From assembly GCA_017640785.1 (NCBI GenBank), contig JAEPPZ010000001.1, positions 540,182 to 604,181 of the forward strand: a stretch of DNA of 64,000 bases, read 5' to 3'. Source of the stretch: Balneola sp. (lineage in GTDB: Bacteria; Bacteroidota; Rhodothermia; Balneolales; Balneolaceae). The notes beneath the pieces were generated by a model. That model searched no databases and had not been told where the DNA came from. It saw only the letters and a list, made by a program, of their open reading frames with translations. How positions within the stretch are numbered: position 1 is the stretch's first letter; each line of letters begins with the position of its first letter. Made by a program: the position numbers and the translations under genes. This document shows, in pieces, positions 1 through 64,000 of the stretch.

Positions 1-1010
1 GCGGTATCTTCTTTCTCTGGTATTGGGAAATCATCACCAAATTGTTTCGCTAAAATTTTAGCAGCTTCATGTGGATCTGTTTCATTCGATGCTTGAGTAA
101 GAACTTCTTTTAAAGTTTCAAGCTTTGTTTTGAATTCCAACATTTGCTTATCTGACATTTTATAAAAAATATCTTTCTTTGGCTTCACAGGAACTTCAAC
201 ATTCAATCTATAATAGTATTCATCTTCTTCACTATTATAACGTGGAGTGAATTTATTGATAATCGATCCTACAAAATTCTTGAGAGCAGCCAAATCATCG
301 GGTTTACCATGAAAAAAACTTATTTCAGGAGAGAACCAATTATATGCTGCAACAGTTATTCCTATCCCTGCAGGTGTCGCATTCCCATCCTTGGAAAATT
401 TTAAATCTTTCCATCTTTTTAAGTATCTAATTACTCTTCTATACTGCTTATCCTCTTCATCTGAAAATATACTCTTTAATTCGTCAGAGAGCCTTATTGG
501 ATCGGCTTCTTCCCAAAACTTATTCTCTTCTGAGGCGTGCTCTTTTCCACGAGCTAAGTAATAGCTATTAGATAAAAACATGTTTTCTATAACTGCATAA
601 ACTGCCAAATCAACGTGGTATGCGGGCTCATCATTTGATTGATATTGAACTGTCACACAGGGTTCTTTTATTCGAACTTCTTTGGTGTGTCCATTTAAGA
701 TATCATACACCCATTTCTTCACTTCAAGCGGCTTATAATCATCTTTGTCAATAAAAAATCTCAAGCCAATATCTATATCATAATCACTATTAAGAGGCTT
801 TATACCAGTTCCAATATCATAACTTCCTTGATTGAAAAACTCCCATCTTGGAGCACTTTCACCCATTTCTTTAAATTTTTTCTTTAGACCATCTCTTAAT
901 TTATTAGTTATAATATCTCTTTTATCCTTGAGGATTTTATTTTCATCGAATCTTTTCAACTTTATTTTCTCATGAAATTTTTCGAATTGCTTTTGAATTA
1001 TCTCTGACAT
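1..1010 (-). CDS. CBASS-type CD-NTase (cGAS/DncV-like nucleotidyltransferase), partial
   Basis: The reading frame is open from an ATG at 1010 to the left edge (336 codons read, no stop), so the C-terminus lies outside the window. An AAGGAG ribosome binding site sits 5 bases before the ATG. The protein has the nucleotidyltransferase signature: G62-S63 in QGSYDIG, D78-I-D80 in DYDIDIG, and a third acidic residue D134 in YHVDLAVYA. A helical segment around residues 230-280 (TPAGIGITVAAYNWF) resembles the SMODS-family core. Family knowledge: these enzymes make cyclic di- or trinucleotides on phage infection and activate a neighbouring effector. The effector should lie beyond the left edge. The gene is visibly more AT-rich than the E1 gene beside it, which suggests transfer. 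The exact clade and product cannot be told. Confidence 0.85.
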   Translation of the reverse strand, partial: MSEIIQKQFEKFHEKIKLKRFDENKILKDKRDIITNKLRDGLKKKFKEMGESAPRWEFFNQGSYDIGTGIKPLNSDYDIDIGLRFFIDKDDYKPLEVKKWVYDILNGHTKEVRIKEPCVTVQYQSNDEPAYHVDLAVYAVIENMFLSNSYYLARGKEHASEENKFWEEADPIRLSDELKSIFSDEEDKQYRRVIRYLKRWKDLKFSKDGNATPAGIGITVAAYNWFSPEISFFHGKPDDLAALKNFVGSIINKFTPRYNSEEDEYYYRLNVEVPVKPKKDIFYKMSDKQMLEFKTKLETLKEVLTQASNETDPHEAAKILAKQFGDDFPIPEKEDT

Positions 1011-1024
1011 ATTTCTCCTTAAGT

Positions 1025-1055
1025 TTATTGTACAATGGCTTTACCTATACAATAA
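1025..1055 (-). promoter_or_regulatory. Inverted repeat upstream of the CD-NTase
   Basis: TTATTGTA (1025-1032) and TACATAA-like arm TACAATAA (1048-1055) form a perfect 8-bp inverted repeat with a 15-base spacer. It ends 15 bases before the CD-NTase start codon. It could be an operator for a defence-gene regulator or part of the leader. No regulator is visible in the window. Confidence 0.35.
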
Positions 1056-1128
1056 CTAAGCCAATAATAAATTCTAAGTCAATAGAATATTATGTGTGCC
1101 ATATGTGCAGAAGAATTCTGCCACAGAT

Positions 1129-1698
1129 TCACCCAATAAACTTCAGCATAAAAAAGATCACTACGCCGGTAATGGAGACGTACAGCCAGATAGGAAATGT
1201 CCACTTAGAGACTTTGCGGTGTTTTTGAAATTTTCCGGTGAGGGCTAAATAAAAACTGGAGAGAACTAACGGAACTACAAAAACGGAAAGTGCTATGTGA
1301 GTGATCAGAATAAAGAAATACACATAACGAATAAAGCCTTCTGTCAGGAATTTCGTATCTCCCTGAAAGTGATGATAGATCACATAACTGGTTAAGAAAA
1401 GTGCAGAAGCAATAAAAGCAGAAGTCATGAACTTCATGTGTCTGCTGAAATTTCGCTTTCGGATCTCATTCAATCCCAATAAAAGAAAAACAGTACTCAA
1501 TGAATTGAATGCTGCATTCAGCGCCGGCAAATACGGAACCCAGGAATAGGAAGTTTCTGCCCCTTCTTTCCAATAGATCAACCACACCAAAAATAACAGT
1601 GCCGCTAAACTCACTCCCACAATGATTCGAAATGCCGATTTAGCACTTACCTGTTGCAGGATCTTGGATTGTTCCGGAAGAGAAAAATTTTCAGACAT
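1129..1698 (-). CDS. DUF420 family membrane protein
   Basis: The product has 189 residues with about five hydrophobic helices and conserved His and Tyr residues within them (for example YHHFQGD and ITHIALS). This is the DUF420 pattern. In Bacillus and Staphylococcus a DUF420 protein (CtaM/YozB) is needed for a heme-copper terminal oxidase; applying that role here is inference. The ATG at 1698 lies 15 bases after the stop of the E1 gene upstream, so the two probably share a transcript. An AraC-like or metal link is not indicated. It is a plain inner-membrane protein of normal length for the family. Confidence 0.75.
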   Translation of the reverse strand: MSENFSLPEQSKILQQVSAKSAFRIIVGVSLAALLFLVWLIYWKEGAETSYSWVPYLPALNAAFNSLSTVFLLLGLNEIRKRNFSRHMKFMTSAFIASALFLTSYVIYHHFQGDTKFLTEGFIRYVYFFILITHIALSVFVVPLVLSSFYLALTGKFQKHRKVSKWTFPIWLYVSITGVVIFFMLKFIG

Positions 1699-1713
1699 TC
1701 GTGTTCTTATACT

Positions 1714-4134
1714 TTAATAGATTTCCGGAAAACGGTCTTTCTCGCATTCCTGCATAATTCCGTACACCGCTTCAAAGATGTCTTCGGCATTTGGCTTACT
1801 GAAGTAATCACCATCGGTGGCATACGCCGGACGATGTGGCTGTGCTGTGAGACATTGCGGACGAGAATCCAGATATTTGAATCCGCCCTGCTCTTCCACA
1901 ATGTGTGCCATAATGTAAGCTGCTGCTCCACCGGGCACATCTTCATCTACAACTAATAATCGGTTTGTTTTTTTCAGCGATTCCACGATCATGTGGTTTC
2001 TGTCGAAAGGAAGCAACGTTCTTACATCTATCAATTCAACAGAAATTCCGGCTTCATCGAACTGAGAAGTCATTCCTTCAATGATATTGAAAGTAGAACC
2101 GTAAGAAACGATGGTAATGTCATCGCCTTCTTTTACGATCTCAGGAATTCCGAGTGGTGTAGTGAATTCTCCTAAGTTTTCGGGTAGTTTTTCTTTTAAA
2201 CGATATCCGTTCAACGGCTCGATCACCATCGCGGGATCATCGCCCTGAATCAGTGTGTTATAAAATCCTGCAGCTGCGGTTAAATTCCTTGGTACACAAA
2301 TATGAACGCCTCGTAATCCATTGATCAAAACGCCCATCGGAGAACCTGAGTGCCAGATTCCTTCCAATCGATGTCCACGGGTTCTTACAATTAACGGAGC
2401 CGCCTGACCGCCTTTGGTTCGGTATCTCAACGAAGCCAGATCATCACTCATTCCCTGAAAACAATACAGCACATAATCCAAATACTGAATATCTGCAATC
2501 GGACGAAGTCCACGTAACGACATCCCGATTCCCTGTCCTAGAATAGTAGCCTCACGGATTCCGGTATCAGAAACACGAATTTCACCGTACTTATCCTGCA
2601 TACCTTCCAGACCTTTGTTTACATCACCCAGCTTTCCGGCATCCTCACCAAAAACTAAGGTGTTCGGATATTTTTCAAAGATCTTATCGAAATTATCTCT
2701 GATCACAACCCTACCATCAACTTTTTTCGAATCATCTGAATACTTCGGCTTGATCTCCTCGATCTTAAGCGGAGAAAATTCTGTCTCGCTGAGTAAGTGA
2801 GTATTAAATCGCTCTTTATTTGCTTCTGCACTTTCGTTCACCCAGCTCTTGATCGAATCTCTGGTAGAGCTCGATTTTCCGGCTGTTGCATATAATGCTT
2901 TACGTCCTGCAGAAAGCACATCTTTTCTGAATGGATTCTGAACCATTTTCAATCTCTTAATGAGATCATCGATTGCTTCTGCCCCGGATTCATCTTTCAG
3001 AGCAGCCAGCCATTCCAACATCTGCTTTTTGTCTTCCTTGATTGGAGAGATGTAATTATCCCACGCTTCCTTTTTGGCTTCTGTAGCTTCTTTGGAAGCT
3101 TCTTCTTCCAGCTCTTCTAATTTCTTTTTAGTCGCGATCTTATTTTCTAAGATCCAGTCTTTTGTTTTCTGAAGACAGCAAAATTCTTCCTCAAACTTCA
3201 AACGCTCTTCATCTTTGTAGCGCTCATGAGAACCCGAAGTTGAATGTCCCTGTGGCTGTGTAACTTCATGAACATGAACCAGAACAGGAACATGCTCTTC
3301 ACGCGCGATCTTCTCTGCCTTTTCATAGGTTTCCATCAGTCCCGGATAATCCCATGCTTTTGCAGTAAGGATTTCGTAGCCCGTCTGATCTTTTGTCCTT
3401 TGGAAACCACTTAATACTTCAGAAATACTTTCTTTGGTAGTCTGATATTTCTTGGAAACTGAAATTCCCCAACCGTCATCCCAAACCGACATTATCATCG
3501 GTACCTGTAAAACTCCGGCTGCATTGATGGTTTCCCAAAATACACCTTCTGATGTACTTGCATCACCGATGGTACCGAATGCAATTTCATTTCCTTTGTT
3601 TGAAAATTTCTCCCACTCTTTTCCTTTCAGCGCTTTTTCGTTTCGGTACACTTTGGAAGCCTGAGCCAATCCCAGCAATCTGGACATTTGACCCGCAGTC
3701 GGTGACATATCCGCAGAAGTATTCTTCATTTTGGTCTGATCTTTCCACGTCCCGTCTTCATTCAGCAATCGTGTAGCAAAGTGAGCGTTCATTTGGCGAC
3801 CACCTGAACTTGGCTCCAACTCTGTATCAGGAGTAGCATACAGCTGAGCGAAAAACTGAACCGGAGTAACTCCTTCTATGGCAAGCATAAAAGTTTGGTC
3901 ACGATAATAGCCGGATCTGAAATCACCATTTTTGAACACTTTTGACATGGCTATCTGCGGCATTTCTTTACCATCACCGAAAATACCAAACTTCGCTTTT
4001 CCGGTAAGTACTTCTTTCCTGCCGATCAAAGACATATGTCGGCTCAACCAGCCCAGCTTATAATCAGAAAGAATTTCCTTCTTTTTAGCCGCGCTAAAAG
4101 TTGACTTCTTTTTCTTCGTCTTTGTTTCTGCCAT
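1714..4134 (-). CDS. Fused alpha/beta 2-oxoacid dehydrogenase E1 component
   Basis: The 806-residue product joins an E1-alpha half (about 1-330), a Lys/Glu-rich linker (about 330-450) and an E1-beta half (about 470-806). The thiamine-diphosphate site is visible in the alpha half as GDASTSEG followed by SVWDDGWG. The beta half has FGEDAGKLGDV and later the transketolase C-terminal motif with VVDEDVPGGAAAYI. Family knowledge: such fused E1 proteins, common in Bacteroidota, decarboxylate pyruvate or branched-chain 2-oxoacids for the lipoyl E2. Substrate is not decided by sequence alone. A TTG two codons upstream (4140) is also in frame; the ATG at 4134 is preferred. Confidence 0.9.
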   Translation of the reverse strand: MAETKTKKKKSTFSAAKKKEILSDYKLGWLSRHMSLIGRKEVLTGKAKFGIFGDGKEMPQIAMSKVFKNGDFRSGYYRDQTFMLAIEGVTPVQFFAQLYATPDTELEPSSGGRQMNAHFATRLLNEDGTWKDQTKMKNTSADMSPTAGQMSRLLGLAQASKVYRNEKALKGKEWEKFSNKGNEIAFGTIGDASTSEGVFWETINAAGVLQVPMIMSVWDDGWGISVSKKYQTTKESISEVLSGFQRTKDQTGYEILTAKAWDYPGLMETYEKAEKIAREEHVPVLVHVHEVTQPQGHSTSGSHERYKDEERLKFEEEFCCLQKTKDWILENKIATKKKLEELEEEASKEATEAKKEAWDNYISPIKEDKKQMLEWLAALKDESGAEAIDDLIKRLKMVQNPFRKDVLSAGRKALYATAGKSSSTRDSIKSWVNESAEANKERFNTHLLSETEFSPLKIEEIKPKYSDDSKKVDGRVVIRDNFDKIFEKYPNTLVFGEDAGKLGDVNKGLEGMQDKYGEIRVSDTGIREATILGQGIGMSLRGLRPIADIQYLDYVLYCFQGMSDDLASLRYRTKGGQAAPLIVRTRGHRLEGIWHSGSPMGVLINGLRGVHICVPRNLTAAAGFYNTLIQGDDPAMVIEPLNGYRLKEKLPENLGEFTTPLGIPEIVKEGDDITIVSYGSTFNIIEGMTSQFDEAGISVELIDVRTLLPFDRNHMIVESLKKTNRLLVVDEDVPGGAAAYIMAHIVEEQGGFKYLDSRPQCLTAQPHRPAYATDGDYFSKPNAEDIFEAVYGIMQECEKDRFPEIY

Positions 4135-4199
4135 CTTCAAAAATTATATCGTTCAAAATAAATAGAATAGAGCCCGAATCGGGGGCATCAATAATACGG

Positions 4200-4213
4200 G
4201 AAAAGCGCTTTTC
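4200..4213. promoter_or_regulatory. Perfect palindrome between fumC and the E1 gene
   Basis: GAAAAGCGCTTTTC is a perfect 14-bp palindrome, about 65 bases upstream of the E1 start. A second near-palindrome (GCCCGA-A-TCGGGGGC) lies at 4172-4186. Either could be an operator for the E1 gene or part of a weak fumC terminator. There is no clean T-tract, so neither role is established. Confidence 0.3.
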
Positions 4214-4280
4214 TTACAAAAACAGAACATTATTTAATGCCTGATTAACACTAATCCAATAAACACTGTTTTGGTGTGAT

Positions 4281-5666
4281 TTACTCTGTAAATCCACCTT
4301 TCGTCATCTTGATGGGGTCCAGAGCGTTATCCAGTTCCTCATCAGACAGATCTGTCATTTCTTTTGCTACATCTTTCAAAGGCCTGCTTTCGGCAAACGC
4401 TTTTTTAGCGATCTTAGCTGCAAGGTCATAACCAATGATCGGGTTTAACGCCGTCACTAAGATCGGATTCCTTCCAACCATATCAGCAATAACATCTTTG
4501 CGCACTTCCAGTCTTGAAACAGAACGGTCAGCCAGATTTCTTGCGGCATTTCCAAGTATTTCAACAGACTGAAGTAAATTATGCGCTACCACAGGTAGCA
4601 TAACATTCAGCTCAAAGTTCCCTGCTTGTCCGGCAACTGTAATAGTACTGTCGTTTCCGATAACCTGAGCACATACCATTGTCAAAGATTCTTCGATCAC
4701 CGGATTTACTTTACCCGGCATTATGGAAGATCCCGGCTGAAGAGCCGCTAATTGAACTTCTCCTAATCCACCGTTTGGTCCTGAATTCATCCAACGCAGA
4801 TCATTGCCGATCTTCATCAATCCAACAGCAATTGTTTTTAACTGTCCTGAAAGTTCTACCGGTGCGTCAACTGTCGCCTGAGCTTCAAAATGGTTTTCAG
4901 CTTCTTTGAAATCGATTCCTGTAAGTTCTGAAACTTTTGCTGCAAAATTCTTACCGAAATCAGCATGTGTGTTAATTCCGGTTCCTACAGCAGTTCCGCC
5001 TTGTGGCAACTCCGTCATTCTGACGAGTGCTGATTTAACGCGATCTATTCCCAGATCGACCTGACGTGCATATCCACCAAATTCCTGTTCAATAGTTACA
5101 GGCATAGCATCCATCAAGTGTGTTCGCCCTGTTTTTACTACATCAGCATATTCTTTTCCTTTGCTGATGAACGTATCACGCAGATGCTCAAGTGCAGGAA
5201 TCAGATTATTTTTAACTGCAAGAACAGCGGATATTCTGATAGCAGTAGGAATCACATCATTAGAACTTTGACCAAAATTCACATGGTCGTTCGGATGAAT
5301 TCCAAGGTCTTCACTCAACTCGTTTGCGCGGCGAGAGATCATCTCATTGGCATTCATATTTGATGATGTTCCGGAACCGGTCTGAAAAATATCGATCACA
5401 AACTCTTTATCGTGTTTTCCGTCAATTACTTCCTGAGCTGCTTCAGAAATTGCATTTGCAATATCCTTATCTAAAAGATCCAATCCTGAATTAGCAAGTG
5501 CTGCCGATTTCTTTACATATCCCAATGCCTGAATAAATTCACGGCTGAAACGAATACCGCTTATTGGAAAATTATCGTGTGCACGTTGGGTTTGGGCTCC
5601 GTAAAGCGCGTCTTTTGGCACTTTAACTTCTCCCATAGAATCTTTTTCAATTCTGAAATCGCTCAT
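4281..5666 (-). CDS. fumC: Class II fumarate hydratase
   Basis: The 461-residue product matches the normal length of class II fumarases, which interconvert fumarate and malate in the TCA cycle in the cytoplasm. The superfamily signature GSSIMPGKVNP is present near residue 315. Other conserved segments are SGTSSNMNANEMI (about 97-110), the histidine-bearing GRTHLMDAMP (about 185) and GTGINTH. The ATG at 5666 gives the usual N-terminal segment with the SMGEVKVP motif. It has its own intergenic space on both sides and is probably a single-gene unit. Nothing unusual was seen. Confidence 0.96.
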   Translation of the reverse strand: MSDFRIEKDSMGEVKVPKDALYGAQTQRAHDNFPISGIRFSREFIQALGYVKKSAALANSGLDLLDKDIANAISEAAQEVIDGKHDKEFVIDIFQTGSGTSSNMNANEMISRRANELSEDLGIHPNDHVNFGQSSNDVIPTAIRISAVLAVKNNLIPALEHLRDTFISKGKEYADVVKTGRTHLMDAMPVTIEQEFGGYARQVDLGIDRVKSALVRMTELPQGGTAVGTGINTHADFGKNFAAKVSELTGIDFKEAENHFEAQATVDAPVELSGQLKTIAVGLMKIGNDLRWMNSGPNGGLGEVQLAALQPGSSIMPGKVNPVIEESLTMVCAQVIGNDSTITVAGQAGNFELNVMLPVVAHNLLQSVEILGNAARNLADRSVSRLEVRKDVIADMVGRNPILVTALNPIIGYDLAAKIAKKAFAESRPLKDVAKEMTDLSDEELDNALDPIKMTKGGFTE

Positions 5667-5732
5667 AGTCTCATCTAGTTTTAAACGTTCTTATAAACTG
5701 AGTTCTATTAAAATATCGTATAACCTTACCGA

Positions 5733-5830
5733 TTAGTCATTCCTGCGGAGGCAGGAATCTAAATCTTGGTTTGAAACTCATTAGAAATATATCAAAGAAT
5801 CCAGATTCCAGGCCTACGCCGTGGAATGAC
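5733..5830. repeat. Nested palindromic intergenic repeat
   Basis: This sits in the 305-base gap between fumC and the HMA-AraC gene. An outer pair GTCATTCC / GGAATGAC encloses an inner pair GGAATCT / AGATTCC. The left arm continues as TGCGGAGGCAGGAATC and the right arm as CCTACGCCGTGGAATG. It looks like a dispersed genomic palindromic element at the edge of the metal island. No gene is seen in the rest of the gap. Confidence 0.6.
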
Positions 5831-5971
5831 CTTGCATATACTCTAAAGATTTTTTTAAAGCAAAACTCAGATTTAAAGATAACACTTTTATTAATGATGA
5901 GCAGGCAAAATCGGTTGAATTCTATTCCTTAGAATTTGGTTACATTTAGCAGAATTAAAACAATTACGCCT

Positions 5972-6544
5972 GTGAGTGCTATTTCTGAGATCCGAATAAA
6001 GAACATGGTGTGCGACCGCTGTATAAAAGTGGTTCGGCAAAAACTGGAAGAACAAAACTTGCCTGTTCAGCATATTGAACTGGGTAAAGTTCTGTTTGAT
6101 CGTCCGGTAGAAATCGATAATACAACGCTTGCAAAAGTATTGGAAGAAGAAGGTTTTGAGTTGATCGATGATGCCACTTCTCAACTTATCTCCAGAATTA
6201 AAATTTCTGTCATCAATCATATACATCATCACACAACCGGAGAATCATTCCATAACCTTACCGATTATCTGGAAAAAGAGATCGGTAAAAGTTATTCCAG
6301 TTTAAGTTCACTTTTCTCAAAAAATGAAGGTAGAACCATTGAGAAATATTCCATTCAACAACGCATAGAACGGGTGAAGGAATTACTTATTTATGGAGAG
6401 AAAACAGTGAGCGAAATTGCTCATGAATTGGGATACAGCAGTACTCAATACTTGTCCAATCAGTTTAAAAGTGAAACCGGTCTCACCCCTACCGAATTCA
6501 GAAAGCTCATTTCCTCAAATAGAAAGCCTTTGGACGAGGTTTGA
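5972..6544 (+). CDS. HMA-AraC fusion transcriptional regulator (copy 1)
   Basis: The 190-residue product has a ferredoxin-like metal-binding domain at the N-terminus with IKNMVCDRC (a CxxC site near residues 12-15) and an AraC-type DNA-binding domain at about 95-180, containing IAHELGYSSTQYLSNQF and TGLTPTEFR. A short helical linker with a His cluster (HIHHH) joins them. I infer a one-component metal sensor in which Cu(I) or another thiophilic ion at CxxC controls the helix-turn-helix domain. It lies directly upstream of copA on the same strand, and a paralogue sits beside the ATPase at 46.7 kb. A GTG at 5972 is taken as start; a TTG at 5936 is also possible. Later starts would remove the metal-binding domain. 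Confidence 0.85.
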   Translation: MSAISEIRIKNMVCDRCIKVVRQKLEEQNLPVQHIELGKVLFDRPVEIDNTTLAKVLEEEGFELIDDATSQLISRIKISVINHIHHHTTGESFHNLTDYLEKEIGKSYSSLSSLFSKNEGRTIEKYSIQQRIERVKELLIYGEKTVSEIAHELGYSSTQYLSNQFKSETGLTPTEFRKLISSNRKPLDEV

Positions 6545-6656
6545 AATATTAATACCTCCTGCTTTTTTCTCTGAAATAAAGGTTAAAATCCTGAAAAACC
6601 TGATCTCTTTTTGACCTCCCCAATTTCTCATCACATTCACTGTATGGATTAGCTCG

Positions 6657-6678
6657 CCCCTCCTTCTATAAGGAGGGG
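6657..6678. repeat. Hairpin repeat of the CCCCTCCTT type
   Basis: CCCCTCCTT and AAGGAGGGG form a perfect 9-bp stem around a CTAT loop. No T-tract follows on either strand, so this is more likely a dispersed palindromic element than an intrinsic terminator. Related G/C-rich hairpins occur at 6733, 29018 and 57135. Confidence 0.6.
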
Positions 6679-6732
6679 AATTTATGAATATACTTATGTT
6701 CTTTTTCTGATTCAGTTTTAAATCAACGAGTC

Positions 6733-6753
6733 CTTCTCCTTATGAAGGAGAAG
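6733..6753. repeat. Hairpin repeat of the CTTCTCCTT type
   Basis: CTTCTCCTT and AAGGAGAAG form a perfect 9-bp stem around a 3-base ATG loop. It resembles the hairpin at 6657 and appears to be a second member of the same class of elements. Confidence 0.55.
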
Positions 6754-6796
6754 ACAGATGAGGTCAGAAAACATCTACTATACATACCTCGGCAAT

Positions 6797-6830
6797 ATCA
6801 GTGATCAAATCAACGAAATCAGTGATCAAA
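6797..6830 (+). promoter_or_regulatory. 21-bp-phased direct repeat, candidate HMA-AraC operator
   Basis: ATCAGTGATCAAA occurs at 6797-6809 and again at 6818-6830, start to start 21 bases, which is two helical turns. AraC-family regulators use two helix-turn-helix units and commonly bind direct half-sites at about this spacing. The repeat lies between the HMA-AraC gene and copA, 82 bases before the copA start. The assignment is inference from position and spacing. Confidence 0.5.
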
Positions 6831-6912
6831 AATCCTACACATCAATTCATAAATTCTGTAAGTAGATTCTGATTGAATTGTCTCATATTAGCAACGAACA
6901 AATCACCAGATC

Positions 6913-9417
6913 ATGAAACACACTTATCAAATTAACGGAATGAGTTGCAATGGTTGTAAAAGCCATGTAACCGAAGCACTTTCTGAAATTGAGAATATTC
7001 AAGACGTCTCAGTATCACTTGAAGAAGGAACTGCAGAAATTCAGATGTCTGAACATGTAGAATTGGAAACACTTCAGGAAGCATTAAACGATCTTTCAGG
7101 AAATTATTCGGTCCAACTACCCGGCGATCATTCTCATCATGAGCATCCTAAGAAAGAAAAGAAAAAGAAGCAGAACGGAAACGGTGTGTTTTACTGCCCC
7201 ATGCATTGCGAAGGTGACAAAACCTACGATGAACCCGGAGATTGTCCTGTTTGTGGTATGGATCTGGTTGAAGAGCAAAATATGAGTTCGGGCTCTTCTT
7301 CTGATATTTATACTTGCCCTATGCATCCTGAAGTTGAACAAAAAGGGCCCGGTTCTTGTCCAAAATGTGGCATGGATCTGGTTCCAAAAGAAGCCGATGA
7401 ATCAGCGGAACAAAAAAAGTACAAAGAATTACTTAAGAAATTCTGGGTCGCAGTAGCTTTTACCCTTCCTATTTTTATCATTGCGATGTCAGAAATGATC
7501 TCTGAAAATCCATTGTATGAAATGATGGATGTACAGATCTGGAACTGGATTCAATTCGGGCTTTCTTTACCTGTAGTTTTCTATGCCACATGGATGTTCT
7601 TTGAGCGGGCTTGGCGCTCCATCAAAACATGGAATTTAAATATGTTTACACTGATCGGAATCGGTGCAGGAATCGCATGGCTGTTCAGTGTGTTTGCTTT
7701 GATATTTCCAGATTTCTTTCCGGAGCAGTTTAAGACCGATGCAGGAACTGTTCATCTGTATTTCGAATCCGCTACTGTAATCTTAACGCTGGTTTTACTT
7801 GGACAAGTATTAGAAGCTCGGGCTCATTCTCAAACTAATAATGCCGTAAAAGAGTTGATGAAACTCGCTCCAAACACGGCTATCAGGGTCAAAGATGGGA
7901 AAGAAGAAGAGATTCATATTGATGAAATTGAAGTTGGTGATCATCTGAAAGTAAAACCGGGAGAAAAAATTCCGGTGGATGGGAGCATCATTGAAGGACA
8001 AACTTCTATCGATGAATCTATGATCACCGGCGAGCCTGTTCCTGTAGAAAAATCGACAGACGATTCAGTGAGTTCAGGTACCATTAACGGAAACAGCTCT
8101 TTCATCATGAAAGCAGAGAAAGTAGGTGACGAAACACTCCTTTCTCAGATCGTGGATATGGTAAATAAAGCCAGCCGAAGTAAAGCGCCGATCCAAAATC
8201 TTGCGGATAAGATCTCAGGATACTTTGTACCTGCTGTCGTTTTAATAGCCATAATCACGTATGGAGTTTGGGCATTATTCGGTCCTGAACCGGCTCATGT
8301 GTACGCCCTGATCAATGCCATTGCTGTGCTGATCATTGCTTGTCCTTGCGCCCTTGGATTGGCTACACCGATGTCTGTAATGGTTGGTGTTGGAAAAGGC
8401 GCTCAAAACGGAGTGCTCATCAAAAATGCAGAGGCGCTTGAGCGAATGAACGAAATGGACGTGCTTATTATCGACAAAACCGGAACCATCACTGAAGGTA
8501 AACCATCCGTGGAGAAAATGGTTTCTGTGGATGATGATTATTCCGAGGAGCAGATCATCCAATTTGTAAGCTCATTAAACAACGAAAGTGAACATCCGCT
8601 AGCTGAAGCCACCGTTAAATACGGAAAGTCTAAAGAGATCGAGTTTCTAAAAGTATCTGATTTCGAATCCATAACCGGACAAGGAGTTCAGGGAACCATT
8701 GATGGTAAAACCATCAAACTCGGTAACAGAAAAATGTTCAGTGATTCAGATACATCAGAACAAGATAAGATTGAGAAATCCCTCAGCGAGATCAGCGATC
8801 CCAAAACAATTTCCTGGTTAGCTGTAGATGAGTCAGTTGTTGGGTATGTAGTCATCGCTGATGCAATCAAAGAAAGCAGCAAAAAAGCCATTCAAGCTCT
8901 TCAGGAAAAAGGAATAGAAGTAATTATGCTTACGGGTGACAATCCGCAAACAGCAAAAGCCGTAGCTGAGGAAATGAACTTATCTTCATACAAAGCGGAA
9001 TGCCTGCCTCAGGATAAACTGGAAGAAATCGAACGACTTCAGGACGAAGGAAAGAAAGTAGCCATGGCGGGTGACGGAACCAATGATGCTCCGGCTTTAG
9101 CTCAATCTGATATAGGAATTGCCATGGGAACCGGAACCGATGTGGCGATGGAAAGTGCCATGATCACTTTGGTGAAGGGAGATCTGAATGGAATTGTTAA
9201 AGCAAAAAATCTGAGTACGGAAGTGGTCAAAAACATCAAACAAAACCTGTTCTTTGCCATGATCTATAATTCAGTAGGCGTGCCGATCGCTGCCGGAGTT
9301 TTATTTCCGGTTTTCGGTATTTTACTTTCACCAATGATCGCAGCACTGGCAATGAGTTTCAGTTCTGTTTCAGTGATTGGAAATGCACTGAGATTGAGAG
9401 GTGTAAAAATCACTTGA
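6913..9417 (+). CDS. copA: Copper-translocating P1B-1 ATPase with HMA and two metal-binding zinc-ribbon-like domains
   Basis: The 834-residue product exports Cu(I) (or Ag(I)) from the cytoplasm using ATP. Domains in order are an HMA domain with GMSCNGC (C12, C15), a His/Lys-rich linker (about 73-90), two short heavy-metal-binding domains with the pattern CPMH...CPxCGMDL (about 93-160), and the ATPase core. The core has the ion-site motif CPCAL (C477, C479), the phosphorylation motif DKTGT (D521), TGEPVP, MLTGDN and GDGTNDAP. The double CPxCGMDL module is typical of Bacteroidota copper pumps. The gene follows an HMA-AraC regulator and its stop codon overlaps a MerR-type -35 box, so its transcription ends inside the next promoter. 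Confidence 0.93.
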
Positions 9418-9445
9418 CTCCGTACCAAGGTACAGGGCTTATATT
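9414..9445 (+). promoter_or_regulatory. MerR-family promoter/operator
   Basis: A -35 hexamer TTGACT (9414-9419) and a -10 TATATT (9440-9445) are separated by 20 bases, the stretched spacing typical of MerR-controlled promoters. A dyad, CTCCGTACC (9418-9426) and GGTACAGGG (9429-9437), fills the spacer. The left part closely resembles the known merOP core. The -35 overlaps the copA stop codon. It faces the metallothionein-like gene, and merR lies just after that gene. Confidence 0.85.
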
Positions 9446-9484
9446 GCCTCTGGAACAGAAATACGAATAAACCGGAGAACAATT

Positions 9485-9631
9485 ATGCCGTTTAAGAAAG
9501 GAGAAGTTTATCAATGTCCCGACTCAGGTTGTGGATGCGAAGTAACCGTAACTAAGAGTGCACCGCCAAGTTGTGGTGGAACTCAAAACCCAACCTGTTG
9601 TTGCGGAAAAACAATGATCAAGAAGGGTTAA
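9485..9631 (+). CDS. Metallothionein-like Cys-rich protein (48 aa)
   Basis: A 48-codon gene runs from ATG 9485 to TAA 9631. It has seven cysteines (11, 16, 18, 30, 38, 39, 40), arranged as CPDSGCGCEV and later CCCGK. The layout, a GCGCxV element, a central Cys and a terminal Cys cluster, recalls small bacterial copper metallothioneins such as MymT, but I do not assign it to that family with certainty. An RBS-like GGAG lies 8 bases upstream of the ATG. The gene stands alone between a MerR-type promoter and an intrinsic terminator. I infer that it buffers Hg(II), Cu(I) or a similar thiophilic metal in the cytoplasm. Confidence 0.8.
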   Translation: MPFKKGEVYQCPDSGCGCEVTVTKSAPPSCGGTQNPTCCCGKTMIKKG

Positions 9632-9639
9632 ATTATATA

Positions 9640-9670
9640 GGCGGGATTAATTTCCCGTCTTTTGTTTTAT
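9640..9670 (+). terminator. Intrinsic terminator after the metallothionein-like gene
   Basis: GGCGGGA (9640-9646) and TCCCGTC (9653-9659) form a 7-bp stem (one G-U pair) around TTAATT, followed by TTTTGTTTT. It should end most transcription of the small gene before merR. Confidence 0.75.
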
Positions 9671-9676
9671 TACACT

Positions 9677-10117
9677 ATGGATACTAAAGAAAAGATCACT
9701 TACAAAGTCGGAGAAGTAGCTCGCAAAGCCGGGGTGAATAAAGAAACACTTCGTTACTACGAAAAACGAAAACTCATCACTAAACCGGATCGTCGCAGAT
9801 CAGGGTACCGCATATTTACTCAACACCATATTGATCAGGTAAAATTTATAAAAAGAGCACAGGAACTTGGGTTTACTCTCAGTGAGATCAAAGAATTGTT
9901 GGAGCTCAGAATGGATGAGAATACTACCTGCTCGGAAGTTAAAACCGAAGCTGAAGAAAAGTATAAAGATGTTGTTGAGAAAATCGAAGATTTGCAAAGA
10001 ATTAAAACTACTCTCGTTGAATTGATTGATTCATGTTCCGGTAGCGGGCCTAAAGGAGAATGTCCAATTCTTGAAGCATTAGAAGGTGAGAACAAAATGG
10101 GAGAAAACTTACGATAA
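9677..10117 (+). CDS. merR: Mercury-responsive MerR transcriptional regulator
   Basis: The 146-residue product begins with a MerR winged-helix domain (VGEVARKAGVNKETLRYYEK) followed by a long dimerisation helix. Cysteines 85, 120 and 129 are spaced 35 and 9 residues apart, the same spacing as the Hg(II) ligands C82, C117 and C126 of Tn501 MerR. The last lies in an ECPIL segment like SCPLI of classical MerR. This is strong evidence for Hg(II) sensing rather than copper sensing. The ATG at 9677 is chosen over a TTG at 9662. The nearest matching operator is at 9414-9445, in front of the metallothionein-like gene; no MerR-type promoter was seen before the ArsR/MerTP genes. Confidence 0.9.
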   Translation: MDTKEKITYKVGEVARKAGVNKETLRYYEKRKLITKPDRRRSGYRIFTQHHIDQVKFIKRAQELGFTLSEIKELLELRMDENTTCSEVKTEAEEKYKDVVEKIEDLQRIKTTLVELIDSCSGSGPKGECPILEALEGENKMGENLR

Positions 10118-10137
10118 CAAGATCAAGTTGTAATCAG

Positions 10138-10159
10138 TATTTAAGCATTTGCTTAAATA
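10138..10159 (+). promoter_or_regulatory. ArsR/SmtB-type operator
   Basis: TATTTAAGCA (10138-10147) and TGCTTAAATA (10150-10159) form a perfect 10-bp inverted repeat with a 2-base centre, the AT-rich shape used by ArsR/SmtB repressors. A second perfect palindrome, TAATAAATTTATTA, follows at 10158-10171. Both lie 28-61 bases before the ArsR gene, which fits autorepression of the mercury module. Confidence 0.75.
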
Positions 10160-10198
10160 ATAAATTTATTATACTATTGAATAAACTAATCCCATATT

Positions 10199-10579
10199 AT
10201 GAATAAACAAGATTGTATAAGAGAGGTAGCTGATCTCAATCAAATAAACCGATGTATAGATTCCTTAGAACAGGTTGATACATCTATCTATAAATTAACT
10301 GATATTTTAAAACTAGCAGCGAATGACGTTAGGCTTAAAATTCTTTTTCTGTTAAATGCTGAGGAAAAATTATGTCCTTGTGATCTTGGGGATATCCTGA
10401 ATATGAGTATACCTGCTATATCTCAACATCTTAGAAAATTGAAAGATGGTGGTTTAGTCGATACAACCCGAGATGGGCAGGTTATTTTTTATTCTCTCAA
10501 TCCTGTCTTTAAGAAAATTCTGTCTCCAATTTTTGGACACATAAATAACAACCAACTATTAAAGGTTTTAGCAGCATGA
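10199..10579 (+). CDS. ArsR/SmtB-family metal-sensing repressor, CadC-like
   Basis: The 126-residue winged-helix protein has the recognition region DILNMSIPAISQHLRKLK. Metal-binding residues are visible: an LCPC motif (C59, C61) at the alpha-3 position, equivalent to the CVC of CadC and ArsR, plus N-terminal C6 and C19, which recall the N-terminal Cys pair of CadC. It probably binds DNA without metal and releases it when a soft metal binds. Its gene overlaps merTP by four bases (ATGA), so translation is coupled. A fitting operator lies just upstream. Given its neighbours I infer Hg(II) as inducer; Cd(II) or Pb(II) is possible. Confidence 0.85.
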   Translation: MNKQDCIREVADLNQINRCIDSLEQVDTSIYKLTDILKLAANDVRLKILFLLNAEEKLCPCDLGDILNMSIPAISQHLRKLKDGGLVDTTRDGQVIFYSLNPVFKKILSPIFGHINNNQLLKVLAA

Positions 10580-11190
10580 GTAAACAAAAAAACAATCAAA
10601 CAGAGACCAAGTGGATCGGAGCAGGAATCTTTACCGCATTTTTAGCTTCTTTATGCTGCATCACTCCTGTTGTAGCTATAGTAGCCGGTGTAAGCGGAGC
10701 AGCAGCTACTTTTTCTTGGATTGAACCATTCAGACCTTATATAATTGGACTTACCGTATTATTGCTTGGTTATGCATGGTATCGGTTATTAAAACCCAAT
10801 TGGGATCCGGATTGTGCTTGCGAAGAAAATCCATCTTTTCTGAATTCTAAAAGCTTTTTGGGAATAGTAACTGTAGTTGCAGCACTGTTAATAAGCTTCC
10901 CTTACTATTCGACTATTTTTACTTCGAAACCGGATCAGAAAGTCGTATACGTACAGCAAGATCAGGTTGAAACTGTTTCATTCAATATTGACGGAATGAC
11001 CTGCGCAGGATGTGAAGCAGCAGTCTTAAGTGCCGCTCATGGGGTAGACGGTGTACTCGAAGCTTCTGCTTCTTATGAAAATCAAAATGCTGTTGTCAAA
11101 TTTGATAAGGAGAAAACGACAGTCCCAACTATTATTGAGGCTATAAACAAAACCGGTTATATAGCTTCAGAAAGCGAGAAACTTAATTAA
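10576..11190 (+). CDS. merT: Mercuric ion transporter MerTP (MerT fused to a MerP-like HMA domain)
   Basis: The 204-residue product has three transmembrane helices and a C-terminal HMA domain. The MerT vicinal pair C27-C28 sits in helix 1 (LASLCCITP). A second pair, C80 and C82, lies in the loop after helix 2 (DPDCACE). The HMA domain carries GMTCAGC (C143, C146). These are the three cysteine sites by which MerT and MerP pass Hg(II) from the periplasm to the cytoplasm. In this fusion the MerP part follows the third helix. The start codon overlaps the ArsR stop. Confidence 0.92.
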   Translation: MSKQKNNQTETKWIGAGIFTAFLASLCCITPVVAIVAGVSGAAATFSWIEPFRPYIIGLTVLLLGYAWYRLLKPNWDPDCACEENPSFLNSKSFLGIVTVVAALLISFPYYSTIFTSKPDQKVVYVQQDQVETVSFNIDGMTCAGCEAAVLSAAHGVDGVLEASASYENQNAVVKFDKEKTTVPTIIEAINKTGYIASESEKLN

Positions 11191-11196
11191 ATTTAT

Positions 11197-11406
11197 ATGA
11201 AAACCACCATTGCTGAATCAACCATAACATGCCCTAAATGTGGAAATCAATCCACAGAAACCATGCCAACAGATTCCTGCCAATTTTTCTGGGAATGCCC
11301 TGAATGTAAAGAGGTTCTGAAACCTAAACAGGGAGACTGCTGTGTGTTTTGCTCCTATGGAGATGTCGCTTGTCCACCCATCCAACAAGATAAAAGCTGT
11401 TGTTAG
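11197..11406 (+). CDS. Small Cys-rich protein of the mercury module (GDCCVFCSYG type)
   Basis: The 69-residue product has eleven cysteines: a CPKC pair, a single Cys, a CPEC pair, then CCVFC, a late Cys in VACPPIQ, and a terminal CC. The first half resembles a zinc ribbon (CPKCGN...CPECKE). It begins 6 bases after merTP and lies before the flavoprotein, so it is clearly part of the operon. I recognise the GDCCVFCSYG motif as recurring in small unnamed proteins near merT, but know no function. Inference: a soluble thiol carrier handing Hg(II) from MerTP to the next enzyme, or a scavenger. Confidence 0.8.
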   Translation: MKTTIAESTITCPKCGNQSTETMPTDSCQFFWECPECKEVLKPKQGDCCVFCSYGDVACPPIQQDKSCC

Positions 11407-11457
11407 TTATGAACTATAAAGACATTAAAAAAATAAAAATCTTAATATAGGAGACAC

Positions 11458-12798
11458 ATGAAATTTGATCTAATTGTTATAGGTTCCGGGATGTCAGGAA
11501 TGACAATCGCGAATAAATGTGCTGCAAAAGGTTTAAAAACTGCCGTCACAGATTCAAGGCCATATGGTGGGACCTGTGCGTTAAGAGGTTGTGACCCGAA
11601 AAAGATTTTGATTGGGGCTGCAGAAATCATCGATCGAGCCAACAAAATGTCAAACATTGGTATTGCCGGGAAAGTAGAAATTAACTGGAATGAATTAATG
11701 GCATATAAAAACGATTTCGTTTCCAATATGCCGTCAAGAGTTGAGAAAGGATATCAAAAAAATGATGTCACGATGTTTCATGGTGCTGCAAGCTTTAAAT
11801 CTCCCAACTCCATCAAAATTGGTGATGATATTTTAGAAAGCGATAAAATTGTTATTAGTACCGGAGCAAAAGCACGGACATTAAACATACCGGGTGGCGA
11901 TCTTTGTATAGATAGTTCTGATTTTCTTAATTTAGATAGCCTACCAAATAATGTTACTTTTATTGGTGGCGGTTACATTTCATTCGAATTTGCACATCTT
12001 GTGGCAAGAGCCGGAAGCAAAGCAACCATCCTGCACAAAGGTGAAAGACCTTTAGAAAATTTTGATGAGGACATGGTAGATCATCTGGTAAAAGCCACTG
12101 AAGGACTCAACATTGACCTTAAGCTAAAATCTGAAGTAGTAGCCATTGAAAAAACCAACAACCATTTATTAGTTACAGCCAAATCTGAGAATTCAACCCA
12201 AACAATTCAAACTGATATGGTAGTAAATGCTGCCGGAAGAGTTCCTGAATTAGATGGTCTTAATCTTGAAAAAGCGAATGTTGAGTACGGTAAAAAAGGA
12301 ATTATAGTAAATGAGTTTCTACAGAGTAAAAGTAACTCATCTGTGTATGCTGCAGGAGATTGTGCAGCTACTCAAGGTTTGAATCTTACGCCCGTTGCGG
12401 TAATGGAAGGACATGCTGTTGCATCAAATATTATACGAGGTAATTCAAAGAAACCTGACTATACTGAAATGCCCTCCTCTTTATTTACATTACCTCCTCT
12501 ATCGGCAGTTGGTTTTACAGAAAAGGAACTAAAGGATAAAGAGATATCTTATCATGTAAATTCCGGTTCTGCAAAAGACTGGTATAACGCTAAGAGAATC
12601 AATGAATCAACTTATGCATATAAAGTGTTACTAAATGACGAAGGCTACATTTTAGGAGCTCATTTAATTGGCCCCCATTCAGAGGAAACCATTAACCTTT
12701 TTGCACTGGCGATAAAAAATAAGATAAAAGCCAATTCGCTTAAAAGTTTTGTTTATTCGTACCCTTCTATGGCATCAGATGTTGGCTCAATGGTTTGA
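11458..12798 (+). CDS. FAD/NAD(P)-dependent disulfide oxidoreductase, MerA-like without the MerA C-terminus
   Basis: The 446-residue product has an N-terminal FAD-binding GSGMSG motif (9-14), the redox disulfide C40-x4-C45 in GGTCALRGCDPKK, a second nucleotide-binding GGGYISFE, and AAGDCA for FAD. It belongs to the glutathione/mercuric reductase superfamily. Two features argue against a standard MerA: no N-terminal HMA domain, and no Cys pair at the C-terminus (it ends in VGSMV). The position of the glutathione reductase catalytic His also appears to be Tyr (SYPSMASD). GGAG lies 8 bases before the ATG. Its place in the operon suggests a role in Hg(II) reduction or thiol recycling. Confidence 0.8.
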   Translation: MKFDLIVIGSGMSGMTIANKCAAKGLKTAVTDSRPYGGTCALRGCDPKKILIGAAEIIDRANKMSNIGIAGKVEINWNELMAYKNDFVSNMPSRVEKGYQKNDVTMFHGAASFKSPNSIKIGDDILESDKIVISTGAKARTLNIPGGDLCIDSSDFLNLDSLPNNVTFIGGGYISFEFAHLVARAGSKATILHKGERPLENFDEDMVDHLVKATEGLNIDLKLKSEVVAIEKTNNHLLVTAKSENSTQTIQTDMVVNAAGRVPELDGLNLEKANVEYGKKGIIVNEFLQSKSNSSVYAAGDCAATQGLNLTPVAVMEGHAVASNIIRGNSKKPDYTEMPSSLFTLPPLSAVGFTEKELKDKEISYHVNSGSAKDWYNAKRINESTYAYKVLLNDEGYILGAHLIGPHSEETINLFALAIKNKIKANSLKSFVYSYPSMASDVGSMV

Positions 12799-12914
12799 TA
12801 ACCTAAATCTTATTCACCAACTTCAGATCAAGGGGTTCTATTTTTACTCCTCCGGAGATGTTCCCTGCCCTCCCATTCAGAAAGGCAGAGATTGCTGTTG
12901 AAATCGTTAATGTA

Positions 12915-13352
12915 TTATCTCGAAGACCAATGCAGCGCTATTACTCTCCACATCCCATTCTCTTTTTTGAGTACGGCAAGTTCTAGGCTGCTCAAATCAA
13001 TATCTCTTCCTGAATAAGTTCCTGTCATTTTTGTTTTTGAAGTCACCCACGCCATATTTCCTTCTACACTAATTTCCTGAGATAATTCTTCCCTGTTCAT
13101 TGCAGATAAAAACTTTCCATCTGAATGAAAATGATGAGATAAATACTGACTTTTAGTTTCCATGCCGCCACCTTCAAGAATTGTGACATCATCATGCAGT
13201 ATCTCTCCTGCTTTTTCAGAATCATTCTCTACAATTGCCGTTTCAAGATCGTTCAATGTTTTTGCAATCATCTCTTTTTCTGTTGACTGCTGAGCAAATA
13301 AAGCAATGCTTGAAAATGCCAGTACTACTAGTGTGTATGTTAATTTTTTCAT
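12915..13352 (-). CDS. Exported NTF2-like (SnoaL/DUF4440) protein 1
   Basis: The 145-residue product has a signal peptide (cleavage after LFA-QQ, about residue 20) and a cone-shaped NTF2-like fold, judged by the N-terminal helix LNDLETAIVENDSEKAGEILHDD and the final strand WRVIALHWSSR. It is probably periplasmic. Function is not known; such domains bind small ligands or act as lyase or isomerase scaffolds. It is the last gene of the long minus-strand copper operon, with AGAAGGA before the ATG. A related protein is encoded at 14297-14788. Confidence 0.7.
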   Translation of the reverse strand: MKKLTYTLVVLAFSSIALFAQQSTEKEMIAKTLNDLETAIVENDSEKAGEILHDDVTILEGGGMETKSQYLSHHFHSDGKFLSAMNREELSQEISVEGNMAWVTSKTKMTGTYSGRDIDLSSLELAVLKKENGMWRVIALHWSSR

Positions 13353-13364
13353 TTTTAATTCCTT

Positions 13365-13838
13365 CTAGTTTGAATTATTAATTTTCAACCACTTATTATA
13401 AATTTCATCGTCCCATAGATTTTGAACAAAAGCAATAACAGCCAGCTTTTCTTCTTCAGAAAGCACTTCTTTAAAAGCAGGCATGCTTCCTCCTAAAGGA
13501 ATTCCACCTTTGTTGATGGTTTCCATCAGCACTTCAGTAGAATGATGCCAAGTATGTGCAGTTCCGTTAAGTGGCGGTGCCGGAAACTGCCCGTTAGGAT
13601 TCGGTGTTTTCCAATCTTCTACCAAACCTTGACCTTTTCCTCCGTGACATTGAGCACAGTTTGCAGTAAATACTTGTTTACCTAGTTCAAATTGTTGCTG
13701 GGTGTACCAACGACTTTCTTTAAAAGTGATCGATCCATCAACAGCCTTTGTTTCTTTTTCTTTTTCTCCACAGCTTACCCAAACAAGTGGGCTGATACCT
13801 AAAAAAAGAACAAAAAATATATTTTTAGACTTCATCAT
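13365..13838 (-). CDS. Class I cytochrome c lipoprotein
   Basis: The 157-residue product has an export signal ending at a Cys (WVSC, a weak lipobox with Trp at -3), one heme-binding motif CAQCH, and a likely axial Met in GGSMPAFKE. It resembles single-heme c-type cytochromes that accept electrons in the periplasm. The ATG at 13838 is chosen because the preceding ORF extension has no signal sequence; it overlaps the upstream gene by 14 bases. Its place among multicopper oxidase and permease genes suggests it serves a redox step in copper handling, which is inference. Confidence 0.8.
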   Translation of the reverse strand: MMKSKNIFFVLFLGISPLVWVSCGEKEKETKAVDGSITFKESRWYTQQQFELGKQVFTANCAQCHGGKGQGLVEDWKTPNPNGQFPAPPLNGTAHTWHHSTEVLMETINKGGIPLGGSMPAFKEVLSEEEKLAVIAFVQNLWDDEIYNKWLKINNSN

Positions 13839-14325
13839 AAGTTGCTTTGCTTTGAAATTTTTCCGCAAAAAATAAGCTTAAAGCAGGTAATATAGTTATC
13901 TGCAAAATAGGGGAAATACCTACCTGTAAGCCTACAATATTAAGTGACGGCATGCTTTCATTATAGCTCCATAGTTCCCAGTAAATGGCAATCCATTCCA
14001 AGAATATAGCGGCGAGAAAACTTATCAAAACCAATACACAATAGTCTCTAAAGTGTCCTCTAAAAAAATGTATTGAATTAAAAGTTTTGGTGATCCCTTT
14101 CCAAAGTGTGAGAACGATTAATATATCACCAAATACAGCTGCCCACATCCATATAGTTCCTTTCCAAAATGGCCAACTCCACATGTCATAAAGAAATACA
14201 CACTGTGTAAATTCCCAAAGTGTATTTAGCAAAAAAGCCCAAAGAACTACACTTATCGTGCGGTTCTTTAGGAATGACTTTAACTTTTTCAAAATGTTAA
14301 TTTCGTATCGCTCTGGATGAACCAT
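13825..14325 (-). CDS. Membrane protein of unknown function
   Basis: The 166-residue product has about five hydrophobic segments rich in Trp (for example WEFTQCVFLYDMW and IFLEWIAIYWELW). I do not recognise a family. Acidic and aromatic residues in the helices (WEF, LEW) recall small quinone- or heme-linked membrane proteins, but no ligand motif is certain. Its start overlaps the NTF2-like gene upstream by 29 bases and its end overlaps the cytochrome gene, so translation is tightly coupled in this block. Confidence 0.65.
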   Translation of the reverse strand: MVHPERYEINILKKLKSFLKNRTISVVLWAFLLNTLWEFTQCVFLYDMWSWPFWKGTIWMWAAVFGDILIVLTLWKGITKTFNSIHFFRGHFRDYCVLVLISFLAAIFLEWIAIYWELWSYNESMPSLNIVGLQVGISPILQITILPALSLFFAEKFQSKATYDEV

Positions 14326-14788
14326 GATTCTGCATGATCTTCCATCCCGATTCTGTTTTCTTAAGAACTGAAGTAGCTACGGCTTGTCTTTCTATAGTTC
14401 TGCTGTCAGCCCCTCCGGTCACGATCTTATAGTTGTACGTCTCAAAGGCTACTGCAATCTTTCCTTCAATTTGTACATCCACTTTATAATCGATGAACGA
14501 AAATTCTTTAAAATGGCCCAATTCAGGTCCAATATGATGATCTAAATAATCCTGATAACTTCCTTCATATTTTCCGTTTTCAAAAACGTCTGCATCTTCT
14601 GTAAATAGTTCTTGTGTTCCGGTTACATCTAAAGCCTCGAGTGCGTTTTTATACGCTTTCAGTACTTTTTTTACAGCTTCCACTTCCTCGGAAGAAGCTA
14701 TTTCCTTATGATTCTCATGATCCATATTTTGAGCTGATATGTATCCCGTTGACAGCAATAATAAACCTGTTAATAGTATTGTTTTCAT
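14297..14788 (-). CDS. Exported NTF2-like (SnoaL/DUF4440) protein 2
   Basis: The 163-residue product has a signal peptide (cleavage near ISA-QN) followed by a His-containing start (NMDHENHKE) and an NTF2-like domain (LEALDVTGTQELFTEDADVF). It ends with WKIMQNHGSSRAI, similar to the end of the protein at 12915-13352, so the two are paralogues within one operon. It is probably periplasmic. The N-terminal His pairs could bind metal. No function is known. Confidence 0.7.
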   Translation of the reverse strand: MKTILLTGLLLLSTGYISAQNMDHENHKEIASSEEVEAVKKVLKAYKNALEALDVTGTQELFTEDADVFENGKYEGSYQDYLDHHIGPELGHFKEFSFIDYKVDVQIEGKIAVAFETYNYKIVTGGADSRTIERQAVATSVLKKTESGWKIMQNHGSSRAIRN

Positions 14789-14801
14789 GTTATTTACCCT
14801 T

Positions 14802-15875
14802 TTATTTTAGTTGTGATAATTCGATTTTTGAAATAAGAATGCTTCCTTCTCCTTCAATTCTTAAACCTACAGATCCTGATTCCGGAGCATCGCCGTGTCC
14901 ATGAACAGCCATTTCTTTATTTATATATCCCCTGAAATGAGTACCGTTTCCGACAACTCTAAAAAACTGAACTCCACCTGCTTCAAATTTACCTTCCTGA
15001 AACACATTGTTTTCACTTTGCTCTTTTCTTCCCTGTATTATTACACCTGAAGATTTGAGCTGTACATAATCAAAATTTTCATTATCGATAAAGTGGTGAA
15101 TCAACATCAAGTCCCCATCAAGGTCAGTCATGTCGATATAGTAGTCGACCTGTACATTTTGATAATTGCTATGTGTGACGAAAGTGTTTGATCCTTCATC
15201 CATACTTAGTTTCAAATACTGAGTACTATTTGAAGCTACTGCTTCAGGATTAAGCTCATTAACTGAGCCTTCTGTCCAGTGAAAGTTTCCTATCAAATCA
15301 GTTACTGCATTTTCGTTCATTTCCCAGAACCAATCACCATTTTCTTTTTGTGTAAAAGAAGATTCAGAGGAAGTCGGGTTTGAATCCGTTAAATCAGGAG
15401 AAACTTCTTCTTGTTCGAGTAATTGTCCGGTACCGGCTCCATAACCAAATACCATTTCAGCTCCGTGTTCTCCCGTTTCGTATAACAAAAAGATTCCCGG
15501 AAGTACTGCTACAAAAGCCACGTATTTAGTTATCGATTTCTCAAAAAGTTTAAAATAATGTAGTCCGATTCTTAAGACAGCATATGCTATAAAAAACCAC
15601 ACCAGCCAAAGGGCCCAGTCTGCGTGATTATTTAATACTGTTTGAGCTTCCGTAGGAAGAAAAACACTGTCCGCTGCTGATTTACCGGAGTAATAAACTC
15701 CTATTGCAGAAACAGATCCTATTATATATATAATCGTATTCTTCTTTTCGTCCCACCATTCTTCGGGAATAAAGAGAGAAATAAAGTTCATCAATGCCGC
15801 TAGAATGATAATCCCAATTGGAAAATGAACCAATAGCGGATGAATATTTGGTGCCCATTCAGGTATAAGTTCCAT
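14802..15875 (-). CDS. DUF2231 membrane protein with a C-terminal beta-sandwich domain
   Basis: Residues 1-155 hold about four transmembrane helices with the DUF2231 start (NIHPLLVHFPIG) and further His residues (NNHADWALW, ETGEHGAEM). Residues about 175-357 form a soluble beta-rich domain ending in GSVGLRIEGEGSILISKIEL, the pattern of the concanavalin-like/3-keto-disaccharide hydrolase (DUF1080) fold. His residues in the membrane part suggest heme or metal binding. It sits between the DUF318 permease and the second NTF2-like gene. The fusion is unusual; function unknown. Confidence 0.7.
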   Translation of the reverse strand: MELIPEWAPNIHPLLVHFPIGIIILAALMNFISLFIPEEWWDEKKNTIIYIIGSVSAIGVYYSGKSAADSVFLPTEAQTVLNNHADWALWLVWFFIAYAVLRIGLHYFKLFEKSITKYVAFVAVLPGIFLLYETGEHGAEMVFGYGAGTGQLLEQEEVSPDLTDSNPTSSESSFTQKENGDWFWEMNENAVTDLIGNFHWTEGSVNELNPEAVASNSTQYLKLSMDEGSNTFVTHSNYQNVQVDYYIDMTDLDGDLMLIHHFIDNENFDYVQLKSSGVIIQGRKEQSENNVFQEGKFEAGGVQFFRVVGNGTHFRGYINKEMAVHGHGDAPESGSVGLRIEGEGSILISKIELSQLK

Positions 15876-15894
15876 AATATTTAATTTTTATAGT

Positions 15895-17103
15895 TTAAAA
15901 TGTACTGTAAATAAAAAGAGATATTCCTACAGCATTAATAAGAATAAAAAGAGTAACTGCGACCTTCTTAAATTTTCCGCCGCCTTCCATATCCATATTC
16001 ATGCTTGCCCCATGTTCTTTTTTGTGTTGTTTGTATAAATAGATCAACCATCCTGTAACCAGAACAAAAACAATATTCATCCAAAAGGTATAGTCAATCT
16101 TAAACTGAGTAACTTCCTGAACCACTTTTGCTGACTCAGGGATGATCCCAAAAAATGAAAAAGCACTGTTCAGAATTAATGCAGTAGCCACAATACTCAC
16201 AAACATTATACCTGCGATATACAGAGCAACCTTCCATCCATAATATTTAGCGTTGATATGAACCAACGGTGGGACCATCAGATCTGAGTAAATGAAGCCC
16301 ATAATTCCGGCGAACATAACTCCGTTCTCATTCAATACTGTTGCCAAAGGAATATTTCCCATCGAGCCAATAAAAGTTGCCCCGGCAACGAAAGGAGCAA
16401 TAACTGCATTTTCAAGGGTTACTAACCAACTCGGTATATTTGTAGCATCTGCTAAGAAAAGAGCGGACCAGAAATCTGCAGGAACCATTACCGCAACAAA
16501 TCCTGCAATGGTAAAACCGATAAGAATGTCTTCCCAAGCCATCTTCCAGTCGTTTACAAACTTCTGGCCAACCAGATGCCATCCTTTCCTACTGGTGATA
16601 CGCTCTTTCCAGTTAAAGTCATCATCCATAGATGAGTCTTCTTCTTCAAGTTTATTGCGTGTCTCTTTAATCCATTTCTTTGGATAGGTGAGTTTAATTA
16701 ACACACTGCTAATGGCAATTAATATGAGACCACCAATAATTTCTGCCGCAAGAAATTGCCATCCCAAAAAGATCATAATTAGAATTCCCAACTCAATAAC
16801 CAAGTTGGTAGAAGCGAACATAAATGCAACCGCAGCTACAAAATGTGCTCCCTTTTTTACTAAAGACCGTGCCGCCGCTAATGCAGCAAAGGAACAAGAT
16901 GATGAGGCTGAACCGAATAAAGTAGAAAGTGAAATACTTTTGAAGTCAGCATCACCCATATATTTTGTCATTTTTCCTTTAGACACAAATGCCTGAATCA
17001 TTCCGGAAACAAAGTATCCCAAAATGAATGCCCAACCTGACTTCCAAAAGAAACCCAGCGCCGTTTTTGTTGACTCTCCATAAAGTTGTATGAATTCATT
17101 CAT
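15895..17103 (-). CDS. DUF318 family permease (predicted metal exporter)
   Basis: The 402-residue product has two repeats of hydrophobic helices separated by an acidic loop (EEEDSSMDDDFNW, about 150-165), as in the DUF318/YraQ permeases. The family motif GSASSSCSFAALAAA (about 64-78) carries a conserved Cys. Related members include ArsP (organoarsenical export) and the SO_0444 type linked to Cu/Zn efflux. A His/Met-bearing tail loop (HKKEHGASMNMDMEGGG) lies before the last helix. Its position next to a multicopper oxidase supports copper-related transport, but the substrate is inference. Confidence 0.8.
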   Translation of the reverse strand: MNEFIQLYGESTKTALGFFWKSGWAFILGYFVSGMIQAFVSKGKMTKYMGDADFKSISLSTLFGSASSSCSFAALAAARSLVKKGAHFVAAVAFMFASTNLVIELGILIMIFLGWQFLAAEIIGGLILIAISSVLIKLTYPKKWIKETRNKLEEEDSSMDDDFNWKERITSRKGWHLVGQKFVNDWKMAWEDILIGFTIAGFVAVMVPADFWSALFLADATNIPSWLVTLENAVIAPFVAGATFIGSMGNIPLATVLNENGVMFAGIMGFIYSDLMVPPLVHINAKYYGWKVALYIAGIMFVSIVATALILNSAFSFFGIIPESAKVVQEVTQFKIDYTFWMNIVFVLVTGWLIYLYKQHKKEHGASMNMDMEGGGKFKKVAVTLFILINAVGISLFIYSTF

Positions 17104-17125
17104 TTTTTAATACTTCTTAGTTAGC

Positions 17126-18592
17126 TTATGTTATTTCATAATTAGCCATCATACCGCTATCCTCATGTTCGAGGTTGTGACAATGAAATACATACATTCC
17201 TTTAGGTGCATCAAACTTCATTATCACTCGAACATGCTCTCCGGGCATTACTAAAACGGTGTCTTTCCAACCTGTTTCGTGAGGTAAAATCCCTCTACTT
17301 CCACTTCTATCTAGTACTTTAAATTGTATGGCATGTATATGCATTGGGTGAGGAGTTGGTGTATCATTAATAAACTCCCAGATTTCTATTTGACCTTGCT
17401 TAACCTGTAAATCTACACGGTTCATTTCAAATTGCTTTCCATTGATCGTGTGCCCTTTCATCATCTGCATATTAAGATCAATTTGTCGTCTCAAGGCCGC
17501 ATCTTTTTCTTCAGGAAAGGTCGAAACTGAAAGCTCTTTGGGTAATTCTGGAATGCTTCCAACACGTTCATCGATAATTTTAAACTCCATCAGTTTAAAG
17601 CTCGCTCCCTGCTCCGGGCTGCTCCCTCCCATCATATTGCCCATACCATTCATCATGCCCCCTGAAGATGGAATGTCGAAAGGAAGGCTTACCAAAGAAG
17701 CTCTTTCTTGACTGAATTTAGAAAAATCAATCAATATATCTGCTCTTTCCCCGGGTGCAAGTAAAAGTTGATCAACTTCTAATGCTTTTGGAAGTAACCC
17801 GCCATCGCCACCTATTAAAGTAAACGGGAGTTGGTTTTGAAAAGCGATATTATAGATTCTGGCATTTGAGCCATTTAGTAACCGAACGCGATACATTCCT
17901 TTTTTTACGTCTTTAATAGCCGCCGGTGTACCATTGATTAAAACTTTATCACCCAAAAATCCCGTCATCATTTGTTCGTGCATCGAAGGATCATATACTA
18001 TCTCACCAGATGAAGTTGAACGTCTATCCTGAATAAGCAAAGGAATTTCAAATTCTCCATTTGGCAGATCTAATGCTTTTTCCTCTTCGTCTTCTACAAT
18101 AAAGAATCCAGCCAAGCCCTTGTAAACTTGATCACCTGTTATTCGATCAGGATGTGGGTGATACCAATAGGTACCCGCCCGTTGGTTGATTAAAAAGTCA
18201 TACTCATAAGCTCCACCAGAAATAGCATCTTTTGGATGACCATCCATATCCGGAGGGACGATCAATCCATGCCAATGAATGATACTATCTTGGCCAATTT
18301 GGTTTTCAAAAATTGCTTTAATTCTGTCACCATGTCGACATTTTATCGTTGGTGATGGATAACTTTGATTAAACTGAAAGCCTGATATTTGATAATTTTC
18401 TCCAATAATATAATTCTCCGAAGAAGCAGCAAGAGTAAAATTTTGATTATTTATAAGCGGGGGTTGCCCCAAGTTGTTAATAAATTCATCATAACCAATC
18501 ATCTGATTGGTTCGACAACTACTTATGAAAGGGCTTAAAGCTAGTGCACCTGATCCTATTGCAATGTTTCTTATAAAGCTTCTTCTATTCAT
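17126..18592 (-). CDS. Multicopper oxidase (CueO/SpoII type) 1
   Basis: The 488-residue product starts with a twin-arginine signal (NRRSFIRN) that ends near SSC, so it may be a lipoprotein. All copper sites are present: HWHG and WYHPH in the first cupredoxin domain, and HPMHIH with HCHNLEHEDSGMM in the third, where the Met is the type 1 axial ligand. A Met-rich stretch (MMNGMGNMMGG, near 315-325) is like the Cu(I)-binding insert of CueO. It should oxidise Cu(I) to Cu(II) in the periplasm. It is shorter than, and distinct from, the 604-residue CopA-type oxidase in the same operon. Confidence 0.92.
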   Translation of the reverse strand: MNRRSFIRNIAIGSGALALSPFISSCRTNQMIGYDEFINNLGQPPLINNQNFTLAASSENYIIGENYQISGFQFNQSYPSPTIKCRHGDRIKAIFENQIGQDSIIHWHGLIVPPDMDGHPKDAISGGAYEYDFLINQRAGTYWYHPHPDRITGDQVYKGLAGFFIVEDEEEKALDLPNGEFEIPLLIQDRRSTSSGEIVYDPSMHEQMMTGFLGDKVLINGTPAAIKDVKKGMYRVRLLNGSNARIYNIAFQNQLPFTLIGGDGGLLPKALEVDQLLLAPGERADILIDFSKFSQERASLVSLPFDIPSSGGMMNGMGNMMGGSSPEQGASFKLMEFKIIDERVGSIPELPKELSVSTFPEEKDAALRRQIDLNMQMMKGHTINGKQFEMNRVDLQVKQGQIEIWEFINDTPTPHPMHIHAIQFKVLDRSGSRGILPHETGWKDTVLVMPGEHVRVIMKFDAPKGMYVFHCHNLEHEDSGMMANYEIT

Positions 18593-18601
18593 AATTGTTC
18601 T

Positions 18602-18988
18602 TTACAGAGTTTCGATGATTTTACTGAGACTTGATTGGACTTGTTGAGCAATATTATTCAGCTCTTTATTCTCTACTGCCTGCATGGAAGCCAGTGGATT
18701 GACTGCGGAAACTTCAACCGTTCCATCTTCGTGCTCTTCCACGATGACATTGCAAGGAAGCATAGTTCCAATTTTATCCTCTTTTAAAAGGGCTTGATGT
18801 GCAAAGTTTGGATTACAAGATCCCAAAATTTTATACTTCTTGAAATCCACATCCAGCTTATTTTTAAGCGTTTCTTTCACGTCAATTTCTGTGAGTACCC
18901 CAAAACCTTCGTCCTTGAGCCTTTCAGTTACATGTTGAATAGCATCTTCAAAATTTTGATTTACTGTTTTAGATATATAATAGTCCAT
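18602..18988 (-). CDS. DUF302 domain protein
   Basis: The 128-residue product is a typical single-domain DUF302 protein, with the segments VLTEIDVKETLKNKL, ILGSCNPNFAHQALL and LPCNVIVEE that mark the family. Two conserved cysteines (SCNP and PCNV) could bind metal. No signal peptide is seen, so it is probably cytoplasmic. DUF302 genes recur in copper-resistance clusters, but no biochemical role is established. It lies 9 bases upstream of the multicopper oxidase gene in the same operon. Confidence 0.8.
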   Translation of the reverse strand: MDYYISKTVNQNFEDAIQHVTERLKDEGFGVLTEIDVKETLKNKLDVDFKKYKILGSCNPNFAHQALLKEDKIGTMLPCNVIVEEHEDGTVEVSAVNPLASMQAVENKELNNIAQQVQSSLSKIIETL

Positions 18989-18996
18989 GATTGTCC

Positions 18997-19215
18997 TTAA
19001 TTTTCGAGTTCTGCTTTTTTCTGTTCGAATTCGGTTTTACTGATTTCTCCCCCGGCATACCATTTCTTAAGTATTTCAAGAGGGCTTTCTTCGCTATTCA
19101 ATTTTTGTTGTTGATTAGCTCTGAAAAATTGAAAAAATCCGTAACCAATTACAAAGATCAAAAGCCACCAAAGAATCATCATCCATCCTCCTCCAAATCC
19201 ATTTAAGCACTGCAT
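18997..19215 (-). CDS. Small SHOCT-domain membrane protein
   Basis: The 72-residue product has one transmembrane helix (WMMILWWLLIFVIGYGFF) and a C-terminal SHOCT domain (PLEILKKWYAGGEISKTEFEQKKAEL). The SHOCT motif is a short C-terminal helix pair found on many unrelated small proteins, thought to assist oligomerisation. Such proteins are frequent in copper clusters. AGGACAT precedes the ATG. Function unknown. Confidence 0.8.
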   Translation of the reverse strand: MQCLNGFGGGWMMILWWLLIFVIGYGFFQFFRANQQQKLNSEESPLEILKKWYAGGEISKTEFEQKKAELEN

Positions 19216-19273
19216 AGTTATGTCCTGTTAGAAACAGTGCCTGATGCATTATTCACCAGGCACTATTCTATGA

Positions 19274-19720
19274 TTAATGATTATCTCCTGACTTTGAGCC
19301 TTCGGGCATATCCATAGCGCCCTTCATCATTTGCATGCACATCATGTGCATTTTCATGGCACGCTCATTCATCATTCCCTTCATTTTTGCCTGATCCATT
19401 TCCTTTCCATCCATCATGGCTTGCATCATTTGCATATGGGCTTGCATTTTTTCTTTCATTTCTGGGTTTTGCATCATCATATGACCATCTCCCATATTCA
19501 TTTCGGAACCCATATTCATCATCTTATGCATCATCTGCTTTCGCATTTTTGGATCTTTCATCATCTGATCCATCATCATGGATCTCATGGTAGAATCTTT
19601 CATCATTTCCATCATTTGTTCTTTCTTGCCATCATGCATGTTATCTTGTTGTGCATGAGCAAAGCCGATCAAAAGAACGGTGAACATTGATGTGAGTATG
19701 ATATGTTTTAGTGTTTTCAT
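19274..19720 (-). CDS. Exported methionine-rich protein, likely periplasmic copper binder
   Basis: The 148-residue product has a signal peptide (cleavage near AHA-QQ, residue 23) and about 44 methionines, with many MM, MxM and MxxM motifs plus several His. Such motifs bind Cu(I) or Ag(I) in CopC-, CusF- and PcoE-like proteins. The ATG at 19720 is chosen over an upstream ATG at 19774 because AGGAG lies 9 bases before it and the signal peptide starts there. I infer a periplasmic copper sponge. An open frame on the other strand across this gene is His-rich only because it reads the complement of Met codons. Confidence 0.85.
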   Translation of the reverse strand: MKTLKHIILTSMFTVLLIGFAHAQQDNMHDGKKEQMMEMMKDSTMRSMMMDQMMKDPKMRKQMMHKMMNMGSEMNMGDGHMMMQNPEMKEKMQAHMQMMQAMMDGKEMDQAKMKGMMNERAMKMHMMCMQMMKGAMDMPEGSKSGDNH

Positions 19721-19770
19721 AGTGTTTCTCCTTTTATTTGTCTTCTTATGATTAAATTTTTTCATGGTTA

Positions 19771-20049
19771 TCAATTGTCCTGCTTAAGCCCAATGTTATA
19801 GACAGAGGCCATAAATGCCCCCATCAACCAACCTAGGATAAAGGTCTGCACAATTCCTAATAGTGCCTGCCAAACAGGTACGTCCATTCTTATGATTGAA
19901 GTTGTGTCAAGACCGTGAAGCAGACTGTTGAAGAACCATATGGTTCCTTCTCTGCCTACCGTTAACATGAGCAGTATACATCCCAGATAGAGTATTGCTC
20001 CGGCTGACCCAACTGCCATTCCAAACCGTTTAATGCTTAATTTTTCCAT
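19771..20049 (-). CDS. DUF5676 family small membrane protein
   Basis: The 92-residue product has two transmembrane helices and the family-like segments KRFGMAVGSAGAILYLGC and LLHGLDTTSIIRMDVPVWQALLGIVQTFILGWLMGA. The DUF5676 assignment rests on these. A Cys in helix 1 and Met/Asp between the helices are candidate metal contacts. Genes of this kind are commonly found in copper-efflux clusters. It is co-transcribed with the Met-rich protein gene. Function unknown. Confidence 0.75.
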   Translation of the reverse strand: MEKLSIKRFGMAVGSAGAILYLGCILLMLTVGREGTIWFFNSLLHGLDTTSIIRMDVPVWQALLGIVQTFILGWLMGAFMASVYNIGLKQDN

Positions 20050-20067
20050 GTTTTCTCCTGTTTTTTG

Positions 20068-20259
20068 TTAGTTAGTGTCCTCATGATTATGTCCGTCATT
20101 TGAACGGAACATCATGAGATGTGCACCAAACATGATGAGGATGAATAGAAAGAATGTGATCGGACTCTCCAGCCCGAAACTTGGTGCCAAAAAAATGAGC
20201 AAGAGAGGTACAACACATCCAATAATCATCCAAAAATAATGTCTTTTCATGGCTATCAT
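20068..20259 (-). CDS. Small membrane protein with His-containing tail (DUF2933-like)
   Basis: The product has 63 residues, or 60 if the ATG at 20250 is used. Two transmembrane helices (FWMIIGCVVPLLLIF and ITFFLFILIMFGAHLMMF) are followed by a short tail, SNDGHNHEDTN. The GAHLMMF-plus-His-tail arrangement matches the small DUF2933-like proteins of copper clusters. It begins 8 bases after the PII-like gene. A metal-chaperone or transporter-accessory role is inference. Confidence 0.65.
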   Translation of the reverse strand: MIAMKRHYFWMIIGCVVPLLLIFLAPSFGLESPITFFLFILIMFGAHLMMFRSNDGHNHEDTN

Positions 20260-20267
20260 CTTTAGTT

Positions 20268-20609
20268 TTATAAAAGCACTTCTGGGCCTTCTTTTCCATC
20301 GCGTATGCGCAATGCATATTCAATGGGGGATACAAAAATAATTCCGTCCCCGGAAGAGCCTGTTGAAGCGATCTCTTGTATGATTTCAATAATAGGTTGA
20401 ATAGAGGTTTCCTGTGCAGCGATTTCTATTTTAATAACCCTTGAATGCATAGCCGGGAAGTCTAAAGAGCCGTGTTCATGAGCAGGATCAGAGTATTGCC
20501 CGGCGCCTTCGCCTTTAAAGACAGTAATGCTAAAATGCCCGGCTGCTCTAAGAGCCGTATAAACATCTTCAAGTAGTATAGGTCGTATATAAGCTTTAAT
20601 AAGTTTCAT
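20268..20609 (-). CDS. PII-like signalling protein of the metal-efflux type (1)
   Basis: The 113-residue product has the PII fold: MKLIKAYIRPILLEDV at the N-terminus, a T-loop region about 37-55 containing GAGQYSDPAHEHGSLDF, and the C-terminal GDGIIFVSPIEYALRIRDG. The uridylylated Tyr of GlnB is not present in its usual context; the loop carries His/Glu instead. A divergent PII group is known to be linked to RND metal-efflux genes, and this gene sits in such an operon. A second one is at 40112-40444. I infer that it senses a metal or nucleotide and acts on a membrane partner. Confidence 0.8.
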   Translation of the reverse strand: MKLIKAYIRPILLEDVYTALRAAGHFSITVFKGEGAGQYSDPAHEHGSLDFPAMHSRVIKIEIAAQETSIQPIIEIIQEIASTGSSGDGIIFVSPIEYALRIRDGKEGPEVLL

Positions 20610-20660
20610 AAAACCTCTTTTTAATCATTATTGTTATTATAAAATCCTATGTAACCGTAT

Positions 20661-21479
20661 TTAGTACCACAACCTTACCCCGGCAACTACTCCAAATACA
20701 CTTACATCTGCACCTTCAAGTTTTGCCAGATCTGCTGTTTCGCTCAATTTCCTATTCCAGGAAATTCCCAAATAAGGAGCGAATTCTCGCTTAATCTCGT
20801 ATCTCAATCTTAAACCAAGCTGGATATTATTGAGCCCTGATCCCACTCCGAAGTCTTCTACTTTTTGAACCGCTACACTTGTGGCCAATCTTGGTTGGAT
20901 AATGAGCCGCTGAGTCATCAGCAAGTCTAACTCACCTTCAAAACTACCCGATAAATCTCCGTCTTCACTTACTGCGATACTTCCATCCACTTCAAATAAA
21001 TAAGGAGCTAAACCTTGCAAACCCAAAACTGCAAAAGCTCTTGAATTACTGGTAATGCTGTTATAGGCAACATCGTATCTTAGACCTGCTTGAACATCGA
21101 AATAGGAAGTTACCGGGCGACTGTATAACCCTTGAAATTCCATTTCTCCTTCTTTTTCTGAAGTAAGGGCTTCCCCTTCTGCTTTAAACCAGAATTTATT
21201 GTAATCCTTTCCATAATACCCCTGAACATCCCAAACCAAGGGATTTGTGCCTTCTTTAGAATAGTATTCAAACCTGTCAGCTACAAAGTAGAAATAGGTT
21301 TTGTTATCGGGAAGAATCTTGTTGCTAAATTCCGGAGCCTTTTGAGCTTTCACTGAGTTACCGGTTAAAATTAATATGGGTAACAAAATGAGTGCTATTT
21401 TTTGAAAATTTATCTTTAACATAATATTGTTACTGAAAATTTTTGGGGTTCGCTTAACAATGATATTTACTTGTTTCAT
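20661..21479 (-). CDS. copB: Outer-membrane copper resistance protein B
   Basis: The 272-residue product has a signal peptide and a beta-rich C-terminal region with alternating motifs such as WFKAEGEALTSEKEGEMEFQ and YSRPVTSYFDVQAGLRYD, as in CopB/PcoB outer-membrane barrels. It ends in a terminal aromatic (RLWY), usual for outer-membrane proteins. The N-terminal Met-rich part seen in Pseudomonas CopB is missing. The ATG at 21479 overlaps the upstream stop by one base (TAATG), but an ATG at 21422 starts directly at the signal peptide. It follows the CopA-type oxidase gene, the usual copAB order. Confidence 0.85.
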   Translation of the reverse strand: MKQVNIIVKRTPKIFSNNIMLKINFQKIALILLPILILTGNSVKAQKAPEFSNKILPDNKTYFYFVADRFEYYSKEGTNPLVWDVQGYYGKDYNKFWFKAEGEALTSEKEGEMEFQGLYSRPVTSYFDVQAGLRYDVAYNSITSNSRAFAVLGLQGLAPYLFEVDGSIAVSEDGDLSGSFEGELDLLMTQRLIIQPRLATSVAVQKVEDFGVGSGLNNIQLGLRLRYEIKREFAPYLGISWNRKLSETADLAKLEGADVSVFGVVAGVRLWY

Positions 21480-23293
21480 TAGTAGATCCCTCCATTTTTA
21501 TCACTAACCTGTACAACTCGAAACATCCCCATTTCCATGTGATATAGAATGTGGCAATGAAAAGCCCATCGCCCTTTATCTCTTGGTGTGACTAGTGCAG
21601 AGATTCGCTGTGCCGGTTGTATTAAAAGAGTGTGTTTTCGAGGATTATAGATCCCGTTTTCGTTCTCTAATTCCATCCACATTCCGTGTAAATGGATAGG
21701 ATGTTCCATCATCGTATCGTTTACAAGAATCAAGCGTAGTCTTTCATCCTGAGTAAATTCAATAGGTCCTTTTACCTCATTGAATTCTTTACCATCAAAA
21801 GACCACATATAGCGTTCCATATTTCCTGTAAGATGTAATTCAACTTCTCTTTCCGGTTTTCTCTCATCAATATTTGGCTCAAGACTTTTCAAATCATTGT
21901 ACACAAGAACTTTACGCCCGTCTTTTCCTAACCCTATTCCCGGCTCATTTAAGCGATTGTATTGATTATCGGCAATCGCTGCTGCGCCAACTCCATGTCG
22001 ATCAGGACCATGTTTTACAGGATCTGAATTCATACCTGACATACCCATCATATTATGGTCCGTGTTTCCATTATCCATTCCTTCCATGGCGTTGTCTTTC
22101 TTTTCCATGTTATCCATCTTCATGCCGTCCATCTTCATATCGCTCATATTCATCCCCATATCTTTCATAGTACGGGTTGGTCTTGGACGAAGAACAGGAA
22201 CTGCCGCAGCCATTCCTTCATTAGGAGCTAACGTGCCACGCGCAAAACCGCTTCGATCAAGTGATTCAGCAAAAATTGTAAATGCTTTCTCTTCTTTTGG
22301 TTCAACAATTACATCATACGTTTCGGCGATACCAATTCTGAACTCTTCAATAGAAACCGGCTCTATATTCTGTCCATCTGCCTGAACTACCGTCATTTTC
22401 AATCCGGGAATGCGAACATCAAAAGTAGATCCTGCAGAACCATTGATGAATCGTAAACGTATTCTTTCTCCTTTTTTAAAAAGAGCATTCCAATTCGATT
22501 CCGGACCACGACCATTCATTAAGTAGGTGTAGGTGGCTCCTGTAACATCTGCAAGATCGGTTGGACTCATACGCATTCGTGCAAATGATGTATAATTTTT
22601 AAATGCACTTACAAAACCATCTTCCGAAACATCTTTAAAGAACTCGCCAAACGTTCGCTTCTGATAATTATAGTAACCATCCATTTTTTTCATATTGTTC
22701 ATTACATCATATGGACTCTCAAATGTCCAGTCAGATAGTAACACAGGATACTCTCTGTCATACTCAACAGGATCATTATCTTTTGGTTCAATAATCATTG
22801 GTCCATAATGTCCCAACTGTTCCTGTAATTTTGAATGGCTGTGATACCAGTATGTACCATTTTGAGTTACCGGAAAGCGGTATTCAAAAGTTTCTCCCGG
22901 TTTAATACCATCGAAACTTACTCCCGGAACTCCATCCATTTGAAACGGTAAAATAATTCCATGCCAGTGAATAGATGTATCTTCTTTAAGCTCATTTTTA
23001 ACTCTAAGTAAAACATCTTCGCCTTCTTTTAAGCGGATAAGCGGTCCGGGAACACTTCCATTTATTCCAATGGCAGTACTTGTTTTCCCGTCAATGTTGA
23101 TAGGAATTTCACTTATGGTTAGATCTAAAATATTGTCAGCACCTTTGGGTTCCAACACATCTCTTTCCCCAAATCCTGCAAAAGCATATGCCGGCAAAAT
23201 AGTTGACATTCCCACAACAGCCCCAATAGAAGCTGTGTAACGGAAAAATGCTCTTCTACTAATCTTCTTGGTATTCTTCTCTTCTTTTTTCAT
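21479..23293 (-). CDS. CopA-type multicopper oxidase (copper resistance system)
   Basis: The 604-residue periplasmic enzyme starts with a twin-arginine signal (SRRAFFRY). Copper ligands are present in HWHG, WYHSHS, HPIHLHG and HCHILYHMEMGMF. A Met-rich insert with repeated MKMDxM and MxGM motifs spans about residues 375-430, the feature that separates PcoA/CopA from other oxidases. It oxidises and binds Cu(I) in the periplasm. Next downstream is copB and upstream is the CPH-type ATPase, a common copper-resistance order. It is the second multicopper oxidase of this operon. Confidence 0.94.
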   Translation of the reverse strand: MKKEEKNTKKISRRAFFRYTASIGAVVGMSTILPAYAFAGFGERDVLEPKGADNILDLTISEIPINIDGKTSTAIGINGSVPGPLIRLKEGEDVLLRVKNELKEDTSIHWHGIILPFQMDGVPGVSFDGIKPGETFEYRFPVTQNGTYWYHSHSKLQEQLGHYGPMIIEPKDNDPVEYDREYPVLLSDWTFESPYDVMNNMKKMDGYYNYQKRTFGEFFKDVSEDGFVSAFKNYTSFARMRMSPTDLADVTGATYTYLMNGRGPESNWNALFKKGERIRLRFINGSAGSTFDVRIPGLKMTVVQADGQNIEPVSIEEFRIGIAETYDVIVEPKEEKAFTIFAESLDRSGFARGTLAPNEGMAAAVPVLRPRPTRTMKDMGMNMSDMKMDGMKMDNMEKKDNAMEGMDNGNTDHNMMGMSGMNSDPVKHGPDRHGVGAAAIADNQYNRLNEPGIGLGKDGRKVLVYNDLKSLEPNIDERKPEREVELHLTGNMERYMWSFDGKEFNEVKGPIEFTQDERLRLILVNDTMMEHPIHLHGMWMELENENGIYNPRKHTLLIQPAQRISALVTPRDKGRWAFHCHILYHMEMGMFRVVQVSDKNGGIY

Positions 23294-23317
23294 AAGTCTT
23301 TTATTTGATTTATAGAT

Positions 23318-25345
23318 TCATCTTTCAATTTTAAGAAGTCGTGCATTCACAGCAACAACTACGGTACTTATCGACATCAAACCTGCACCTACAGCCGGAT
23401 TTAATATGACCCCAAACGAAAATAATACACCTGCTGCCAATGGAATAGCTACGGCGTTATACCCGGTGGCCCAAAACAGGTTCTGCACCATTTTTTTGTA
23501 GGTAGCTTTAGCAAGAGCTATTAATGCTGCTACGTCTTTGGGATTACTTTGTGTGAGAATTATATCTCCTGTTTCTATAGCTACATCAGAACCGGTTCCA
23601 ATTGCTATTCCCACATCCGCTTGGGCAAGTGCCGGAGCATCATTCACACCATCACCTGTCATGGCAACTTTTAATCCTCGTGATTGGACTTCCTTAATTT
23701 TATCTGCTTTTTCGTTGGGCAAAACTTCAGCGAAGTAGTCATCCAGACCCAGTTCCTTAGCCACGTAAGCAGCTGTTTGTTTGTTATCTCCTGTAAGCAT
23801 AATGCATTCGATACCCATATCATGCAACTGGTTAATTGCAATTTTGGAGTCTTCTCTAATGGTATCACCAAGTGCAATTGCCCCTTTTAGTTCGCCTTCA
23901 ACAATAACAAATACAACCGTTTTACCTTGTTTTGAGAGGGTTTGATATTGATCATCTGGCAATTCGATATCATTCTCTCTTAAATAACCGGGGCTTACTA
24001 CTTTGATTGAAAGTCCGTCAATATTACCTTCAATTCCTTTCCCTGTTATAGAATTAAAATCGTTTACTTCAAGAAGTGAGTCAGCAGATTTTACAATTCC
24101 CTGAGCGATAGGATGTTCAGAATTTTGTTCTAAAGAAGCTGTTAATTGTAGCAAACGTTCTTTCTTGTAATCTTCTGAAAATGTCATAATATCGGTAACT
24201 TCAAAAACACCTTTGGTGAGTGTTCCCGTTTTATCAAAGATTACAGCTCCCAAATTTCTGGCATCTTCAAACGCAGTTCTATTTCTAATCAGAAACCCAT
24301 TTTTAGCAGCTAAGTTAGTCGAAACAGCTACTACTAATGGTACCGCTAAACCTAATGCATGAGGACAAGCAATAACCATAACAGTTACTGTACGTTCAAG
24401 AGCAAATACGAAATCCTGAGTTGTAAGAAATGTCCATACAAAGAACGTAATAGTTCCTGCACCAAGCGCTATCAAGGTAAGCCAGAACGCAGCTCTATTT
24501 GCAAGATCTTGTGTTTTTGACTTGCTATCCTGAGCTTGTTTTACAAGAGTAATAACCTGAGAAAGAAATGAATCCTCGCCCGTCTTATTAATTTCAATTG
24601 TTAACGAACCTTCTCCATTAATAGACCCACCTATAACTTCGTCTTCTTCTCCTTTATTTACCGGCTTTGATTCTCCGGTCATGAGAGATTCATCCACGGA
24701 ACTCTTACCTTTAACTATGAATCCGTCAGCGGGTATTTTTTCGCCGGGTTTTATAAGAACCCGATCACCTTTCTTTAGCTCTTCAAGAGCCACCTCTTTG
24801 GTTGATCCATCTTCCTGAACCAAATGCGCTTCCGAAGGCATCAATTTTGCAAGTTCCTCCAAAGCTTTTGAAGCACTCATTACGGATTTCATTTCGATAT
24901 AGTGCCCTATAAGCATTATATCTACAAGGGTAACAAGCTCCCAGAAAAAGATTTTCCCTTCAACTGCAAATACAACCAACATACTATATACATAAGCTGT
25001 GGTTATGGCAATACCAATAAGGGTCATCATGCCCGGCTTTTTGTTCCTTAATTCGTTTACCAACCCTTTTAAAAAAGGCCAGCCTCCGTAAAAGAATACT
25101 ATACTTGAAAGAAGTGCCGAAACATAGACATCACCCGGAAAAGATAAGCTTTCCCTTAATCCAAGTAACCCTTGAATCATTGGAGAAAGCGCAATAATCG
25201 GCAAACTTAAAGCAGTGGATATCCAAAAACGTTTTAAGAAATCCTGTGCCATGTGTGCATGATGGTTGCCATGATCTTTGTGTTTATTATCATGACCTTC
25301 ATGATCATCTTTATTGGCTTGATGATGGTGATGTTCATGTTCCAT
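23318..25345 (-). CDS. CPH-type (CopB, P1B-3) copper P-type ATPase
   Basis: The 675-residue product has a His-rich N-terminus (HEHHHHQ, HEGHDNKHKDHGNHHAH within the first 35 residues) in place of an HMA domain. The ion-site motif is CPH (near residue 327) rather than CPC, followed by DKTGTLTKG (near 369), TGESKPV, MLTGDN and GDGVNDAP. These mark the CopB/P1B-3 group, linked to Cu(II) or Cu(I)/Ag(I) export. It lies between the CopA-type oxidase and the DUF3347 gene. Confidence 0.93.
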   Translation of the reverse strand: MEHEHHHHQANKDDHEGHDNKHKDHGNHHAHMAQDFLKRFWISTALSLPIIALSPMIQGLLGLRESLSFPGDVYVSALLSSIVFFYGGWPFLKGLVNELRNKKPGMMTLIGIAITTAYVYSMLVVFAVEGKIFFWELVTLVDIMLIGHYIEMKSVMSASKALEELAKLMPSEAHLVQEDGSTKEVALEELKKGDRVLIKPGEKIPADGFIVKGKSSVDESLMTGESKPVNKGEEDEVIGGSINGEGSLTIEINKTGEDSFLSQVITLVKQAQDSKSKTQDLANRAAFWLTLIALGAGTITFFVWTFLTTQDFVFALERTVTVMVIACPHALGLAVPLVVAVSTNLAAKNGFLIRNRTAFEDARNLGAVIFDKTGTLTKGVFEVTDIMTFSEDYKKERLLQLTASLEQNSEHPIAQGIVKSADSLLEVNDFNSITGKGIEGNIDGLSIKVVSPGYLRENDIELPDDQYQTLSKQGKTVVFVIVEGELKGAIALGDTIREDSKIAINQLHDMGIECIMLTGDNKQTAAYVAKELGLDDYFAEVLPNEKADKIKEVQSRGLKVAMTGDGVNDAPALAQADVGIAIGTGSDVAIETGDIILTQSNPKDVAALIALAKATYKKMVQNLFWATGYNAVAIPLAAGVLFSFGVILNPAVGAGLMSISTVVVAVNARLLKIER

Positions 25346-25352
25346 AATTCAA

Positions 25353-25871
25353 TTAATTTATAGTTTTAACCGTTGTCCCACATTTATGCATTTTCTGTCC
25401 GAAATAAGGATTAGCAATTTTCTCACTTTCACTCAACCATTTCGCTCCTTGTCTATTATTCGCCATTGGACAGAATTGAACATATAAGGCATTTTTATCA
25501 TACCCTTGATTTTCCACTGCCTTCACAAGCTCTTCTGTAATCAAAAGTAATGAGCTTCTCAACTCTTCTATATTTTTTGAAGCTGTTGCAGTTTCTACTG
25601 CAGCGAGCATTTTAGCATGGTGCGTTTCATGCTTTTTTTGATGCTCATTGTGCTCATTCATCTCATAATTAGATTTTACTTCCTTAGAAAATTTAGAAAT
25701 ATGTCTCTGTGCTTTATCAAAGTCATCTACTACCAGAGCATTTTTAAAATCCATGTATTCACTGATCAAAATTGATAAATGATCGTCGTGAGCGTGCTTA
25801 TTTTTATCTTGAGCTTGTACACTTGCAGTACTCATTAATAAAGCTATAAGTGCAATTAGATAAGTTTTCAT
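25353..25871 (-). CDS. Exported DUF3347 protein
   Basis: The 172-residue product has a signal peptide (cleavage near VQA-QD) and a helical DUF3347 domain with the segments QFCPMANN, WLSESEKIANPYFG and MHKCG. His-rich stretches lie at the start (KHAHDDH) and in the middle (EHNEHQKKHETHH). The same domain, with the same Cys-Pro-Met, MH and Cys-Gly residues, forms the C-terminus of the neighbouring CusB-like protein. I infer periplasmic copper binding. The ATG at 25871 is chosen because it begins the signal peptide and avoids overlap with the CusB gene. Confidence 0.82.
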   Translation of the reverse strand: MKTYLIALIALLMSTASVQAQDKNKHAHDDHLSILISEYMDFKNALVVDDFDKAQRHISKFSKEVKSNYEMNEHNEHQKKHETHHAKMLAAVETATASKNIEELRSSLLLITEELVKAVENQGYDKNALYVQFCPMANNRQGAKWLSESEKIANPYFGQKMHKCGTTVKTIN

Positions 25872-25894
25872 AGTATTATTTATTGTATTTAGAA

Positions 25895-27742
25895 TTATGA
25901 TTCGATTTTTAAAATGGTTTCGCCGCAATTATGCATTTGGTCTCCGAAATAAGGATTGGCAATCTCTTCAGTTTCACTTAGCCAATACCCTCCTTTTCCC
26001 TCATCTGTCATAGGGCAATATTGTTGGAATATCACACTTGGTATGCCAAAGGTTTTAACACTCTCTATCAGGGTTGATGAAAGCGTTAGAAAGGCAGCCC
26101 TTTGAGCTTCGATGTTCTGAGATTGTTTTAGCTCTTTATTAGATGAGTCAATTTTTTCAAGTTGTTTCATCCATGTGGTATGCAGTTCTCCTTTCACCAG
26201 CGTCATGTTTACATTTTTGAGTTCATTCTCAAGTTTATTCGCATATGCAGTAACTTTGGATTTATCTGACATTACCAATGCGTCTTTCAATTTCAAATAT
26301 TCCTGAACTACATTATTTAACTGAGATTTAAATTCTGCAGGAACCGATTTCGTTTCCGTATTCATATTTTGATGATTGGAATGATCCTCTTCATTCATTG
26401 ATCGTGAGTTCATTTCCATCTTCATCTCGCCGGAATCGCCTGCTCCCATGTTATGACCTTCGTGTCCCGTGCGATTAGCTCCCGTTCCCGGATTCCTGTT
26501 CATCATACTTAACTTATCTGCAAGCTGTGCAGCTCCATCCAATTTGAAATTACCATGGGTTACTACTTCTTCACCGGCTTCCAATCCTTCCAAAATGATG
26601 TATTGCTCACCCACCCGTTTACCTAACGTAACTTCACGAGCTATAAAAGTAGGCTCTTCTTTGTTTGGTATCTGCACAAAAACGATGGATCGTGGACCGG
26701 TCCAAAGCACTGTTGATTTTGGAATCAGTAAAGATTTCTGATTTGAGATATTGGCTGTCAATATTCCTTCCGCTAACATGTTCGGCTTTAATTTCTTTTC
26801 AGGATTATTCGCCTTTACTCTCACGTCCGCTGTTCGGCTCATACTGTTTACTGATGGATCTACAAAGCTCACCGTTCCTTCAAATTTTTCTCCGGGATAC
26901 GTTGCTGTAGTGAACATAATATTTTGCCCTTCTTGTATTAAGGATAGATCAGATTCATATGCGTCAAACATCACCCAAACACTGGAAAGATCTGCAACCA
27001 TATATATCATACTTCCACGATTTACGTAGTCTTCACGGGAAACATTCAGCTTGGTAACATAACCGGTAGCTGGAGAGACGATATCTAGTTCGGTTTTAAT
27101 CTCACCGGTTGACTCGATTTCTTCTATAGTTTGAACAGGCAATTCCCATAAAGCTAACTTTCGTTTTGCTGATTTATACAATACAGGGTTTTGCTCTTTG
27201 AATTTAGCCGCTTGCAACAGCTCTTGTTGAGCGGAAATAAGCTCCGGAGAGTATATAGAAGCAATTTTTTGCCCTTTTCTAACAAAAGCTCCTTCGTAAT
27301 CCACATATAGGTTTACGATTCTTCCACCAAATAAAGCAGTAACACTGGATACCTTATTCTGATCTGGCATTATTTTTCCCGGTAAATAGATCGTTGATAC
27401 CGGATTTCCTGAGCGAACAACGGAAGTTTCGATTTCAGCCAACTTCATCGCAGCCAGCGACATCGTTAATTCATTGGGATTTCCACCGGTTGAATTGTCA
27501 TTCACCGGAATGAGTTCCATTCCGCAGATCGGACAATCACCGGGTTCGCTTTGTCTTACACTCGGATGCATACTGCATGAGTAAATGACATTTCCCTCGT
27601 CATCAGTATGACTGTCAGCGATGTGTTCATCCGGAGTTTGAAGTTCTACTTTTGTTTCTGTGCCTCCGAATATTAAAGCACCAAGGAGAATGCCCACCAC
27701 TCCAATTGCTATATATAGGCTGTATTTTTTTAGATTTTTCAT
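25895..27742 (-). CDS. cusB: CusB-like RND periplasmic adaptor with metal-binding and DUF3347 domains
   Basis: The 615-residue membrane-anchored adaptor links the inner-membrane CusA to the outer-membrane channel. In order it has an N-terminal anchor helix, a metal-binding domain (CSMHPSVRQ...CPICGMELIP, about 54-82), the adaptor core with barrel-sandwich and hairpin (about 110-415), a Met/His-rich linker (MKMEMNSRSM, DHSNHQNMN, about 430-465), and a DUF3347 domain (about 475-615) with YCPM and MHNCGE. The extra domains suggest it collects periplasmic Cu(I) itself. It lies between the DUF3347 gene and the TolC-like gene. Confidence 0.92.
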   Translation of the reverse strand: MKNLKKYSLYIAIGVVGILLGALIFGGTETKVELQTPDEHIADSHTDDEGNVIYSCSMHPSVRQSEPGDCPICGMELIPVNDNSTGGNPNELTMSLAAMKLAEIETSVVRSGNPVSTIYLPGKIMPDQNKVSSVTALFGGRIVNLYVDYEGAFVRKGQKIASIYSPELISAQQELLQAAKFKEQNPVLYKSAKRKLALWELPVQTIEEIESTGEIKTELDIVSPATGYVTKLNVSREDYVNRGSMIYMVADLSSVWVMFDAYESDLSLIQEGQNIMFTTATYPGEKFEGTVSFVDPSVNSMSRTADVRVKANNPEKKLKPNMLAEGILTANISNQKSLLIPKSTVLWTGPRSIVFVQIPNKEEPTFIAREVTLGKRVGEQYIILEGLEAGEEVVTHGNFKLDGAAQLADKLSMMNRNPGTGANRTGHEGHNMGAGDSGEMKMEMNSRSMNEEDHSNHQNMNTETKSVPAEFKSQLNNVVQEYLKLKDALVMSDKSKVTAYANKLENELKNVNMTLVKGELHTTWMKQLEKIDSSNKELKQSQNIEAQRAAFLTLSSTLIESVKTFGIPSVIFQQYCPMTDEGKGGYWLSETEEIANPYFGDQMHNCGETILKIES

Positions 27743-27752
27743 GATAATTTAT

Positions 27753-29000
27753 TTAGTAATTAAGTTCGTTTTCGGTGATGTTATTCACGCCCGAGAGATA
27801 ATTGATATAGCTGTTCGCCATGTACAGATCGGCTTTAGCTTGAATTCGTTTTAGCTGATACTCAAGTAATTTTCTTTGCAACCTTAGTATTTCTTCGAAA
27901 TCAGATGCGTCAGAAGAATAGGATTCCATCATTATGTTAATGGCTTGTTCAACTCGTTGAATTTGTTTGGTATCGTATAAATTGAATCTTCTCTGAGCAT
28001 CACTTCGATCTCTGAGTGCTGTGTAAAGATCTGTTTCCAGCTTATTTTCTAATGTGATTATATCCTGCTGAACCGAATTCAGGTTCAATTCTGCCTGCTG
28101 CACCTTTGCATTATATTTATTTCTGAAAAGCGGAATCTTAAAACTGGCTCGGGCTACAAAAGCATCTCTTCCGTTATCCGAAAGATTTGTAACGTCTGTA
28201 CGCTCTCCTGTAGCTATATAATCGAAACCAATTCCGAAAGAAGGCTTTCCTTCTCTGTCAGCTAAAGACACCATTTCCTTTGAAGCTTCTTCTCTATATC
28301 TGAGTTTATTAAGATTCGGGTTTTGCTGAATGATAGTTGACTTGAGTTCATCCTTGTTCTTGAGTGCCATTGATGCCGAGAGATTGTCCGGAATAATAAC
28401 CTCTGAGCTTTCATCCACATTTCTGAATTCATTAAAACGCTCCTTTAGCAGTCTACGGTTATCCTTCAGAAGTTCGATTTGGGTTTTAAGATCTTCTTGT
28501 TCGATCTGTGCCCTGAGTACATCAACCTGCGAAGTCAATCCATTTTCATACCTACTCAAACTCACTTCGAGTAATGTATTTATGATTCTGAGATTTTCTT
28601 CTGCAATGCGAATTTGCTGTTCCACTTCAAATAAATCGCTCCAGATCATTTCCATTTGATAGAAAATGCGATTCCTTTGCTCCTGAAATTGTTCAAATTG
28701 TGCTTTCGCATTCGCTTCAGATACCGACCTCTTTTCAGACAAACTTCCAAACCACGGAAACATTTGTGTTACCGAAATCCGTGCTCTTTGCGGTCCGACT
28801 CTGGTTTCAATCGGACTAATAAAATACGCGAATGCCACTTCGGGATCAGGTAATGACCCAACCTGAGGTCTGCTTTCCAATTCTGATAAATACCTGTTGA
28901 AAGAAGCTTTGAGCTCGGGGTTATTCTGAGCTGCTTCCTGTTGGTAACTTTGGAGTGTTTGGGCGTTTAGGGTTGAAGAAAGTATCAGGATTATGAACAT
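27753..29000 (-). CDS. cusC: TolC-family outer-membrane efflux protein (CusC-like)
   Basis: The product from ATG 29000 has 415 residues: a signal peptide (FIILILSSTLNA-Q) and two OEP helical-hairpin repeats (for example NRIFYQMEMIWSDLFEVEQQIRIAEENL and LENKLETDLYTALRDRSDAQRRF). It should form the channel of the CusCBA pump. The frame stays open upstream to an ATG at 29237 that overlaps the cusA stop, adding 79 residues. That extension is repeat-derived (contains SPLERGFRGV) and would precede the signal peptide, so the later ATG is preferred. Confidence 0.85.
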   Translation of the reverse strand: MFIILILSSTLNAQTLQSYQQEAAQNNPELKASFNRYLSELESRPQVGSLPDPEVAFAYFISPIETRVGPQRARISVTQMFPWFGSLSEKRSVSEANAKAQFEQFQEQRNRIFYQMEMIWSDLFEVEQQIRIAEENLRIINTLLEVSLSRYENGLTSQVDVLRAQIEQEDLKTQIELLKDNRRLLKERFNEFRNVDESSEVIIPDNLSASMALKNKDELKSTIIQQNPNLNKLRYREEASKEMVSLADREGKPSFGIGFDYIATGERTDVTNLSDNGRDAFVARASFKIPLFRNKYNAKVQQAELNLNSVQQDIITLENKLETDLYTALRDRSDAQRRFNLYDTKQIQRVEQAINIMMESYSSDASDFEEILRLQRKLLEYQLKRIQAKADLYMANSYINYLSGVNNITENELNY

Positions 29001-29017
29001 ATAAAACACACCCCTGA

Positions 29018-29190
29018 ATCCCCTCTCAAGAGGGGACTTTTTCTTTTGTTCCTTCGAAGGGAGATTTGCTTTCTTAACCTGTTCGTAATTCTCCCCTTGA
29101 GGGGAGCTGATCGAATCGGCTGTTCCCGATTTGATCCAAGGGGTGTCAGAACTGTATTCTTTAGCTAGTTCCGATGCTCTGCGTCGGAAT
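29018..29190. repeat. Cluster of three palindromic repeats between cusA and cusC
   Basis: From right to left on the plus strand these are TTCCGA/TCGGAA with a 9-base loop (29169-29189), CTCCCCTT/GAGGGGAG (near 29091-29107) and CCCCTCTC/AGAGGGG (near 29022-29036). The last matches the core of the element at 57135-57164. They fill the space between two genes that would otherwise overlap or nearly touch. Confidence 0.65.
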
Positions 29191-29233
29191 GAAACATTAC
29201 CTAAAGCTGAATAATTGTTTTGAAATATTTGTC

Positions 29234-32200
29234 TCATTTCAAACTCCTTTTTAATTGAAATTCTTTCCAGATCGCGTACAACACAGGAACTACAAATAGT
29301 GTGATTACCTGAAGTAACATCCCTCCTACACTTGGAATCGCCATTGGAACCATGATATCTGCTCCACGACCTGTTGAAGTAAGTATTGGGATCAACGCAA
29401 GAATGGTTGTTGCGGTCGTCATCAGTGTCGGGCGAATTCTTCGTGAACTTGCCTCGATCACAGCTGATCTGATCTCTGCTTTATTGGTTGGTTTTTGTTT
29501 ATCAAAAATTTGATCCAGATAAGTTGCCATCACTACTCCGCCATCTGATGCAATTCCAAACAGAGCGATAAATCCTACCCAAACAGCCACACTTAAATTT
29601 ACCGTGCCCATCTGAAATAGATCTCTCAAATTCTGTCCAAATAAGTCAAAATTAAGGAACCAGCCTTGTCCGTACAACCATATCATTAGAAAACCTCCTG
29701 CCCAGGCTACAAAAATACTGGTAAAGATCATCCCAGTGGTTGCTGCAGATCTAAACTGGAAATACATGATCAGAAAAATGGCAAAAAGAGCAATGGGCAG
29801 AATAATGCCCAGTCTTTTCTCTGCTCGAACCTGATTTTCATAATTTCCGGCAAATTCGAAACTTACTCCTGCAGGTACTTTCAGTGAACCGGTTTCGATG
29901 CGTTCTGATATCAATTTCTGTGCATTTCGAACTACATCCACTTCTGCAATACCGTCCAGTTTATCGAAGATCACATAGCCGATAAGGAAGGTGTCTTCAC
30001 TTTTTATAGCTTGTGGCCCTTGCCGATATTCAATAGTTGCCAATTGCTCTAATGGGATCTGAGCTCCTGATTTGGTTGGAACCAACATTTTAGAAATTGC
30101 CTGAGGATCATTTCTCAATTCTCTGGCATAGCGAACCCGGATTGGGTATCTCTCTCTACCTTCCACCGAAGTAGAAACCTGCATTCCTCCGATTCCTACC
30201 ATAGCAAAATTCTGTACATCCTGAATGGTAAGACCGTATCGAGCTAATTTTTTCCTGTCCCAATCAATTTCCAAGTAAGGCTTACCTACGATTCGGTCAG
30301 CAAATACAGACTGTGGTTTTACTCCAGGTACAGTTCTAAGAACTTCTTCTAGTTGTAAACCAAAATCCTCAATAGTTTCGAGATCAGAGCCTTTTACTTT
30401 AACTCCCATGGGCGCCCGCATCCCGGACTGGAGCATAATCAATCTTGTTTGAATAGGCTGAAGTTTTGGAGCTGATGTCGTTCCCGGAATTCTGGTTACT
30501 GCTACGATTTCATCCCAAATATCATCCGGTGATTTAATATGATCTCTCCATTGACGAAAGTACTTACCGTCTTCATCAGGAATTAATTCACCGTTTTCAT
30601 TTCGCTCAAAAACACCAGCTTCATTTATCTTAAATCTAATTCTGCGTCCGTTTTCATCCGTTTTGTATTCCGATTTATACTGGATCACATTTTCATACAT
30701 AGAAATGGGTGCAGGATCTAATGCCGAATTTGTACGTCCAAGTTTTCCTACTACTTTCTCTATTTCCGGAATAGATGATACCGCCATATCAATTTTACGT
30801 ACTACATCTTTTGACTCTTCAATTCCCGCGTGAGGTAATGTTGTTGGCATTAACAAAAATGCACCTTCATCCAGCGCCGGCATAAATTCTTTGCCTAAAC
30901 CCGGAAATGTACGTGAAGCTGCTGTCCAAACTTTCGTGCTCTTGACATCTACACCAATTGAATCGAATCCTTTGTCAACAAAACCGAATACACTCGAAAA
31001 TCCAAGCCAGATGATCATACTCAGAACAATGAAGAAGGTCGGTATAGACAGAAATGCGAGCTTGTGATCCAAACACCAGGCAATAAGCTTGTCATAATAT
31101 TTGATCACTAACCAAAATGAAAACAGGATAACCCCAATTAACAACACAACAAATAACAGATTCCAGATCAATGCTACTGAAGGGCCGAATGGCAACCAGT
31201 ACTTTGCTAACAGCCAGGTCACAATAACCACACTCAAAATATTATTGAGCAATGGAATTTTGGATTCATACTCAGAATCAAGAACAGTTGATGCTCCATT
31301 TATAAGCCCAAAGCCTATCAATGCTAGGGCAGCCCAAACCGGACCTGTAAATAGAATCACTAATCCAGAAATGACCAATAGGCTATTCCAAACTAACTTT
31401 ATTTTCTTGTTGCTGATCTTGACGGAAAACACCCAGTGTGCAAAAGGTGGAATCAAAGTAATGGCAACAATGATAGAAGCGATCAGCGCGAATGTTTTGG
31501 TGTATGCCAACGGTTTGAACAATTTACCTTCGGCCGCAATCATGGTAAATACCGGCAGAAAACTTACAATAGTTGTTGAAACCGCCGTTATTACTGCAGA
31601 AGCTACTTCTACCGTGGCTGTGTAAATTACCTCGAGAAGTGAATCCCCTTCCTTCATGTTCTCCATATGCCGGAGCATATTTTCCGAAAGAATTACCCCC
31701 ATATCCACAATGGTACCTATGGCAATGGCTATTCCTGAAAGCGCCACTATGTTTGCATCAACATTTGCATACTTCATGGCAATGAATGTCATCAGTACTG
31801 CAATAGGTAACATGGCTGAGATCAAAAATGAAGTTCTTAAGTTCATTACCATCACCACAATTACAATAATGGTGATTAGAATTTCGAGAGATAAAGCTTC
31901 TTCCAAAGTCCCTAAAGTTTCCCCGATCAATTCTGAACGATCATAAAACGGTACAATCGTGACTTTAGAAACCGTGCCATCATCCAGTGTTTTGGAAGGT
32001 AAACCTGTTGATAGTTCGTTGATCTTCTCTTTGATATTGTCGATCACTTGTTGAGGATTTGCTCCCTGTCGCGCCACTACCACGGCACCAACTGCATCCG
32101 CACCCGCTTTGTCTAACGCTCCGCGACGTTGAGCCGGTCCTGTGGTTACAAAAGCAACATCTTTGATCCGGACGGGAACGTTATCAGCCACCTTTAATAC

Positions 32201-32992
32201 CGTTTCTTCGATGTCTTCAATATTTTCGATATATCCTAGTCCACGAACCAGATACTCGGCATTATTGATCTCAATAGTCTGAGCCCCTACATCCACATTT
32301 GTTTTGCGAACCGCATCAAAAACCTGAGAAAGAGAAATATCATAATTCAAAAGGGCATTTGGATTCACATCGATCTGATATTCTTTTACGAAACCTCCGA
32401 TCGGTGAAACTTCTGCCACTCCTTGAGCTCCTGAAAGTGCATATCCGATATAAAAATCCTGAATACTTCTCAGTTCTTGTGGATCCCATCCCCCGGCAGG
32501 ATTTCCTTCCTTATCCCTTCCTTCCAATGTGTACCAAAAAACCTGTCCAAGTGCGGTAGCATCCGGTCCTAAAGCCGGTTGTACATTTTGTGGAAGTGTC
32601 CCAGCAGCCAATGAATTCAGTTTTTCAAGAATTCGGGAGCGACTCCAGTAAAATTCCACTCCTTCCTCAAAGATCACATAAATGCTGGAGATCCCGATCA
32701 TTGAGGTACTTCGAATTGTTTTTACTCCGGGAACTGTAAGTAATTGTGTAGTTAATGGATAGGTGATCTGGTCTTCCACATCTTGTGGTGATTGTCCTGC
32801 CCACTCGGTATAAACAATTTGCTGGTTTTCCCCCAGATCAGGAATAGCATCAACAGGAACAGGATCTTTTGGAAGAAAATCCAGATTCCATGAAAATGGG
32901 GTGGTAACCAGTCCCCATCCTACCAGAATCAGAAGCAGTAACACTGCAACTAATTTGTTTTCGAGAAAAAAGCGTATGGTTTTATTTAACAT
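29234..32992 (-). CDS. cusA: CusA-type heavy-metal RND efflux pump
   Basis: The 1252-residue inner-membrane pump uses the proton gradient to drive metal through CusB and CusC. It is longer than the usual 1040 residues. Extra hydrophobic segments at about 525-670 (for example WNSLLVISGLVILFTGPVWAALALIGF) form an inserted membrane region typical of Bacteroidota copies. The TM4 proton-relay region reads AIAIGTIVDMGVILSEN, unlike the DFGxxVDGA motif of divalent-cation pumps such as the one at 34406, supporting a monovalent Cu/Ag substrate. It is the first large gene of the minus-strand copper operon, after a small exported protein. Confidence 0.92.
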   Translation of the reverse strand: MLNKTIRFFLENKLVAVLLLLILVGWGLVTTPFSWNLDFLPKDPVPVDAIPDLGENQQIVYTEWAGQSPQDVEDQITYPLTTQLLTVPGVKTIRSTSMIGISSIYVIFEEGVEFYWSRSRILEKLNSLAAGTLPQNVQPALGPDATALGQVFWYTLEGRDKEGNPAGGWDPQELRSIQDFYIGYALSGAQGVAEVSPIGGFVKEYQIDVNPNALLNYDISLSQVFDAVRKTNVDVGAQTIEINNAEYLVRGLGYIENIEDIEETVLKVADNVPVRIKDVAFVTTGPAQRRGALDKAGADAVGAVVVARQGANPQQVIDNIKEKINELSTGLPSKTLDDGTVSKVTIVPFYDRSELIGETLGTLEEALSLEILITIIVIVVMVMNLRTSFLISAMLPIAVLMTFIAMKYANVDANIVALSGIAIAIGTIVDMGVILSENMLRHMENMKEGDSLLEVIYTATVEVASAVITAVSTTIVSFLPVFTMIAAEGKLFKPLAYTKTFALIASIIVAITLIPPFAHWVFSVKISNKKIKLVWNSLLVISGLVILFTGPVWAALALIGFGLINGASTVLDSEYESKIPLLNNILSVVIVTWLLAKYWLPFGPSVALIWNLLFVVLLIGVILFSFWLVIKYYDKLIAWCLDHKLAFLSIPTFFIVLSMIIWLGFSSVFGFVDKGFDSIGVDVKSTKVWTAASRTFPGLGKEFMPALDEGAFLLMPTTLPHAGIEESKDVVRKIDMAVSSIPEIEKVVGKLGRTNSALDPAPISMYENVIQYKSEYKTDENGRRIRFKINEAGVFERNENGELIPDEDGKYFRQWRDHIKSPDDIWDEIVAVTRIPGTTSAPKLQPIQTRLIMLQSGMRAPMGVKVKGSDLETIEDFGLQLEEVLRTVPGVKPQSVFADRIVGKPYLEIDWDRKKLARYGLTIQDVQNFAMVGIGGMQVSTSVEGRERYPIRVRYARELRNDPQAISKMLVPTKSGAQIPLEQLATIEYRQGPQAIKSEDTFLIGYVIFDKLDGIAEVDVVRNAQKLISERIETGSLKVPAGVSFEFAGNYENQVRAEKRLGIILPIALFAIFLIMYFQFRSAATTGMIFTSIFVAWAGGFLMIWLYGQGWFLNFDLFGQNLRDLFQMGTVNLSVAVWVGFIALFGIASDGGVVMATYLDQIFDKQKPTNKAEIRSAVIEASSRRIRPTLMTTATTILALIPILTSTGRGADIMVPMAIPSVGGMLLQVITLFVVPVLYAIWKEFQLKRSLK

Positions 32993-33030
32993 TGGTATGA
33001 TTTAAGAATAACTATGAATGAATTTTATAA

Positions 33031-33076
33031 GTCATCTCGCGTGGAATGCCCGAGATTTAGATCTGTCTAAAATGAC
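33031..33076. repeat. Palindromic element upstream of cusA
   Basis: ATCTCG (33034-33039) pairs with CGAGAT (33051-33056), and an outer GTCAT (33031-33035) pairs with ATGAC (33072-33076). The shape, with TGGAATG in the loop, recalls the nested element at 5733-5830. It lies in the 167-base gap between the small exported protein gene and cusA, where no gene was seen. Confidence 0.45.
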
Positions 33077-33159
33077 ATATTTATTTATACACTCTGGTTT
33101 CTGAACTGAATTTCAACAGTGAGCAATACAGAAATGATAAATATTGGACGTAGTTATCC

Positions 33160-33591
33160 CTAAATCAGGAAAGATTCATTCGCCAAAAAGAGAGGTGGCG
33201 GCGAATAAGAATTTGTTAAGGTGAGGTCAGAATTTCTTGGTATTTGATCACTATTAACTGAAGAAAACTCCTCAAAAGTAAATTGAAAAGATAGTGTACT
33301 GATCTTTAAAACCACAGTTGGTGCAATGGTAGCAATCAGGGTTTTGTCGGTCATGCAATCACAATCAACGGTCATTTCACAATCGGAAGAAGTTGTGGTC
33401 ATCTTTTCATACATCATATCCTGATGCCCGGCATCATGCCCCATTACAGTCATCTCCATTGAACTATGCATCATCATCCGCTCACACACTTCTTCCATAG
33501 TGCTCATAGAACAAAGAGAAACCGTGAAGCTTAAGATTATACTTAAACTCAACAGAGTTGAAATAAATTTATATGATGCTGAAATTTTCAC
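33160..33591 (-). CDS. Small exported Met/Cys/His-containing protein heading the copper operon
   Basis: The 143-residue product has a signal peptide, a metal-ligand-rich middle (MEEVCERMMMHSSMEMTVMGHDAGHQDMMYEKM, shown here only in part as MMMHSSMEM) and a DCEMTVDCDCM cluster, and ends in YSPPPLFLANESFLI. Short proteins with a PPxxLxNxxFL ending are frequent beside Bacteroidota copper genes, but I know no function. It is likely periplasmic. The start is GTG at 33591. The gene faces away from another small exported protein gene at 33769, across a shared control region. Confidence 0.7.
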   Translation of the reverse strand: MKISASYKFISTLLSLSIILSFTVSLCSMSTMEEVCERMMMHSSMEMTVMGHDAGHQDMMYEKMTTTSSDCEMTVDCDCMTDKTLIATIAPTVVLKISTLSFQFTFEEFSSVNSDQIPRNSDLTLTNSYSPPPLFLANESFLI

Positions 33592-33768
33592 AAATCAATT
33601 ATACTAAAAAGAAACTTATTTAAGAAGTGCTTCAAAAATTCTATACGGGAAATAAGAAATTTTATACATCAACTAGTATACTACTACATCAAAATACATC
33701 AAGTTTAAAACAAGAAAATATAAGTTATGTGAATTTTTTTATCTTATCTTTGGTTTCACTTAAAAATC
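33592..33768. promoter_or_regulatory. Divergent control region with phased TACATCAA repeats
   Basis: This 177-base region separates the copper (minus) and divalent-metal (plus) operons. TACATCAA occurs at 33665-33672, 33685-33692 and 33695-33702, with spacings of 20 and 10 bases, so all copies are on one face of the helix. A palindromic AGTATACT lies among them. A TAnnTTTG box (TATCTTTG, 33745-33752) lies 16 bases before the plus-strand start. The repeats are a candidate binding site for a cooperative regulator. Confidence 0.55.
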
Positions 33769-34233
33769 ATGATCAAGAACTCACATACTATTATAAAAGT
33801 TACTTCAGTAGCATTATTGCTATTCTTTAGCATACACAGCCTGAGTGTACATGGTTTTGCCGATTCATTGATCTACTGTTTTGAATCGAATGGGGATATC
33901 AACATAGAATCAACATCCCCTCTTTCTTTTGGAATTGCTTCAGACTGTGATTTGCATGCAGATATTATTTTTTCTGACACTGATGCTGAATTCCATTCTG
34001 ACTCTGACTATTGTATAGACTGCAACGATCTGGAGCTCGATGAAACTTGTGCCAAAGACAATAGAGTAAATCGTTTTAATCAGGATAAAACCATCGAGAA
34101 GATCAACAATGATCTTTATCAGTTGGTTTCAATTCTACCAAACTCAGCAAAAAAGCAATTAGCTGAGTTTATCCCACCTATAATAGAACATCAAGAATTA
34201 GCTTCTCTTAGAACGGTAGTTCTGCTGAATTAG
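33769..34233 (+). CDS. Small exported protein heading the CzcA operon
   Basis: The 154-residue product has a signal peptide (cleavage near VHG), an acidic middle with Cys and His (CDLHADIIFSD, CIDCNDLELDETC) and a C-terminal SLRTVVLLN. Such short acidic proteins precede CusA/CzcA genes in Bacteroidota; no function is known. The Asp/Glu/His/Cys ligands suit divalent metals, in contrast to the Met/Cys-rich protein on the opposite side. An ATG at 33769 follows a TATCTTTG -7 box by 16 bases. Confidence 0.7.
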   Translation: MIKNSHTIIKVTSVALLLFFSIHSLSVHGFADSLIYCFESNGDINIESTSPLSFGIASDCDLHADIIFSDTDAEFHSDSDYCIDCNDLELDETCAKDNRVNRFNQDKTIEKINNDLYQLVSILPNSAKKQLAEFIPPIIEHQELASLRTVVLLN

Positions 34234-34405
34234 CCTCTCCCTATTTACTAAAACTCTTTTGAACTTGATTGATTCACATCAGTCAAAGTGCAAGCGTCTT
34301 TCCAAGAGTTTTCAGTCTTCACATTCACACAGGTTTATACAATCAAGTCTTTAAATCTGATTTCTATTCAACATTCCCTGAGAAATGGGATAGTTTTAAT
34401 TTTTT

Positions 34406-37400
34406 ATGATTAATAAAATAATATCGTTCTCAATAAAGAATAAGTTCATTATTGGCTTATTCATTTTAACCTTAATTGGAGTTGGAACATACTCCATGAT
34501 GACCATTAATTTGGGTTCTGTACCTGATATCACCAATAATCAGGTTCAGGTAATTACCGTTTCGCAGAATTTAGCTACCGAAGATATTGAGCAATTCGTG
34601 ACGTATCCGGTAGAACTGGCAATGGGAAATCTTCCCGGGGTAACCGAAATCCGATCTGTTTCGAGATTCGGCCTGTCAGTGGTTACTATCGTCTTTGAAG
34701 ATGACATGGGCACGTATCTGCCCCGTCAATTAGTGCAAGAAAAACTCAATGAAGTTAAAGAAGACATTCCCGAAAAGTTCGGTTCTCCGAACATGGGACC
34801 TATCACAACCGGGTTAGGAGAAATCTATCAATACACCATCGTTCCCCAACCGGGCTTTGAAGATGAATATTCACCTACTGAATTGAGAACCATTCAAGAC
34901 TGGATCGTTAAACGCCAAATGACCTTGGTTGAAGGAGTTGTTGAAGTAAATTCATTTGGGGGAAGTATCAAACAATACGAAGTAGCGATTGATCCCGACA
35001 AATTGAATGCTATGGGAGTTACCATTTCGGAAGTATATGATGCCCTTGCCATGAACAATGTAAATACTGGTGGAGCTTACATCGAGAAAAATAAAATGGC
35101 GAATTTTATCCGAGGAGAAGGGTTGATTAGATCTTTAGATGATATCGGTAGTATTGTAATAAAAAACGAAGATGGAATTCCTATTCTTATCAATGACGTT
35201 GCCGAAAAAGTACAATTTGGTACACAAACCCGATATGGAGCTTTCACACAAGATGGACACGAAGCTGTTGGTGGAATGGTTCTTATGCTTAAAGGAGCAA
35301 ATCCTAATGATGTTATTCAAAATGTAAAAGAGCGAATTGAAAGTGTGCAAACTTCTCTGCCGGAAGGACTGAAAATTGAACCTTTTTTGGATAGAAGTAA
35401 TCTTATTGCACGAACTACAAGCACCGTTTCTAAAAATTTAATTGAAGGAGCTTTAATTGTAGTATTTGTTTTAGTGATCTTACTCGGAAGTTTACGGGGC
35501 GGGTTAGTTACTGCATCTCTTATCCCTTTATCGCTACTTTTTGCTTTTATTATGATGAAGGCAACCGGAGTTTGGGCAAACTTAATGAGTCTCGGAGCTA
35601 TAGATTTCGGAATTATTGTTGACGGGGCTGTCATTATTGTGGAAGGTACGGTACACGAGATAGAAAAAAGAGTAAAATCCGGCAAAGGTAAGTTTGGCAA
35701 GAAGCAAATGGATGAGATTACCTACAAAGCCAGCAGTACCATGATGAATTCCGCCTTTTTCGGCCAATTAATTATACTCATCGTATTTGCTCCAATTCTC
35801 TTTCTTGAAGGCGTAGAAGGTAAAATGTTCCGCCCAATGGCCTTTACTTTTGGCTATGCAGTGATAGGAGCTATTATTCTTTGCCTTACCTACGTACCCA
35901 TGATTTCTGCATTAGTAATGAAGCCTTCTGTTAATAAAAATGGATGGTTTGCACGATTTGAGCAGGCACTCGAAAAATTGAGTAATAAGCTCATTGGAGC
36001 ACTTCAACGTGTTTACAATCCTCTTTTAGAATTAGCATTAAAGAGAAAGTTAATTGTAATTAGTGCCGCTGTAATTCTGTTTTTAGCATCACTACTTACC
36101 TTTTCCCGCATGGGTGGTGAATTTATTCCTCAACTGGATGAAGGTGATATTGCCATGCAAGCATTAATAAGACCCGGAAGTGGATTAAGTGAATCCATTG
36201 ATATCTCTACAAAAACACAGGATATTTTATTAAATAATTTTCCTGAGATTAAAACTGTGGTATCTCGAATTGGTGTAGCGGATATCCCTACTGATCCTAT
36301 GCCCATGGATATCGCAGATATGGCAATTATCTTAGAGAAAGACAAAACCAAATGGACAACGGTATCAACTAAAGATGAGTTAATTGCTAAAATTAAAGAG
36401 AAACTGGACCAAGAGCTTACAGGAGTTAATTTGGTATTCAGCCAACCAGTGGAACTGCGATTCAATGAGTTAATTACAGGAGTCCGAGAAGATGTAGCCG
36501 TGAAACTGTATGGCGACAATCTTGACATTCTTGCACAAAAAGCTGAAGAAATGTCCTCTCTTATTCAAACTGTGTCTGGTGTTGGGGATGTAAACCCTGA
36601 AAAAACAGCTGGGCTTCCACAGATGACGGTGAGATATAATCGACAGAAAGTAGCTCAATATGGTCTTAACATCACCAAACTTAACGATTACGTAAGTACT
36701 GCATTTGCAGGAGGAACGGCTGGCGTTGTATTCGAAGGAGAGCGAAGATTTGACTTAGTTGTTCGTTTTGACGAAGCGAACCGTCAAAGTATCGAAGATT
36801 TACGTTCACTATATATTGATCTGCCGAGCGGTTCACAAGTGCCTATAGAAGAAATCGCAGATATCAGCTACCAACCCGGCCCCATGCAGATTTCCCGTGA
36901 TAACACATTCCGGCGAACATCTGTCGGTATAAACACCCGCGGTAGGGATGTGGAATCTGTGGTTACGGATATTCAGCAAACACTGGATGCAGAATTAGAG
37001 CTTCCCGTAGGTTACTATATCACTTATGGTGGAGAATTTGAAAATCTGCAACGTGCAAAAAGCAGATTATCAATTGTTGTTCCAATTGCCCTGTTTCTGA
37101 TCTTTATCCTGCTCTATTTTGCACTGAATTCATTCTCTCAATCGGTCATGATTTATCTGGCTATACCATTGGCAGCAATTGGAGGAATATTCTTCCTGGC
37201 ACTCAGAGATATGTCGTTTAGTATTTCTGCGGGAGTGGGCTTTATTGTGCTCTTTGGAGTAGCGGTACTCAATGGACTCGTACTCATAAGCCGATTTAAT
37301 TCATTAAAAGAAGAAGGAGTTACTGATTTGAAAGAACGGATTTTAATAGGAACCAAAGAAAGACTTCGCCCTATTTTATTAACGGCTATTGCCGCTATTA

Positions 37401-38806
37401 TGGGATTCACTCCGATGGCTTTTTCAGCCTCCGCCGGTGCCGAGGTTCAGCGACCTTTAGCAACGGTTGTAATTGGTGGTTTAATTAGTGCAACTTTGCT
37501 TACACTGATAATACTTCCTGTTTTGTATTCTTTTGTTGAAAAAAGAAACCTGAGAAAGTTAAAGAGGAAATCAATTACGGCTTCTGTGGCTCTTTTATTG
37601 GCGGCCGGAAGTTTATTTGTGTCAGGTATGGTACAAGCACAGCCCGTTCAAACAACTAATCTTCAAGAGCTTTCTTTAGAGCAAGCTGTTAAAAAAGCAA
37701 TGGATAACTATCCGGCTATAAAAGCAGCACAACTTGAGATAGAAAGTCAACAGGCACTCCGGAAAACCGCCTGGGAAATTGGAGATACTCAAGTGTTCAC
37801 CGGTAAGGAAGAAGTGGGCAATGGTTCAGATGGAGTTACAACTAAATTTGGAGTCTCTCAGGAGTTTGACCTTTTGGGAATCCCCTCCCGCTTAAAGCTT
37901 CAAAAAGAAAACGAACAGCTTGCAGAGCAAAGTGCCGAACTCACTTACGTTCAGGTAGAATTGATGGTAAAGCAAAACTGGGCGGATGTTTTCAGTGCAA
38001 AGCGAAAATATAATGTACTGGATAAGTTATTTGCACAGTTTACTGATATTTCCAGAGCCGCAGAACTACGCCTTGAAACGGAAGCCACTTCCAGACTGGA
38101 GTATCTTTCAACACTAAATCAGGCTAATAAAATAAAGATTCAGAAAGAGCAAGCATACAGAGACTATCTGAGTGCTGTTCGAAAACTTAATAAATGGTTT
38201 GAAGGCGATTCTCTTTACACCGTAAAAAATGTATCGGTTGAAGAGTTAGATGAGCCAATCAATTTTAATAAAGATGCTCTTAATAATCATCCTTATTTAA
38301 CTATGATGGAGCAAAAAGTTAAGGTGGCTGAAGCAGTGGTTAAGAAAGATCAAAGCCGGTTTCTGCCAAAATTTAGTGCAAGTTATGGATTTCAGGAGAT
38401 AGCAAATCAATCCGGTTTCTATAAATATGAGTTGGGTGTTCGTTTCCCATTACTTTTTTGGGGAAACCTTGGAAAAACGCAGTCCTCTAAAATCCAAACT
38501 AATATTGCCCGCCAAAACCTTAATCAGGCTCAAAAAGAGTTGAACAGTATGTACAACAGTATGCAGGAAAACTACTTAAAGTGGCTTAATTCCTGGGAAT
38601 ATTATAAAGAAGAAGCACTGCCTCTGGCAGAAGAACAAAGAAAAGGTGCACTCACCGCATATAAAGAAGGAGCTATTGACTACGTAATGTTTCTTCAAAA
38701 TATCAGAGATGCCATACAGATAGAGGTAGATTCATGGGACGCTTTCAGCAATTATCTGAATAGTAGATATGAATTAGAATACTACCTGAATACTCCTAAC
38801 AAGTAA
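34406..38806 (+). CDS. CzcA-type RND pump fused to a TolC-like outer-membrane domain
   Basis: The 1466-residue product has a complete RND pump (about 1-1045) with the TM4 motif DFGIIVDGAVIIVEG near residue 400, which marks divalent-cation (Zn/Co/Cd/Ni) pumps. It is followed by a TolC-like domain (about 1085-1460) with two helical-hairpin repeats. The join carries a hydrophobic stretch ending in MVQA-QP (about 1058-1079) that looks like an intact signal peptide, so the chain may be cut into two proteins. Such fusions recur in Bacteroidota. The adaptor gene follows 23 bases downstream and no separate TolC gene is present in this operon. Confidence 0.9.
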   Translation: MINKIISFSIKNKFIIGLFILTLIGVGTYSMMTINLGSVPDITNNQVQVITVSQNLATEDIEQFVTYPVELAMGNLPGVTEIRSVSRFGLSVVTIVFEDDMGTYLPRQLVQEKLNEVKEDIPEKFGSPNMGPITTGLGEIYQYTIVPQPGFEDEYSPTELRTIQDWIVKRQMTLVEGVVEVNSFGGSIKQYEVAIDPDKLNAMGVTISEVYDALAMNNVNTGGAYIEKNKMANFIRGEGLIRSLDDIGSIVIKNEDGIPILINDVAEKVQFGTQTRYGAFTQDGHEAVGGMVLMLKGANPNDVIQNVKERIESVQTSLPEGLKIEPFLDRSNLIARTTSTVSKNLIEGALIVVFVLVILLGSLRGGLVTASLIPLSLLFAFIMMKATGVWANLMSLGAIDFGIIVDGAVIIVEGTVHEIEKRVKSGKGKFGKKQMDEITYKASSTMMNSAFFGQLIILIVFAPILFLEGVEGKMFRPMAFTFGYAVIGAIILCLTYVPMISALVMKPSVNKNGWFARFEQALEKLSNKLIGALQRVYNPLLELALKRKLIVISAAVILFLASLLTFSRMGGEFIPQLDEGDIAMQALIRPGSGLSESIDISTKTQDILLNNFPEIKTVVSRIGVADIPTDPMPMDIADMAIILEKDKTKWTTVSTKDELIAKIKEKLDQELTGVNLVFSQPVELRFNELITGVREDVAVKLYGDNLDILAQKAEEMSSLIQTVSGVGDVNPEKTAGLPQMTVRYNRQKVAQYGLNITKLNDYVSTAFAGGTAGVVFEGERRFDLVVRFDEANRQSIEDLRSLYIDLPSGSQVPIEEIADISYQPGPMQISRDNTFRRTSVGINTRGRDVESVVTDIQQTLDAELELPVGYYITYGGEFENLQRAKSRLSIVVPIALFLIFILLYFALNSFSQSVMIYLAIPLAAIGGIFFLALRDMSFSISAGVGFIVLFGVAVLNGLVLISRFNSLKEEGVTDLKERILIGTKERLRPILLTAIAAIMGFTPMAFSASAGAEVQRPLATVVIGGLISATLLTLIILPVLYSFVEKRNLRKLKRKSITASVALLLAAGSLFVSGMVQAQPVQTTNLQELSLEQAVKKAMDNYPAIKAAQLEIESQQALRKTAWEIGDTQVFTGKEEVGNGSDGVTTKFGVSQEFDLLGIPSRLKLQKENEQLAEQSAELTYVQVELMVKQNWADVFSAKRKYNVLDKLFAQFTDISRAAELRLETEATSRLEYLSTLNQANKIKIQKEQAYRDYLSAVRKLNKWFEGDSLYTVKNVSVEELDEPINFNKDALNNHPYLTMMEQKVKVAEAVVKKDQSRFLPKFSASYGFQEIANQSGFYKYELGVRFPLLFWGNLGKTQSSKIQTNIARQNLNQAQKELNSMYNSMQENYLKWLNSWEYYKEEALPLAEEQRKGALTAYKEGAIDYVMFLQNIRDAIQIEVDSWDAFSNYLNSRYELEYYLNTPNK

Positions 38807-38829
38807 TTAATTTTTTAATAAACAATATC

Positions 38830-40041
38830 ATGAATATCCAACGAACAAATATAACCGTACTAATCCTTCTTCTTTCTTTTTTTGCGGCTTGCAACACATC
38901 AAAAGTTAAAGATAACGAAGCCATAGAAACCGAAAATGCATCACTAATGCAAAGTGAAGAAAATGAAGAAGCAAATGCTGCACACCTTTCGCAACTAAAA
39001 TTTAACAGTCTTGAAATGAATGTTGATACGCTCCCAACCCGTAATCTTTCAGGCATCATAAAAGCAAACGGGCAGCTGGAAGTACCTCCACAACATGAGG
39101 CTACCGTAACTGCAATTTTAGGAGCTAATGTTACTTCCATTGAAGTTATTGAAGGAGATAAAGTTACTAAAAATCAGGTGCTCGCTTACGCAGCTCATCC
39201 AAATCTTACCAATATCCAAACACAATACGTGCGTACGTACGAGCAAATGCTGTATCTGGAAAAAGAACTTGCACGGCAACAAAGATTATATGAAGGAGAG
39301 GTTGGTTCCGGTCAGACACTCCAGAAAACACAAGCAGAGCACAAAGCTACGGTTGCAGAAGTTAAGGGGTATGAGGCGCAGTTAAAGCAATTGAGTTTGA
39401 GCGTCGAAAAAATCAGAAATGGAAATATTTACGGGACCGTGCCCATTGTTAGTCCTATTGACGGATACATTGAAGACGTTACTATTCAAATCGGACAATA
39501 CGTTGAACCACAAACTGAATTATTTATGATCGTTAATAACGAACATATACATGCTGATTTGATGGTTTTTGAAAAAGATGTGTATCAGGTTAAAAAGGGA
39601 CAGAAAGTTTCTTTTACTGTCCAATCTGTCCCTGATGGAAGATTAACAGGGAAAATATACTCCGTAGGAAAGCAGTTCGAGCAAAACCCGAAAGCAGTTC
39701 ATGTACATGCCGAGATTGATCAGAAAGAAGGGTATTTAATACCGGGAATGTATATCAACGGTAACATCTATACCACAGACAAAGAAGTGTTTGCCTTACC
39801 CGAGAGTGCCATCATTGAAGACGAAGGTAAAACGTATATGTTTAGTGCCGAAGAGCATCAGGAAAATGGAGAAACAGAATGGGAATTTACGCCGATTGAG
39901 ATAAAAACTGGCCTGGAAAAAGACGGATGGGTGGAAGTGAAGTTATTAGAAACTTTACCATCAGACACAAAAGTTGCATGGAATAACGCTTATTCCCTTA
40001 TTGCTGAGATGAAGAAAAGTCAGACTTCTCACGGTCATTAA
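38830..40041 (+). CDS. CzcB-like RND periplasmic adaptor lipoprotein
   Basis: The 403-residue product has a lipoprotein signal (LSFFAAC) and the membrane-fusion-protein pattern: a barrel-sandwich half (TSIEVIEGDKVTKNQVLAY), a helical hairpin (about 125-195), the return half (PIVSPIDGYIEDVTIQIGQYVE), and a beta-barrel/membrane-proximal part (PGMYINGNIYTTDKEVFALPESAII). A short His tail (SQTSHGH) ends the chain. It should connect the CzcA-TolC pump parts. The metal-binding and DUF3347 domains of the CusB-like protein are lacking. Confidence 0.9.
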   Translation: MNIQRTNITVLILLLSFFAACNTSKVKDNEAIETENASLMQSEENEEANAAHLSQLKFNSLEMNVDTLPTRNLSGIIKANGQLEVPPQHEATVTAILGANVTSIEVIEGDKVTKNQVLAYAAHPNLTNIQTQYVRTYEQMLYLEKELARQQRLYEGEVGSGQTLQKTQAEHKATVAEVKGYEAQLKQLSLSVEKIRNGNIYGTVPIVSPIDGYIEDVTIQIGQYVEPQTELFMIVNNEHIHADLMVFEKDVYQVKKGQKVSFTVQSVPDGRLTGKIYSVGKQFEQNPKAVHVHAEIDQKEGYLIPGMYINGNIYTTDKEVFALPESAIIEDEGKTYMFSAEEHQENGETEWEFTPIEIKTGLEKDGWVEVKLLETLPSDTKVAWNNAYSLIAEMKKSQTSHGH

Positions 40042-40062
40042 TTAAGGAATAGAAATAAAGAT

Positions 40063-40091
40063 CCTTGACCGGTAGAAAAAACCGGTTAAGG
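40063..40091 (+). other. Intercistronic hairpin between the adaptor and the PII-like gene
   Basis: CCTTGACCGGT (40063-40073) and ACCGGTTAAGG (40081-40091) form an 11-bp stem with one G-U pair and a 7-base loop. No T-tract follows, so it is more likely an RNA processing or stability element than a full terminator. It lies 21 bases before the PII-like start. Confidence 0.6.
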
Positions 40092-40111
40092 ACAAACTAA
40101 ATATCAGAATT

Positions 40112-40444
40112 ATGAAAGAAATAAAAGCATTTATAAAACCCAAACGTGTACAGATTGTAGTAGAATCATTAAAAGAAGAAGGCTTCGACAGTGTTACATT
40201 ATCTAAAGGTGAAGGAACAGGAGCCTACAAAAATCCTGACGCTTCTCCATCTTTGGACTTTCACTTTACAGACAGCCCGATTGTAAAATTAGAGCTTGTT
40301 TGCCACAATGAGGAGGTAGGAACTGTGATAGCTCTTATCTGTAAGCATGCTAAAACAACGAACCCTGCTGATGGGATTATTTATGTAACAGATATAAAAG
40401 AAGCATATCGGGTAAAAAACGGAGAGCCTTTGCATCTTGTATAA
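40112..40444 (+). CDS. PII-like signalling protein of the metal-efflux type (2)
   Basis: The 110-residue product has the same fold as the protein at 20268-20609: MKEIKAFIKPKRVQIV, SKGEGTGAYKNPDASPSLDFHF over the T-loop region, and a C-terminal DGIIYVTDIKEAYRVKNGE. Here the T-loop lacks the HEH seen in the first copy, which may suit a different metal or partner. It directly follows the adaptor gene of the CzcA system, as expected for the PII group linked to RND efflux. Its ligand is unknown. Confidence 0.8.
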   Translation: MKEIKAFIKPKRVQIVVESLKEEGFDSVTLSKGEGTGAYKNPDASPSLDFHFTDSPIVKLELVCHNEEVGTVIALICKHAKTTNPADGIIYVTDIKEAYRVKNGEPLHLV

Positions 40445-40469
40445 ACCTAACACTTAAAATTTTATATCT

Positions 40470-40826
40470 ATGTTTAAACCTAAAGAAATAAAAAAAAGAA
40501 TAAGAACACCTTTAGTTTTTATAGCTTTAATTTTAATAAGCTTAACTATCTTACAATTTTGTGGAAAGGAAAAAGATACTGTTTTAGTTAGTTCGGGAAC
40601 TTATACCGGCATAGTTACTGATGCGGTTGAACCTGCACGGGAATTCTATCTAAAACTAAATGATGATTCTTTAGTTCGTTTAAATTTTATTGGTGAAACT
40701 ACACTTAAAAAAAACGAAGAAACAGTTCCTTTTTCTGAGTTAAAAGAAGGCACAAAAGTTGAAGTTGAGCTTGAAAAAATGGAAGATAAAATGGCTCCAA
40801 TCTCTGTTAAAATTTTAGATAAATAG
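40470..40826 (+). CDS. Small membrane-anchored or lipoprotein of unknown function
   Basis: The 118-residue product has one N-terminal hydrophobic segment ending in LQFCGKE, a poor lipobox, then a soluble domain of about 80 residues rich in beta-strand pattern (SSGTYTGIVTDAV, KVEVELEKMEDKMAPISVKIL). It resembles a small OB-like or SH3-like periplasmic domain, but I do not recognise a family. The DNA is more AT-rich than the pump genes before it. It is 25 bases after the PII-like gene and likely co-transcribed. Confidence 0.6.
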   Translation: MFKPKEIKKRIRTPLVFIALILISLTILQFCGKEKDTVLVSSGTYTGIVTDAVEPAREFYLKLNDDSLVRLNFIGETTLKKNEETVPFSELKEGTKVEVELEKMEDKMAPISVKILDK

Positions 40827-40880
40827 TTTTCATTCATTACATATCAAAAACGTTCTTAAGACACCTTAAAACAGAATGCA

Positions 40881-41651
40881 GTGAATAAAAAAAAATTACT
40901 TTATTTTATCCTTTGTGGAATAGTCATTGGTGTATTTATAATACAACCCTTGGCTATTACACTTCAAATATTTGACATTCAAGGAGATTACGGAAGTTGG
41001 GGGGAACTTCTGCTTACTTCTTATCAGCAGGTGCTTGGTTCCTGGGATTTAGACCAGACTATTACTAAAGCTTTATTTGGTTTGTTTGGTGTAACTCTGT
41101 CAATTATATATATGTTTAGACAAAAAATATTCAAATCTAACAGTTTTCAAGAAAAGCTTAAAGAGATAAAAAAATTGATTGAGACTGGAGAAAACCAACA
41201 AGTAGAATTCAAATCTACCTTGAGGTGGGACTTAAGACAATCTAAGACAAATAAAGCTTTGGAGTACACTGTAGCAAAAACAATTGCCGGGTTTATGAAT
41301 ACCCAGGGAGGACATCTTTTTATTGGCATTGATGATGATGGAAACCTTCTTGGTTTACAGGAAGATTATGCAACTCTGAAGAAACCAGATAGAGATAGCT
41401 TTGAACAATATATTATGCAATTAGTATCTACTAAGTTAGGTACTAATTTTTGCTCTAATGTAGAGGTATCTTTATTCCAAATGGATGGCGTTGATATCTG
41501 CCATCTTTTTATCTTAAAAAGCGACTCACCAGTATATCTGCGAGATAATGACCGTTCTTATTTTTATATCCGTACAGGTAATGGCACACGAGAGCTTGAC
41601 ATACCTGAAGCACTCAAGTATATCAATAAAAATCTAACACGGAAAAAATAA
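40881..41651 (+). CDS. Membrane-anchored AlbA_2 (Schlafen-like) domain protein
   Basis: The 256-residue product has two transmembrane helices (about 5-27 and 60-82) and a cytoplasmic AlbA_2/Schlafen-like domain (about 105-250). The domain motifs are VEFKST, a central KTIAGFMNTQGGHLFIGIDDDG and YFYIRTGNGTRELD. Family knowledge: AlbA_2 domains bind nucleic acid or nucleotides and occur in transcription regulators and defence proteins. A membrane-tethered form in a metal operon is odd. The start is GTG at 40881. The gene is AT-rich compared with its neighbours. I infer a signalling or RNA-related role, without evidence for a target. Confidence 0.75.
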   Translation: MNKKKLLYFILCGIVIGVFIIQPLAITLQIFDIQGDYGSWGELLLTSYQQVLGSWDLDQTITKALFGLFGVTLSIIYMFRQKIFKSNSFQEKLKEIKKLIETGENQQVEFKSTLRWDLRQSKTNKALEYTVAKTIAGFMNTQGGHLFIGIDDDGNLLGLQEDYATLKKPDRDSFEQYIMQLVSTKLGTNFCSNVEVSLFQMDGVDICHLFILKSDSPVYLRDNDRSYFYIRTGNGTRELDIPEALKYINKNLTRKK

Positions 41652-41845
41652 CTATGAATAGAAAAAGAAAGCAAAGAACATATTTAAACTCCTAATTGAT
41701 TCCAGAGCAATTTAGATACAATTACATAGCATTTACTGCCAATATTGAACCTCGACGAGTTGTGTAACAATTTAGTTTAGTATAGTAAAAGTAGGTTATC
41801 ATTTTGTTGAGTTTAAAATTTTATAACTAACAAAGCACAATACAC

Positions 41846-44347
41846 ATGAAAAAGATACAAATAAAAATACCATTGCTCTTGCCAGAGGTACCGGATGAGA
41901 AGGATCAGTGTGTGCAAAAACTCATTCAACATCTTAATGACAAGAAAGGTCTTGAAAAAGTGCATGTAGCAGATAAAACGGAGGATGGCGTACCTCAGCT
42001 ATGCTTTCATTACAACCCGGAGCTAATCTCGATAAATCGAATACAGACCTTGGCGGAGCAAAGCGGGGCGGAAATAACGCAGAAATTTGGACATAAACTT
42101 ATAGAAGTGGATGGAATCCGGCATACCCGCCATGCTCGAAATATTGAACATAATCTTCAGGGAATAGAGGGCATTTTAGAAATCTCCATATCAGCTTCCG
42201 GTATGGTTCGGGTTGAATTTGATACGACCAAATTAGATGAAGCAGAAATCTTGAAAACCTTGAAAAATAAGGGCCTTGATGTACTAGAAACTCATGTAAG
42301 TGCCGAACTATTTCTTGAGAAGATAGAAGAAACTAAAAAGGGCGAAGATCAAAAAGAAGATAAAAAAGACCACGACCATGAGGAAGGTGAAAATCATGAA
42401 CACTCTCACGGTGGTATTTTCGGTAAAAATACGGAGCTCATCTTTTCCATTATCTGTGGAGCATTGCTCGGTATTGGCTTTGGACTGTCTTATGTAGATG
42501 CTCTGCCTTCCTGGGTGAGCCTCGCATTATACATCGGTGCCTATTTCTTTGGCGGCTATTTTACGGCTATAGAAGCCATTCAAACAGTGGCAAAAGGCGG
42601 TTTTGAAATTGATTTCCTTATGCTGGTTGCAGCCATTGGCGCTGCTATTTTAGGCGAATGGGCAGAAGGTGCTTTGCTGTTATTTTTGTTCAGTATGGGA
42701 CACGCTCTGGAACATTATGCTATGAACAAAGCCAGAAAGTCTATAAAGGCTTTGGCAGAACTCGCTCCTAAAACCGCGTTGCTTAAGAGAAATGGTAAGA
42801 CTGAAGAAGTCGGTATTGAGGAATTGAGCATCGGTGACATTATTGTGGTGAAGCCCAATAGCAAAATTTCTGCTGATGGTGTAGTGGTGAGTGGTCAAAG
42901 TAGCGTTAATCAAGCTCCTATTACCGGAGAAAGTGTACCGGTAGATAAAGAACCGGTGGATAATCCCGAGAAAGACTGGTCGCAGGAAGACGACATCAAA
43001 GATGAGAACCGTGCTTTTTCTGGCACTATCAATGGGAACAATACGCTGGAAATCAAAGTTACTAAAGTTGCGAAGGATTCAACCCTCTCCCGTCTAGTTA
43101 AATTGGTGAATGAAGCCCAAACTCAGAAATCACCTACACAGCGACTCACCGATAAATTTGAGAAATATTTTGTACCAGCTGTCCTAGTCTTGGTAGTTGT
43201 ACTCAATTTCGCATTTTTGGTACTGGACGAAACCTTTAGTGAAAGCTTCTACCGGGCAATGGCCGTATTGGTGGCAGCCAGCCCTTGTGCTTTGGCGATA
43301 GCCACCCCAAGTGCAGTATTAAGCGGAGTGGCAAGGGCAGCTAAAAGCGGGGTGCTTATCAAAGGTGGTCGTCCGTTGGAAGATCTGGGTGTACTCACCG
43401 CCCTGGCTTTTGACAAAACCGGAACGCTAACAGAAGGTAAGCCCAAACTAACTAAAGTATTTCCATTGGGTGATATAAACGAGGAAAAACTGTTGAAAAT
43501 CGCAGTAGCCGTAGAGAACCTTAGTGACCACCCCTTAGCAAAGGCCGTGGTACGGGATGGGAAAGAGCGATTGGATGATGTTGACGTACCAGAGGCGAAA
43601 GATCTGGAAGCTGTGCTTGGCAAGGGGATTAAAGCCTCCTTGGGTGATGATAAAGTGTACATCGGCAATCTAGACTTGTTTGAATCCCTGGATGATAATA
43701 AGCCGGAGAAGGAAACAGAAGAAAAAGTTAAATCACTGGAATCAGATGGCAATACTACCATGCTAATCCGTCAAAATGACAAATACATTGGCATTATTGC
43801 CCTGATGGATACCCCGAGGGAAGAAGCTAAAAAAACATTGGAACGATTAAAAGAAATCGGTATCAAGCGTATGATCATGCTAACGGGTGATAACCAGAAA
43901 GTAGCGGATACAGTAGCCAAAGAGATTGGCCTTACGGATGCCTGGGGTAGTTTGTTGCCGGAAGAAAAGGTTGAAGCAATAAAAAAGCTTAGAGAAAAAG
44001 AATCCAAAGTAGCGATGGTGGGCGATGGCGTAAATGATGCCCCGGCAATGGCAAACAGCACGGTAGGGATTGCCATGGGAGCAGCTGGCAGTGACGTAGC
44101 CCTGGAAACAGCTGATATTGCCTTAATGGCCGACAAGCTGGAGACCTTGCCTTTTGCTATCGGTTTGAGTAGAAAAGCCAAAGGCATTATCAAGCAAAAC
44201 CTCTGGGTTAGTTTGGGTATTGTGGCTTTATTAATACCAGCCACAGTTTTCAGCTTTGCCAACATAGGTATTGCCGTACTGATTCATGAAGGCTCTACGC
44301 TGGTAGTAGTATTTAATGCGTTACGATTGTTGGCTTATAAAAAGTAA
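41846..44347 (+). CDS. SPC-type (P1B-4-like) metal P-type ATPase with degenerate HMA domains
   Basis: The 833-residue product has two HMA-like domains (about 1-85 and 88-150) that lack CxxC; the second reads VDGIRHTRHAR where the site would be. A His/Glu/Asp-rich linker follows (DHDHEEGENHEHSHGG, about 178-195). The ATPase core has SPC (S479-P-C481) at the ion site, DKTGT (D523), TGESVP, LTGDN and GDGVNDAP. SPC marks the CoaT/ZosA-like group that exports Co, Zn or similar divalent ions. It heads a run of three transporter genes, the next starting 2 bases after its stop. Confidence 0.88.
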   Translation: MKKIQIKIPLLLPEVPDEKDQCVQKLIQHLNDKKGLEKVHVADKTEDGVPQLCFHYNPELISINRIQTLAEQSGAEITQKFGHKLIEVDGIRHTRHARNIEHNLQGIEGILEISISASGMVRVEFDTTKLDEAEILKTLKNKGLDVLETHVSAELFLEKIEETKKGEDQKEDKKDHDHEEGENHEHSHGGIFGKNTELIFSIICGALLGIGFGLSYVDALPSWVSLALYIGAYFFGGYFTAIEAIQTVAKGGFEIDFLMLVAAIGAAILGEWAEGALLLFLFSMGHALEHYAMNKARKSIKALAELAPKTALLKRNGKTEEVGIEELSIGDIIVVKPNSKISADGVVVSGQSSVNQAPITGESVPVDKEPVDNPEKDWSQEDDIKDENRAFSGTINGNNTLEIKVTKVAKDSTLSRLVKLVNEAQTQKSPTQRLTDKFEKYFVPAVLVLVVVLNFAFLVLDETFSESFYRAMAVLVAASPCALAIATPSAVLSGVARAAKSGVLIKGGRPLEDLGVLTALAFDKTGTLTEGKPKLTKVFPLGDINEEKLLKIAVAVENLSDHPLAKAVVRDGKERLDDVDVPEAKDLEAVLGKGIKASLGDDKVYIGNLDLFESLDDNKPEKETEEKVKSLESDGNTTMLIRQNDKYIGIIALMDTPREEAKKTLERLKEIGIKRMIMLTGDNQKVADTVAKEIGLTDAWGSLLPEEKVEAIKKLREKESKVAMVGDGVNDAPAMANSTVGIAMGAAGSDVALETADIALMADKLETLPFAIGLSRKAKGIIKQNLWVSLGIVALLIPATVFSFANIGIAVLIHEGSTLVVVFNALRLLAYKK

Positions 44348-44349
44348 AA

Positions 44350-45144
44350 TTGAAAAAATCCACATTCCACATCAGCAAAATGGATTGCCCTTCAGAGGAG
44401 GAAATGATCCGCATGAAGCTGGAACCTTATAATGAGGTAAAACAACTTTCTTTTGATATCCCTAATCGCAAACTGGAAGTATATCATACAGATGGAGTAG
44501 AAATCATCCATCAGGCCATTAGCGAACTCAAACTCAACGACCGGCTGGAAAACACGGAAGATGAAGCAGAGTTGCCGTTGGCTGCTAATGAGTCAAAACA
44601 GCGAAAAATATTGTGGTGGGTGCTTAGCATCAATTTCGGCTTCTTTGTAGTAGAGATGACCACCGGATGGATTTCAAACTCTATGGGTTTGATAGCAGAC
44701 TCACTCGATATGCTTGCTGATTCCATCGTATATGCACTAAGTCTGTTTGCGATTGGCGGTACTATTTACAGAAAGAAAAAAGTAGCTAAATTTAGTGGCT
44801 ATTTTCAGATGGGATTGGCGCTTTTAGGCTTCTCAGAGGTACTGCGGAGATTTTTCAGCGAAAGCGAAACACCTCTTTTTGAGTGGATGATCGTCGTAGC
44901 ATTACTGGCCCTTATCGGTAACCTGGTTTCGCTCTGGCTGATCAATAAAGCTAAAAGCGATGAAGCTCACATGCAGGCAAGTGCTATATTTACATCCAAT
45001 GACATTATTGTGAATGGTGGGGTGATATTAGCCGGAGTACTTGTTTTTTGGTTTGATAGTAAACTACCAGATCTGATAATCGGGGCGATTGTATTCAGTT
45101 TTGTGATTCGTGGAGCCATAAAAATCCTACAATTAAGTAGGTAA
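44350..45144 (+). CDS. HMA-like domain fused to a CDF-family cation transporter
   Basis: The 264-residue product has an HMA-like N-terminal domain (about 1-70) with MDCPSEEE in place of GMTCxxC, and a transmembrane part (about 85-260) with the CDF helix-2 motif LIADSLDMLADSIVYAL and a later SNDIIVNGG. The usual cytoplasmic CDF C-terminal domain is absent. It starts with TTG two bases after the ATPase stop, so translation is likely coupled. CDF proteins exchange Zn, Cd or Co for protons. The Cys-plus-carboxylate site may suit the same metal as the degenerate HMA domains of the ATPase. Confidence 0.82.
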   Translation: MKKSTFHISKMDCPSEEEMIRMKLEPYNEVKQLSFDIPNRKLEVYHTDGVEIIHQAISELKLNDRLENTEDEAELPLAANESKQRKILWWVLSINFGFFVVEMTTGWISNSMGLIADSLDMLADSIVYALSLFAIGGTIYRKKKVAKFSGYFQMGLALLGFSEVLRRFFSESETPLFEWMIVVALLALIGNLVSLWLINKAKSDEAHMQASAIFTSNDIIVNGGVILAGVLVFWFDSKLPDLIIGAIVFSFVIRGAIKILQLSR

Positions 45145-45174
45145 CATAATTAGTGACACTCAAATTCATATCCC

Positions 45175-46068
45175 ATGACACATGATCATCACCATAATCA
45201 AGAAGGGAATATTAAAATCGCCTTCTTCCTTAACCTCGGTTTTACCATACTCGAATTTTTTGGTGGATTGTATGTAAACAGTGTTGCCATTATTTCCGAT
45301 GCTTTACACGATCTTGGTGATAGTATCTCACTTGGATTGTCATGGTATTTGGATCACAAATCTAAGCAAGGAGCAAATCGATCGTTCACTTTCGGTTATA
45401 CACGGTTTTCCCTTCTCGGAGCGTTAATCAACAGCCTTGTTTTAATAGCGGGCTCCATCTTTGTTATTAATGAAGCGGTCGCTCGTATTATCACTCCGGA
45501 ACATACAGACGCTCAAGGAATGCTTATTTTTGCCATTATTGGGGTAAGTGTAAATGGCTACGCTGCGTGGAAGGTTAGCGACGGAAAAACTCTCAACGAA
45601 AAAGTTATTTCCTGGCACCTGTTAGAAGATGTTTTAGGCTGGGCTGCCGTACTGATTGTCTCGATTGTTTTGATATTTCAAGATATTCATTACTTAGACC
45701 CTGCACTTTCAATTCTAATTACTGCTTATGTTCTCTGGAATGTTATCAAAAGACTAAAAGAAACGTTATATGTGTTTCTTCAAGGTAGTCCTGATGATGT
45801 TAGTGTGGAAGAACTGGAAACTAAATTTCTGAAAAAGGACTTTATAAACCAAACCAAGCATGTACATTTATGGTCACTTGATGGTGAAAGCCATGTCTTT
45901 ACTGCTCATTTGATTTTAGAAGGAGTCTCAGAATATTCTGAAATCATTAGAGTAAAAAAAGAGATTCGAGAAATTTTAAAACCTTACAATTTTAGTCACT
46001 CTACCATTGAGGTAGAACTAGATACAAAGACATCCTCATTAATAGAAATAGAAAATCACTCCAAATGA
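45175..46068 (+). CDS. CDF-family cation efflux protein (ZitB/CzcD type)
   Basis: The 297-residue product starts with a His cluster (MTHDHHHNQ) and has six transmembrane helices with the paired metal-site motifs ALHDLGDS in helix 2 and WHLLEDVLGW in helix 5. A complete cytoplasmic domain follows (about 205-290, KHVHLWSLDGESHVFTAHLI), as in ZitB and CzcD. It exports Zn(II), Cd(II) or Co(II) in exchange for protons. Its stop overlaps the start of the HMA-AraC gene (ATGA), tying transporter and regulator together. Confidence 0.93.
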   Translation: MTHDHHHNQEGNIKIAFFLNLGFTILEFFGGLYVNSVAIISDALHDLGDSISLGLSWYLDHKSKQGANRSFTFGYTRFSLLGALINSLVLIAGSIFVINEAVARIITPEHTDAQGMLIFAIIGVSVNGYAAWKVSDGKTLNEKVISWHLLEDVLGWAAVLIVSIVLIFQDIHYLDPALSILITAYVLWNVIKRLKETLYVFLQGSPDDVSVEELETKFLKKDFINQTKHVHLWSLDGESHVFTAHLILEGVSEYSEIIRVKKEIREILKPYNFSHSTIEVELDTKTSSLIEIENHSK

Positions 46069-46628
46069 AACAGCATTTTCACATAAAAAACATGGTCTGC
46101 AGCCATTGTGCAGAGGTTTTGGAAGAGAAACTTCAATCTTCAAATTTTCAGGTTAAAAAGATCGAGCTTGGAGAATTAACACTGGATGAACCCATTACCG
46201 ATGCAGAATATCAGCGTTTAATAAATGTAGTTCAAAAGAACGGATTCGAAATTATTAACGATCAGGGCAGTAAAACCGTTGAACAGATCAAACAGCTTAT
46301 AATTCAGTTGGTTCGTACAAATAAGGAACTGAAAGGAAAGCTTTCAGAATACTTGGCTAAAAATTTGAATAAAGACTATCAACATCTGAGCCGGTTATTC
46401 TCAAATGTGGAAGGGAAATCTATAGAGCGCTATTTCATCCTGCAGAAAATAGAACGAGCTAAAGAACTGATCGTTTACGGAGAATTAAATCTGACAGAAA
46501 TAGCCTACGAATTAGGATACAGCAGCCAACAACACTTTTCCAGACAATTTAAAACTGAAACCGGGCTCTCACCTTCTCACTTTAAAGAAATAAAAGAAAA
46601 TAAGCGCATTTCGATTGACCAGATTTGA
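46065..46628 (+). CDS. HMA-AraC fusion transcriptional regulator (copy 2)
   Basis: The 187-residue product repeats the architecture of 5972-6544: IKNMVCSHC near residues 8-13 (CxxC), then an AraC-type DNA-binding domain (about 95-180) with IAYELGYSSQQHFSRQF and TGLSPSHFKE. The two copies agree closely in the AraC half and in the acidic stretch after the HMA core. Here the loop is SHC, adding a His near the site, so it may sense Zn or Cd instead of Cu. It overlaps the CDF gene before it and precedes a CPC-type ATPase gene, the same regulator-ATPase order as at copA. Confidence 0.88.
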   Translation: MKQHFHIKNMVCSHCAEVLEEKLQSSNFQVKKIELGELTLDEPITDAEYQRLINVVQKNGFEIINDQGSKTVEQIKQLIIQLVRTNKELKGKLSEYLAKNLNKDYQHLSRLFSNVEGKSIERYFILQKIERAKELIVYGELNLTEIAYELGYSSQQHFSRQFKTETGLSPSHFKEIKENKRISIDQI

Positions 46629-46699
46629 CGTAATAATGCACAAGAATTACAAAAACCTGCAATCAGATTAAGAATCAAATGGGTACCATTTAAAAAAAT

Positions 46700-48652
46700 A
46701 TGTACCCAATGTTATCATTCATAAAAAAATACAAAGAGGCCTTTATAAGCACATTATTGCTTACCGGAGCCTTGATTTTTGAACACTCTGTTCCGTTTGA
46801 AGGCAGCCAGTATCTGTATCTAACTTTTTATGGATTGTCCTATTTAGCGGTTGGTGGGTCTGTTTGGATCCAAGCTTTTAATTCTCTTAAAAAAGGAACG
46901 CTGTTTAGTGAGTTCTTTTTAATGGGAATTGCCACCATAGGCGCTTTCGCTTTGGGTGAATACGCCGAAGGCGTTGCAGTGATGCTGTTTTATACCATTG
47001 GGGAATATGCTCAGCACGGAGCTGTTCACAGAGCCAGAAATTCCATTAAAAAACTAATCGATCAACAACCGGATATTGCTTTTGTAGAACGTAATGGAGA
47101 AACCATTGAAGTTCACCCTTCAAAATTAGATCCAGGGGAAGTAGTATTGGTTCGACCAGGCGCAAAAGTACCACTTGATGGTGAGCTAATAACGGAACGT
47201 GCATCATTTAATACAGCAGCACTTACCGGCGAATCCAAACCTATGACAATTAATGCCGGTGAAGAAGTTTGGGCAGGTTCTATAAATCAGGACACTGTAG
47301 TTCGCATCAAAGTTACCAGTACTTTTAAAGATACAAAGCTTTCAGGTATCCTTAATATGGTTCAGGAAGCATCAAAACGCAAAGCACCAACACAACGGTT
47401 CATTACAAAATTTGCTAAAGTATACACCCCGATCGTGGTCTGGCTGGCTGTAGCGATAACCTTTCTTCCATATTTATTTGTTGAGTCATATGTTTTTCAG
47501 GACTGGTTTTACCGAGCACTTATCTTTCTGGTTGTTTCATGTCCTTGTGGATTGGTTATTTCTGTTCCTCTAGGATATTTTGGGGGAATTGGAGCAGCTT
47601 CAGGAAACGGAATTTTATTTAAAGGATCAGACTACCTTGATCAACTTCGAAAGATGAACATCCTCTTTATGGATAAAACCGGAACTTTGACCAAAGGTTC
47701 ATTCGAGGTACAATCTGTTCAAACTTACAATGGTTTCAGTGAAAGTGAGTTGATCAAATATGCCGCTTCTTTGGAACAACATTCTACCCATCCGATCGGA
47801 AAAGCAATTCTCAGTTATAAAAATGGACAAGAGCTACTCCCGGTAGCCGAACAACAGGAGGTTTCAGGGAAAGGTTTGGAGGGCATTATTAATGGCAAGA
47901 ACGTACTTGTAGGAAATATGGATCTTTTGAAAGATCATCAGGTTAAATTTTCCGAAGGTCTGTTTTCAGAACCATACACTTACATTCATATTGCTGTCGA
48001 TGGAGAACATGCCGGTACTTTAAGTATAGCTGATGAAATCAAAGAGGACAGTAAACGAGCCATTCAAGAATTAAAAGAAAGAGGCCTTCAAAAGTTAGTA
48101 ATGCTTTCAGGAGATAATCAGGAAGTAGTTACTTATGTCGCCAACCAACTTGGTATAGATGAAGCACATGGAAATCTCCTCCCGGATGAAAAATTTAAAC
48201 TTGTTGAAGAAGCCATCGGTAAAGGAAATGTAGTAGGTTTTATGGGAGATGGTGTTAATGACGCTCCTGTTATTACATTATCGGATGTTGGCATTGCCAT
48301 GGGAGGTATAGGCTCTGATGCAACCGTAGAAACTGCTGATATTGTAATCCAGAATGATCAAACATCCAAACTTCCATTGGCAATCGACATTTCAAAGTTT
48401 ACACATCGTATTGTCTGGCAGAATATCTTCTTTGCTTTAGGAATAAAGGTCTTAGTAATGTCTCTGGCCAGCTTTGGTATTGCCACTATGTGGGAAGCTA
48501 TTTTTGCGGATGTGGGTGTAGCCCTTATAGCAATTGGAAATGCAATTCGAATTCAGAACAGGTTTTCGGAAACAAATTCTCTTTTTTCTTTCTTTGCATC
48601 AAGTTCTCAGGATAGTCAACACGATCATGAAGAAGCTCACTGTTGTTGCTAA
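46700..48652 (+). CDS. CPC-type heavy-metal P-type ATPase without N-terminal HMA domain
   Basis: The 650-residue product begins directly with membrane helices. It has CPC (C281, C283) in SCPCGLVISVPLG, DKTGTLTKG, TGESKP, LSGDNQ and GDGVNDAP. The sequence after CPC resembles ZntA/CadA (P1B-2), so Zn(II), Cd(II) or Pb(II) export is likely. The only obvious soluble metal site is a C-terminal tail DHEEAHCCC. The region before the gene holds a near-palindrome GGGTACCAT ... ATGTACCC (46681-46707) that overlaps the start codon. It is the last gene of the metal island. Confidence 0.9.
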   Translation: MYPMLSFIKKYKEAFISTLLLTGALIFEHSVPFEGSQYLYLTFYGLSYLAVGGSVWIQAFNSLKKGTLFSEFFLMGIATIGAFALGEYAEGVAVMLFYTIGEYAQHGAVHRARNSIKKLIDQQPDIAFVERNGETIEVHPSKLDPGEVVLVRPGAKVPLDGELITERASFNTAALTGESKPMTINAGEEVWAGSINQDTVVRIKVTSTFKDTKLSGILNMVQEASKRKAPTQRFITKFAKVYTPIVVWLAVAITFLPYLFVESYVFQDWFYRALIFLVVSCPCGLVISVPLGYFGGIGAASGNGILFKGSDYLDQLRKMNILFMDKTGTLTKGSFEVQSVQTYNGFSESELIKYAASLEQHSTHPIGKAILSYKNGQELLPVAEQQEVSGKGLEGIINGKNVLVGNMDLLKDHQVKFSEGLFSEPYTYIHIAVDGEHAGTLSIADEIKEDSKRAIQELKERGLQKLVMLSGDNQEVVTYVANQLGIDEAHGNLLPDEKFKLVEEAIGKGNVVGFMGDGVNDAPVITLSDVGIAMGGIGSDATVETADIVIQNDQTSKLPLAIDISKFTHRIVWQNIFFALGIKVLVMSLASFGIATMWEAIFADVGVALIAIGNAIRIQNRFSETNSLFSFFASSSQDSQHDHEEAHCCC

Positions 48653-48674
48653 GAACTTCTCTTAATAAAAGTTA

Positions 48675-49796
48675 CTAAAGCTGTTTCCTATACATTTTAT
48701 AGGTTTTATCCAACGAACCACCAATGCGCTCAGCCAGACGGATCATTTCGGTATTAGTTCCTAAAACCCAGCTTAATTCTGATTGTGTTAATCCTCTTGG
48801 CAGCCCTTTTTCAATTGCTTTTTGGGTTAACAAAGCGTCGATACCTTTTCCCCTATATTCAGGGATAACTCCAAGTAAAGCTGTTCTTAAACGGTCAATT
48901 TTCTTTTTGCCGAACAAGAATTTAAAGATCCCAAATGGAAATAGATTTCCATTCATCTTTTTGAATAACTGATTGTAGTCTAATAACGCAATAGAAAAAG
49001 CAACGGGCTCACCATCTATTTCTGCAATATGAGCAAAATCAGTATCCAGGATCATTTTAAAATCCTTAGCTGTATGCTGCAATTCTTCATAAGTAAGTGG
49101 AAGAAAGCCCCAATTATCCTTCCAGGCTTGATTATAAATATTCCGAACGATCTCAACTTCTTCGTTCAGTTTTTTCATATTTACTTCACGAATTTTAAGT
49201 CCCGGATTTCTCTTGTATACAATTTCTAAAGCTCTTTCAAACCGAGATAAGTCAATGTCTTCCCTATTTACATAAAACGCCAGAAGATCCATTTCTTCTT
49301 CGAAACCTGCATTATTGATCAGTTTTTCATAATAAGGCTTGTTGTAGGGCATCAGTAGATAAGGCTGCTTATCAAAGCTGTCAACCAGAAGCCCGATTGT
49401 ATCCATCATTCCGGGACTTGCAGGACCAAGCACGTCCTTCATTCCTTTTTCTCTTAGCCAATCTGATGCTACACGAAATAATAGGTTTGCTGTTTGCTGA
49501 TTATCAATACATTCAAAAAATCCGAAATGTCCGGTTTTCGTACCATGATGTTCGTTAAACCTGTGATCTACTACTGCTGAAATTCGGCCGGCTATTTCCC
49601 CATTATGCTCAGCAATAAATAATGCCATTTCGGCATTTTGAAAGAACGGATTCTTCTCCTTATTGAGGAGTTTTTTTTGATCCATTCTGAGAGGAGGTAC
49701 CCAAACATCATTGTCAACATAATGTTGGTAAGGGAATTCTATAAATTTCTTCCGCTCATCGTCTGTAGTTACGATGGTAACCCCATTCGTATTCAT
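48675..49796 (-). CDS. GNAT-family acyltransferase, candidate bacterial ceramide synthase
   Basis: The 373-residue product has an N-terminal GNAT-like part (LFIAEHNGEIAGRISAVVDHRFN) and a second one at about 230-330, ending in LRTALLGVIPEYRGKGIDALL, with the acetyl-CoA-loop pattern RGKG. It lies 12 bases after serine palmitoyltransferase. In Caulobacter a GNAT-like protein of this size acts as bacterial ceramide synthase next to Spt, so N-acylation of the long-chain base is the best guess. Its end faces the metal island with only 22 bases between stop codons. Confidence 0.72.
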   Translation of the reverse strand: MNTNGVTIVTTDDERKKFIEFPYQHYVDNDVWVPPLRMDQKKLLNKEKNPFFQNAEMALFIAEHNGEIAGRISAVVDHRFNEHHGTKTGHFGFFECIDNQQTANLLFRVASDWLREKGMKDVLGPASPGMMDTIGLLVDSFDKQPYLLMPYNKPYYEKLINNAGFEEEMDLLAFYVNREDIDLSRFERALEIVYKRNPGLKIREVNMKKLNEEVEIVRNIYNQAWKDNWGFLPLTYEELQHTAKDFKMILDTDFAHIAEIDGEPVAFSIALLDYNQLFKKMNGNLFPFGIFKFLFGKKKIDRLRTALLGVIPEYRGKGIDALLTQKAIEKGLPRGLTQSELSWVLGTNTEMIRLAERIGGSLDKTYKMYRKQL

Positions 49797-49808
49797 ACAT
49801 CAAAAGAT

Positions 49809-51044
49809 TTAAGTGCCGGAATTTCCGTTCTGATCTATAATTCCGTGTTTTAGTCCAACTTTACGGAACGCCTCAAGAATTCTGTCCAAGTGTTCATTTG
49901 TGTGACTGGCCATGTAGCTGGTTCTTAACAATGACTGCCCTTTAGGTACCGCAGGAGGCACCACAGCGTTTGCATAAACTCCTTCTTCAAAAAGATCTTT
50001 CCAGAATTTGAAGCAATCCATCATATCGCCTATAACAACCGGCACGATTGGAGATTCACTTGACCAAACGTTAAATCCAAGATTTTTTAATTCGGTACGC
50101 ATATAAATTGAAATTTCTTCCAACCTTTCAATTCTCCATGGTTCTTCTTGAAGAATTTCCAGAGCTTTTAATACAGTAGCTACATTTGCAGGAGGCATGG
50201 ATGCGCTGAAAATATGTGCCGGAGAAGTGTGCCTTATGTATTCAATTACTTGTTTATTTCCGACAATAAATCCACCTAATGAAGCAAACGATTTTGAAAA
50301 TGTACCACTGATAAGATCTACTTCATCTGTAAGTCCAAACACAGAAGCTGAACCTCGACCACCGTCTCCAATTACTCCAACAGCGTGAGCATCATCCAAG
50401 TAAAGCCGGGCATTAAATTCTTTAGCCAATTTTACTAATTCAGGAACTTTTGCAAGTGTACCTGACATCGAAAAAACTCCATCAGTGATAATAATCTTAC
50501 CGGCATTCGGATCTGCTTTTTCGAGCAATTTTCTAAGCTGTTCCATATCGTTATGCTGGTAACGCATCGTTTTAGCATTTGAACATAAAGTTCCTACAAC
50601 AATGCAAGCATGATTATCACGATCAGAAAAGATGATGTCATTACGTTGAGCAATAGTTTGGATAGTACCTTCATTGGTTTGATAACCGGTACTAAAAAGA
50701 ACACAATTTTCTTTTCCCATGAACGCAGCGAGCTTCTCTTCCAGCTCTAAGTGAATATCCAGCGTACCGTTCAGATATCGAGAACCCGTACAACCTGTAC
50801 CATACTTTTTGAGTGCAGCTTGTGCAGCTTCTATTGTTCTTTGATCATTCGTAAGTCCAAGATAATTATTGGAACCCGCCATGATAACTTCATGTCCTTC
50901 AATTTCTACAATTGTACCATCTGTAGCTTCCAAAGGCTTAAAATACGGATATAGCCCTAATTCTTTAACTTCATCAGCTTTCGTGAAGTTATAAGCTTTT
51001 GCAAAAATGTCGTTCTTGGCTACTTCAGTTTTCGTATCTGCCAT
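49809..51044 (-). CDS. spt: Serine palmitoyltransferase (alpha-oxoamine synthase)
   Basis: The 411-residue PLP enzyme has the alpha-oxoamine synthase motifs GSNNYLGLT, GTGCTGSRYLNG, DDAHAVGVIG and the PLP-lysine segment GTFSKSFASLGGF. The family condenses an amino acid with an acyl-CoA; serine plus palmitoyl-CoA gives 3-ketosphinganine. The protein could instead be glycine C-acetyltransferase or 8-amino-7-oxononanoate synthase, but the neighbours (GNAT, glycosyltransferases, reductase) favour sphingolipid synthesis. It is cytoplasmic and likely co-transcribed with the GNAT gene. Confidence 0.85.
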   Translation of the reverse strand: MADTKTEVAKNDIFAKAYNFTKADEVKELGLYPYFKPLEATDGTIVEIEGHEVIMAGSNNYLGLTNDQRTIEAAQAALKKYGTGCTGSRYLNGTLDIHLELEEKLAAFMGKENCVLFSTGYQTNEGTIQTIAQRNDIIFSDRDNHACIVVGTLCSNAKTMRYQHNDMEQLRKLLEKADPNAGKIIITDGVFSMSGTLAKVPELVKLAKEFNARLYLDDAHAVGVIGDGGRGSASVFGLTDEVDLISGTFSKSFASLGGFIVGNKQVIEYIRHTSPAHIFSASMPPANVATVLKALEILQEEPWRIERLEEISIYMRTELKNLGFNVWSSESPIVPVVIGDMMDCFKFWKDLFEEGVYANAVVPPAVPKGQSLLRTSYMASHTNEHLDRILEAFRKVGLKHGIIDQNGNSGT

Positions 51045-51132
51045 GCAGGTTATCCTTAAAAAAAATTCTTTTGTAACGGTGAAATATACCCAGTATTAAT
51101 ATTCTATCAAATTTTGATTAAATATGTACCGG

Positions 51133-52263
51133 CTAGTCTAACGTTTTCTTGGTTTCAACAATTTCCTTAAGATAAGAAATATATTGCTGTGCTACTTTAT
51201 TCCATGTAAAGTTTTCCAGTACGAATTTTTTGGAAGAGGTACTCATTTCCTCTAAACCATTCTCTATCAAAGAGTCTATATGACCGGAAAAATTCTCAGC
51301 GTCTCTGACTGCAATTTTAAATCCATTCTTTCCATTTTCAATTACATCTTTTATTCCCTCAAGATCAGCCGCTACAGCAGGTGTTCCTGCCAAATTTGCT
51401 TCCAATAAAACAATACCAAAACCTTCCATATCTCCCGGAATTGGAATATTCGGCATAATAAAGATATCAGCCCCTGCATAAGCATCTTTTAAAACTTCGT
51501 CGGGCTGTTTGCCCACCATCAACACCTTTTCCTGAAGATTGGATGTACTAACTATTTCTTTAAGTCGATCGTGCTCAGGTCCGGCCCCGATCACTAAGTA
51601 AACTACCTCAGATTTTATCTTTGGAAGTACTTCTGTAATAAACCATTCATGACCTTTTCGTTTTACCTGCCTGCCAACAGTGAGCAACAATGACTTTTCA
51701 CTTAGATCAACAGAAAACGCTTCCTCAATTTTTTTTCTTCCCTCGGCTTTATCCGGCACATCTTTAAAATCTGACATGTCGAAACCATTCGGTAAAGCCA
51801 CTCCTTTTTCCGGAGACATCCCTCTTTTGATACATTCCTGCCTTGTCGCTTCCGAAACAGATATCACACCATCCAATGCTTCAAATACCTTAGGTACAAA
51901 ATTCTGATAAATACCGATCGACAGTTTTACATCATGACCATGATTGATAGTCACCATAGGTACATCAATTTTATTTCTGCAAAATTTGGCTAAGGAAGCC
52001 GTTACCATTGATGAAAAAAGAATTACATCCGGCTTAAACTCTTTTACAATTTTCGGGAGCTTAAAAACGAGTTTAGTTAGAAAAAAAGCAGTTTTAACTT
52101 CTATTCCTTTCCATGGAGCATGCTGTATTATTGTCTTTATCTCAATGTCTTCTCTGGTGCTTAATTCGTCAATAAGCTGCATGCTCACTCGTTGCATCCC
52201 TCCCATATTATCTAAAGGTGCATTTTCGGGTGGATGAAGATGTGAAACGTAAAGGATGCGCAA
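51133..52263 (-). CDS. GT4-family glycosyltransferase 1
   Basis: The 376-residue product has the GT-B fold: an N-terminal acceptor half starting RILYVSHLHPPENAPLDN, and a C-terminal GT4 donor half with LLTVGRQVKRKGHEWFI, GAGPEHDRLKE and the EGFGIVLLEA motif that holds the E-x7-E element. It transfers a sugar from a nucleotide donor. The position beside spt suggests glycosylation of a sphingolipid headgroup; other envelope glycans are possible. The start is TTG at 52263. Confidence 0.85.
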   Translation of the reverse strand: MRILYVSHLHPPENAPLDNMGGMQRVSMQLIDELSTREDIEIKTIIQHAPWKGIEVKTAFFLTKLVFKLPKIVKEFKPDVILFSSMVTASLAKFCRNKIDVPMVTINHGHDVKLSIGIYQNFVPKVFEALDGVISVSEATRQECIKRGMSPEKGVALPNGFDMSDFKDVPDKAEGRKKIEEAFSVDLSEKSLLLTVGRQVKRKGHEWFITEVLPKIKSEVVYLVIGAGPEHDRLKEIVSTSNLQEKVLMVGKQPDEVLKDAYAGADIFIMPNIPIPGDMEGFGIVLLEANLAGTPAVAADLEGIKDVIENGKNGFKIAVRDAENFSGHIDSLIENGLEEMSTSSKKFVLENFTWNKVAQQYISYLKEIVETKKTLD

Positions 52264-52278
52264 ATCTGAAAAATTAAA

Positions 52279-53433
52279 TTATGATTTAGAATATTGTAGA
52301 GCTTCTCTGTAGTTTTCCACCAAGCCGGCATTTATTTTATCCCAATCATATTCAAGAGACATTTCTCTCGACTTGATTCCCATTTCTTTTAGCCTTTCTT
52401 CATCACTTATTAACCATTCAAGTTTTTTGGTAAAATCGTCTACATTTTGCTTTTCTGCCCATTTACCATTAATCCCATCATCTATCAAGGATTTACTACC
52501 AATTGCATCTGCTACAAGACAAGGCAAACCGCTTGCCATGGCCTCTAAAGTTACATTTCCGAATGTTTCCGTATGTGAAGGAAAAAGAAATACATCACTA
52601 CTGGCATAAGCTCTAGCAAGCTCCTCTCCGGTAACAAATCCCGTAAAATGTGCCTGAGGAAGTTTCTCTTCAACTTCTTTTTGTGCGGGTCCGTCACCTA
52701 CCACTAACGCACGAACTCTGGGATTTTTTTTCTGAATTCTCTTCACGCTCTCTATATAGGTATTGAGTTCCTTTTCCCATACTAATCTGGATACAAATGT
52801 AACTACGATATCATCATCACTAAAACCAACTGATCTTCTCCATTCCATGTCCCTCTTTGATGGATTAAACAGTTCCAGATTGATTCCCCTAGCCCAAATC
52901 CTTTTTTCTCCTTTCAAACCAAAATCGTTTAATTCATTTATCATAGACTGACTTGGAACGTAAGTATGAATAAACCTTTGATAGAACCATTTCATAAATA
53001 TTTTTGTGAAAACCGTTATTGGTCCTTGTAGTAATGTATAGTAACTGGCATAACTCAAAAAATGAGTATGGTATGAAGTCACTGCAGCTATATTGTTTTT
53101 TTCAGCCCATCTCAAAGCTCCGGTACCAAGACCATCCGGAGTTGCAACATGCACAATAGTAGGGTCAAATTCTTTCAACTTTTTTTTGGCTGATTTTGGA
53201 AAACTATATGCTATCCTATATTCATCTCTACCCGGAACCAACATTGGTATTGATGGAGTACCGATCATTTTACCATTATGTTCGAACGCAGGTTCGTCTA
53301 CATGAGGAGCAAAAACAAGCACAGGAATGTTTTGACCTTCTAAATACTTTACGAGACGATTTAAAGTTAAAGATGCACCATCTCTCATATAATTGTAATT
53401 GCCCGTAAAAAGAGCAACTCGAAGTTCTTTCAT
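52279..53433 (-). CDS. GT4-family glycosyltransferase 2
   Basis: The 384-residue product is a second GT-B, GT4 enzyme: FTGNYNYMRDGASLTLNRL at the start, VSRLVWEKELNTYIES, VVGDGPAQKEVEEKL and TETFGNVTLEAMASGLP. The N-terminal motif resembles lipid-sugar transferases such as those that act on diacylglycerol or ceramide. It is 15 bases upstream of the other glycosyltransferase gene, so the two probably add successive sugars. The exact sugar and acceptor are not decided by sequence. Confidence 0.85.
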   Translation of the reverse strand: MKELRVALFTGNYNYMRDGASLTLNRLVKYLEGQNIPVLVFAPHVDEPAFEHNGKMIGTPSIPMLVPGRDEYRIAYSFPKSAKKKLKEFDPTIVHVATPDGLGTGALRWAEKNNIAAVTSYHTHFLSYASYYTLLQGPITVFTKIFMKWFYQRFIHTYVPSQSMINELNDFGLKGEKRIWARGINLELFNPSKRDMEWRRSVGFSDDDIVVTFVSRLVWEKELNTYIESVKRIQKKNPRVRALVVGDGPAQKEVEEKLPQAHFTGFVTGEELARAYASSDVFLFPSHTETFGNVTLEAMASGLPCLVADAIGSKSLIDDGINGKWAEKQNVDDFTKKLEWLISDEERLKEMGIKSREMSLEYDWDKINAGLVENYREALQYSKS

Positions 53434-53521
53434 AAAAGTTTAAAAGCAAATAGCAGATGTGTATCTTTACCACACCTAATTAAAAATTTCTGCAAAAATA
53501 ACTGAGGAATATAAGCAATAA

Positions 53522-54496
53522 ATGAAAGCCTTTATAACCGGAGCCACAGGTTTTATTGGAAGCCACTTGGCAGATCGTCTGATCGCGGATGAGAAGTTTA
53601 CTGAAGTACGCTGTTTGGTTCGCTCAACAGATAAATGGCTTGAAGGAAAAGATTTCATACGAATTAAAGGAGACCTCAATGATTTTAGTGCACTTTCCAA
53701 AGGAATTAAAGGCGCTGATATAGTATTTCATTTAGCTGCAATTGTAAAAGCATCGAAGCAAAAAGAATTTACACGGGCTAATGTGGAGCCAACTGAAGAT
53801 ATCATCAGGATTGCACAAAAAAATGGTGTTGAGAACCTGGTTATACTTTCTTCGCTTGCAGCTGCCGGCCCGAGTCAGGGAACTCCTGTGGATGAGAATA
53901 AAATATTAACTCCGGTTAGTATGTACGGGCGATCGAAAAGAGATATGGAAACAACAATCCATCAGTTAGCAGAAAAAAATGATTCCATAAAGGTCATTCG
54001 CCCTCCGGCAGTGTATGGTCCAAGGGAAGATCAGATATTCACTTATTTTAGTACTTTCAAAAAAGGTTTGAGTACAATTGTTGGAGACGGGAACCATCCC
54101 CGCCTTTCTATGGTGTATGTAGATGACTTGATAAACGGAATTTTACAAGCATCACAAAAAATGGATCCTGGAGTTCACACCTATTTTATTACAGCAGCCG
54201 AGACTTACAATTGGAATCAAATTCATTCCGTTACTCAAACTGTAATGGGGAAAAAAGCTTTTAAACTGAAATTAAAGCCTGCTTTGGTAAAAAAGATTGG
54301 TAGTATTATTGAAAATACCGCATCATTAATTGGAAAATATCCCGTTGTAAACAAAGAAAAAACCAATGAACTGGTTTTGGAATGGACGTGTTCATCAAAA
54401 AAAGCAGAAAAAGAATTAGGCTACAAACCACAAGTTACCTTGGAAGAAGGTATTTCCAGAACTATACATTGGTACAAAAAACATAATTGGCTATAA
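53522..54496 (+). CDS. NAD-dependent epimerase/reductase (extended SDR)
   Basis: The 324-residue product has the extended-SDR dinucleotide motif TGATGFIGSHLADRL at residues 6-20 and the YxxxK catalytic pair in MYGRSKRDME. It is close in type to 3-beta-hydroxysteroid/dihydroflavonol reductases. In Caulobacter an NAD-epimerase-type protein (CerR) reduces the 3-keto group of oxidised ceramide; by position next to the sphingolipid genes this protein may do the same, which is inference. It starts a plus-strand unit that continues into the next gene 4 bases later. Confidence 0.78.
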   Translation: MKAFITGATGFIGSHLADRLIADEKFTEVRCLVRSTDKWLEGKDFIRIKGDLNDFSALSKGIKGADIVFHLAAIVKASKQKEFTRANVEPTEDIIRIAQKNGVENLVILSSLAAAGPSQGTPVDENKILTPVSMYGRSKRDMETTIHQLAEKNDSIKVIRPPAVYGPREDQIFTYFSTFKKGLSTIVGDGNHPRLSMVYVDDLINGILQASQKMDPGVHTYFITAAETYNWNQIHSVTQTVMGKKAFKLKLKPALVKKIGSIIENTASLIGKYPVVNKEKTNELVLEWTCSSKKAEKELGYKPQVTLEEGISRTIHWYKKHNWL

Positions 54497-54500
54497 GTTT

Positions 54501-56036
54501 ATGAAGAGATTTAAATTTGTTACAGGTTTTCTATTTGTTTTAATAACATCTTTATCCATTCAGGCCCAGAATCAAACGCTCGTTCAGGATTATTCGCAAT
54601 TGATGAATATTCCCTCTGTGAAAGCTATCGAAGCTTCAGAAACACATCTCTATATACTTTCTGATACAGATGGAATGGCAGTTTTCAGAATAAAACCGGA
54701 CGAACTTCAATGGCTTTACACCTCTTCCGGTATGCAGCGTCGTGGATATAACCTTTCTGCTGATGTCCGCTTTGCTTACATGTTTGGACAAAATAAAAGA
54801 TTAACCATATTAGAGCCTACATCTATACTGGGAGTATACTCGGCAACTCTTCTTAGGGAAAAACCTTTAGCTGCTGCTCGTTTACAAAATAAACTATACG
54901 TCGCTTTAGGAGAAGCTGGTCTGGGTTCACTTTCTCTGGACACTCCCGAAAGTGTTGATTCTGAAATTACAATAATTCCTGATGTTGGTGATAATGTGTC
55001 AGTTATTGATCTGGTTTCCTCTCCGACAACGAATCAATTGTTTGTACTTACCGGAAACTCCAAACTGGATGTCTTTAAGTCTGAAGACAATCAACTTTCT
55101 TTCAGCGAAAGCAAAAATATTTCTCAGCGTTTATCTGATCTTTTTATTGACGGTGACAGACTTTGGGGAGCCACTGCTCGTGGAGATGTTTTTGAAATTA
55201 CCGGAAATGGACTGGGAAGAAAAGTCGGCACCATAAACGAAAAAGTCGAAACCATTAAATCCTGGAATGGTTTCACATTTATCCGCTCTGTAACAGGGAA
55301 ATTATGGTATTCTAAAAATCGGGAACCACTGATCGCCTGGAAAACAGATACACATGCAGGTAACTACATCGCTAAAAGTGGTGATAAATTATGGCTTGTA
55401 GAAAACAATAAAATAACTCGCCTTGCAGTATCAACTGTTGATCAGAATATTGAGTCTGCACCCGTTGGTCCATTTTCTCTAAAAGATATACCCGACCAAG
55501 TGCTTACTTATCCTAACTCATTATTACTTGGATTAGAAGTAGAAAATGGACATTCAGCAAACGATGTGGAGTTTTCTATACGTTCCAGATCATCATCTGC
55601 TGTAATTAAAAAGCAAGGATTTTACTGGCAACCCAGACCCGATCAAATCGGAATGAACTGGTTTACAATTGTAGGTACAAATTCCAAGGGTCAATCAGAC
55701 AGCACCAGTTTTACTGTTGATGTTCGCTCATTTAATACTCCACCTCGATTTAGTCCTGTAAGGGTTTCAAATATTGCGGTGAATGAACCATTTTCTTTAC
55801 AAATTCAAGCCATTGATCCTGAAGAACCTTCAAGCTCTCTGATCCGCTATATAGGTGTTGATCTCCCTGAAGGTGCTTCTATAAATGAGGAAACTGGAAT
55901 GTTTACATGGACCCCGAATGCAAGACAAGTCGGAGATTTCACATTCCGTGTTATTGCTTCTGATCAACTTGGGGCAGCTTCCTCACAGGATGTCACCTTA
56001 ACTGTTCTGGATATCACCAGAGGAGACGGGAATTAA
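54501..56036 (+). CDS. Exported beta-propeller-like protein with C-terminal Ig-like domain
   Basis: The 511-residue product has a signal peptide (cleavage near IQA-QN), about seven repeats of a beta-rich unit (about 30-310) that suggest a propeller, and cadherin/He_PIG-type Ig domains at the C-terminus: NTPPRFSPV, IQAIDPEEPSSSLI, and LPEGASINEETGMFTWTPNARQVGDFTFRV. It is probably outer-surface or periplasmic. I do not know its function. It lies between the SDR gene and mutY with 2-4 base gaps, so all three may be one transcript. Confidence 0.65.
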   Translation: MKRFKFVTGFLFVLITSLSIQAQNQTLVQDYSQLMNIPSVKAIEASETHLYILSDTDGMAVFRIKPDELQWLYTSSGMQRRGYNLSADVRFAYMFGQNKRLTILEPTSILGVYSATLLREKPLAAARLQNKLYVALGEAGLGSLSLDTPESVDSEITIIPDVGDNVSVIDLVSSPTTNQLFVLTGNSKLDVFKSEDNQLSFSESKNISQRLSDLFIDGDRLWGATARGDVFEITGNGLGRKVGTINEKVETIKSWNGFTFIRSVTGKLWYSKNREPLIAWKTDTHAGNYIAKSGDKLWLVENNKITRLAVSTVDQNIESAPVGPFSLKDIPDQVLTYPNSLLLGLEVENGHSANDVEFSIRSRSSSAVIKKQGFYWQPRPDQIGMNWFTIVGTNSKGQSDSTSFTVDVRSFNTPPRFSPVRVSNIAVNEPFSLQIQAIDPEEPSSSLIRYIGVDLPEGASINEETGMFTWTPNARQVGDFTFRVIASDQLGAASSQDVTLTVLDITRGDGN

Positions 56037-56038
56037 GT

Positions 56039-57127
56039 TTGGCCGAACTTTCAAATTCAGAATTTACTGAGAATCTTTTAGACTGGTACAAAGAACATAA
56101 GCGGGAAATGCCCTGGCGGGGAGAGAAAGATCCCTATAAGATCTGGATCTCTGAGATCATGCTTCAGCAAACCAGAGTTGATCAGGCCTGGCCTTATTTT
56201 GAAAACTTCATGAAGGTATTTCCGACGGTGTTTGATCTGGCTAAAGCAGATCAGCAGAAAGTTTTGAAGGCTTGGGAAGGTTTAGGCTACTACAGCAGAG
56301 CCCGGAATCTGCATGAAGCTTCAAAAATGATCGTAGAGGATTATAATGGAAAGCTTCCTGAGACTTATGACGAGATCATCAAACTAAAAGGGATTGGACC
56401 TTACACTGCTGCTGCTATCACAAGTATAGCTTTTGGTTTACCTAATGCCGTTGTAGATGGAAATGTAATTCGGGTTATCACCAGATACTTTGGGATTGAA
56501 GATGATGTTCGAAAAACCGGAACAGTAAAAGAGGTTCAATCTCTGGTAAGCGAACTTATAAGTCAGGAACTGCCTGCCGAATTCAATCAGGGGATGATGG
56601 AACTGGGAGCTACTGTCTGTTCTCCGCATAATCCGGATTGTTTGAACTGCCCCATTCAATCAGGATGTATTGCTACTAAAATTGCTAAGACCGATATCAT
56701 TCCCTACAAATCTAAAGCAAAGAAAAAGCCTCACAAAGTAATTGGTGTTGGAATTATTGAAGCTGAAGATGGTAAACTTTTAATTGCACTAAGACCTGAA
56801 GATGCTATGCTTGGCGGATTATGGGAATTTCCCGGCGGTAAACAGGAAAAAGGAGAAACCATACAACAAACCGTAGAACGCGAACTTCTTGAAGAACTGG
56901 GAGTTGAAGTTCATGCTTATAAAGAATTCATGACTTTGAAGCATACCTATTCCCATTTTTCAATAACAATGCATGCCTGGTTTTGCAAACTAATTTCAGG
57001 AACACCAGAGCCAAGAAGCAGCCAGGAAATACGCTGGGTTGAAAGATCTGAACTTGAAGAATATCCGTTTCCGAAAGCGAATAAAGTATTGACGGAGAGG
57101 CTCGTCAATGATATACCTGAAGATTGA
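56039..57127 (+). CDS. mutY: A/G-specific adenine DNA glycosylase
   Basis: The 362-residue repair enzyme removes adenine mispaired with 8-oxoguanine. The catalytic Glu lies in SEIMLQQTRV, the helix-hairpin-helix in LKGIGPYTAAAI, and the catalytic Asp in VVDGNVIRV. Four cysteines of the iron-sulfur cluster follow (C-x6-C-x2-C-x5-C near 193-209). A C-terminal NUDIX-like domain contains GGLWEFPGGKQEKGE and RELLEELGV. The start is TTG at 56039, 2 bases after the stop before it; no ATG would keep the N-terminal part. Confidence 0.96.
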   Translation: MAELSNSEFTENLLDWYKEHKREMPWRGEKDPYKIWISEIMLQQTRVDQAWPYFENFMKVFPTVFDLAKADQQKVLKAWEGLGYYSRARNLHEASKMIVEDYNGKLPETYDEIIKLKGIGPYTAAAITSIAFGLPNAVVDGNVIRVITRYFGIEDDVRKTGTVKEVQSLVSELISQELPAEFNQGMMELGATVCSPHNPDCLNCPIQSGCIATKIAKTDIIPYKSKAKKKPHKVIGVGIIEAEDGKLLIALRPEDAMLGGLWEFPGGKQEKGETIQQTVERELLEELGVEVHAYKEFMTLKHTYSHFSITMHAWFCKLISGTPEPRSSQEIRWVERSELEEYPFPKANKVLTERLVNDIPED

Positions 57128-57134
57128 CACACCC

Positions 57135-57164
57135 CTAAAGTCCCCTCTCAAGAGGGGACTTTAG
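57135..57164. repeat. Perfect inverted repeat after mutY
   Basis: CTAAAGTCCCCTCT and AGAGGGGACTTTAG form a perfect 14-bp stem with a 2-base CA centre. There is no T-tract, so termination is uncertain. Its core matches one of the elements near 29022-29036, making it a dispersed genomic repeat. Confidence 0.75.
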
Positions 57165-57270
57165 AATAGCCATAGATTGCTACTTTATTTCGAAAATCTA
57201 AAAGTTCGGCATTGGATAAATGGAGGAATAGCATTCAATCATCCACAGAATTAAAACCCTTGCTTTCTTT

Positions 57271-58059
57271 ATGAAAAAACAGCAAAAACTTCTTCAGCTC
57301 AAACCCAAGCTGGACACCCTGGTAAATCGAATCGAACAACCCGAATTCATCGATAACGATCCCATCCAGTTCATGTATGCTTTTGAGGATAAGAACGCCA
57401 AAGAACTTGCCGGATTTTTTGCAGCCATCATGGCTTGGGGGCGCCGTGACATTGTGATCAACAAAGTGGATGATCTTCTCAAAAGAATGGATTACAAACC
57501 TGCTGATTTCATTTTAAATTTCAATGAATCAGACGCGGAAAAGCTGGACGGTTTTAAACATCGAACGTTTAAACCAATAGATATCTACTGGCTCATCAAA
57601 ACACTACAAAGTATTTTAAAAGAGTATAAGACTTTTGAAGGATTTTGGGAGATGTGTTATAAAACATCCAAAACTCAGGATAGAGAATTGATAGCTGTTT
57701 TTCACGAACAGTTCTTCGCTATCCATCCTGAGACTCCCCAAAGAACCAGAAAACATATCTCGAATTCTGAGAAGAACAGCTCCTGCAAGCGATTGTATAT
57801 GTATTTGCGATGGTGCATCCGAAGTGGTTCTGTTGATCTGAATACGATGAACTTTATGCCAGCCTCTGAGTTAATGATACCTCTCGATGTGCATGTAGCC
57901 AGACAAGCACGAGCTTTAGGAATACTAAAACGAAAACAAAACGATTGGAAAGCAGTTCAGGAGCTAACCCAAAAACTTCGTGTACTGGATCCTAAAGATC
58001 CTGCTAAATACGACTTTGCTTTGTTTGGATTAGGTGTAAGCGGTTTGGAAATTCCTTAG
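57271..58059 (+). CDS. TIGR02757 family protein
   Basis: The 262-residue product matches the TIGR02757 family, common in Bacteroidota, by its segments DPIQFMYAFEDKNAKELAGFFAAIMAWGRR, RLYMYLRWCIRSG and PLDVHVARQARALG. It resembles helix-hairpin-helix DNA glycosylase-like folds at the C-terminal half, though no catalytic residue is clear. It is cytoplasmic. The gene is preceded by a 143-base gap that contains the inverted repeat at 57135. Its end meets the DUF3667 gene with a four-base overlap of stop regions. Confidence 0.85.
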   Translation: MKKQQKLLQLKPKLDTLVNRIEQPEFIDNDPIQFMYAFEDKNAKELAGFFAAIMAWGRRDIVINKVDDLLKRMDYKPADFILNFNESDAEKLDGFKHRTFKPIDIYWLIKTLQSILKEYKTFEGFWEMCYKTSKTQDRELIAVFHEQFFAIHPETPQRTRKHISNSEKNSSCKRLYMYLRWCIRSGSVDLNTMNFMPASELMIPLDVHVARQARALGILKRKQNDWKAVQELTQKLRVLDPKDPAKYDFALFGLGVSGLEIP

Positions 58060-58823
58060 AAAACAACCATCAAATAAGCTCCTATATAGGTCACTATTGC
58101 CTGAACAATAGCAAAAACCAAGTAACCCAAAAATAACGCTAAAAAGGCTTGTAGATATTCGGAAAAGCCTTTCAATCCTAAGTACTTTATACTTGTCCAC
58201 ATCAAAAAGATAAAAGTGACTGGAAGACCAAAAAGAAAGCTTAACCAGGAATCCGCATTTTCTAGGGTCAACATAAATGGAATCATTAATAGCCCAAAGA
58301 TCGATAACGTTGTTAATGAGTAAACCATAAGTACATAATGCTCAATAAAACGACCTTTCTTTTTCTTAAAAAACAGCTTCAAGAAAAAAGCCATTGGTGG
58401 TGCTAATAGAACCAGATACAAAACCTGATTAAATTTCTGAAGTAAGGAAACACTAATTTCTGTAACAGCTTCGAAATATGCTTTCCAATCAAAAGATGGA
58501 ATTGCTTCTGAAAGCTGTTCAATGGTATCCTCTAACCCTCCCCCTGCACCCATTTCCATCGCATTCTTCATCATTTCCTCGTAGTCAACGAATCTCACAG
58601 AAATAAAAGTGGTGACTGCAAGAATAAAAATACAATAGCGAAGCGGAGTCACATATTTACCCCGATCTGTAAAATAAGCATCTATCACCACTCCCGGAGT
58701 TTTAATCATTCCCCAAATGGTTCCCGGTAATCCCCGATCCAGATTGAATACATCACCCATAAGCTCTTCCAGAAAGCCTTTATGCTGTGTTTGCTGTGGT
58801 GGCTTTGCCTGTTCTTCGTCCAT
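58056..58823 (-). CDS. DUF3667 family membrane protein
   Basis: The 255-residue product has about five transmembrane helices. The segment NLDRGLPGTIWGMIKTPGVVIDAYFTDRGKYVTPLRYCIF (about 25-70) is the DUF3667 hallmark. Most members begin with a small Cys-rich zinc-binding stretch; this one starts instead with Gln/Pro-rich EQAKPPQQTQH. Function unknown. It lies convergent to TIGR02757 and divergent from rpsU. Confidence 0.75.
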   Translation of the reverse strand: MDEEQAKPPQQTQHKGFLEELMGDVFNLDRGLPGTIWGMIKTPGVVIDAYFTDRGKYVTPLRYCIFILAVTTFISVRFVDYEEMMKNAMEMGAGGGLEDTIEQLSEAIPSFDWKAYFEAVTEISVSLLQKFNQVLYLVLLAPPMAFFLKLFFKKKKGRFIEHYVLMVYSLTTLSIFGLLMIPFMLTLENADSWLSFLFGLPVTFIFLMWTSIKYLGLKGFSEYLQAFLALFLGYLVFAIVQAIVTYIGAYLMVVF

Positions 58824-58879
58824 TAAATCGGTAGTTAGTTAAGGAAAATTTAGAATTCTCGATTTTGCCACATTTTTTG

Positions 58880-58887
58880 TATATTTG
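58880..58887 (+). promoter_or_regulatory. -7 box of the rpsU promoter
   Basis: TATATTTG fits the TAnnTTTG -7 element of Bacteroidota-type promoters and lies about 48 bases before the rpsU start codon. A clear TTTG -33 element at the expected distance was not seen. Confidence 0.55.
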
Positions 58888-58934
58888 CAACCCCAATTAT
58901 GGGATAAAAAACAAACGAAAGGAAGTGAGACTCA

Positions 58935-59129
58935 ATGCTAGGTGTTGAAGTTAAAGACAACGAAAGTGTTGAACGCGCGATAAACAGGTTTAAGAAGCTT
59001 ATTACTCGTTCTCGTATTCTTAATGAATATAAGGACAGACAACAGTTTACTAAGCCTTCTATGGAGCGTCGCGAAGCTATGAAAAAAGCTGTGCGCGAGC
59101 AACGTCGCCGTCAACGAGAGAATTATTAG
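58935..59129 (+). CDS. rpsU: 30S ribosomal protein S21
   Basis: The 64-residue basic protein has the S21 pattern ESVERAINRFKK near the start and an Arg/Lys-rich end (REQRRRQRENY). S21 helps the small ribosomal subunit select start sites. AAAGGAAGTGAG lies shortly before the ATG. A terminator hairpin follows the gene. Its length is normal for Bacteroidota. Confidence 0.95.
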   Translation: MLGVEVKDNESVERAINRFKKLITRSRILNEYKDRQQFTKPSMERREAMKKAVREQRRRQRENY

Positions 59130-59152
59130 ATTCCCGTTGTCATCACAAATTT

Positions 59153-59184
59153 AAGCCCTTGGATTTTATCTAAGGGCTTTTTTT
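59153..59184 (+). terminator. Intrinsic terminator after rpsU
   Basis: AAGCCCTT (59153-59160) and AAGGGCTT (59172-59179) form an 8-bp stem with an 11-base loop, followed by a run of T. It overlaps the end of radA on the other strand (stop at 59166). Confidence 0.85.
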
Positions 59185-60500
59185 ATAGCTTCTTTTACGT
59201 ATCTGATTCCTTCTGATCCTTTCCCCTGAGGAACTACTGAGTTTTTAAAACCCAATTTTGCTGCCTCTTTTTTCCTTTGCTCAATATGAGGCACGATTCG
59301 AACTTCTCCTCCCAATCCGACTTCACCAATAAATGCTGTTCTTTGATTAATGGCTTTATCTGTTAAGCTGGAAACCAACGCACAACAAACACCCAGATCT
59401 CCGGCGGGATCGTTTAACCTGAACCCACCTGCTATATTCAAATACACATCATGATTCGAAAAACTATAACCCGCTCTTTTTTCCAGAACCGCTAATAAAA
59501 GCGCCAATCTGTTTCTGTCAAAACCATTAGAAGTTCTCTGAGGTGTTCCGTAAGCAGAAGCTGTAACTAAAGCCTGTACCTCAATCAAAAGAGGTCTTGA
59601 GCCTTCCATTGTACATACTATGGCATTTCCGCTTACTCCTTCGGTTTTATCAGAAATGAACAATTCTGACGGGTTTGAAACTTCTATCAAACCATCTTCT
59701 TTCATTTCAAAAACGCCAACTTCCTGCGCCGGACCAAAACGGTTTTTTAAACTCCGAAGCAATCGATAGGTATAATTTTTATCTCCTTCAAACTGAAGAA
59801 CGGTATCTACCATATGCTCCAATACTCTCGGGCCTGCAATATCTCCTTCTTTCGTAACATGCCCGATCACAATAGTGGTAATATTCTTCTTCTTTGCTAG
59901 CTGCTGAAACAAAGCCGCGCATTCCTTTACCTGTTGAATACTTCCGGGCATACTTTGGAGCTCAGTTCTATATACGGTCTGGATAGAGTCTACTATCAAA
60001 AGATCCGGTTGTATTTTCTGTACCTCATCAATGATCTTATTGATCTGAGTTTCATTATAGATCAGAAGATTGTTGGAACTAACCCCCAGTCTTTTTGCTC
60101 TCTGTTTTATCTGTCCTGCAGACTCCTCTCCCGCACAGTATAATATCTTTAAGTCGGGATTAGATTTGGCAATTTGAAGGGTTAAAGTACTTTTTCCTAC
60201 TCCCGGTTCTCCTCCGATTAAGATATATGCCCCATTTAGAAAACCTCCTCCAAGCACGCGGTCAAACTCTCTGATATTACTTAAAAATCTGGACTTCTCG
60301 GACGTTTCTACTTCATTCAGGTTCTGAGGTTTAGCCGAATTTTCCAACCCTTCGACTTTTGCCTTATGATTTACAGACTTGCCTTCAACTTTAGATTCTT
60401 CAAAAGTATTCCACTTTCCGCAAGAAGGACAGCTTCCGAGCCATTTTGCTGATGTATGCCCGCAATTATTACAATCAAATTGAGTTCTCTGCTTTGCCAA
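59166..60500 (-). CDS. radA: DNA repair protein RadA (Sms)
   Basis: The 444-residue product has an N-terminal C4 zinc finger (C10, C13, C24, C27), a RecA-like ATPase with Walker A GGEPGVGKST, the RadA-specific KNRFG motif, and a C-terminal Lon-like domain (GNAIVCTMEGSRPLLIEVQALV). RadA is a helicase that promotes branch migration in recombination. The start is TTG at 60500, just after the stop of the upstream membrane-protein gene, so the two are probably co-transcribed. Confidence 0.96.
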   Translation of the reverse strand: MAKQRTQFDCNNCGHTSAKWLGSCPSCGKWNTFEESKVEGKSVNHKAKVEGLENSAKPQNLNEVETSEKSRFLSNIREFDRVLGGGFLNGAYILIGGEPGVGKSTLTLQIAKSNPDLKILYCAGEESAGQIKQRAKRLGVSSNNLLIYNETQINKIIDEVQKIQPDLLIVDSIQTVYRTELQSMPGSIQQVKECAALFQQLAKKKNITTIVIGHVTKEGDIAGPRVLEHMVDTVLQFEGDKNYTYRLLRSLKNRFGPAQEVGVFEMKEDGLIEVSNPSELFISDKTEGVSGNAIVCTMEGSRPLLIEVQALVTASAYGTPQRTSNGFDRNRLALLLAVLEKRAGYSFSNHDVYLNIAGGFRLNDPAGDLGVCCALVSSLTDKAINQRTAFIGEVGLGGEVRIVPHIEQRKKEAAKLGFKNSVVPQGKGSEGIRYVKEAIKKALR

Positions 60501-60501
60501 A

Positions 60502-61551
60502 TCAATCTTTTATTATCTGGTTCTCAACAACAGAACGATTTATGTACCATGTGGTTGCCATCATCCCAAATGCAATGCTTATGTAATAACTGATGATCCT
60601 CCAAAGGAATACTGCAAGTCCAATAAACGAAGGTCTTGAAATTAATGGCCCCTGAAAAAGAACAAATAAACCTTCAACGCCACCACTACCGCCGGGTGTA
60701 GGTACAACCAGAAAAGCTAAATTCATTGCTAAACTTCTCAACACAGATAGTACCTCAGGTGCAGGTAATAGACTTAAAATAACAATTGTTGCAAGCGCAA
60801 TTCTACAGATCCATGACATCGTGGAAAGGGCAAAAGCTTTGATCAAAAAGCTAAGAGGTTTTTTTCTTAACTGATGAGCATATTCTTCCAGATTCTCGAC
60901 TTCATCAGCAACTTTATCTCTGTACTTTCTCAATAAAGGAAGCTTAAAGACATAAAGCACTACTTTTTTAATAGCTGCAGGATTGATCAGTACTCCATAA
61001 GCCAATAAACCTGCATACGCCAATAACGAACCATACAAAATTACCATCGAAGCTTCCCCAACCAATCCGATTTCAGGAGGAACAACTTCATAAAATACTC
61101 CTCCGATTAGCAAAATTGGAATAGCTGCAGCGAACCATATCTGGTCAAGTAGTACACCATATAAAACTATAGCTGTAGCAGATCCTAACTTCATTCCTTC
61201 TTTGTTCATAGCATAAGTAGCCATAGGGGCACCCCCACCAACAGAAGAAGGAGTAACTGCCGAAGTAAAATCCCAAGCTAAAATCACGCGAAATGATGCG
61301 AGCCATGATATTTGTTTTTCAGATAGAAACCGGATCTTAGCTGCTGAAAACCACACTCTCAAAAATGAAACAAAAAGGGCTATAAAAAGCCCTGGTAATC
61401 GTTTTGGCACCAAGTGCTCAAGAACGCCTGGAGTATAAGTATACCAGATTACCCCAGCCATTGTAGCAATACTCAATCCAATTGATATAATCAGATATTT
61501 CTTGGATACGAACTTTTGTGGCTGTGTGTTATTTATAGCTTCTGAACTCAA
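60502..61551 (-). CDS. Flippase-like membrane protein (UPF0104/LPG synthase TM region)
   Basis: The 349-residue product has about eight transmembrane helices with the family pattern ITSAVTPSSVGGGAPMATYAMNKEGM-like segment (seen as TPSSVGGGAPMATY) and the late PTPGGSGGVEGLF. These mark the lysylphosphatidylglycerol synthase transmembrane-region family. The synthase catalytic domain is missing. Members are thought to translocate lipids; the substrate here is unknown. The start is TTG at 61551. It precedes radA. Confidence 0.82.
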   Translation of the reverse strand: MSSEAINNTQPQKFVSKKYLIISIGLSIATMAGVIWYTYTPGVLEHLVPKRLPGLFIALFVSFLRVWFSAAKIRFLSEKQISWLASFRVILAWDFTSAVTPSSVGGGAPMATYAMNKEGMKLGSATAIVLYGVLLDQIWFAAAIPILLIGGVFYEVVPPEIGLVGEASMVILYGSLLAYAGLLAYGVLINPAAIKKVVLYVFKLPLLRKYRDKVADEVENLEEYAHQLRKKPLSFLIKAFALSTMSWICRIALATIVILSLLPAPEVLSVLRSLAMNLAFLVVPTPGGSGGVEGLFVLFQGPLISRPSFIGLAVFLWRIISYYISIAFGMMATTWYINRSVVENQIIKD

Positions 61552-61579
61552 ATAATCTGGTATTCATTTTTTAGATGAT

Positions 61580-61609
61580 AAAAAAAGCCCTGTCGAATAA
61601 CGACAAGGC
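61580..61609 (-). terminator. Intrinsic terminator after the aldolase gene
   Basis: On the minus strand, GCCTTGTCG and CGACAGGGC form a stem with a TTATT loop, followed by TTTTTTT. It lies 20-50 bases after the aldolase stop and separates that gene from the flippase-radA unit. Confidence 0.85.
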
Positions 61610-61628
61610 ATAACTCTTTACGTGCTAA

Positions 61629-62705
61629 TTAAGCTAAAGTTATATCTTCATCAAGATAAACATCCTGAATCATATTCAATAACTTAACACCATCTTTGAT
61701 CGGACGTTGGAACGCTTTTCGACCACTGATAAGTCCCATGCCACCTGCTCTTTTGTTAATAACTGCTGTCTTTACAGCATCAGCAAAGTCATTATCTCCG
61801 GAAGCACCACCTGAGTTTATCAAACCGGCACGACCTGCAAAACAGTTTATAACCTGATATCTGGCTAAATCGATTGGGTGATCTGAAGTCAGTTCAGAAT
61901 AAATTCGCTCATCCAGCTTTCCATAACTTGAATCACCTGTGTTTAAAGCCTTAAAACCACCATTATTAGTAGGTAGTTTTTGCTTAATGATATCAGCACC
62001 TAAAGTTGTACCAATATGATTTGCCTGACCGGTAAGATCTGCTGATGTATGGTAATCTTTGCCATCCACTTTAAAAGCATTGTTTCTGGTATAGCACCAA
62101 AGAATAGTAGCCATTCCAAGTTCATGTGCATAAGAAAACGCTTCAGCAACTTCCTGTATTTGGCGGCTAGATTCTTCAGAACCGAAATAGATAGTAGCTC
62201 CAACTGCTGCAGCTCCCATATTGTACGCCTGCTCAATATTACCGAACATGATCTGATCAAAAGTATTCGGATATGTCAACAATTCATTATGGTTGATCTT
62301 AACAATAAATGGAATCTTGTGGGCATATTTTCTTGACATGGAAGCAAGTACTCCAAAAGTGGAAGCTACGCCATTACATCCGGCTTCAATTGCAAGCTTG
62401 ATAATATTCTCAGGATCGAAATAGTCCGGATTTTTTGCAAATGATGCGCCACCTGAATGCTCAATTCCCTGATCTACAGGAAGAATAGAAACATATCCTG
62501 TTCCACCAAGTCTTCCATGATCAAGCAACCACTGAAGGTTACCTAACACTCTGTTATTTCTATCTGAGTGATACCAAACCTCATCAACATAATTACCGGA
62601 TGGCTTGATCAACCGCTCTTTTTTAATAGTTTGGCTGGTATGATTTAGTAAGAAAGATGCTTCATCCCCTAAAAGTTCTTCTATACTCTTTGTTCCAAGT
62701 GACAT
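61629..62705 (-). CDS. fbaB: Class I fructose-bisphosphate aldolase (DhnA type)
   Basis: The 358-residue product matches the DhnA-type class I aldolases (FbaB), which cleave fructose 1,6-bisphosphate through a Schiff base in glycolysis and gluconeogenesis. Conserved segments are [39 protein letters not shown] and the phosphate-binding INSGGASG with [12 protein letters not shown]. It is cytoplasmic. A single-gene unit is suggested by the terminator after it. Confidence 0.92.
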
Positions 62706-62816
62706 AGTTACAATAAATTTGATATTAATTTTAAAGGCTAAAATATAGTAGTTAATCTACGAAATGACTAACAAAGACTATCAAAATCGATGCTGAAAAT
62801 ATTGTCGGACATTCCT

Positions 62817-62824
62817 TAACTTTG
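62817..62824 (+). promoter_or_regulatory. Possible -7 box before dus
   Basis: TAACTTTG fits the TAnnTTTG pattern and ends 4 bases before the dus start codon, so the transcript would have almost no leader. No matching -33 element was seen, so this is tentative. Confidence 0.3.
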
Positions 62825-62828
62825 AGTT

Positions 62829-63818
62829 ATGAATATTGATGACATCACTTTACCGAAAAAACCGCTTTTCCTAGCACCGATGGAAGACGTAACAGATTCG
62901 CCTTTCAGACAGATTTGCAGAGAAAAGGGTGCCGATATAGTATTTACTGAATTTATCAGCTCTGAAGCACTTATACGTGATTCTGAGATCGCACTTCATA
63001 AAATGAGCTTTGATGAGAGTGAGCGACCATTTGGAGTTCAGATATTTGGAGGGCGTGAAGAAGCCATGCATGGCGCTGCTAAAGTAGCTTTGAATAACAA
63101 TCCTGATGTAGTTGATATCAACTTCGGTTGCCCTGTTTATAAAGTGGTCAACAAAGGTGCCGGAGCTGCTTGTCTCAAAGATCTTGATATGATGGAGCGC
63201 ATGGCTGGAACTGTTGTAGATGCCGTTACTGACAGACCTGTAACCGTAAAAACCAGACTCGGCTGGGATGATGATACTATCAAAATTCAGGAAGTGGCTT
63301 TGATGCTTCAAAAACTGGGAGTGAAAGCATTAACGGTTCATGCCCGAACACGTTGTCAAAAATATAAAGGGGATGCCCGATGGGAATGGCTAAAAAAACT
63401 TAAAAACACCCCCGGACTTGAAATCCCCATTATTGGAAATGGAGATGTAACTTCTCCTGAACTCGCAAAAAAGATGTTCGACGAAACCGGTGTTGATGGA
63501 GTTATGATCGGCAGGGGCGCCATCGGAAATCCTTGGATCTTTGAACAATCCAGACATTATCTGGAAACAGGAGAGTTATTACCAGAACCAACTTTAGAAG
63601 AAAAGCTGAATGTTTGCGCAGAACAACTTCGTAAATCAGTTGTTCATCAAGGCGAAAAGTACGGCGTTGTGATCATGAAAAAACATTACGGCCAATATCT
63701 GAAAGGCATTTATAACGGGAAAAAACTCCGTATGGAGCTGATGAAACATGATACGATGGATCCGATTCTGGAAATCCTTCTCAACTTCAAGGAAGAAGAT
63801 ACTTTTGCTTTAGCTTGA
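62829..63818 (+). CDS. dusB: tRNA-dihydrouridine synthase (DusB type)
   Basis: The 329-residue flavoenzyme reduces uridines in tRNA D-loops. It has the FMN-barrel start LFLAPMEDVTDSPFR, the catalytic Cys in INFGCPVYKVVNKGAGAACL, the HARTRCQKYKGDARW segment, and GNGDVTSPELA with MIGRGAIGNPWIF for phosphate binding. A C-terminal helical domain follows. It matches the usual Dus length. After it, 182 bases to the window edge hold no gene that I can see. Confidence 0.94.
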   Translation: MNIDDITLPKKPLFLAPMEDVTDSPFRQICREKGADIVFTEFISSEALIRDSEIALHKMSFDESERPFGVQIFGGREEAMHGAAKVALNNNPDVVDINFGCPVYKVVNKGAGAACLKDLDMMERMAGTVVDAVTDRPVTVKTRLGWDDDTIKIQEVALMLQKLGVKALTVHARTRCQKYKGDARWEWLKKLKNTPGLEIPIIGNGDVTSPELAKKMFDETGVDGVMIGRGAIGNPWIFEQSRHYLETGELLPEPTLEEKLNVCAEQLRKSVVHQGEKYGVVIMKKHYGQYLKGIYNGKKLRMELMKHDTMDPILEILLNFKEEDTFALA

Positions 63819-64000
63819 TGAGTTTATGTGCCACAAAAACACGGAAACACTAGATTTTAATTCTCTTTCGTGCTTCAAACTTTATAGAGGTAAAAGTTTT
63901 TCGAATCCATTTCGTAACCTTTTTATTTTCATCAAGTGTAATAATTGACAACTCTAATTAAATCGATTTCTTTCTTTAATGCTCAGAGCTATATTTTGTG

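What the first reader, a model, noticed from the sequence alone, without database searches (positions are those of the whole stretch)
5972..6544. HMA-AraC fusion: a one-component metal regulator beside copA
A CxxC HMA domain fused directly to an AraC DNA-binding domain is not among the classic metalloregulator types (MerR, ArsR, CsoR, CopY, CueR, CusRS). Here it lies next to a copper ATPase, and a second copy lies next to another ATPase. The pattern regulator plus P-type ATPase is repeated twice in one island, which supports a real functional link.
Basis: partly seen in the sequence, partly recalled or inferred. Interest (0 to 1): 0.7.

Follow-up and report, generated by a model that had tools for sequence, protein, structure and literature searches.

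The report
Copper-sensing HMA-AraC regulator beside copA
A small protein that joins a copper-chaperone-like metal-binding domain to an AraC-type DNA-binding domain sits in front of copper-pump genes across the phylum Bacteroidota, beside a conserved 21-bp direct-repeat DNA site, and probably senses copper and switches the pump on; a sister version does the same next to a zinc/cadmium pump.

Summary
Window 5972-6544 encodes a 190-aa protein: an HMA (CopZ/ATOX1) fold with a CxxC, then an AraC DNA-binding domain. A paralogue lies at 46065-46628. These are the only two full-length copies in the genome. The family occurs in 179 of 394 sampled genomes of the phylum, usually immediately upstream, on the same strand, of a P1B-type ATPase.

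The conserved element lies next to it, at 6830-6862: a 21-bp-period direct repeat found before most of these ATPases, at a fixed distance upstream of the -7 promoter element and in place of the -33 box. That is the geometry of an AraC-type class II activator.

The two window copies belong to two clades: CxRC loop, TAYA-type half-sites, Cu(I) ATPase; and CxHC loop, TGCA half-sites, Zn/Cd ATPase.

Best reading: a one-component metal sensor-activator class of Bacteroidota, Cu(I) for copy A and Zn/Cd for copy B. Metal binding and activation are inferred, not shown. I found no paper describing it in an open-access-only library. Novelty: new variant of a known kind (AraC family with a metallochaperone sensor domain).

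The parts
5972..6544 (+). Regulator A: HMA-AraC fusion, 190 aa, GTG start (CxRC clade)
   Evidence: ORF and translation; profile matches to both domain types; AF2 model
5981..6169 (+). HMA (metallochaperone) domain of regulator A, residues 4-66
   Evidence: AF2 secondary structure and fold match to GolB/Atx1/CopZ; profile match to CopZ/ATP7B/ATOX1
6011..6022 (+). CxxC metal-binding motif (MVCDRC, Cys14 and Cys17)
   Evidence: MVCxxC present in all 148 family members examined, including 68 not found by a motif-seeded search
6170..6520 (+). AraC-type DNA-binding domain, residues 67-183
   Evidence: Pfam HTH_18; fold match to AraT, YesN, MarA and AraC domains
6830..6862 (+). Operator A: 21-bp-period direct repeat AAATCCTACA-N11-AAATTCTGTA
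   Evidence: Conserved in Balneola relatives; EM motif; top window hit of a PWM not trained on it; unique in the 3.39-Mb genome at <=1 mismatch
6884..6891 (+). -7-like promoter element CATATTAG of copA, at the same offset from the operator as the phylum's TAnnTTTG
   Evidence: Offset of 22-23 bp after the 33-bp site in 50 of 68 relatives; read from the sequence
6913..9417 (+). P1B-1 Cu(I) ATPase CopA (N-terminal HMA, CPC and MxxSS motifs), the presumed target
   Evidence: TIGR01511 600.9 bits against cut-off 397
46065..46628 (+). Regulator B: paralogous HMA-AraC fusion, 187 aa, MVCSHC loop (CxHC clade)
   Evidence: 43% identical to A; monophyletic clade, support 1.0
46629..46664 (+). Operator B: 21-bp-period direct repeat with TGCA half-sites (TGCA at 46637 and 46658)
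   Evidence: EM motif in the CxHC clade; lag-21 autocorrelation; unique in the genome within 2 mismatches
46700..48652 (+). P1B-2 type Zn/Cd ATPase, the presumed target of regulator B
   Evidence: TIGR01512 506.3 bits against cut-off 313.5; below the copper model TIGR01511 cut-off
41846..46068 (+). P1B-4-like ATPase (SPC, HEGST motifs) and two CDF transporters upstream of regulator B
   Evidence: ORFs; CDF TIGR01297 for 45175-46068; same order in L118 and L119

Best explanation
Regulator A is a cytosolic Cu(I)-sensing one-component transcription activator. Excess Cu(I) binds the CxxC of the HMA domain (inferred). The two AraC domains of a dimer, or two monomers, bind half-sites 21 bp apart on one DNA face at 6830-6862 (site shown by conservation, binding inferred). 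The protein then stands where the -33 element would be and recruits RNA polymerase to the copA -7 element (geometry shown, activation inferred), so that CopA exports copper. Regulator B does the same for the Zn/Cd-type ATPase at 46700 through the TGCA-type repeat at 46629-46664, most likely sensing Zn(II) or Cd(II).
For: Gene order: in 79 loci chosen by the regulator alone, 47 have a P1B ATPase within three genes downstream on the same strand, mostly with gaps of 57-97 bp, and 65 have a metal-handling gene within five. Where the next gene is not an ATPase, 15 of 40 carry an HMA domain and 4 are ArsP permeases. Operator: EM motif log-likelihood 870 against 118-131 in shuffles for the CxRC clade, and 458 against 86-90 for the CxHC clade. 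Lag 21 is the top direct-repeat period in both (0.24 against 0.085; 0.38 against 0.118), and the CxRC matrix, not trained on the window site, ranks 6832 first in the window and operator B second. The site precedes ATPases that are the next gene in 27 of 32 cases, ATPases elsewhere in the locus in 13 of 27, other genes in 11 of 807 and the regulators' own promoters in 0 of 79. Promoter geometry: TTTG follows at a fixed 22-23 bp in 50 of 68; a -33 TTG is seen in only 5 of 51. Clade match: CxRC with Cu-type MxxSS ATPases 44:0, CxHC with Zn/Cd-type 15:0, with T/V158Q, L161F and N163R in the recognition helix. All 148 keep MVCxxC.
Against: No metal binding, DNA binding or expression was measured. 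The CxHC clade is one monophyletic group within one family, so its link to Zn/Cd ATPases is a single evolutionary event and the counts overstate independence. About 40% of CxRC regulators show no site within 450 bp downstream, and 14 of 79 loci have no recognised metal gene within five. Some Bacteroidota use CsoR instead.
Confidence: 0.78

Rival explanations
1. The protein is a metal-released repressor: apo-protein covers the copA promoter at the -33 region, and copper binding to the HMA domain lifts it, as in CopY or CsoR.
For: The operator directly abuts the core promoter, so occlusion is geometrically possible.
Against: Direct repeats at 21 bp just upstream of the -7 element, with no -33 TTG (5 of 51), fit an activator-dependent promoter. 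AraC-family proteins at such positions are usually activators (established knowledge).
Confidence: 0.1
2. The CxxC is a thiol-disulfide (redox or electrophile) switch rather than a metal site, and the ATPase link reflects oxidative stress caused by metals.
For: CxxC pairs can be redox-active; HMA-fold and CxxC alone do not prove metal binding.
Against: The partners are specifically metal exporters, and the loop type tracks the ATPase metal class. MVCxxC is the MxCxxC signature of copper chaperones, and profile and fold match CopZ, Atx1 and ATP7B.
Confidence: 0.07
3. copA is controlled by another regulator nearby (MerR-type 9662-10117 or ArsR 10199-10579), and the HMA-AraC protein acts elsewhere.
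For: Both lie just downstream of copA, and MerR-type CueR controls copA in E. coli (established knowledge).
Against: These two sit with MerTP (above its NCBIfam cut-off), so they fit a mercury operon. The HMA-AraC/ATPase pair and its site recur across the phylum. The site is unique in this genome at copA.
Confidence: 0.04

Closest known systems
AraC/XylS family (AraC, MarA, SoxS, Rns)
   Same: C-terminal two-HTH domain; half-sites spaced 21 bp as direct repeats next to the core promoter
   Different: The sensor is a metallochaperone (HMA) domain instead of a cupin or other small-molecule domain
Copper sensors CueR, CsoR, CopY
   Same: Expected job: cytosolic Cu(I) sensing and control of the CopA ATPase
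   Different: Unrelated DNA-binding folds and metal sites. CsoR family (PF02583) has no match in this genome. A 2023 review of copper sensors has no mention of AraC (PMC10141476)
Archaeal CopR/CopT (helix-turn-helix plus TRASH domain), PMC7830388
   Same: One-component fusion of a DNA-binding domain and a metal-trafficking domain, encoded beside copA
   Different: Other DNA-binding domain, TRASH instead of HMA, archaeal
CopZ/Atx1/ATOX1 metallochaperones
   Same: HMA fold and MxCxxC motif in the N-terminal half
   Different: Here fused to a DNA-binding domain
Ada (N-Ada), from own knowledge
   Same: Cysteine-based metal site fused to an AraC-type domain
   Different: Ada senses DNA methyl damage through a Zn-Cys4 site, not metal level

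Membership tests
AraC/XylS transcription regulators | C-terminal double HTH domain | tested here: met
   Pfam HTH_18 69.3 bits against cut-off 33.6; fold Z 11-14 to AraC-family domains
AraC/XylS transcription regulators | Direct-repeat half-sites about 21 bp apart near the core promoter | tested here: met
   Lag 21 dominates both motifs; fixed offset to the -7 element. Binding itself not tested
AraC/XylS transcription regulators | Activates transcription | not testable with these tools
   Needs a reporter or knockout
HMA domain (PF00403) | Beta-alpha-beta-beta-alpha-beta fold with MxCxxC | tested here: met
   AF2 order of elements; fold Z 7-8 to GolB/Atx1/CopZ; profile E 5e-5 to 1e-4 to CopA/CopZ domains. 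The single sequence is below Pfam detection
HMA domain (PF00403) | Binds soft metal ions | not testable with these tools
   Needs purified protein
CsoR family | PF02583 all-helical DNA-binding fold | tested here: not met
   The regulator's only significant Pfam matches are AraC-type HTH models; own genome has no PF02583 match
MerR/CueR family | MerR-type winged HTH | tested here: not met
   Only AraC-type HTH models reach significance in Pfam and NCBIfam
P1B-1 Cu(I) ATPase (target 6913-9417) | TIGR01511 above cut-off; CPC and MxxSS motifs | tested here: met
   600.9 bits against 397; motifs read from the ORF
P1B-2 Zn/Cd ATPase (target 46700-48652) | TIGR01512 above cut-off; CPC and C-terminal DxG motif | tested here: met
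   506.3 bits against 313.5, below the copper cut-off

The most novel reading that the evidence does not exclude
HMA-AraC proteins are the main cytosolic copper sensors of Bacteroidota. They are loaded by CopZ-like chaperones through the same HMA-to-HMA handover that feeds CopA, so the pump and the sensor compete for one copper pool. A few residue changes in the loop and recognition helix moved the class to zinc/cadmium and a new operator.
Probability: 0.35. Interest if true: 0.8.

Novelty: new variant of a known kind. Interest (0 to 1): 0.64.

Why it matters
How Bacteroidota sense cytosolic copper appears unsettled. A survey of Bizionia argentinensis judged its MerR and CopY candidates to lack the known copper-binding sites and left two ArsR-type candidates (PMC11213822). 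Another paper calls CsoR noticeably absent from Bacteroidales (PMC4938975). A widespread HMA-AraC class with a defined operator makes the question directly testable. It also offers a natural experiment, two clades that differ in metal loop, recognition helix, operator and pump, for studying how metal and DNA specificity evolve, and a possible copper or zinc biosensor part.

Tried and rejected
Inverted-repeat reading of the operator (TACA...TGTA, my first idea): weaker than the direct repeat at lag 21. Autoregulation: no site in 79 regulator promoters. CsoR as the mutually exclusive alternative: the negative association (8 with both, p about 1e-11) comes mostly from one family and falls to p 0.086 without it. 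Rfam: no RNA element in the window. Sigma70 promoter scan: nothing useful. Ten literature searches found no description of the family; the library holds no preprints and few subscription papers. The first EM script timed out. Wider phyla were not searched systematically. On plasmids, the near-full-length matches listed all lie in Bacteroidota.

Full report
WHAT IS THERE. Window 5972-6544 encodes 190 residues from a GTG start. The first 66 residues form an HMA domain with MVCDRC, and residues 67-183 form an AraC-type DNA-binding domain. Pfam sees only the AraC part in this sequence and HMA in 12 of 28 relatives. A profile of the family matches both AraC-domain structures and copper-chaperone structures. 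The AlphaFold2 model (pLDDT 88.4) shows both folds, confirmed against the PDB by Foldseek and VIA-align (HMA Z 7-8 over about 60 residues is modest alone but agrees with the profile). A paralogue lies at 46065-46628 (43% identical). The genome has no other full-length copy.

HOW COMMON. 179 of 394 genomes of the phylum and 93 of 170 genera carry a match at E 1e-15 or better. All 80 named loci retrieved from GTDB species genomes belong to Bacteroidota in the broad sense (Ignavibacteria and Chlorobi included), and the near-full-length plasmid copies listed are in Bacteroidota. All 148 family members examined keep MVCxxC, including 68 not found by a motif-seeded search.

NEIGHBOURS. In 79 of those loci, 47 have a P1B ATPase within three genes downstream on the same strand, 32 of them as the very next gene, mostly 57-97 bp away. 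65 have some metal gene within five. Non-ATPase next genes are often HMA proteins (15 of 40) or ArsP permeases (4). I did not compute a random-gene baseline for this proximity. With a handful of such ATPases in about 3,500 genes it should be well below one per cent (inference).

THE OPERATOR. Beside it, at 6830-6862, is AAATCCTACA-N11-AAATTCTGTA, a direct repeat of 21-bp period. An unsupervised motif search in the 170 bp after the regulator genes finds the same element in about 60% of the CxRC clade (log-likelihood 870 against 118-131 in shuffles) and a related one in the CxHC clade (458 against 86-90). Period 21 is the top lag in both. The window site was outside the training region and is the best hit of the CxRC matrix in the window; operator B is second. 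The CxHC matrix puts operator B first and operator A second on the plus strand. Upstream of ATPases that are not the next gene the site still occurs in 13 of 27, against 11 of 807 other genes (Fisher p 3e-15); a few of these overlap the training region, but L057, L080, L101, L112 and L115 do not. In the own genome the A pattern matches exactly only before copA (next best has 2 mismatches, and weak hits are few, 6 against 2 for the backward control). The B pattern matches exactly only before the ATPase at 46700.

PROMOTER GEOMETRY. In 50 of 68 relatives a TTTG, the core of the Bacteroidota -7 element, starts 22-23 bp after the 33-bp site. Only 5 of 51 such promoters have TTG in the -33 region. 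In the window the matching position reads CATATTAG (6884-6891), an imperfect match to TAnnTTTG but at the same offset. This is where a class II activator would stand in for a missing -33 element. None of 79 regulator promoters has the site, so there is no sign of autoregulation.

TWO CLADES. Regulators with CxRC pair with Cu-type ATPases (CPC, MxxSS) in 44 cases and with none of the Zn/Cd type. Regulators with CxHC pair with Zn/Cd-type ATPases (CPC, DxG) in 15 cases and with none of the copper CPC/MxxSS type (two more lie some 2.5 kb before an SPC-type ATPase). NCBIfam assigns the two window ATPases the same way. The CxHC clade is monophyletic with support 1.0 and differs at T/V158Q, L161F and N163R in the recognition helix (residues 158-169), while the half-site changes from TAYA to TGCA. 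Sensor loop, DNA reader, operator and pump therefore differ together. The caveat is that this is one evolutionary split within one family, so the counts are not independent.

WHAT IS SHOWN AND WHAT IS INFERRED. Shown: domain make-up, distribution, gene order, conserved operator and its geometry, clade differences. Inferred: metal binding at CxxC, DNA binding, activation, and metal identity (Cu(I) for A; Zn(II) or Cd(II) for B).

NOVELTY. Databases call these proteins 'AraC family transcriptional regulator'. Ten full-text searches found no paper on the fusion (listed under Tried and rejected). A 2023 survey of copper sensors does not mention AraC (PMC10141476). A study of Bizionia argentinensis judged its MerR and CopY candidates to lack copper sites and left ArsR candidates (PMC11213822). 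CsoR is described as absent from Bacteroidales (PMC4938975) and has no match in this genome, although 62 of 198 sampled genomes, 43 of them in one family, do carry it. The library holds no preprints and few subscription papers, so prior description is not excluded. I therefore class it as a new variant of a known kind: an AraC-family regulator whose sensor is a metallochaperone domain.

Noticed in passing
9662-12798: Mercury-type operon directly after copA: MerR-like regulator, ArsR regulator, MerTP fusion (above the NCBIfam cut-off) and an FAD disulfide reductase that stays below the MerA cut-off.
   Followed up: partly
34406-38806: One 1466-aa ORF appears to join a CzcA-type RND pump to a TolC-like outer-membrane efflux domain; similar long ORFs occur in relatives L116 and L121. 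The domain assignment is by eye.
   Followed up: no
15895-33000: Large copper/metal island on the minus strand: permease related to SO_0444/ArsP (well below the NCBIfam cut-off), multicopper-oxidase-like ORFs, a P1B-3 (CPH) ATPase and a CusABC-like RND system.
   Followed up: partly
6797-6830: Two copies of ATCAGTGATCAAA; the unit occurs 29 times in the genome at up to 1 mismatch and looks like a dispersed intergenic repeat.
   Followed up: partly
L064, L073, L081: Some genomes carry two HMA-AraC genes close together before the ATPase, and in L064 several operator-like sites, including before a CPH ATPase.
   Followed up: no
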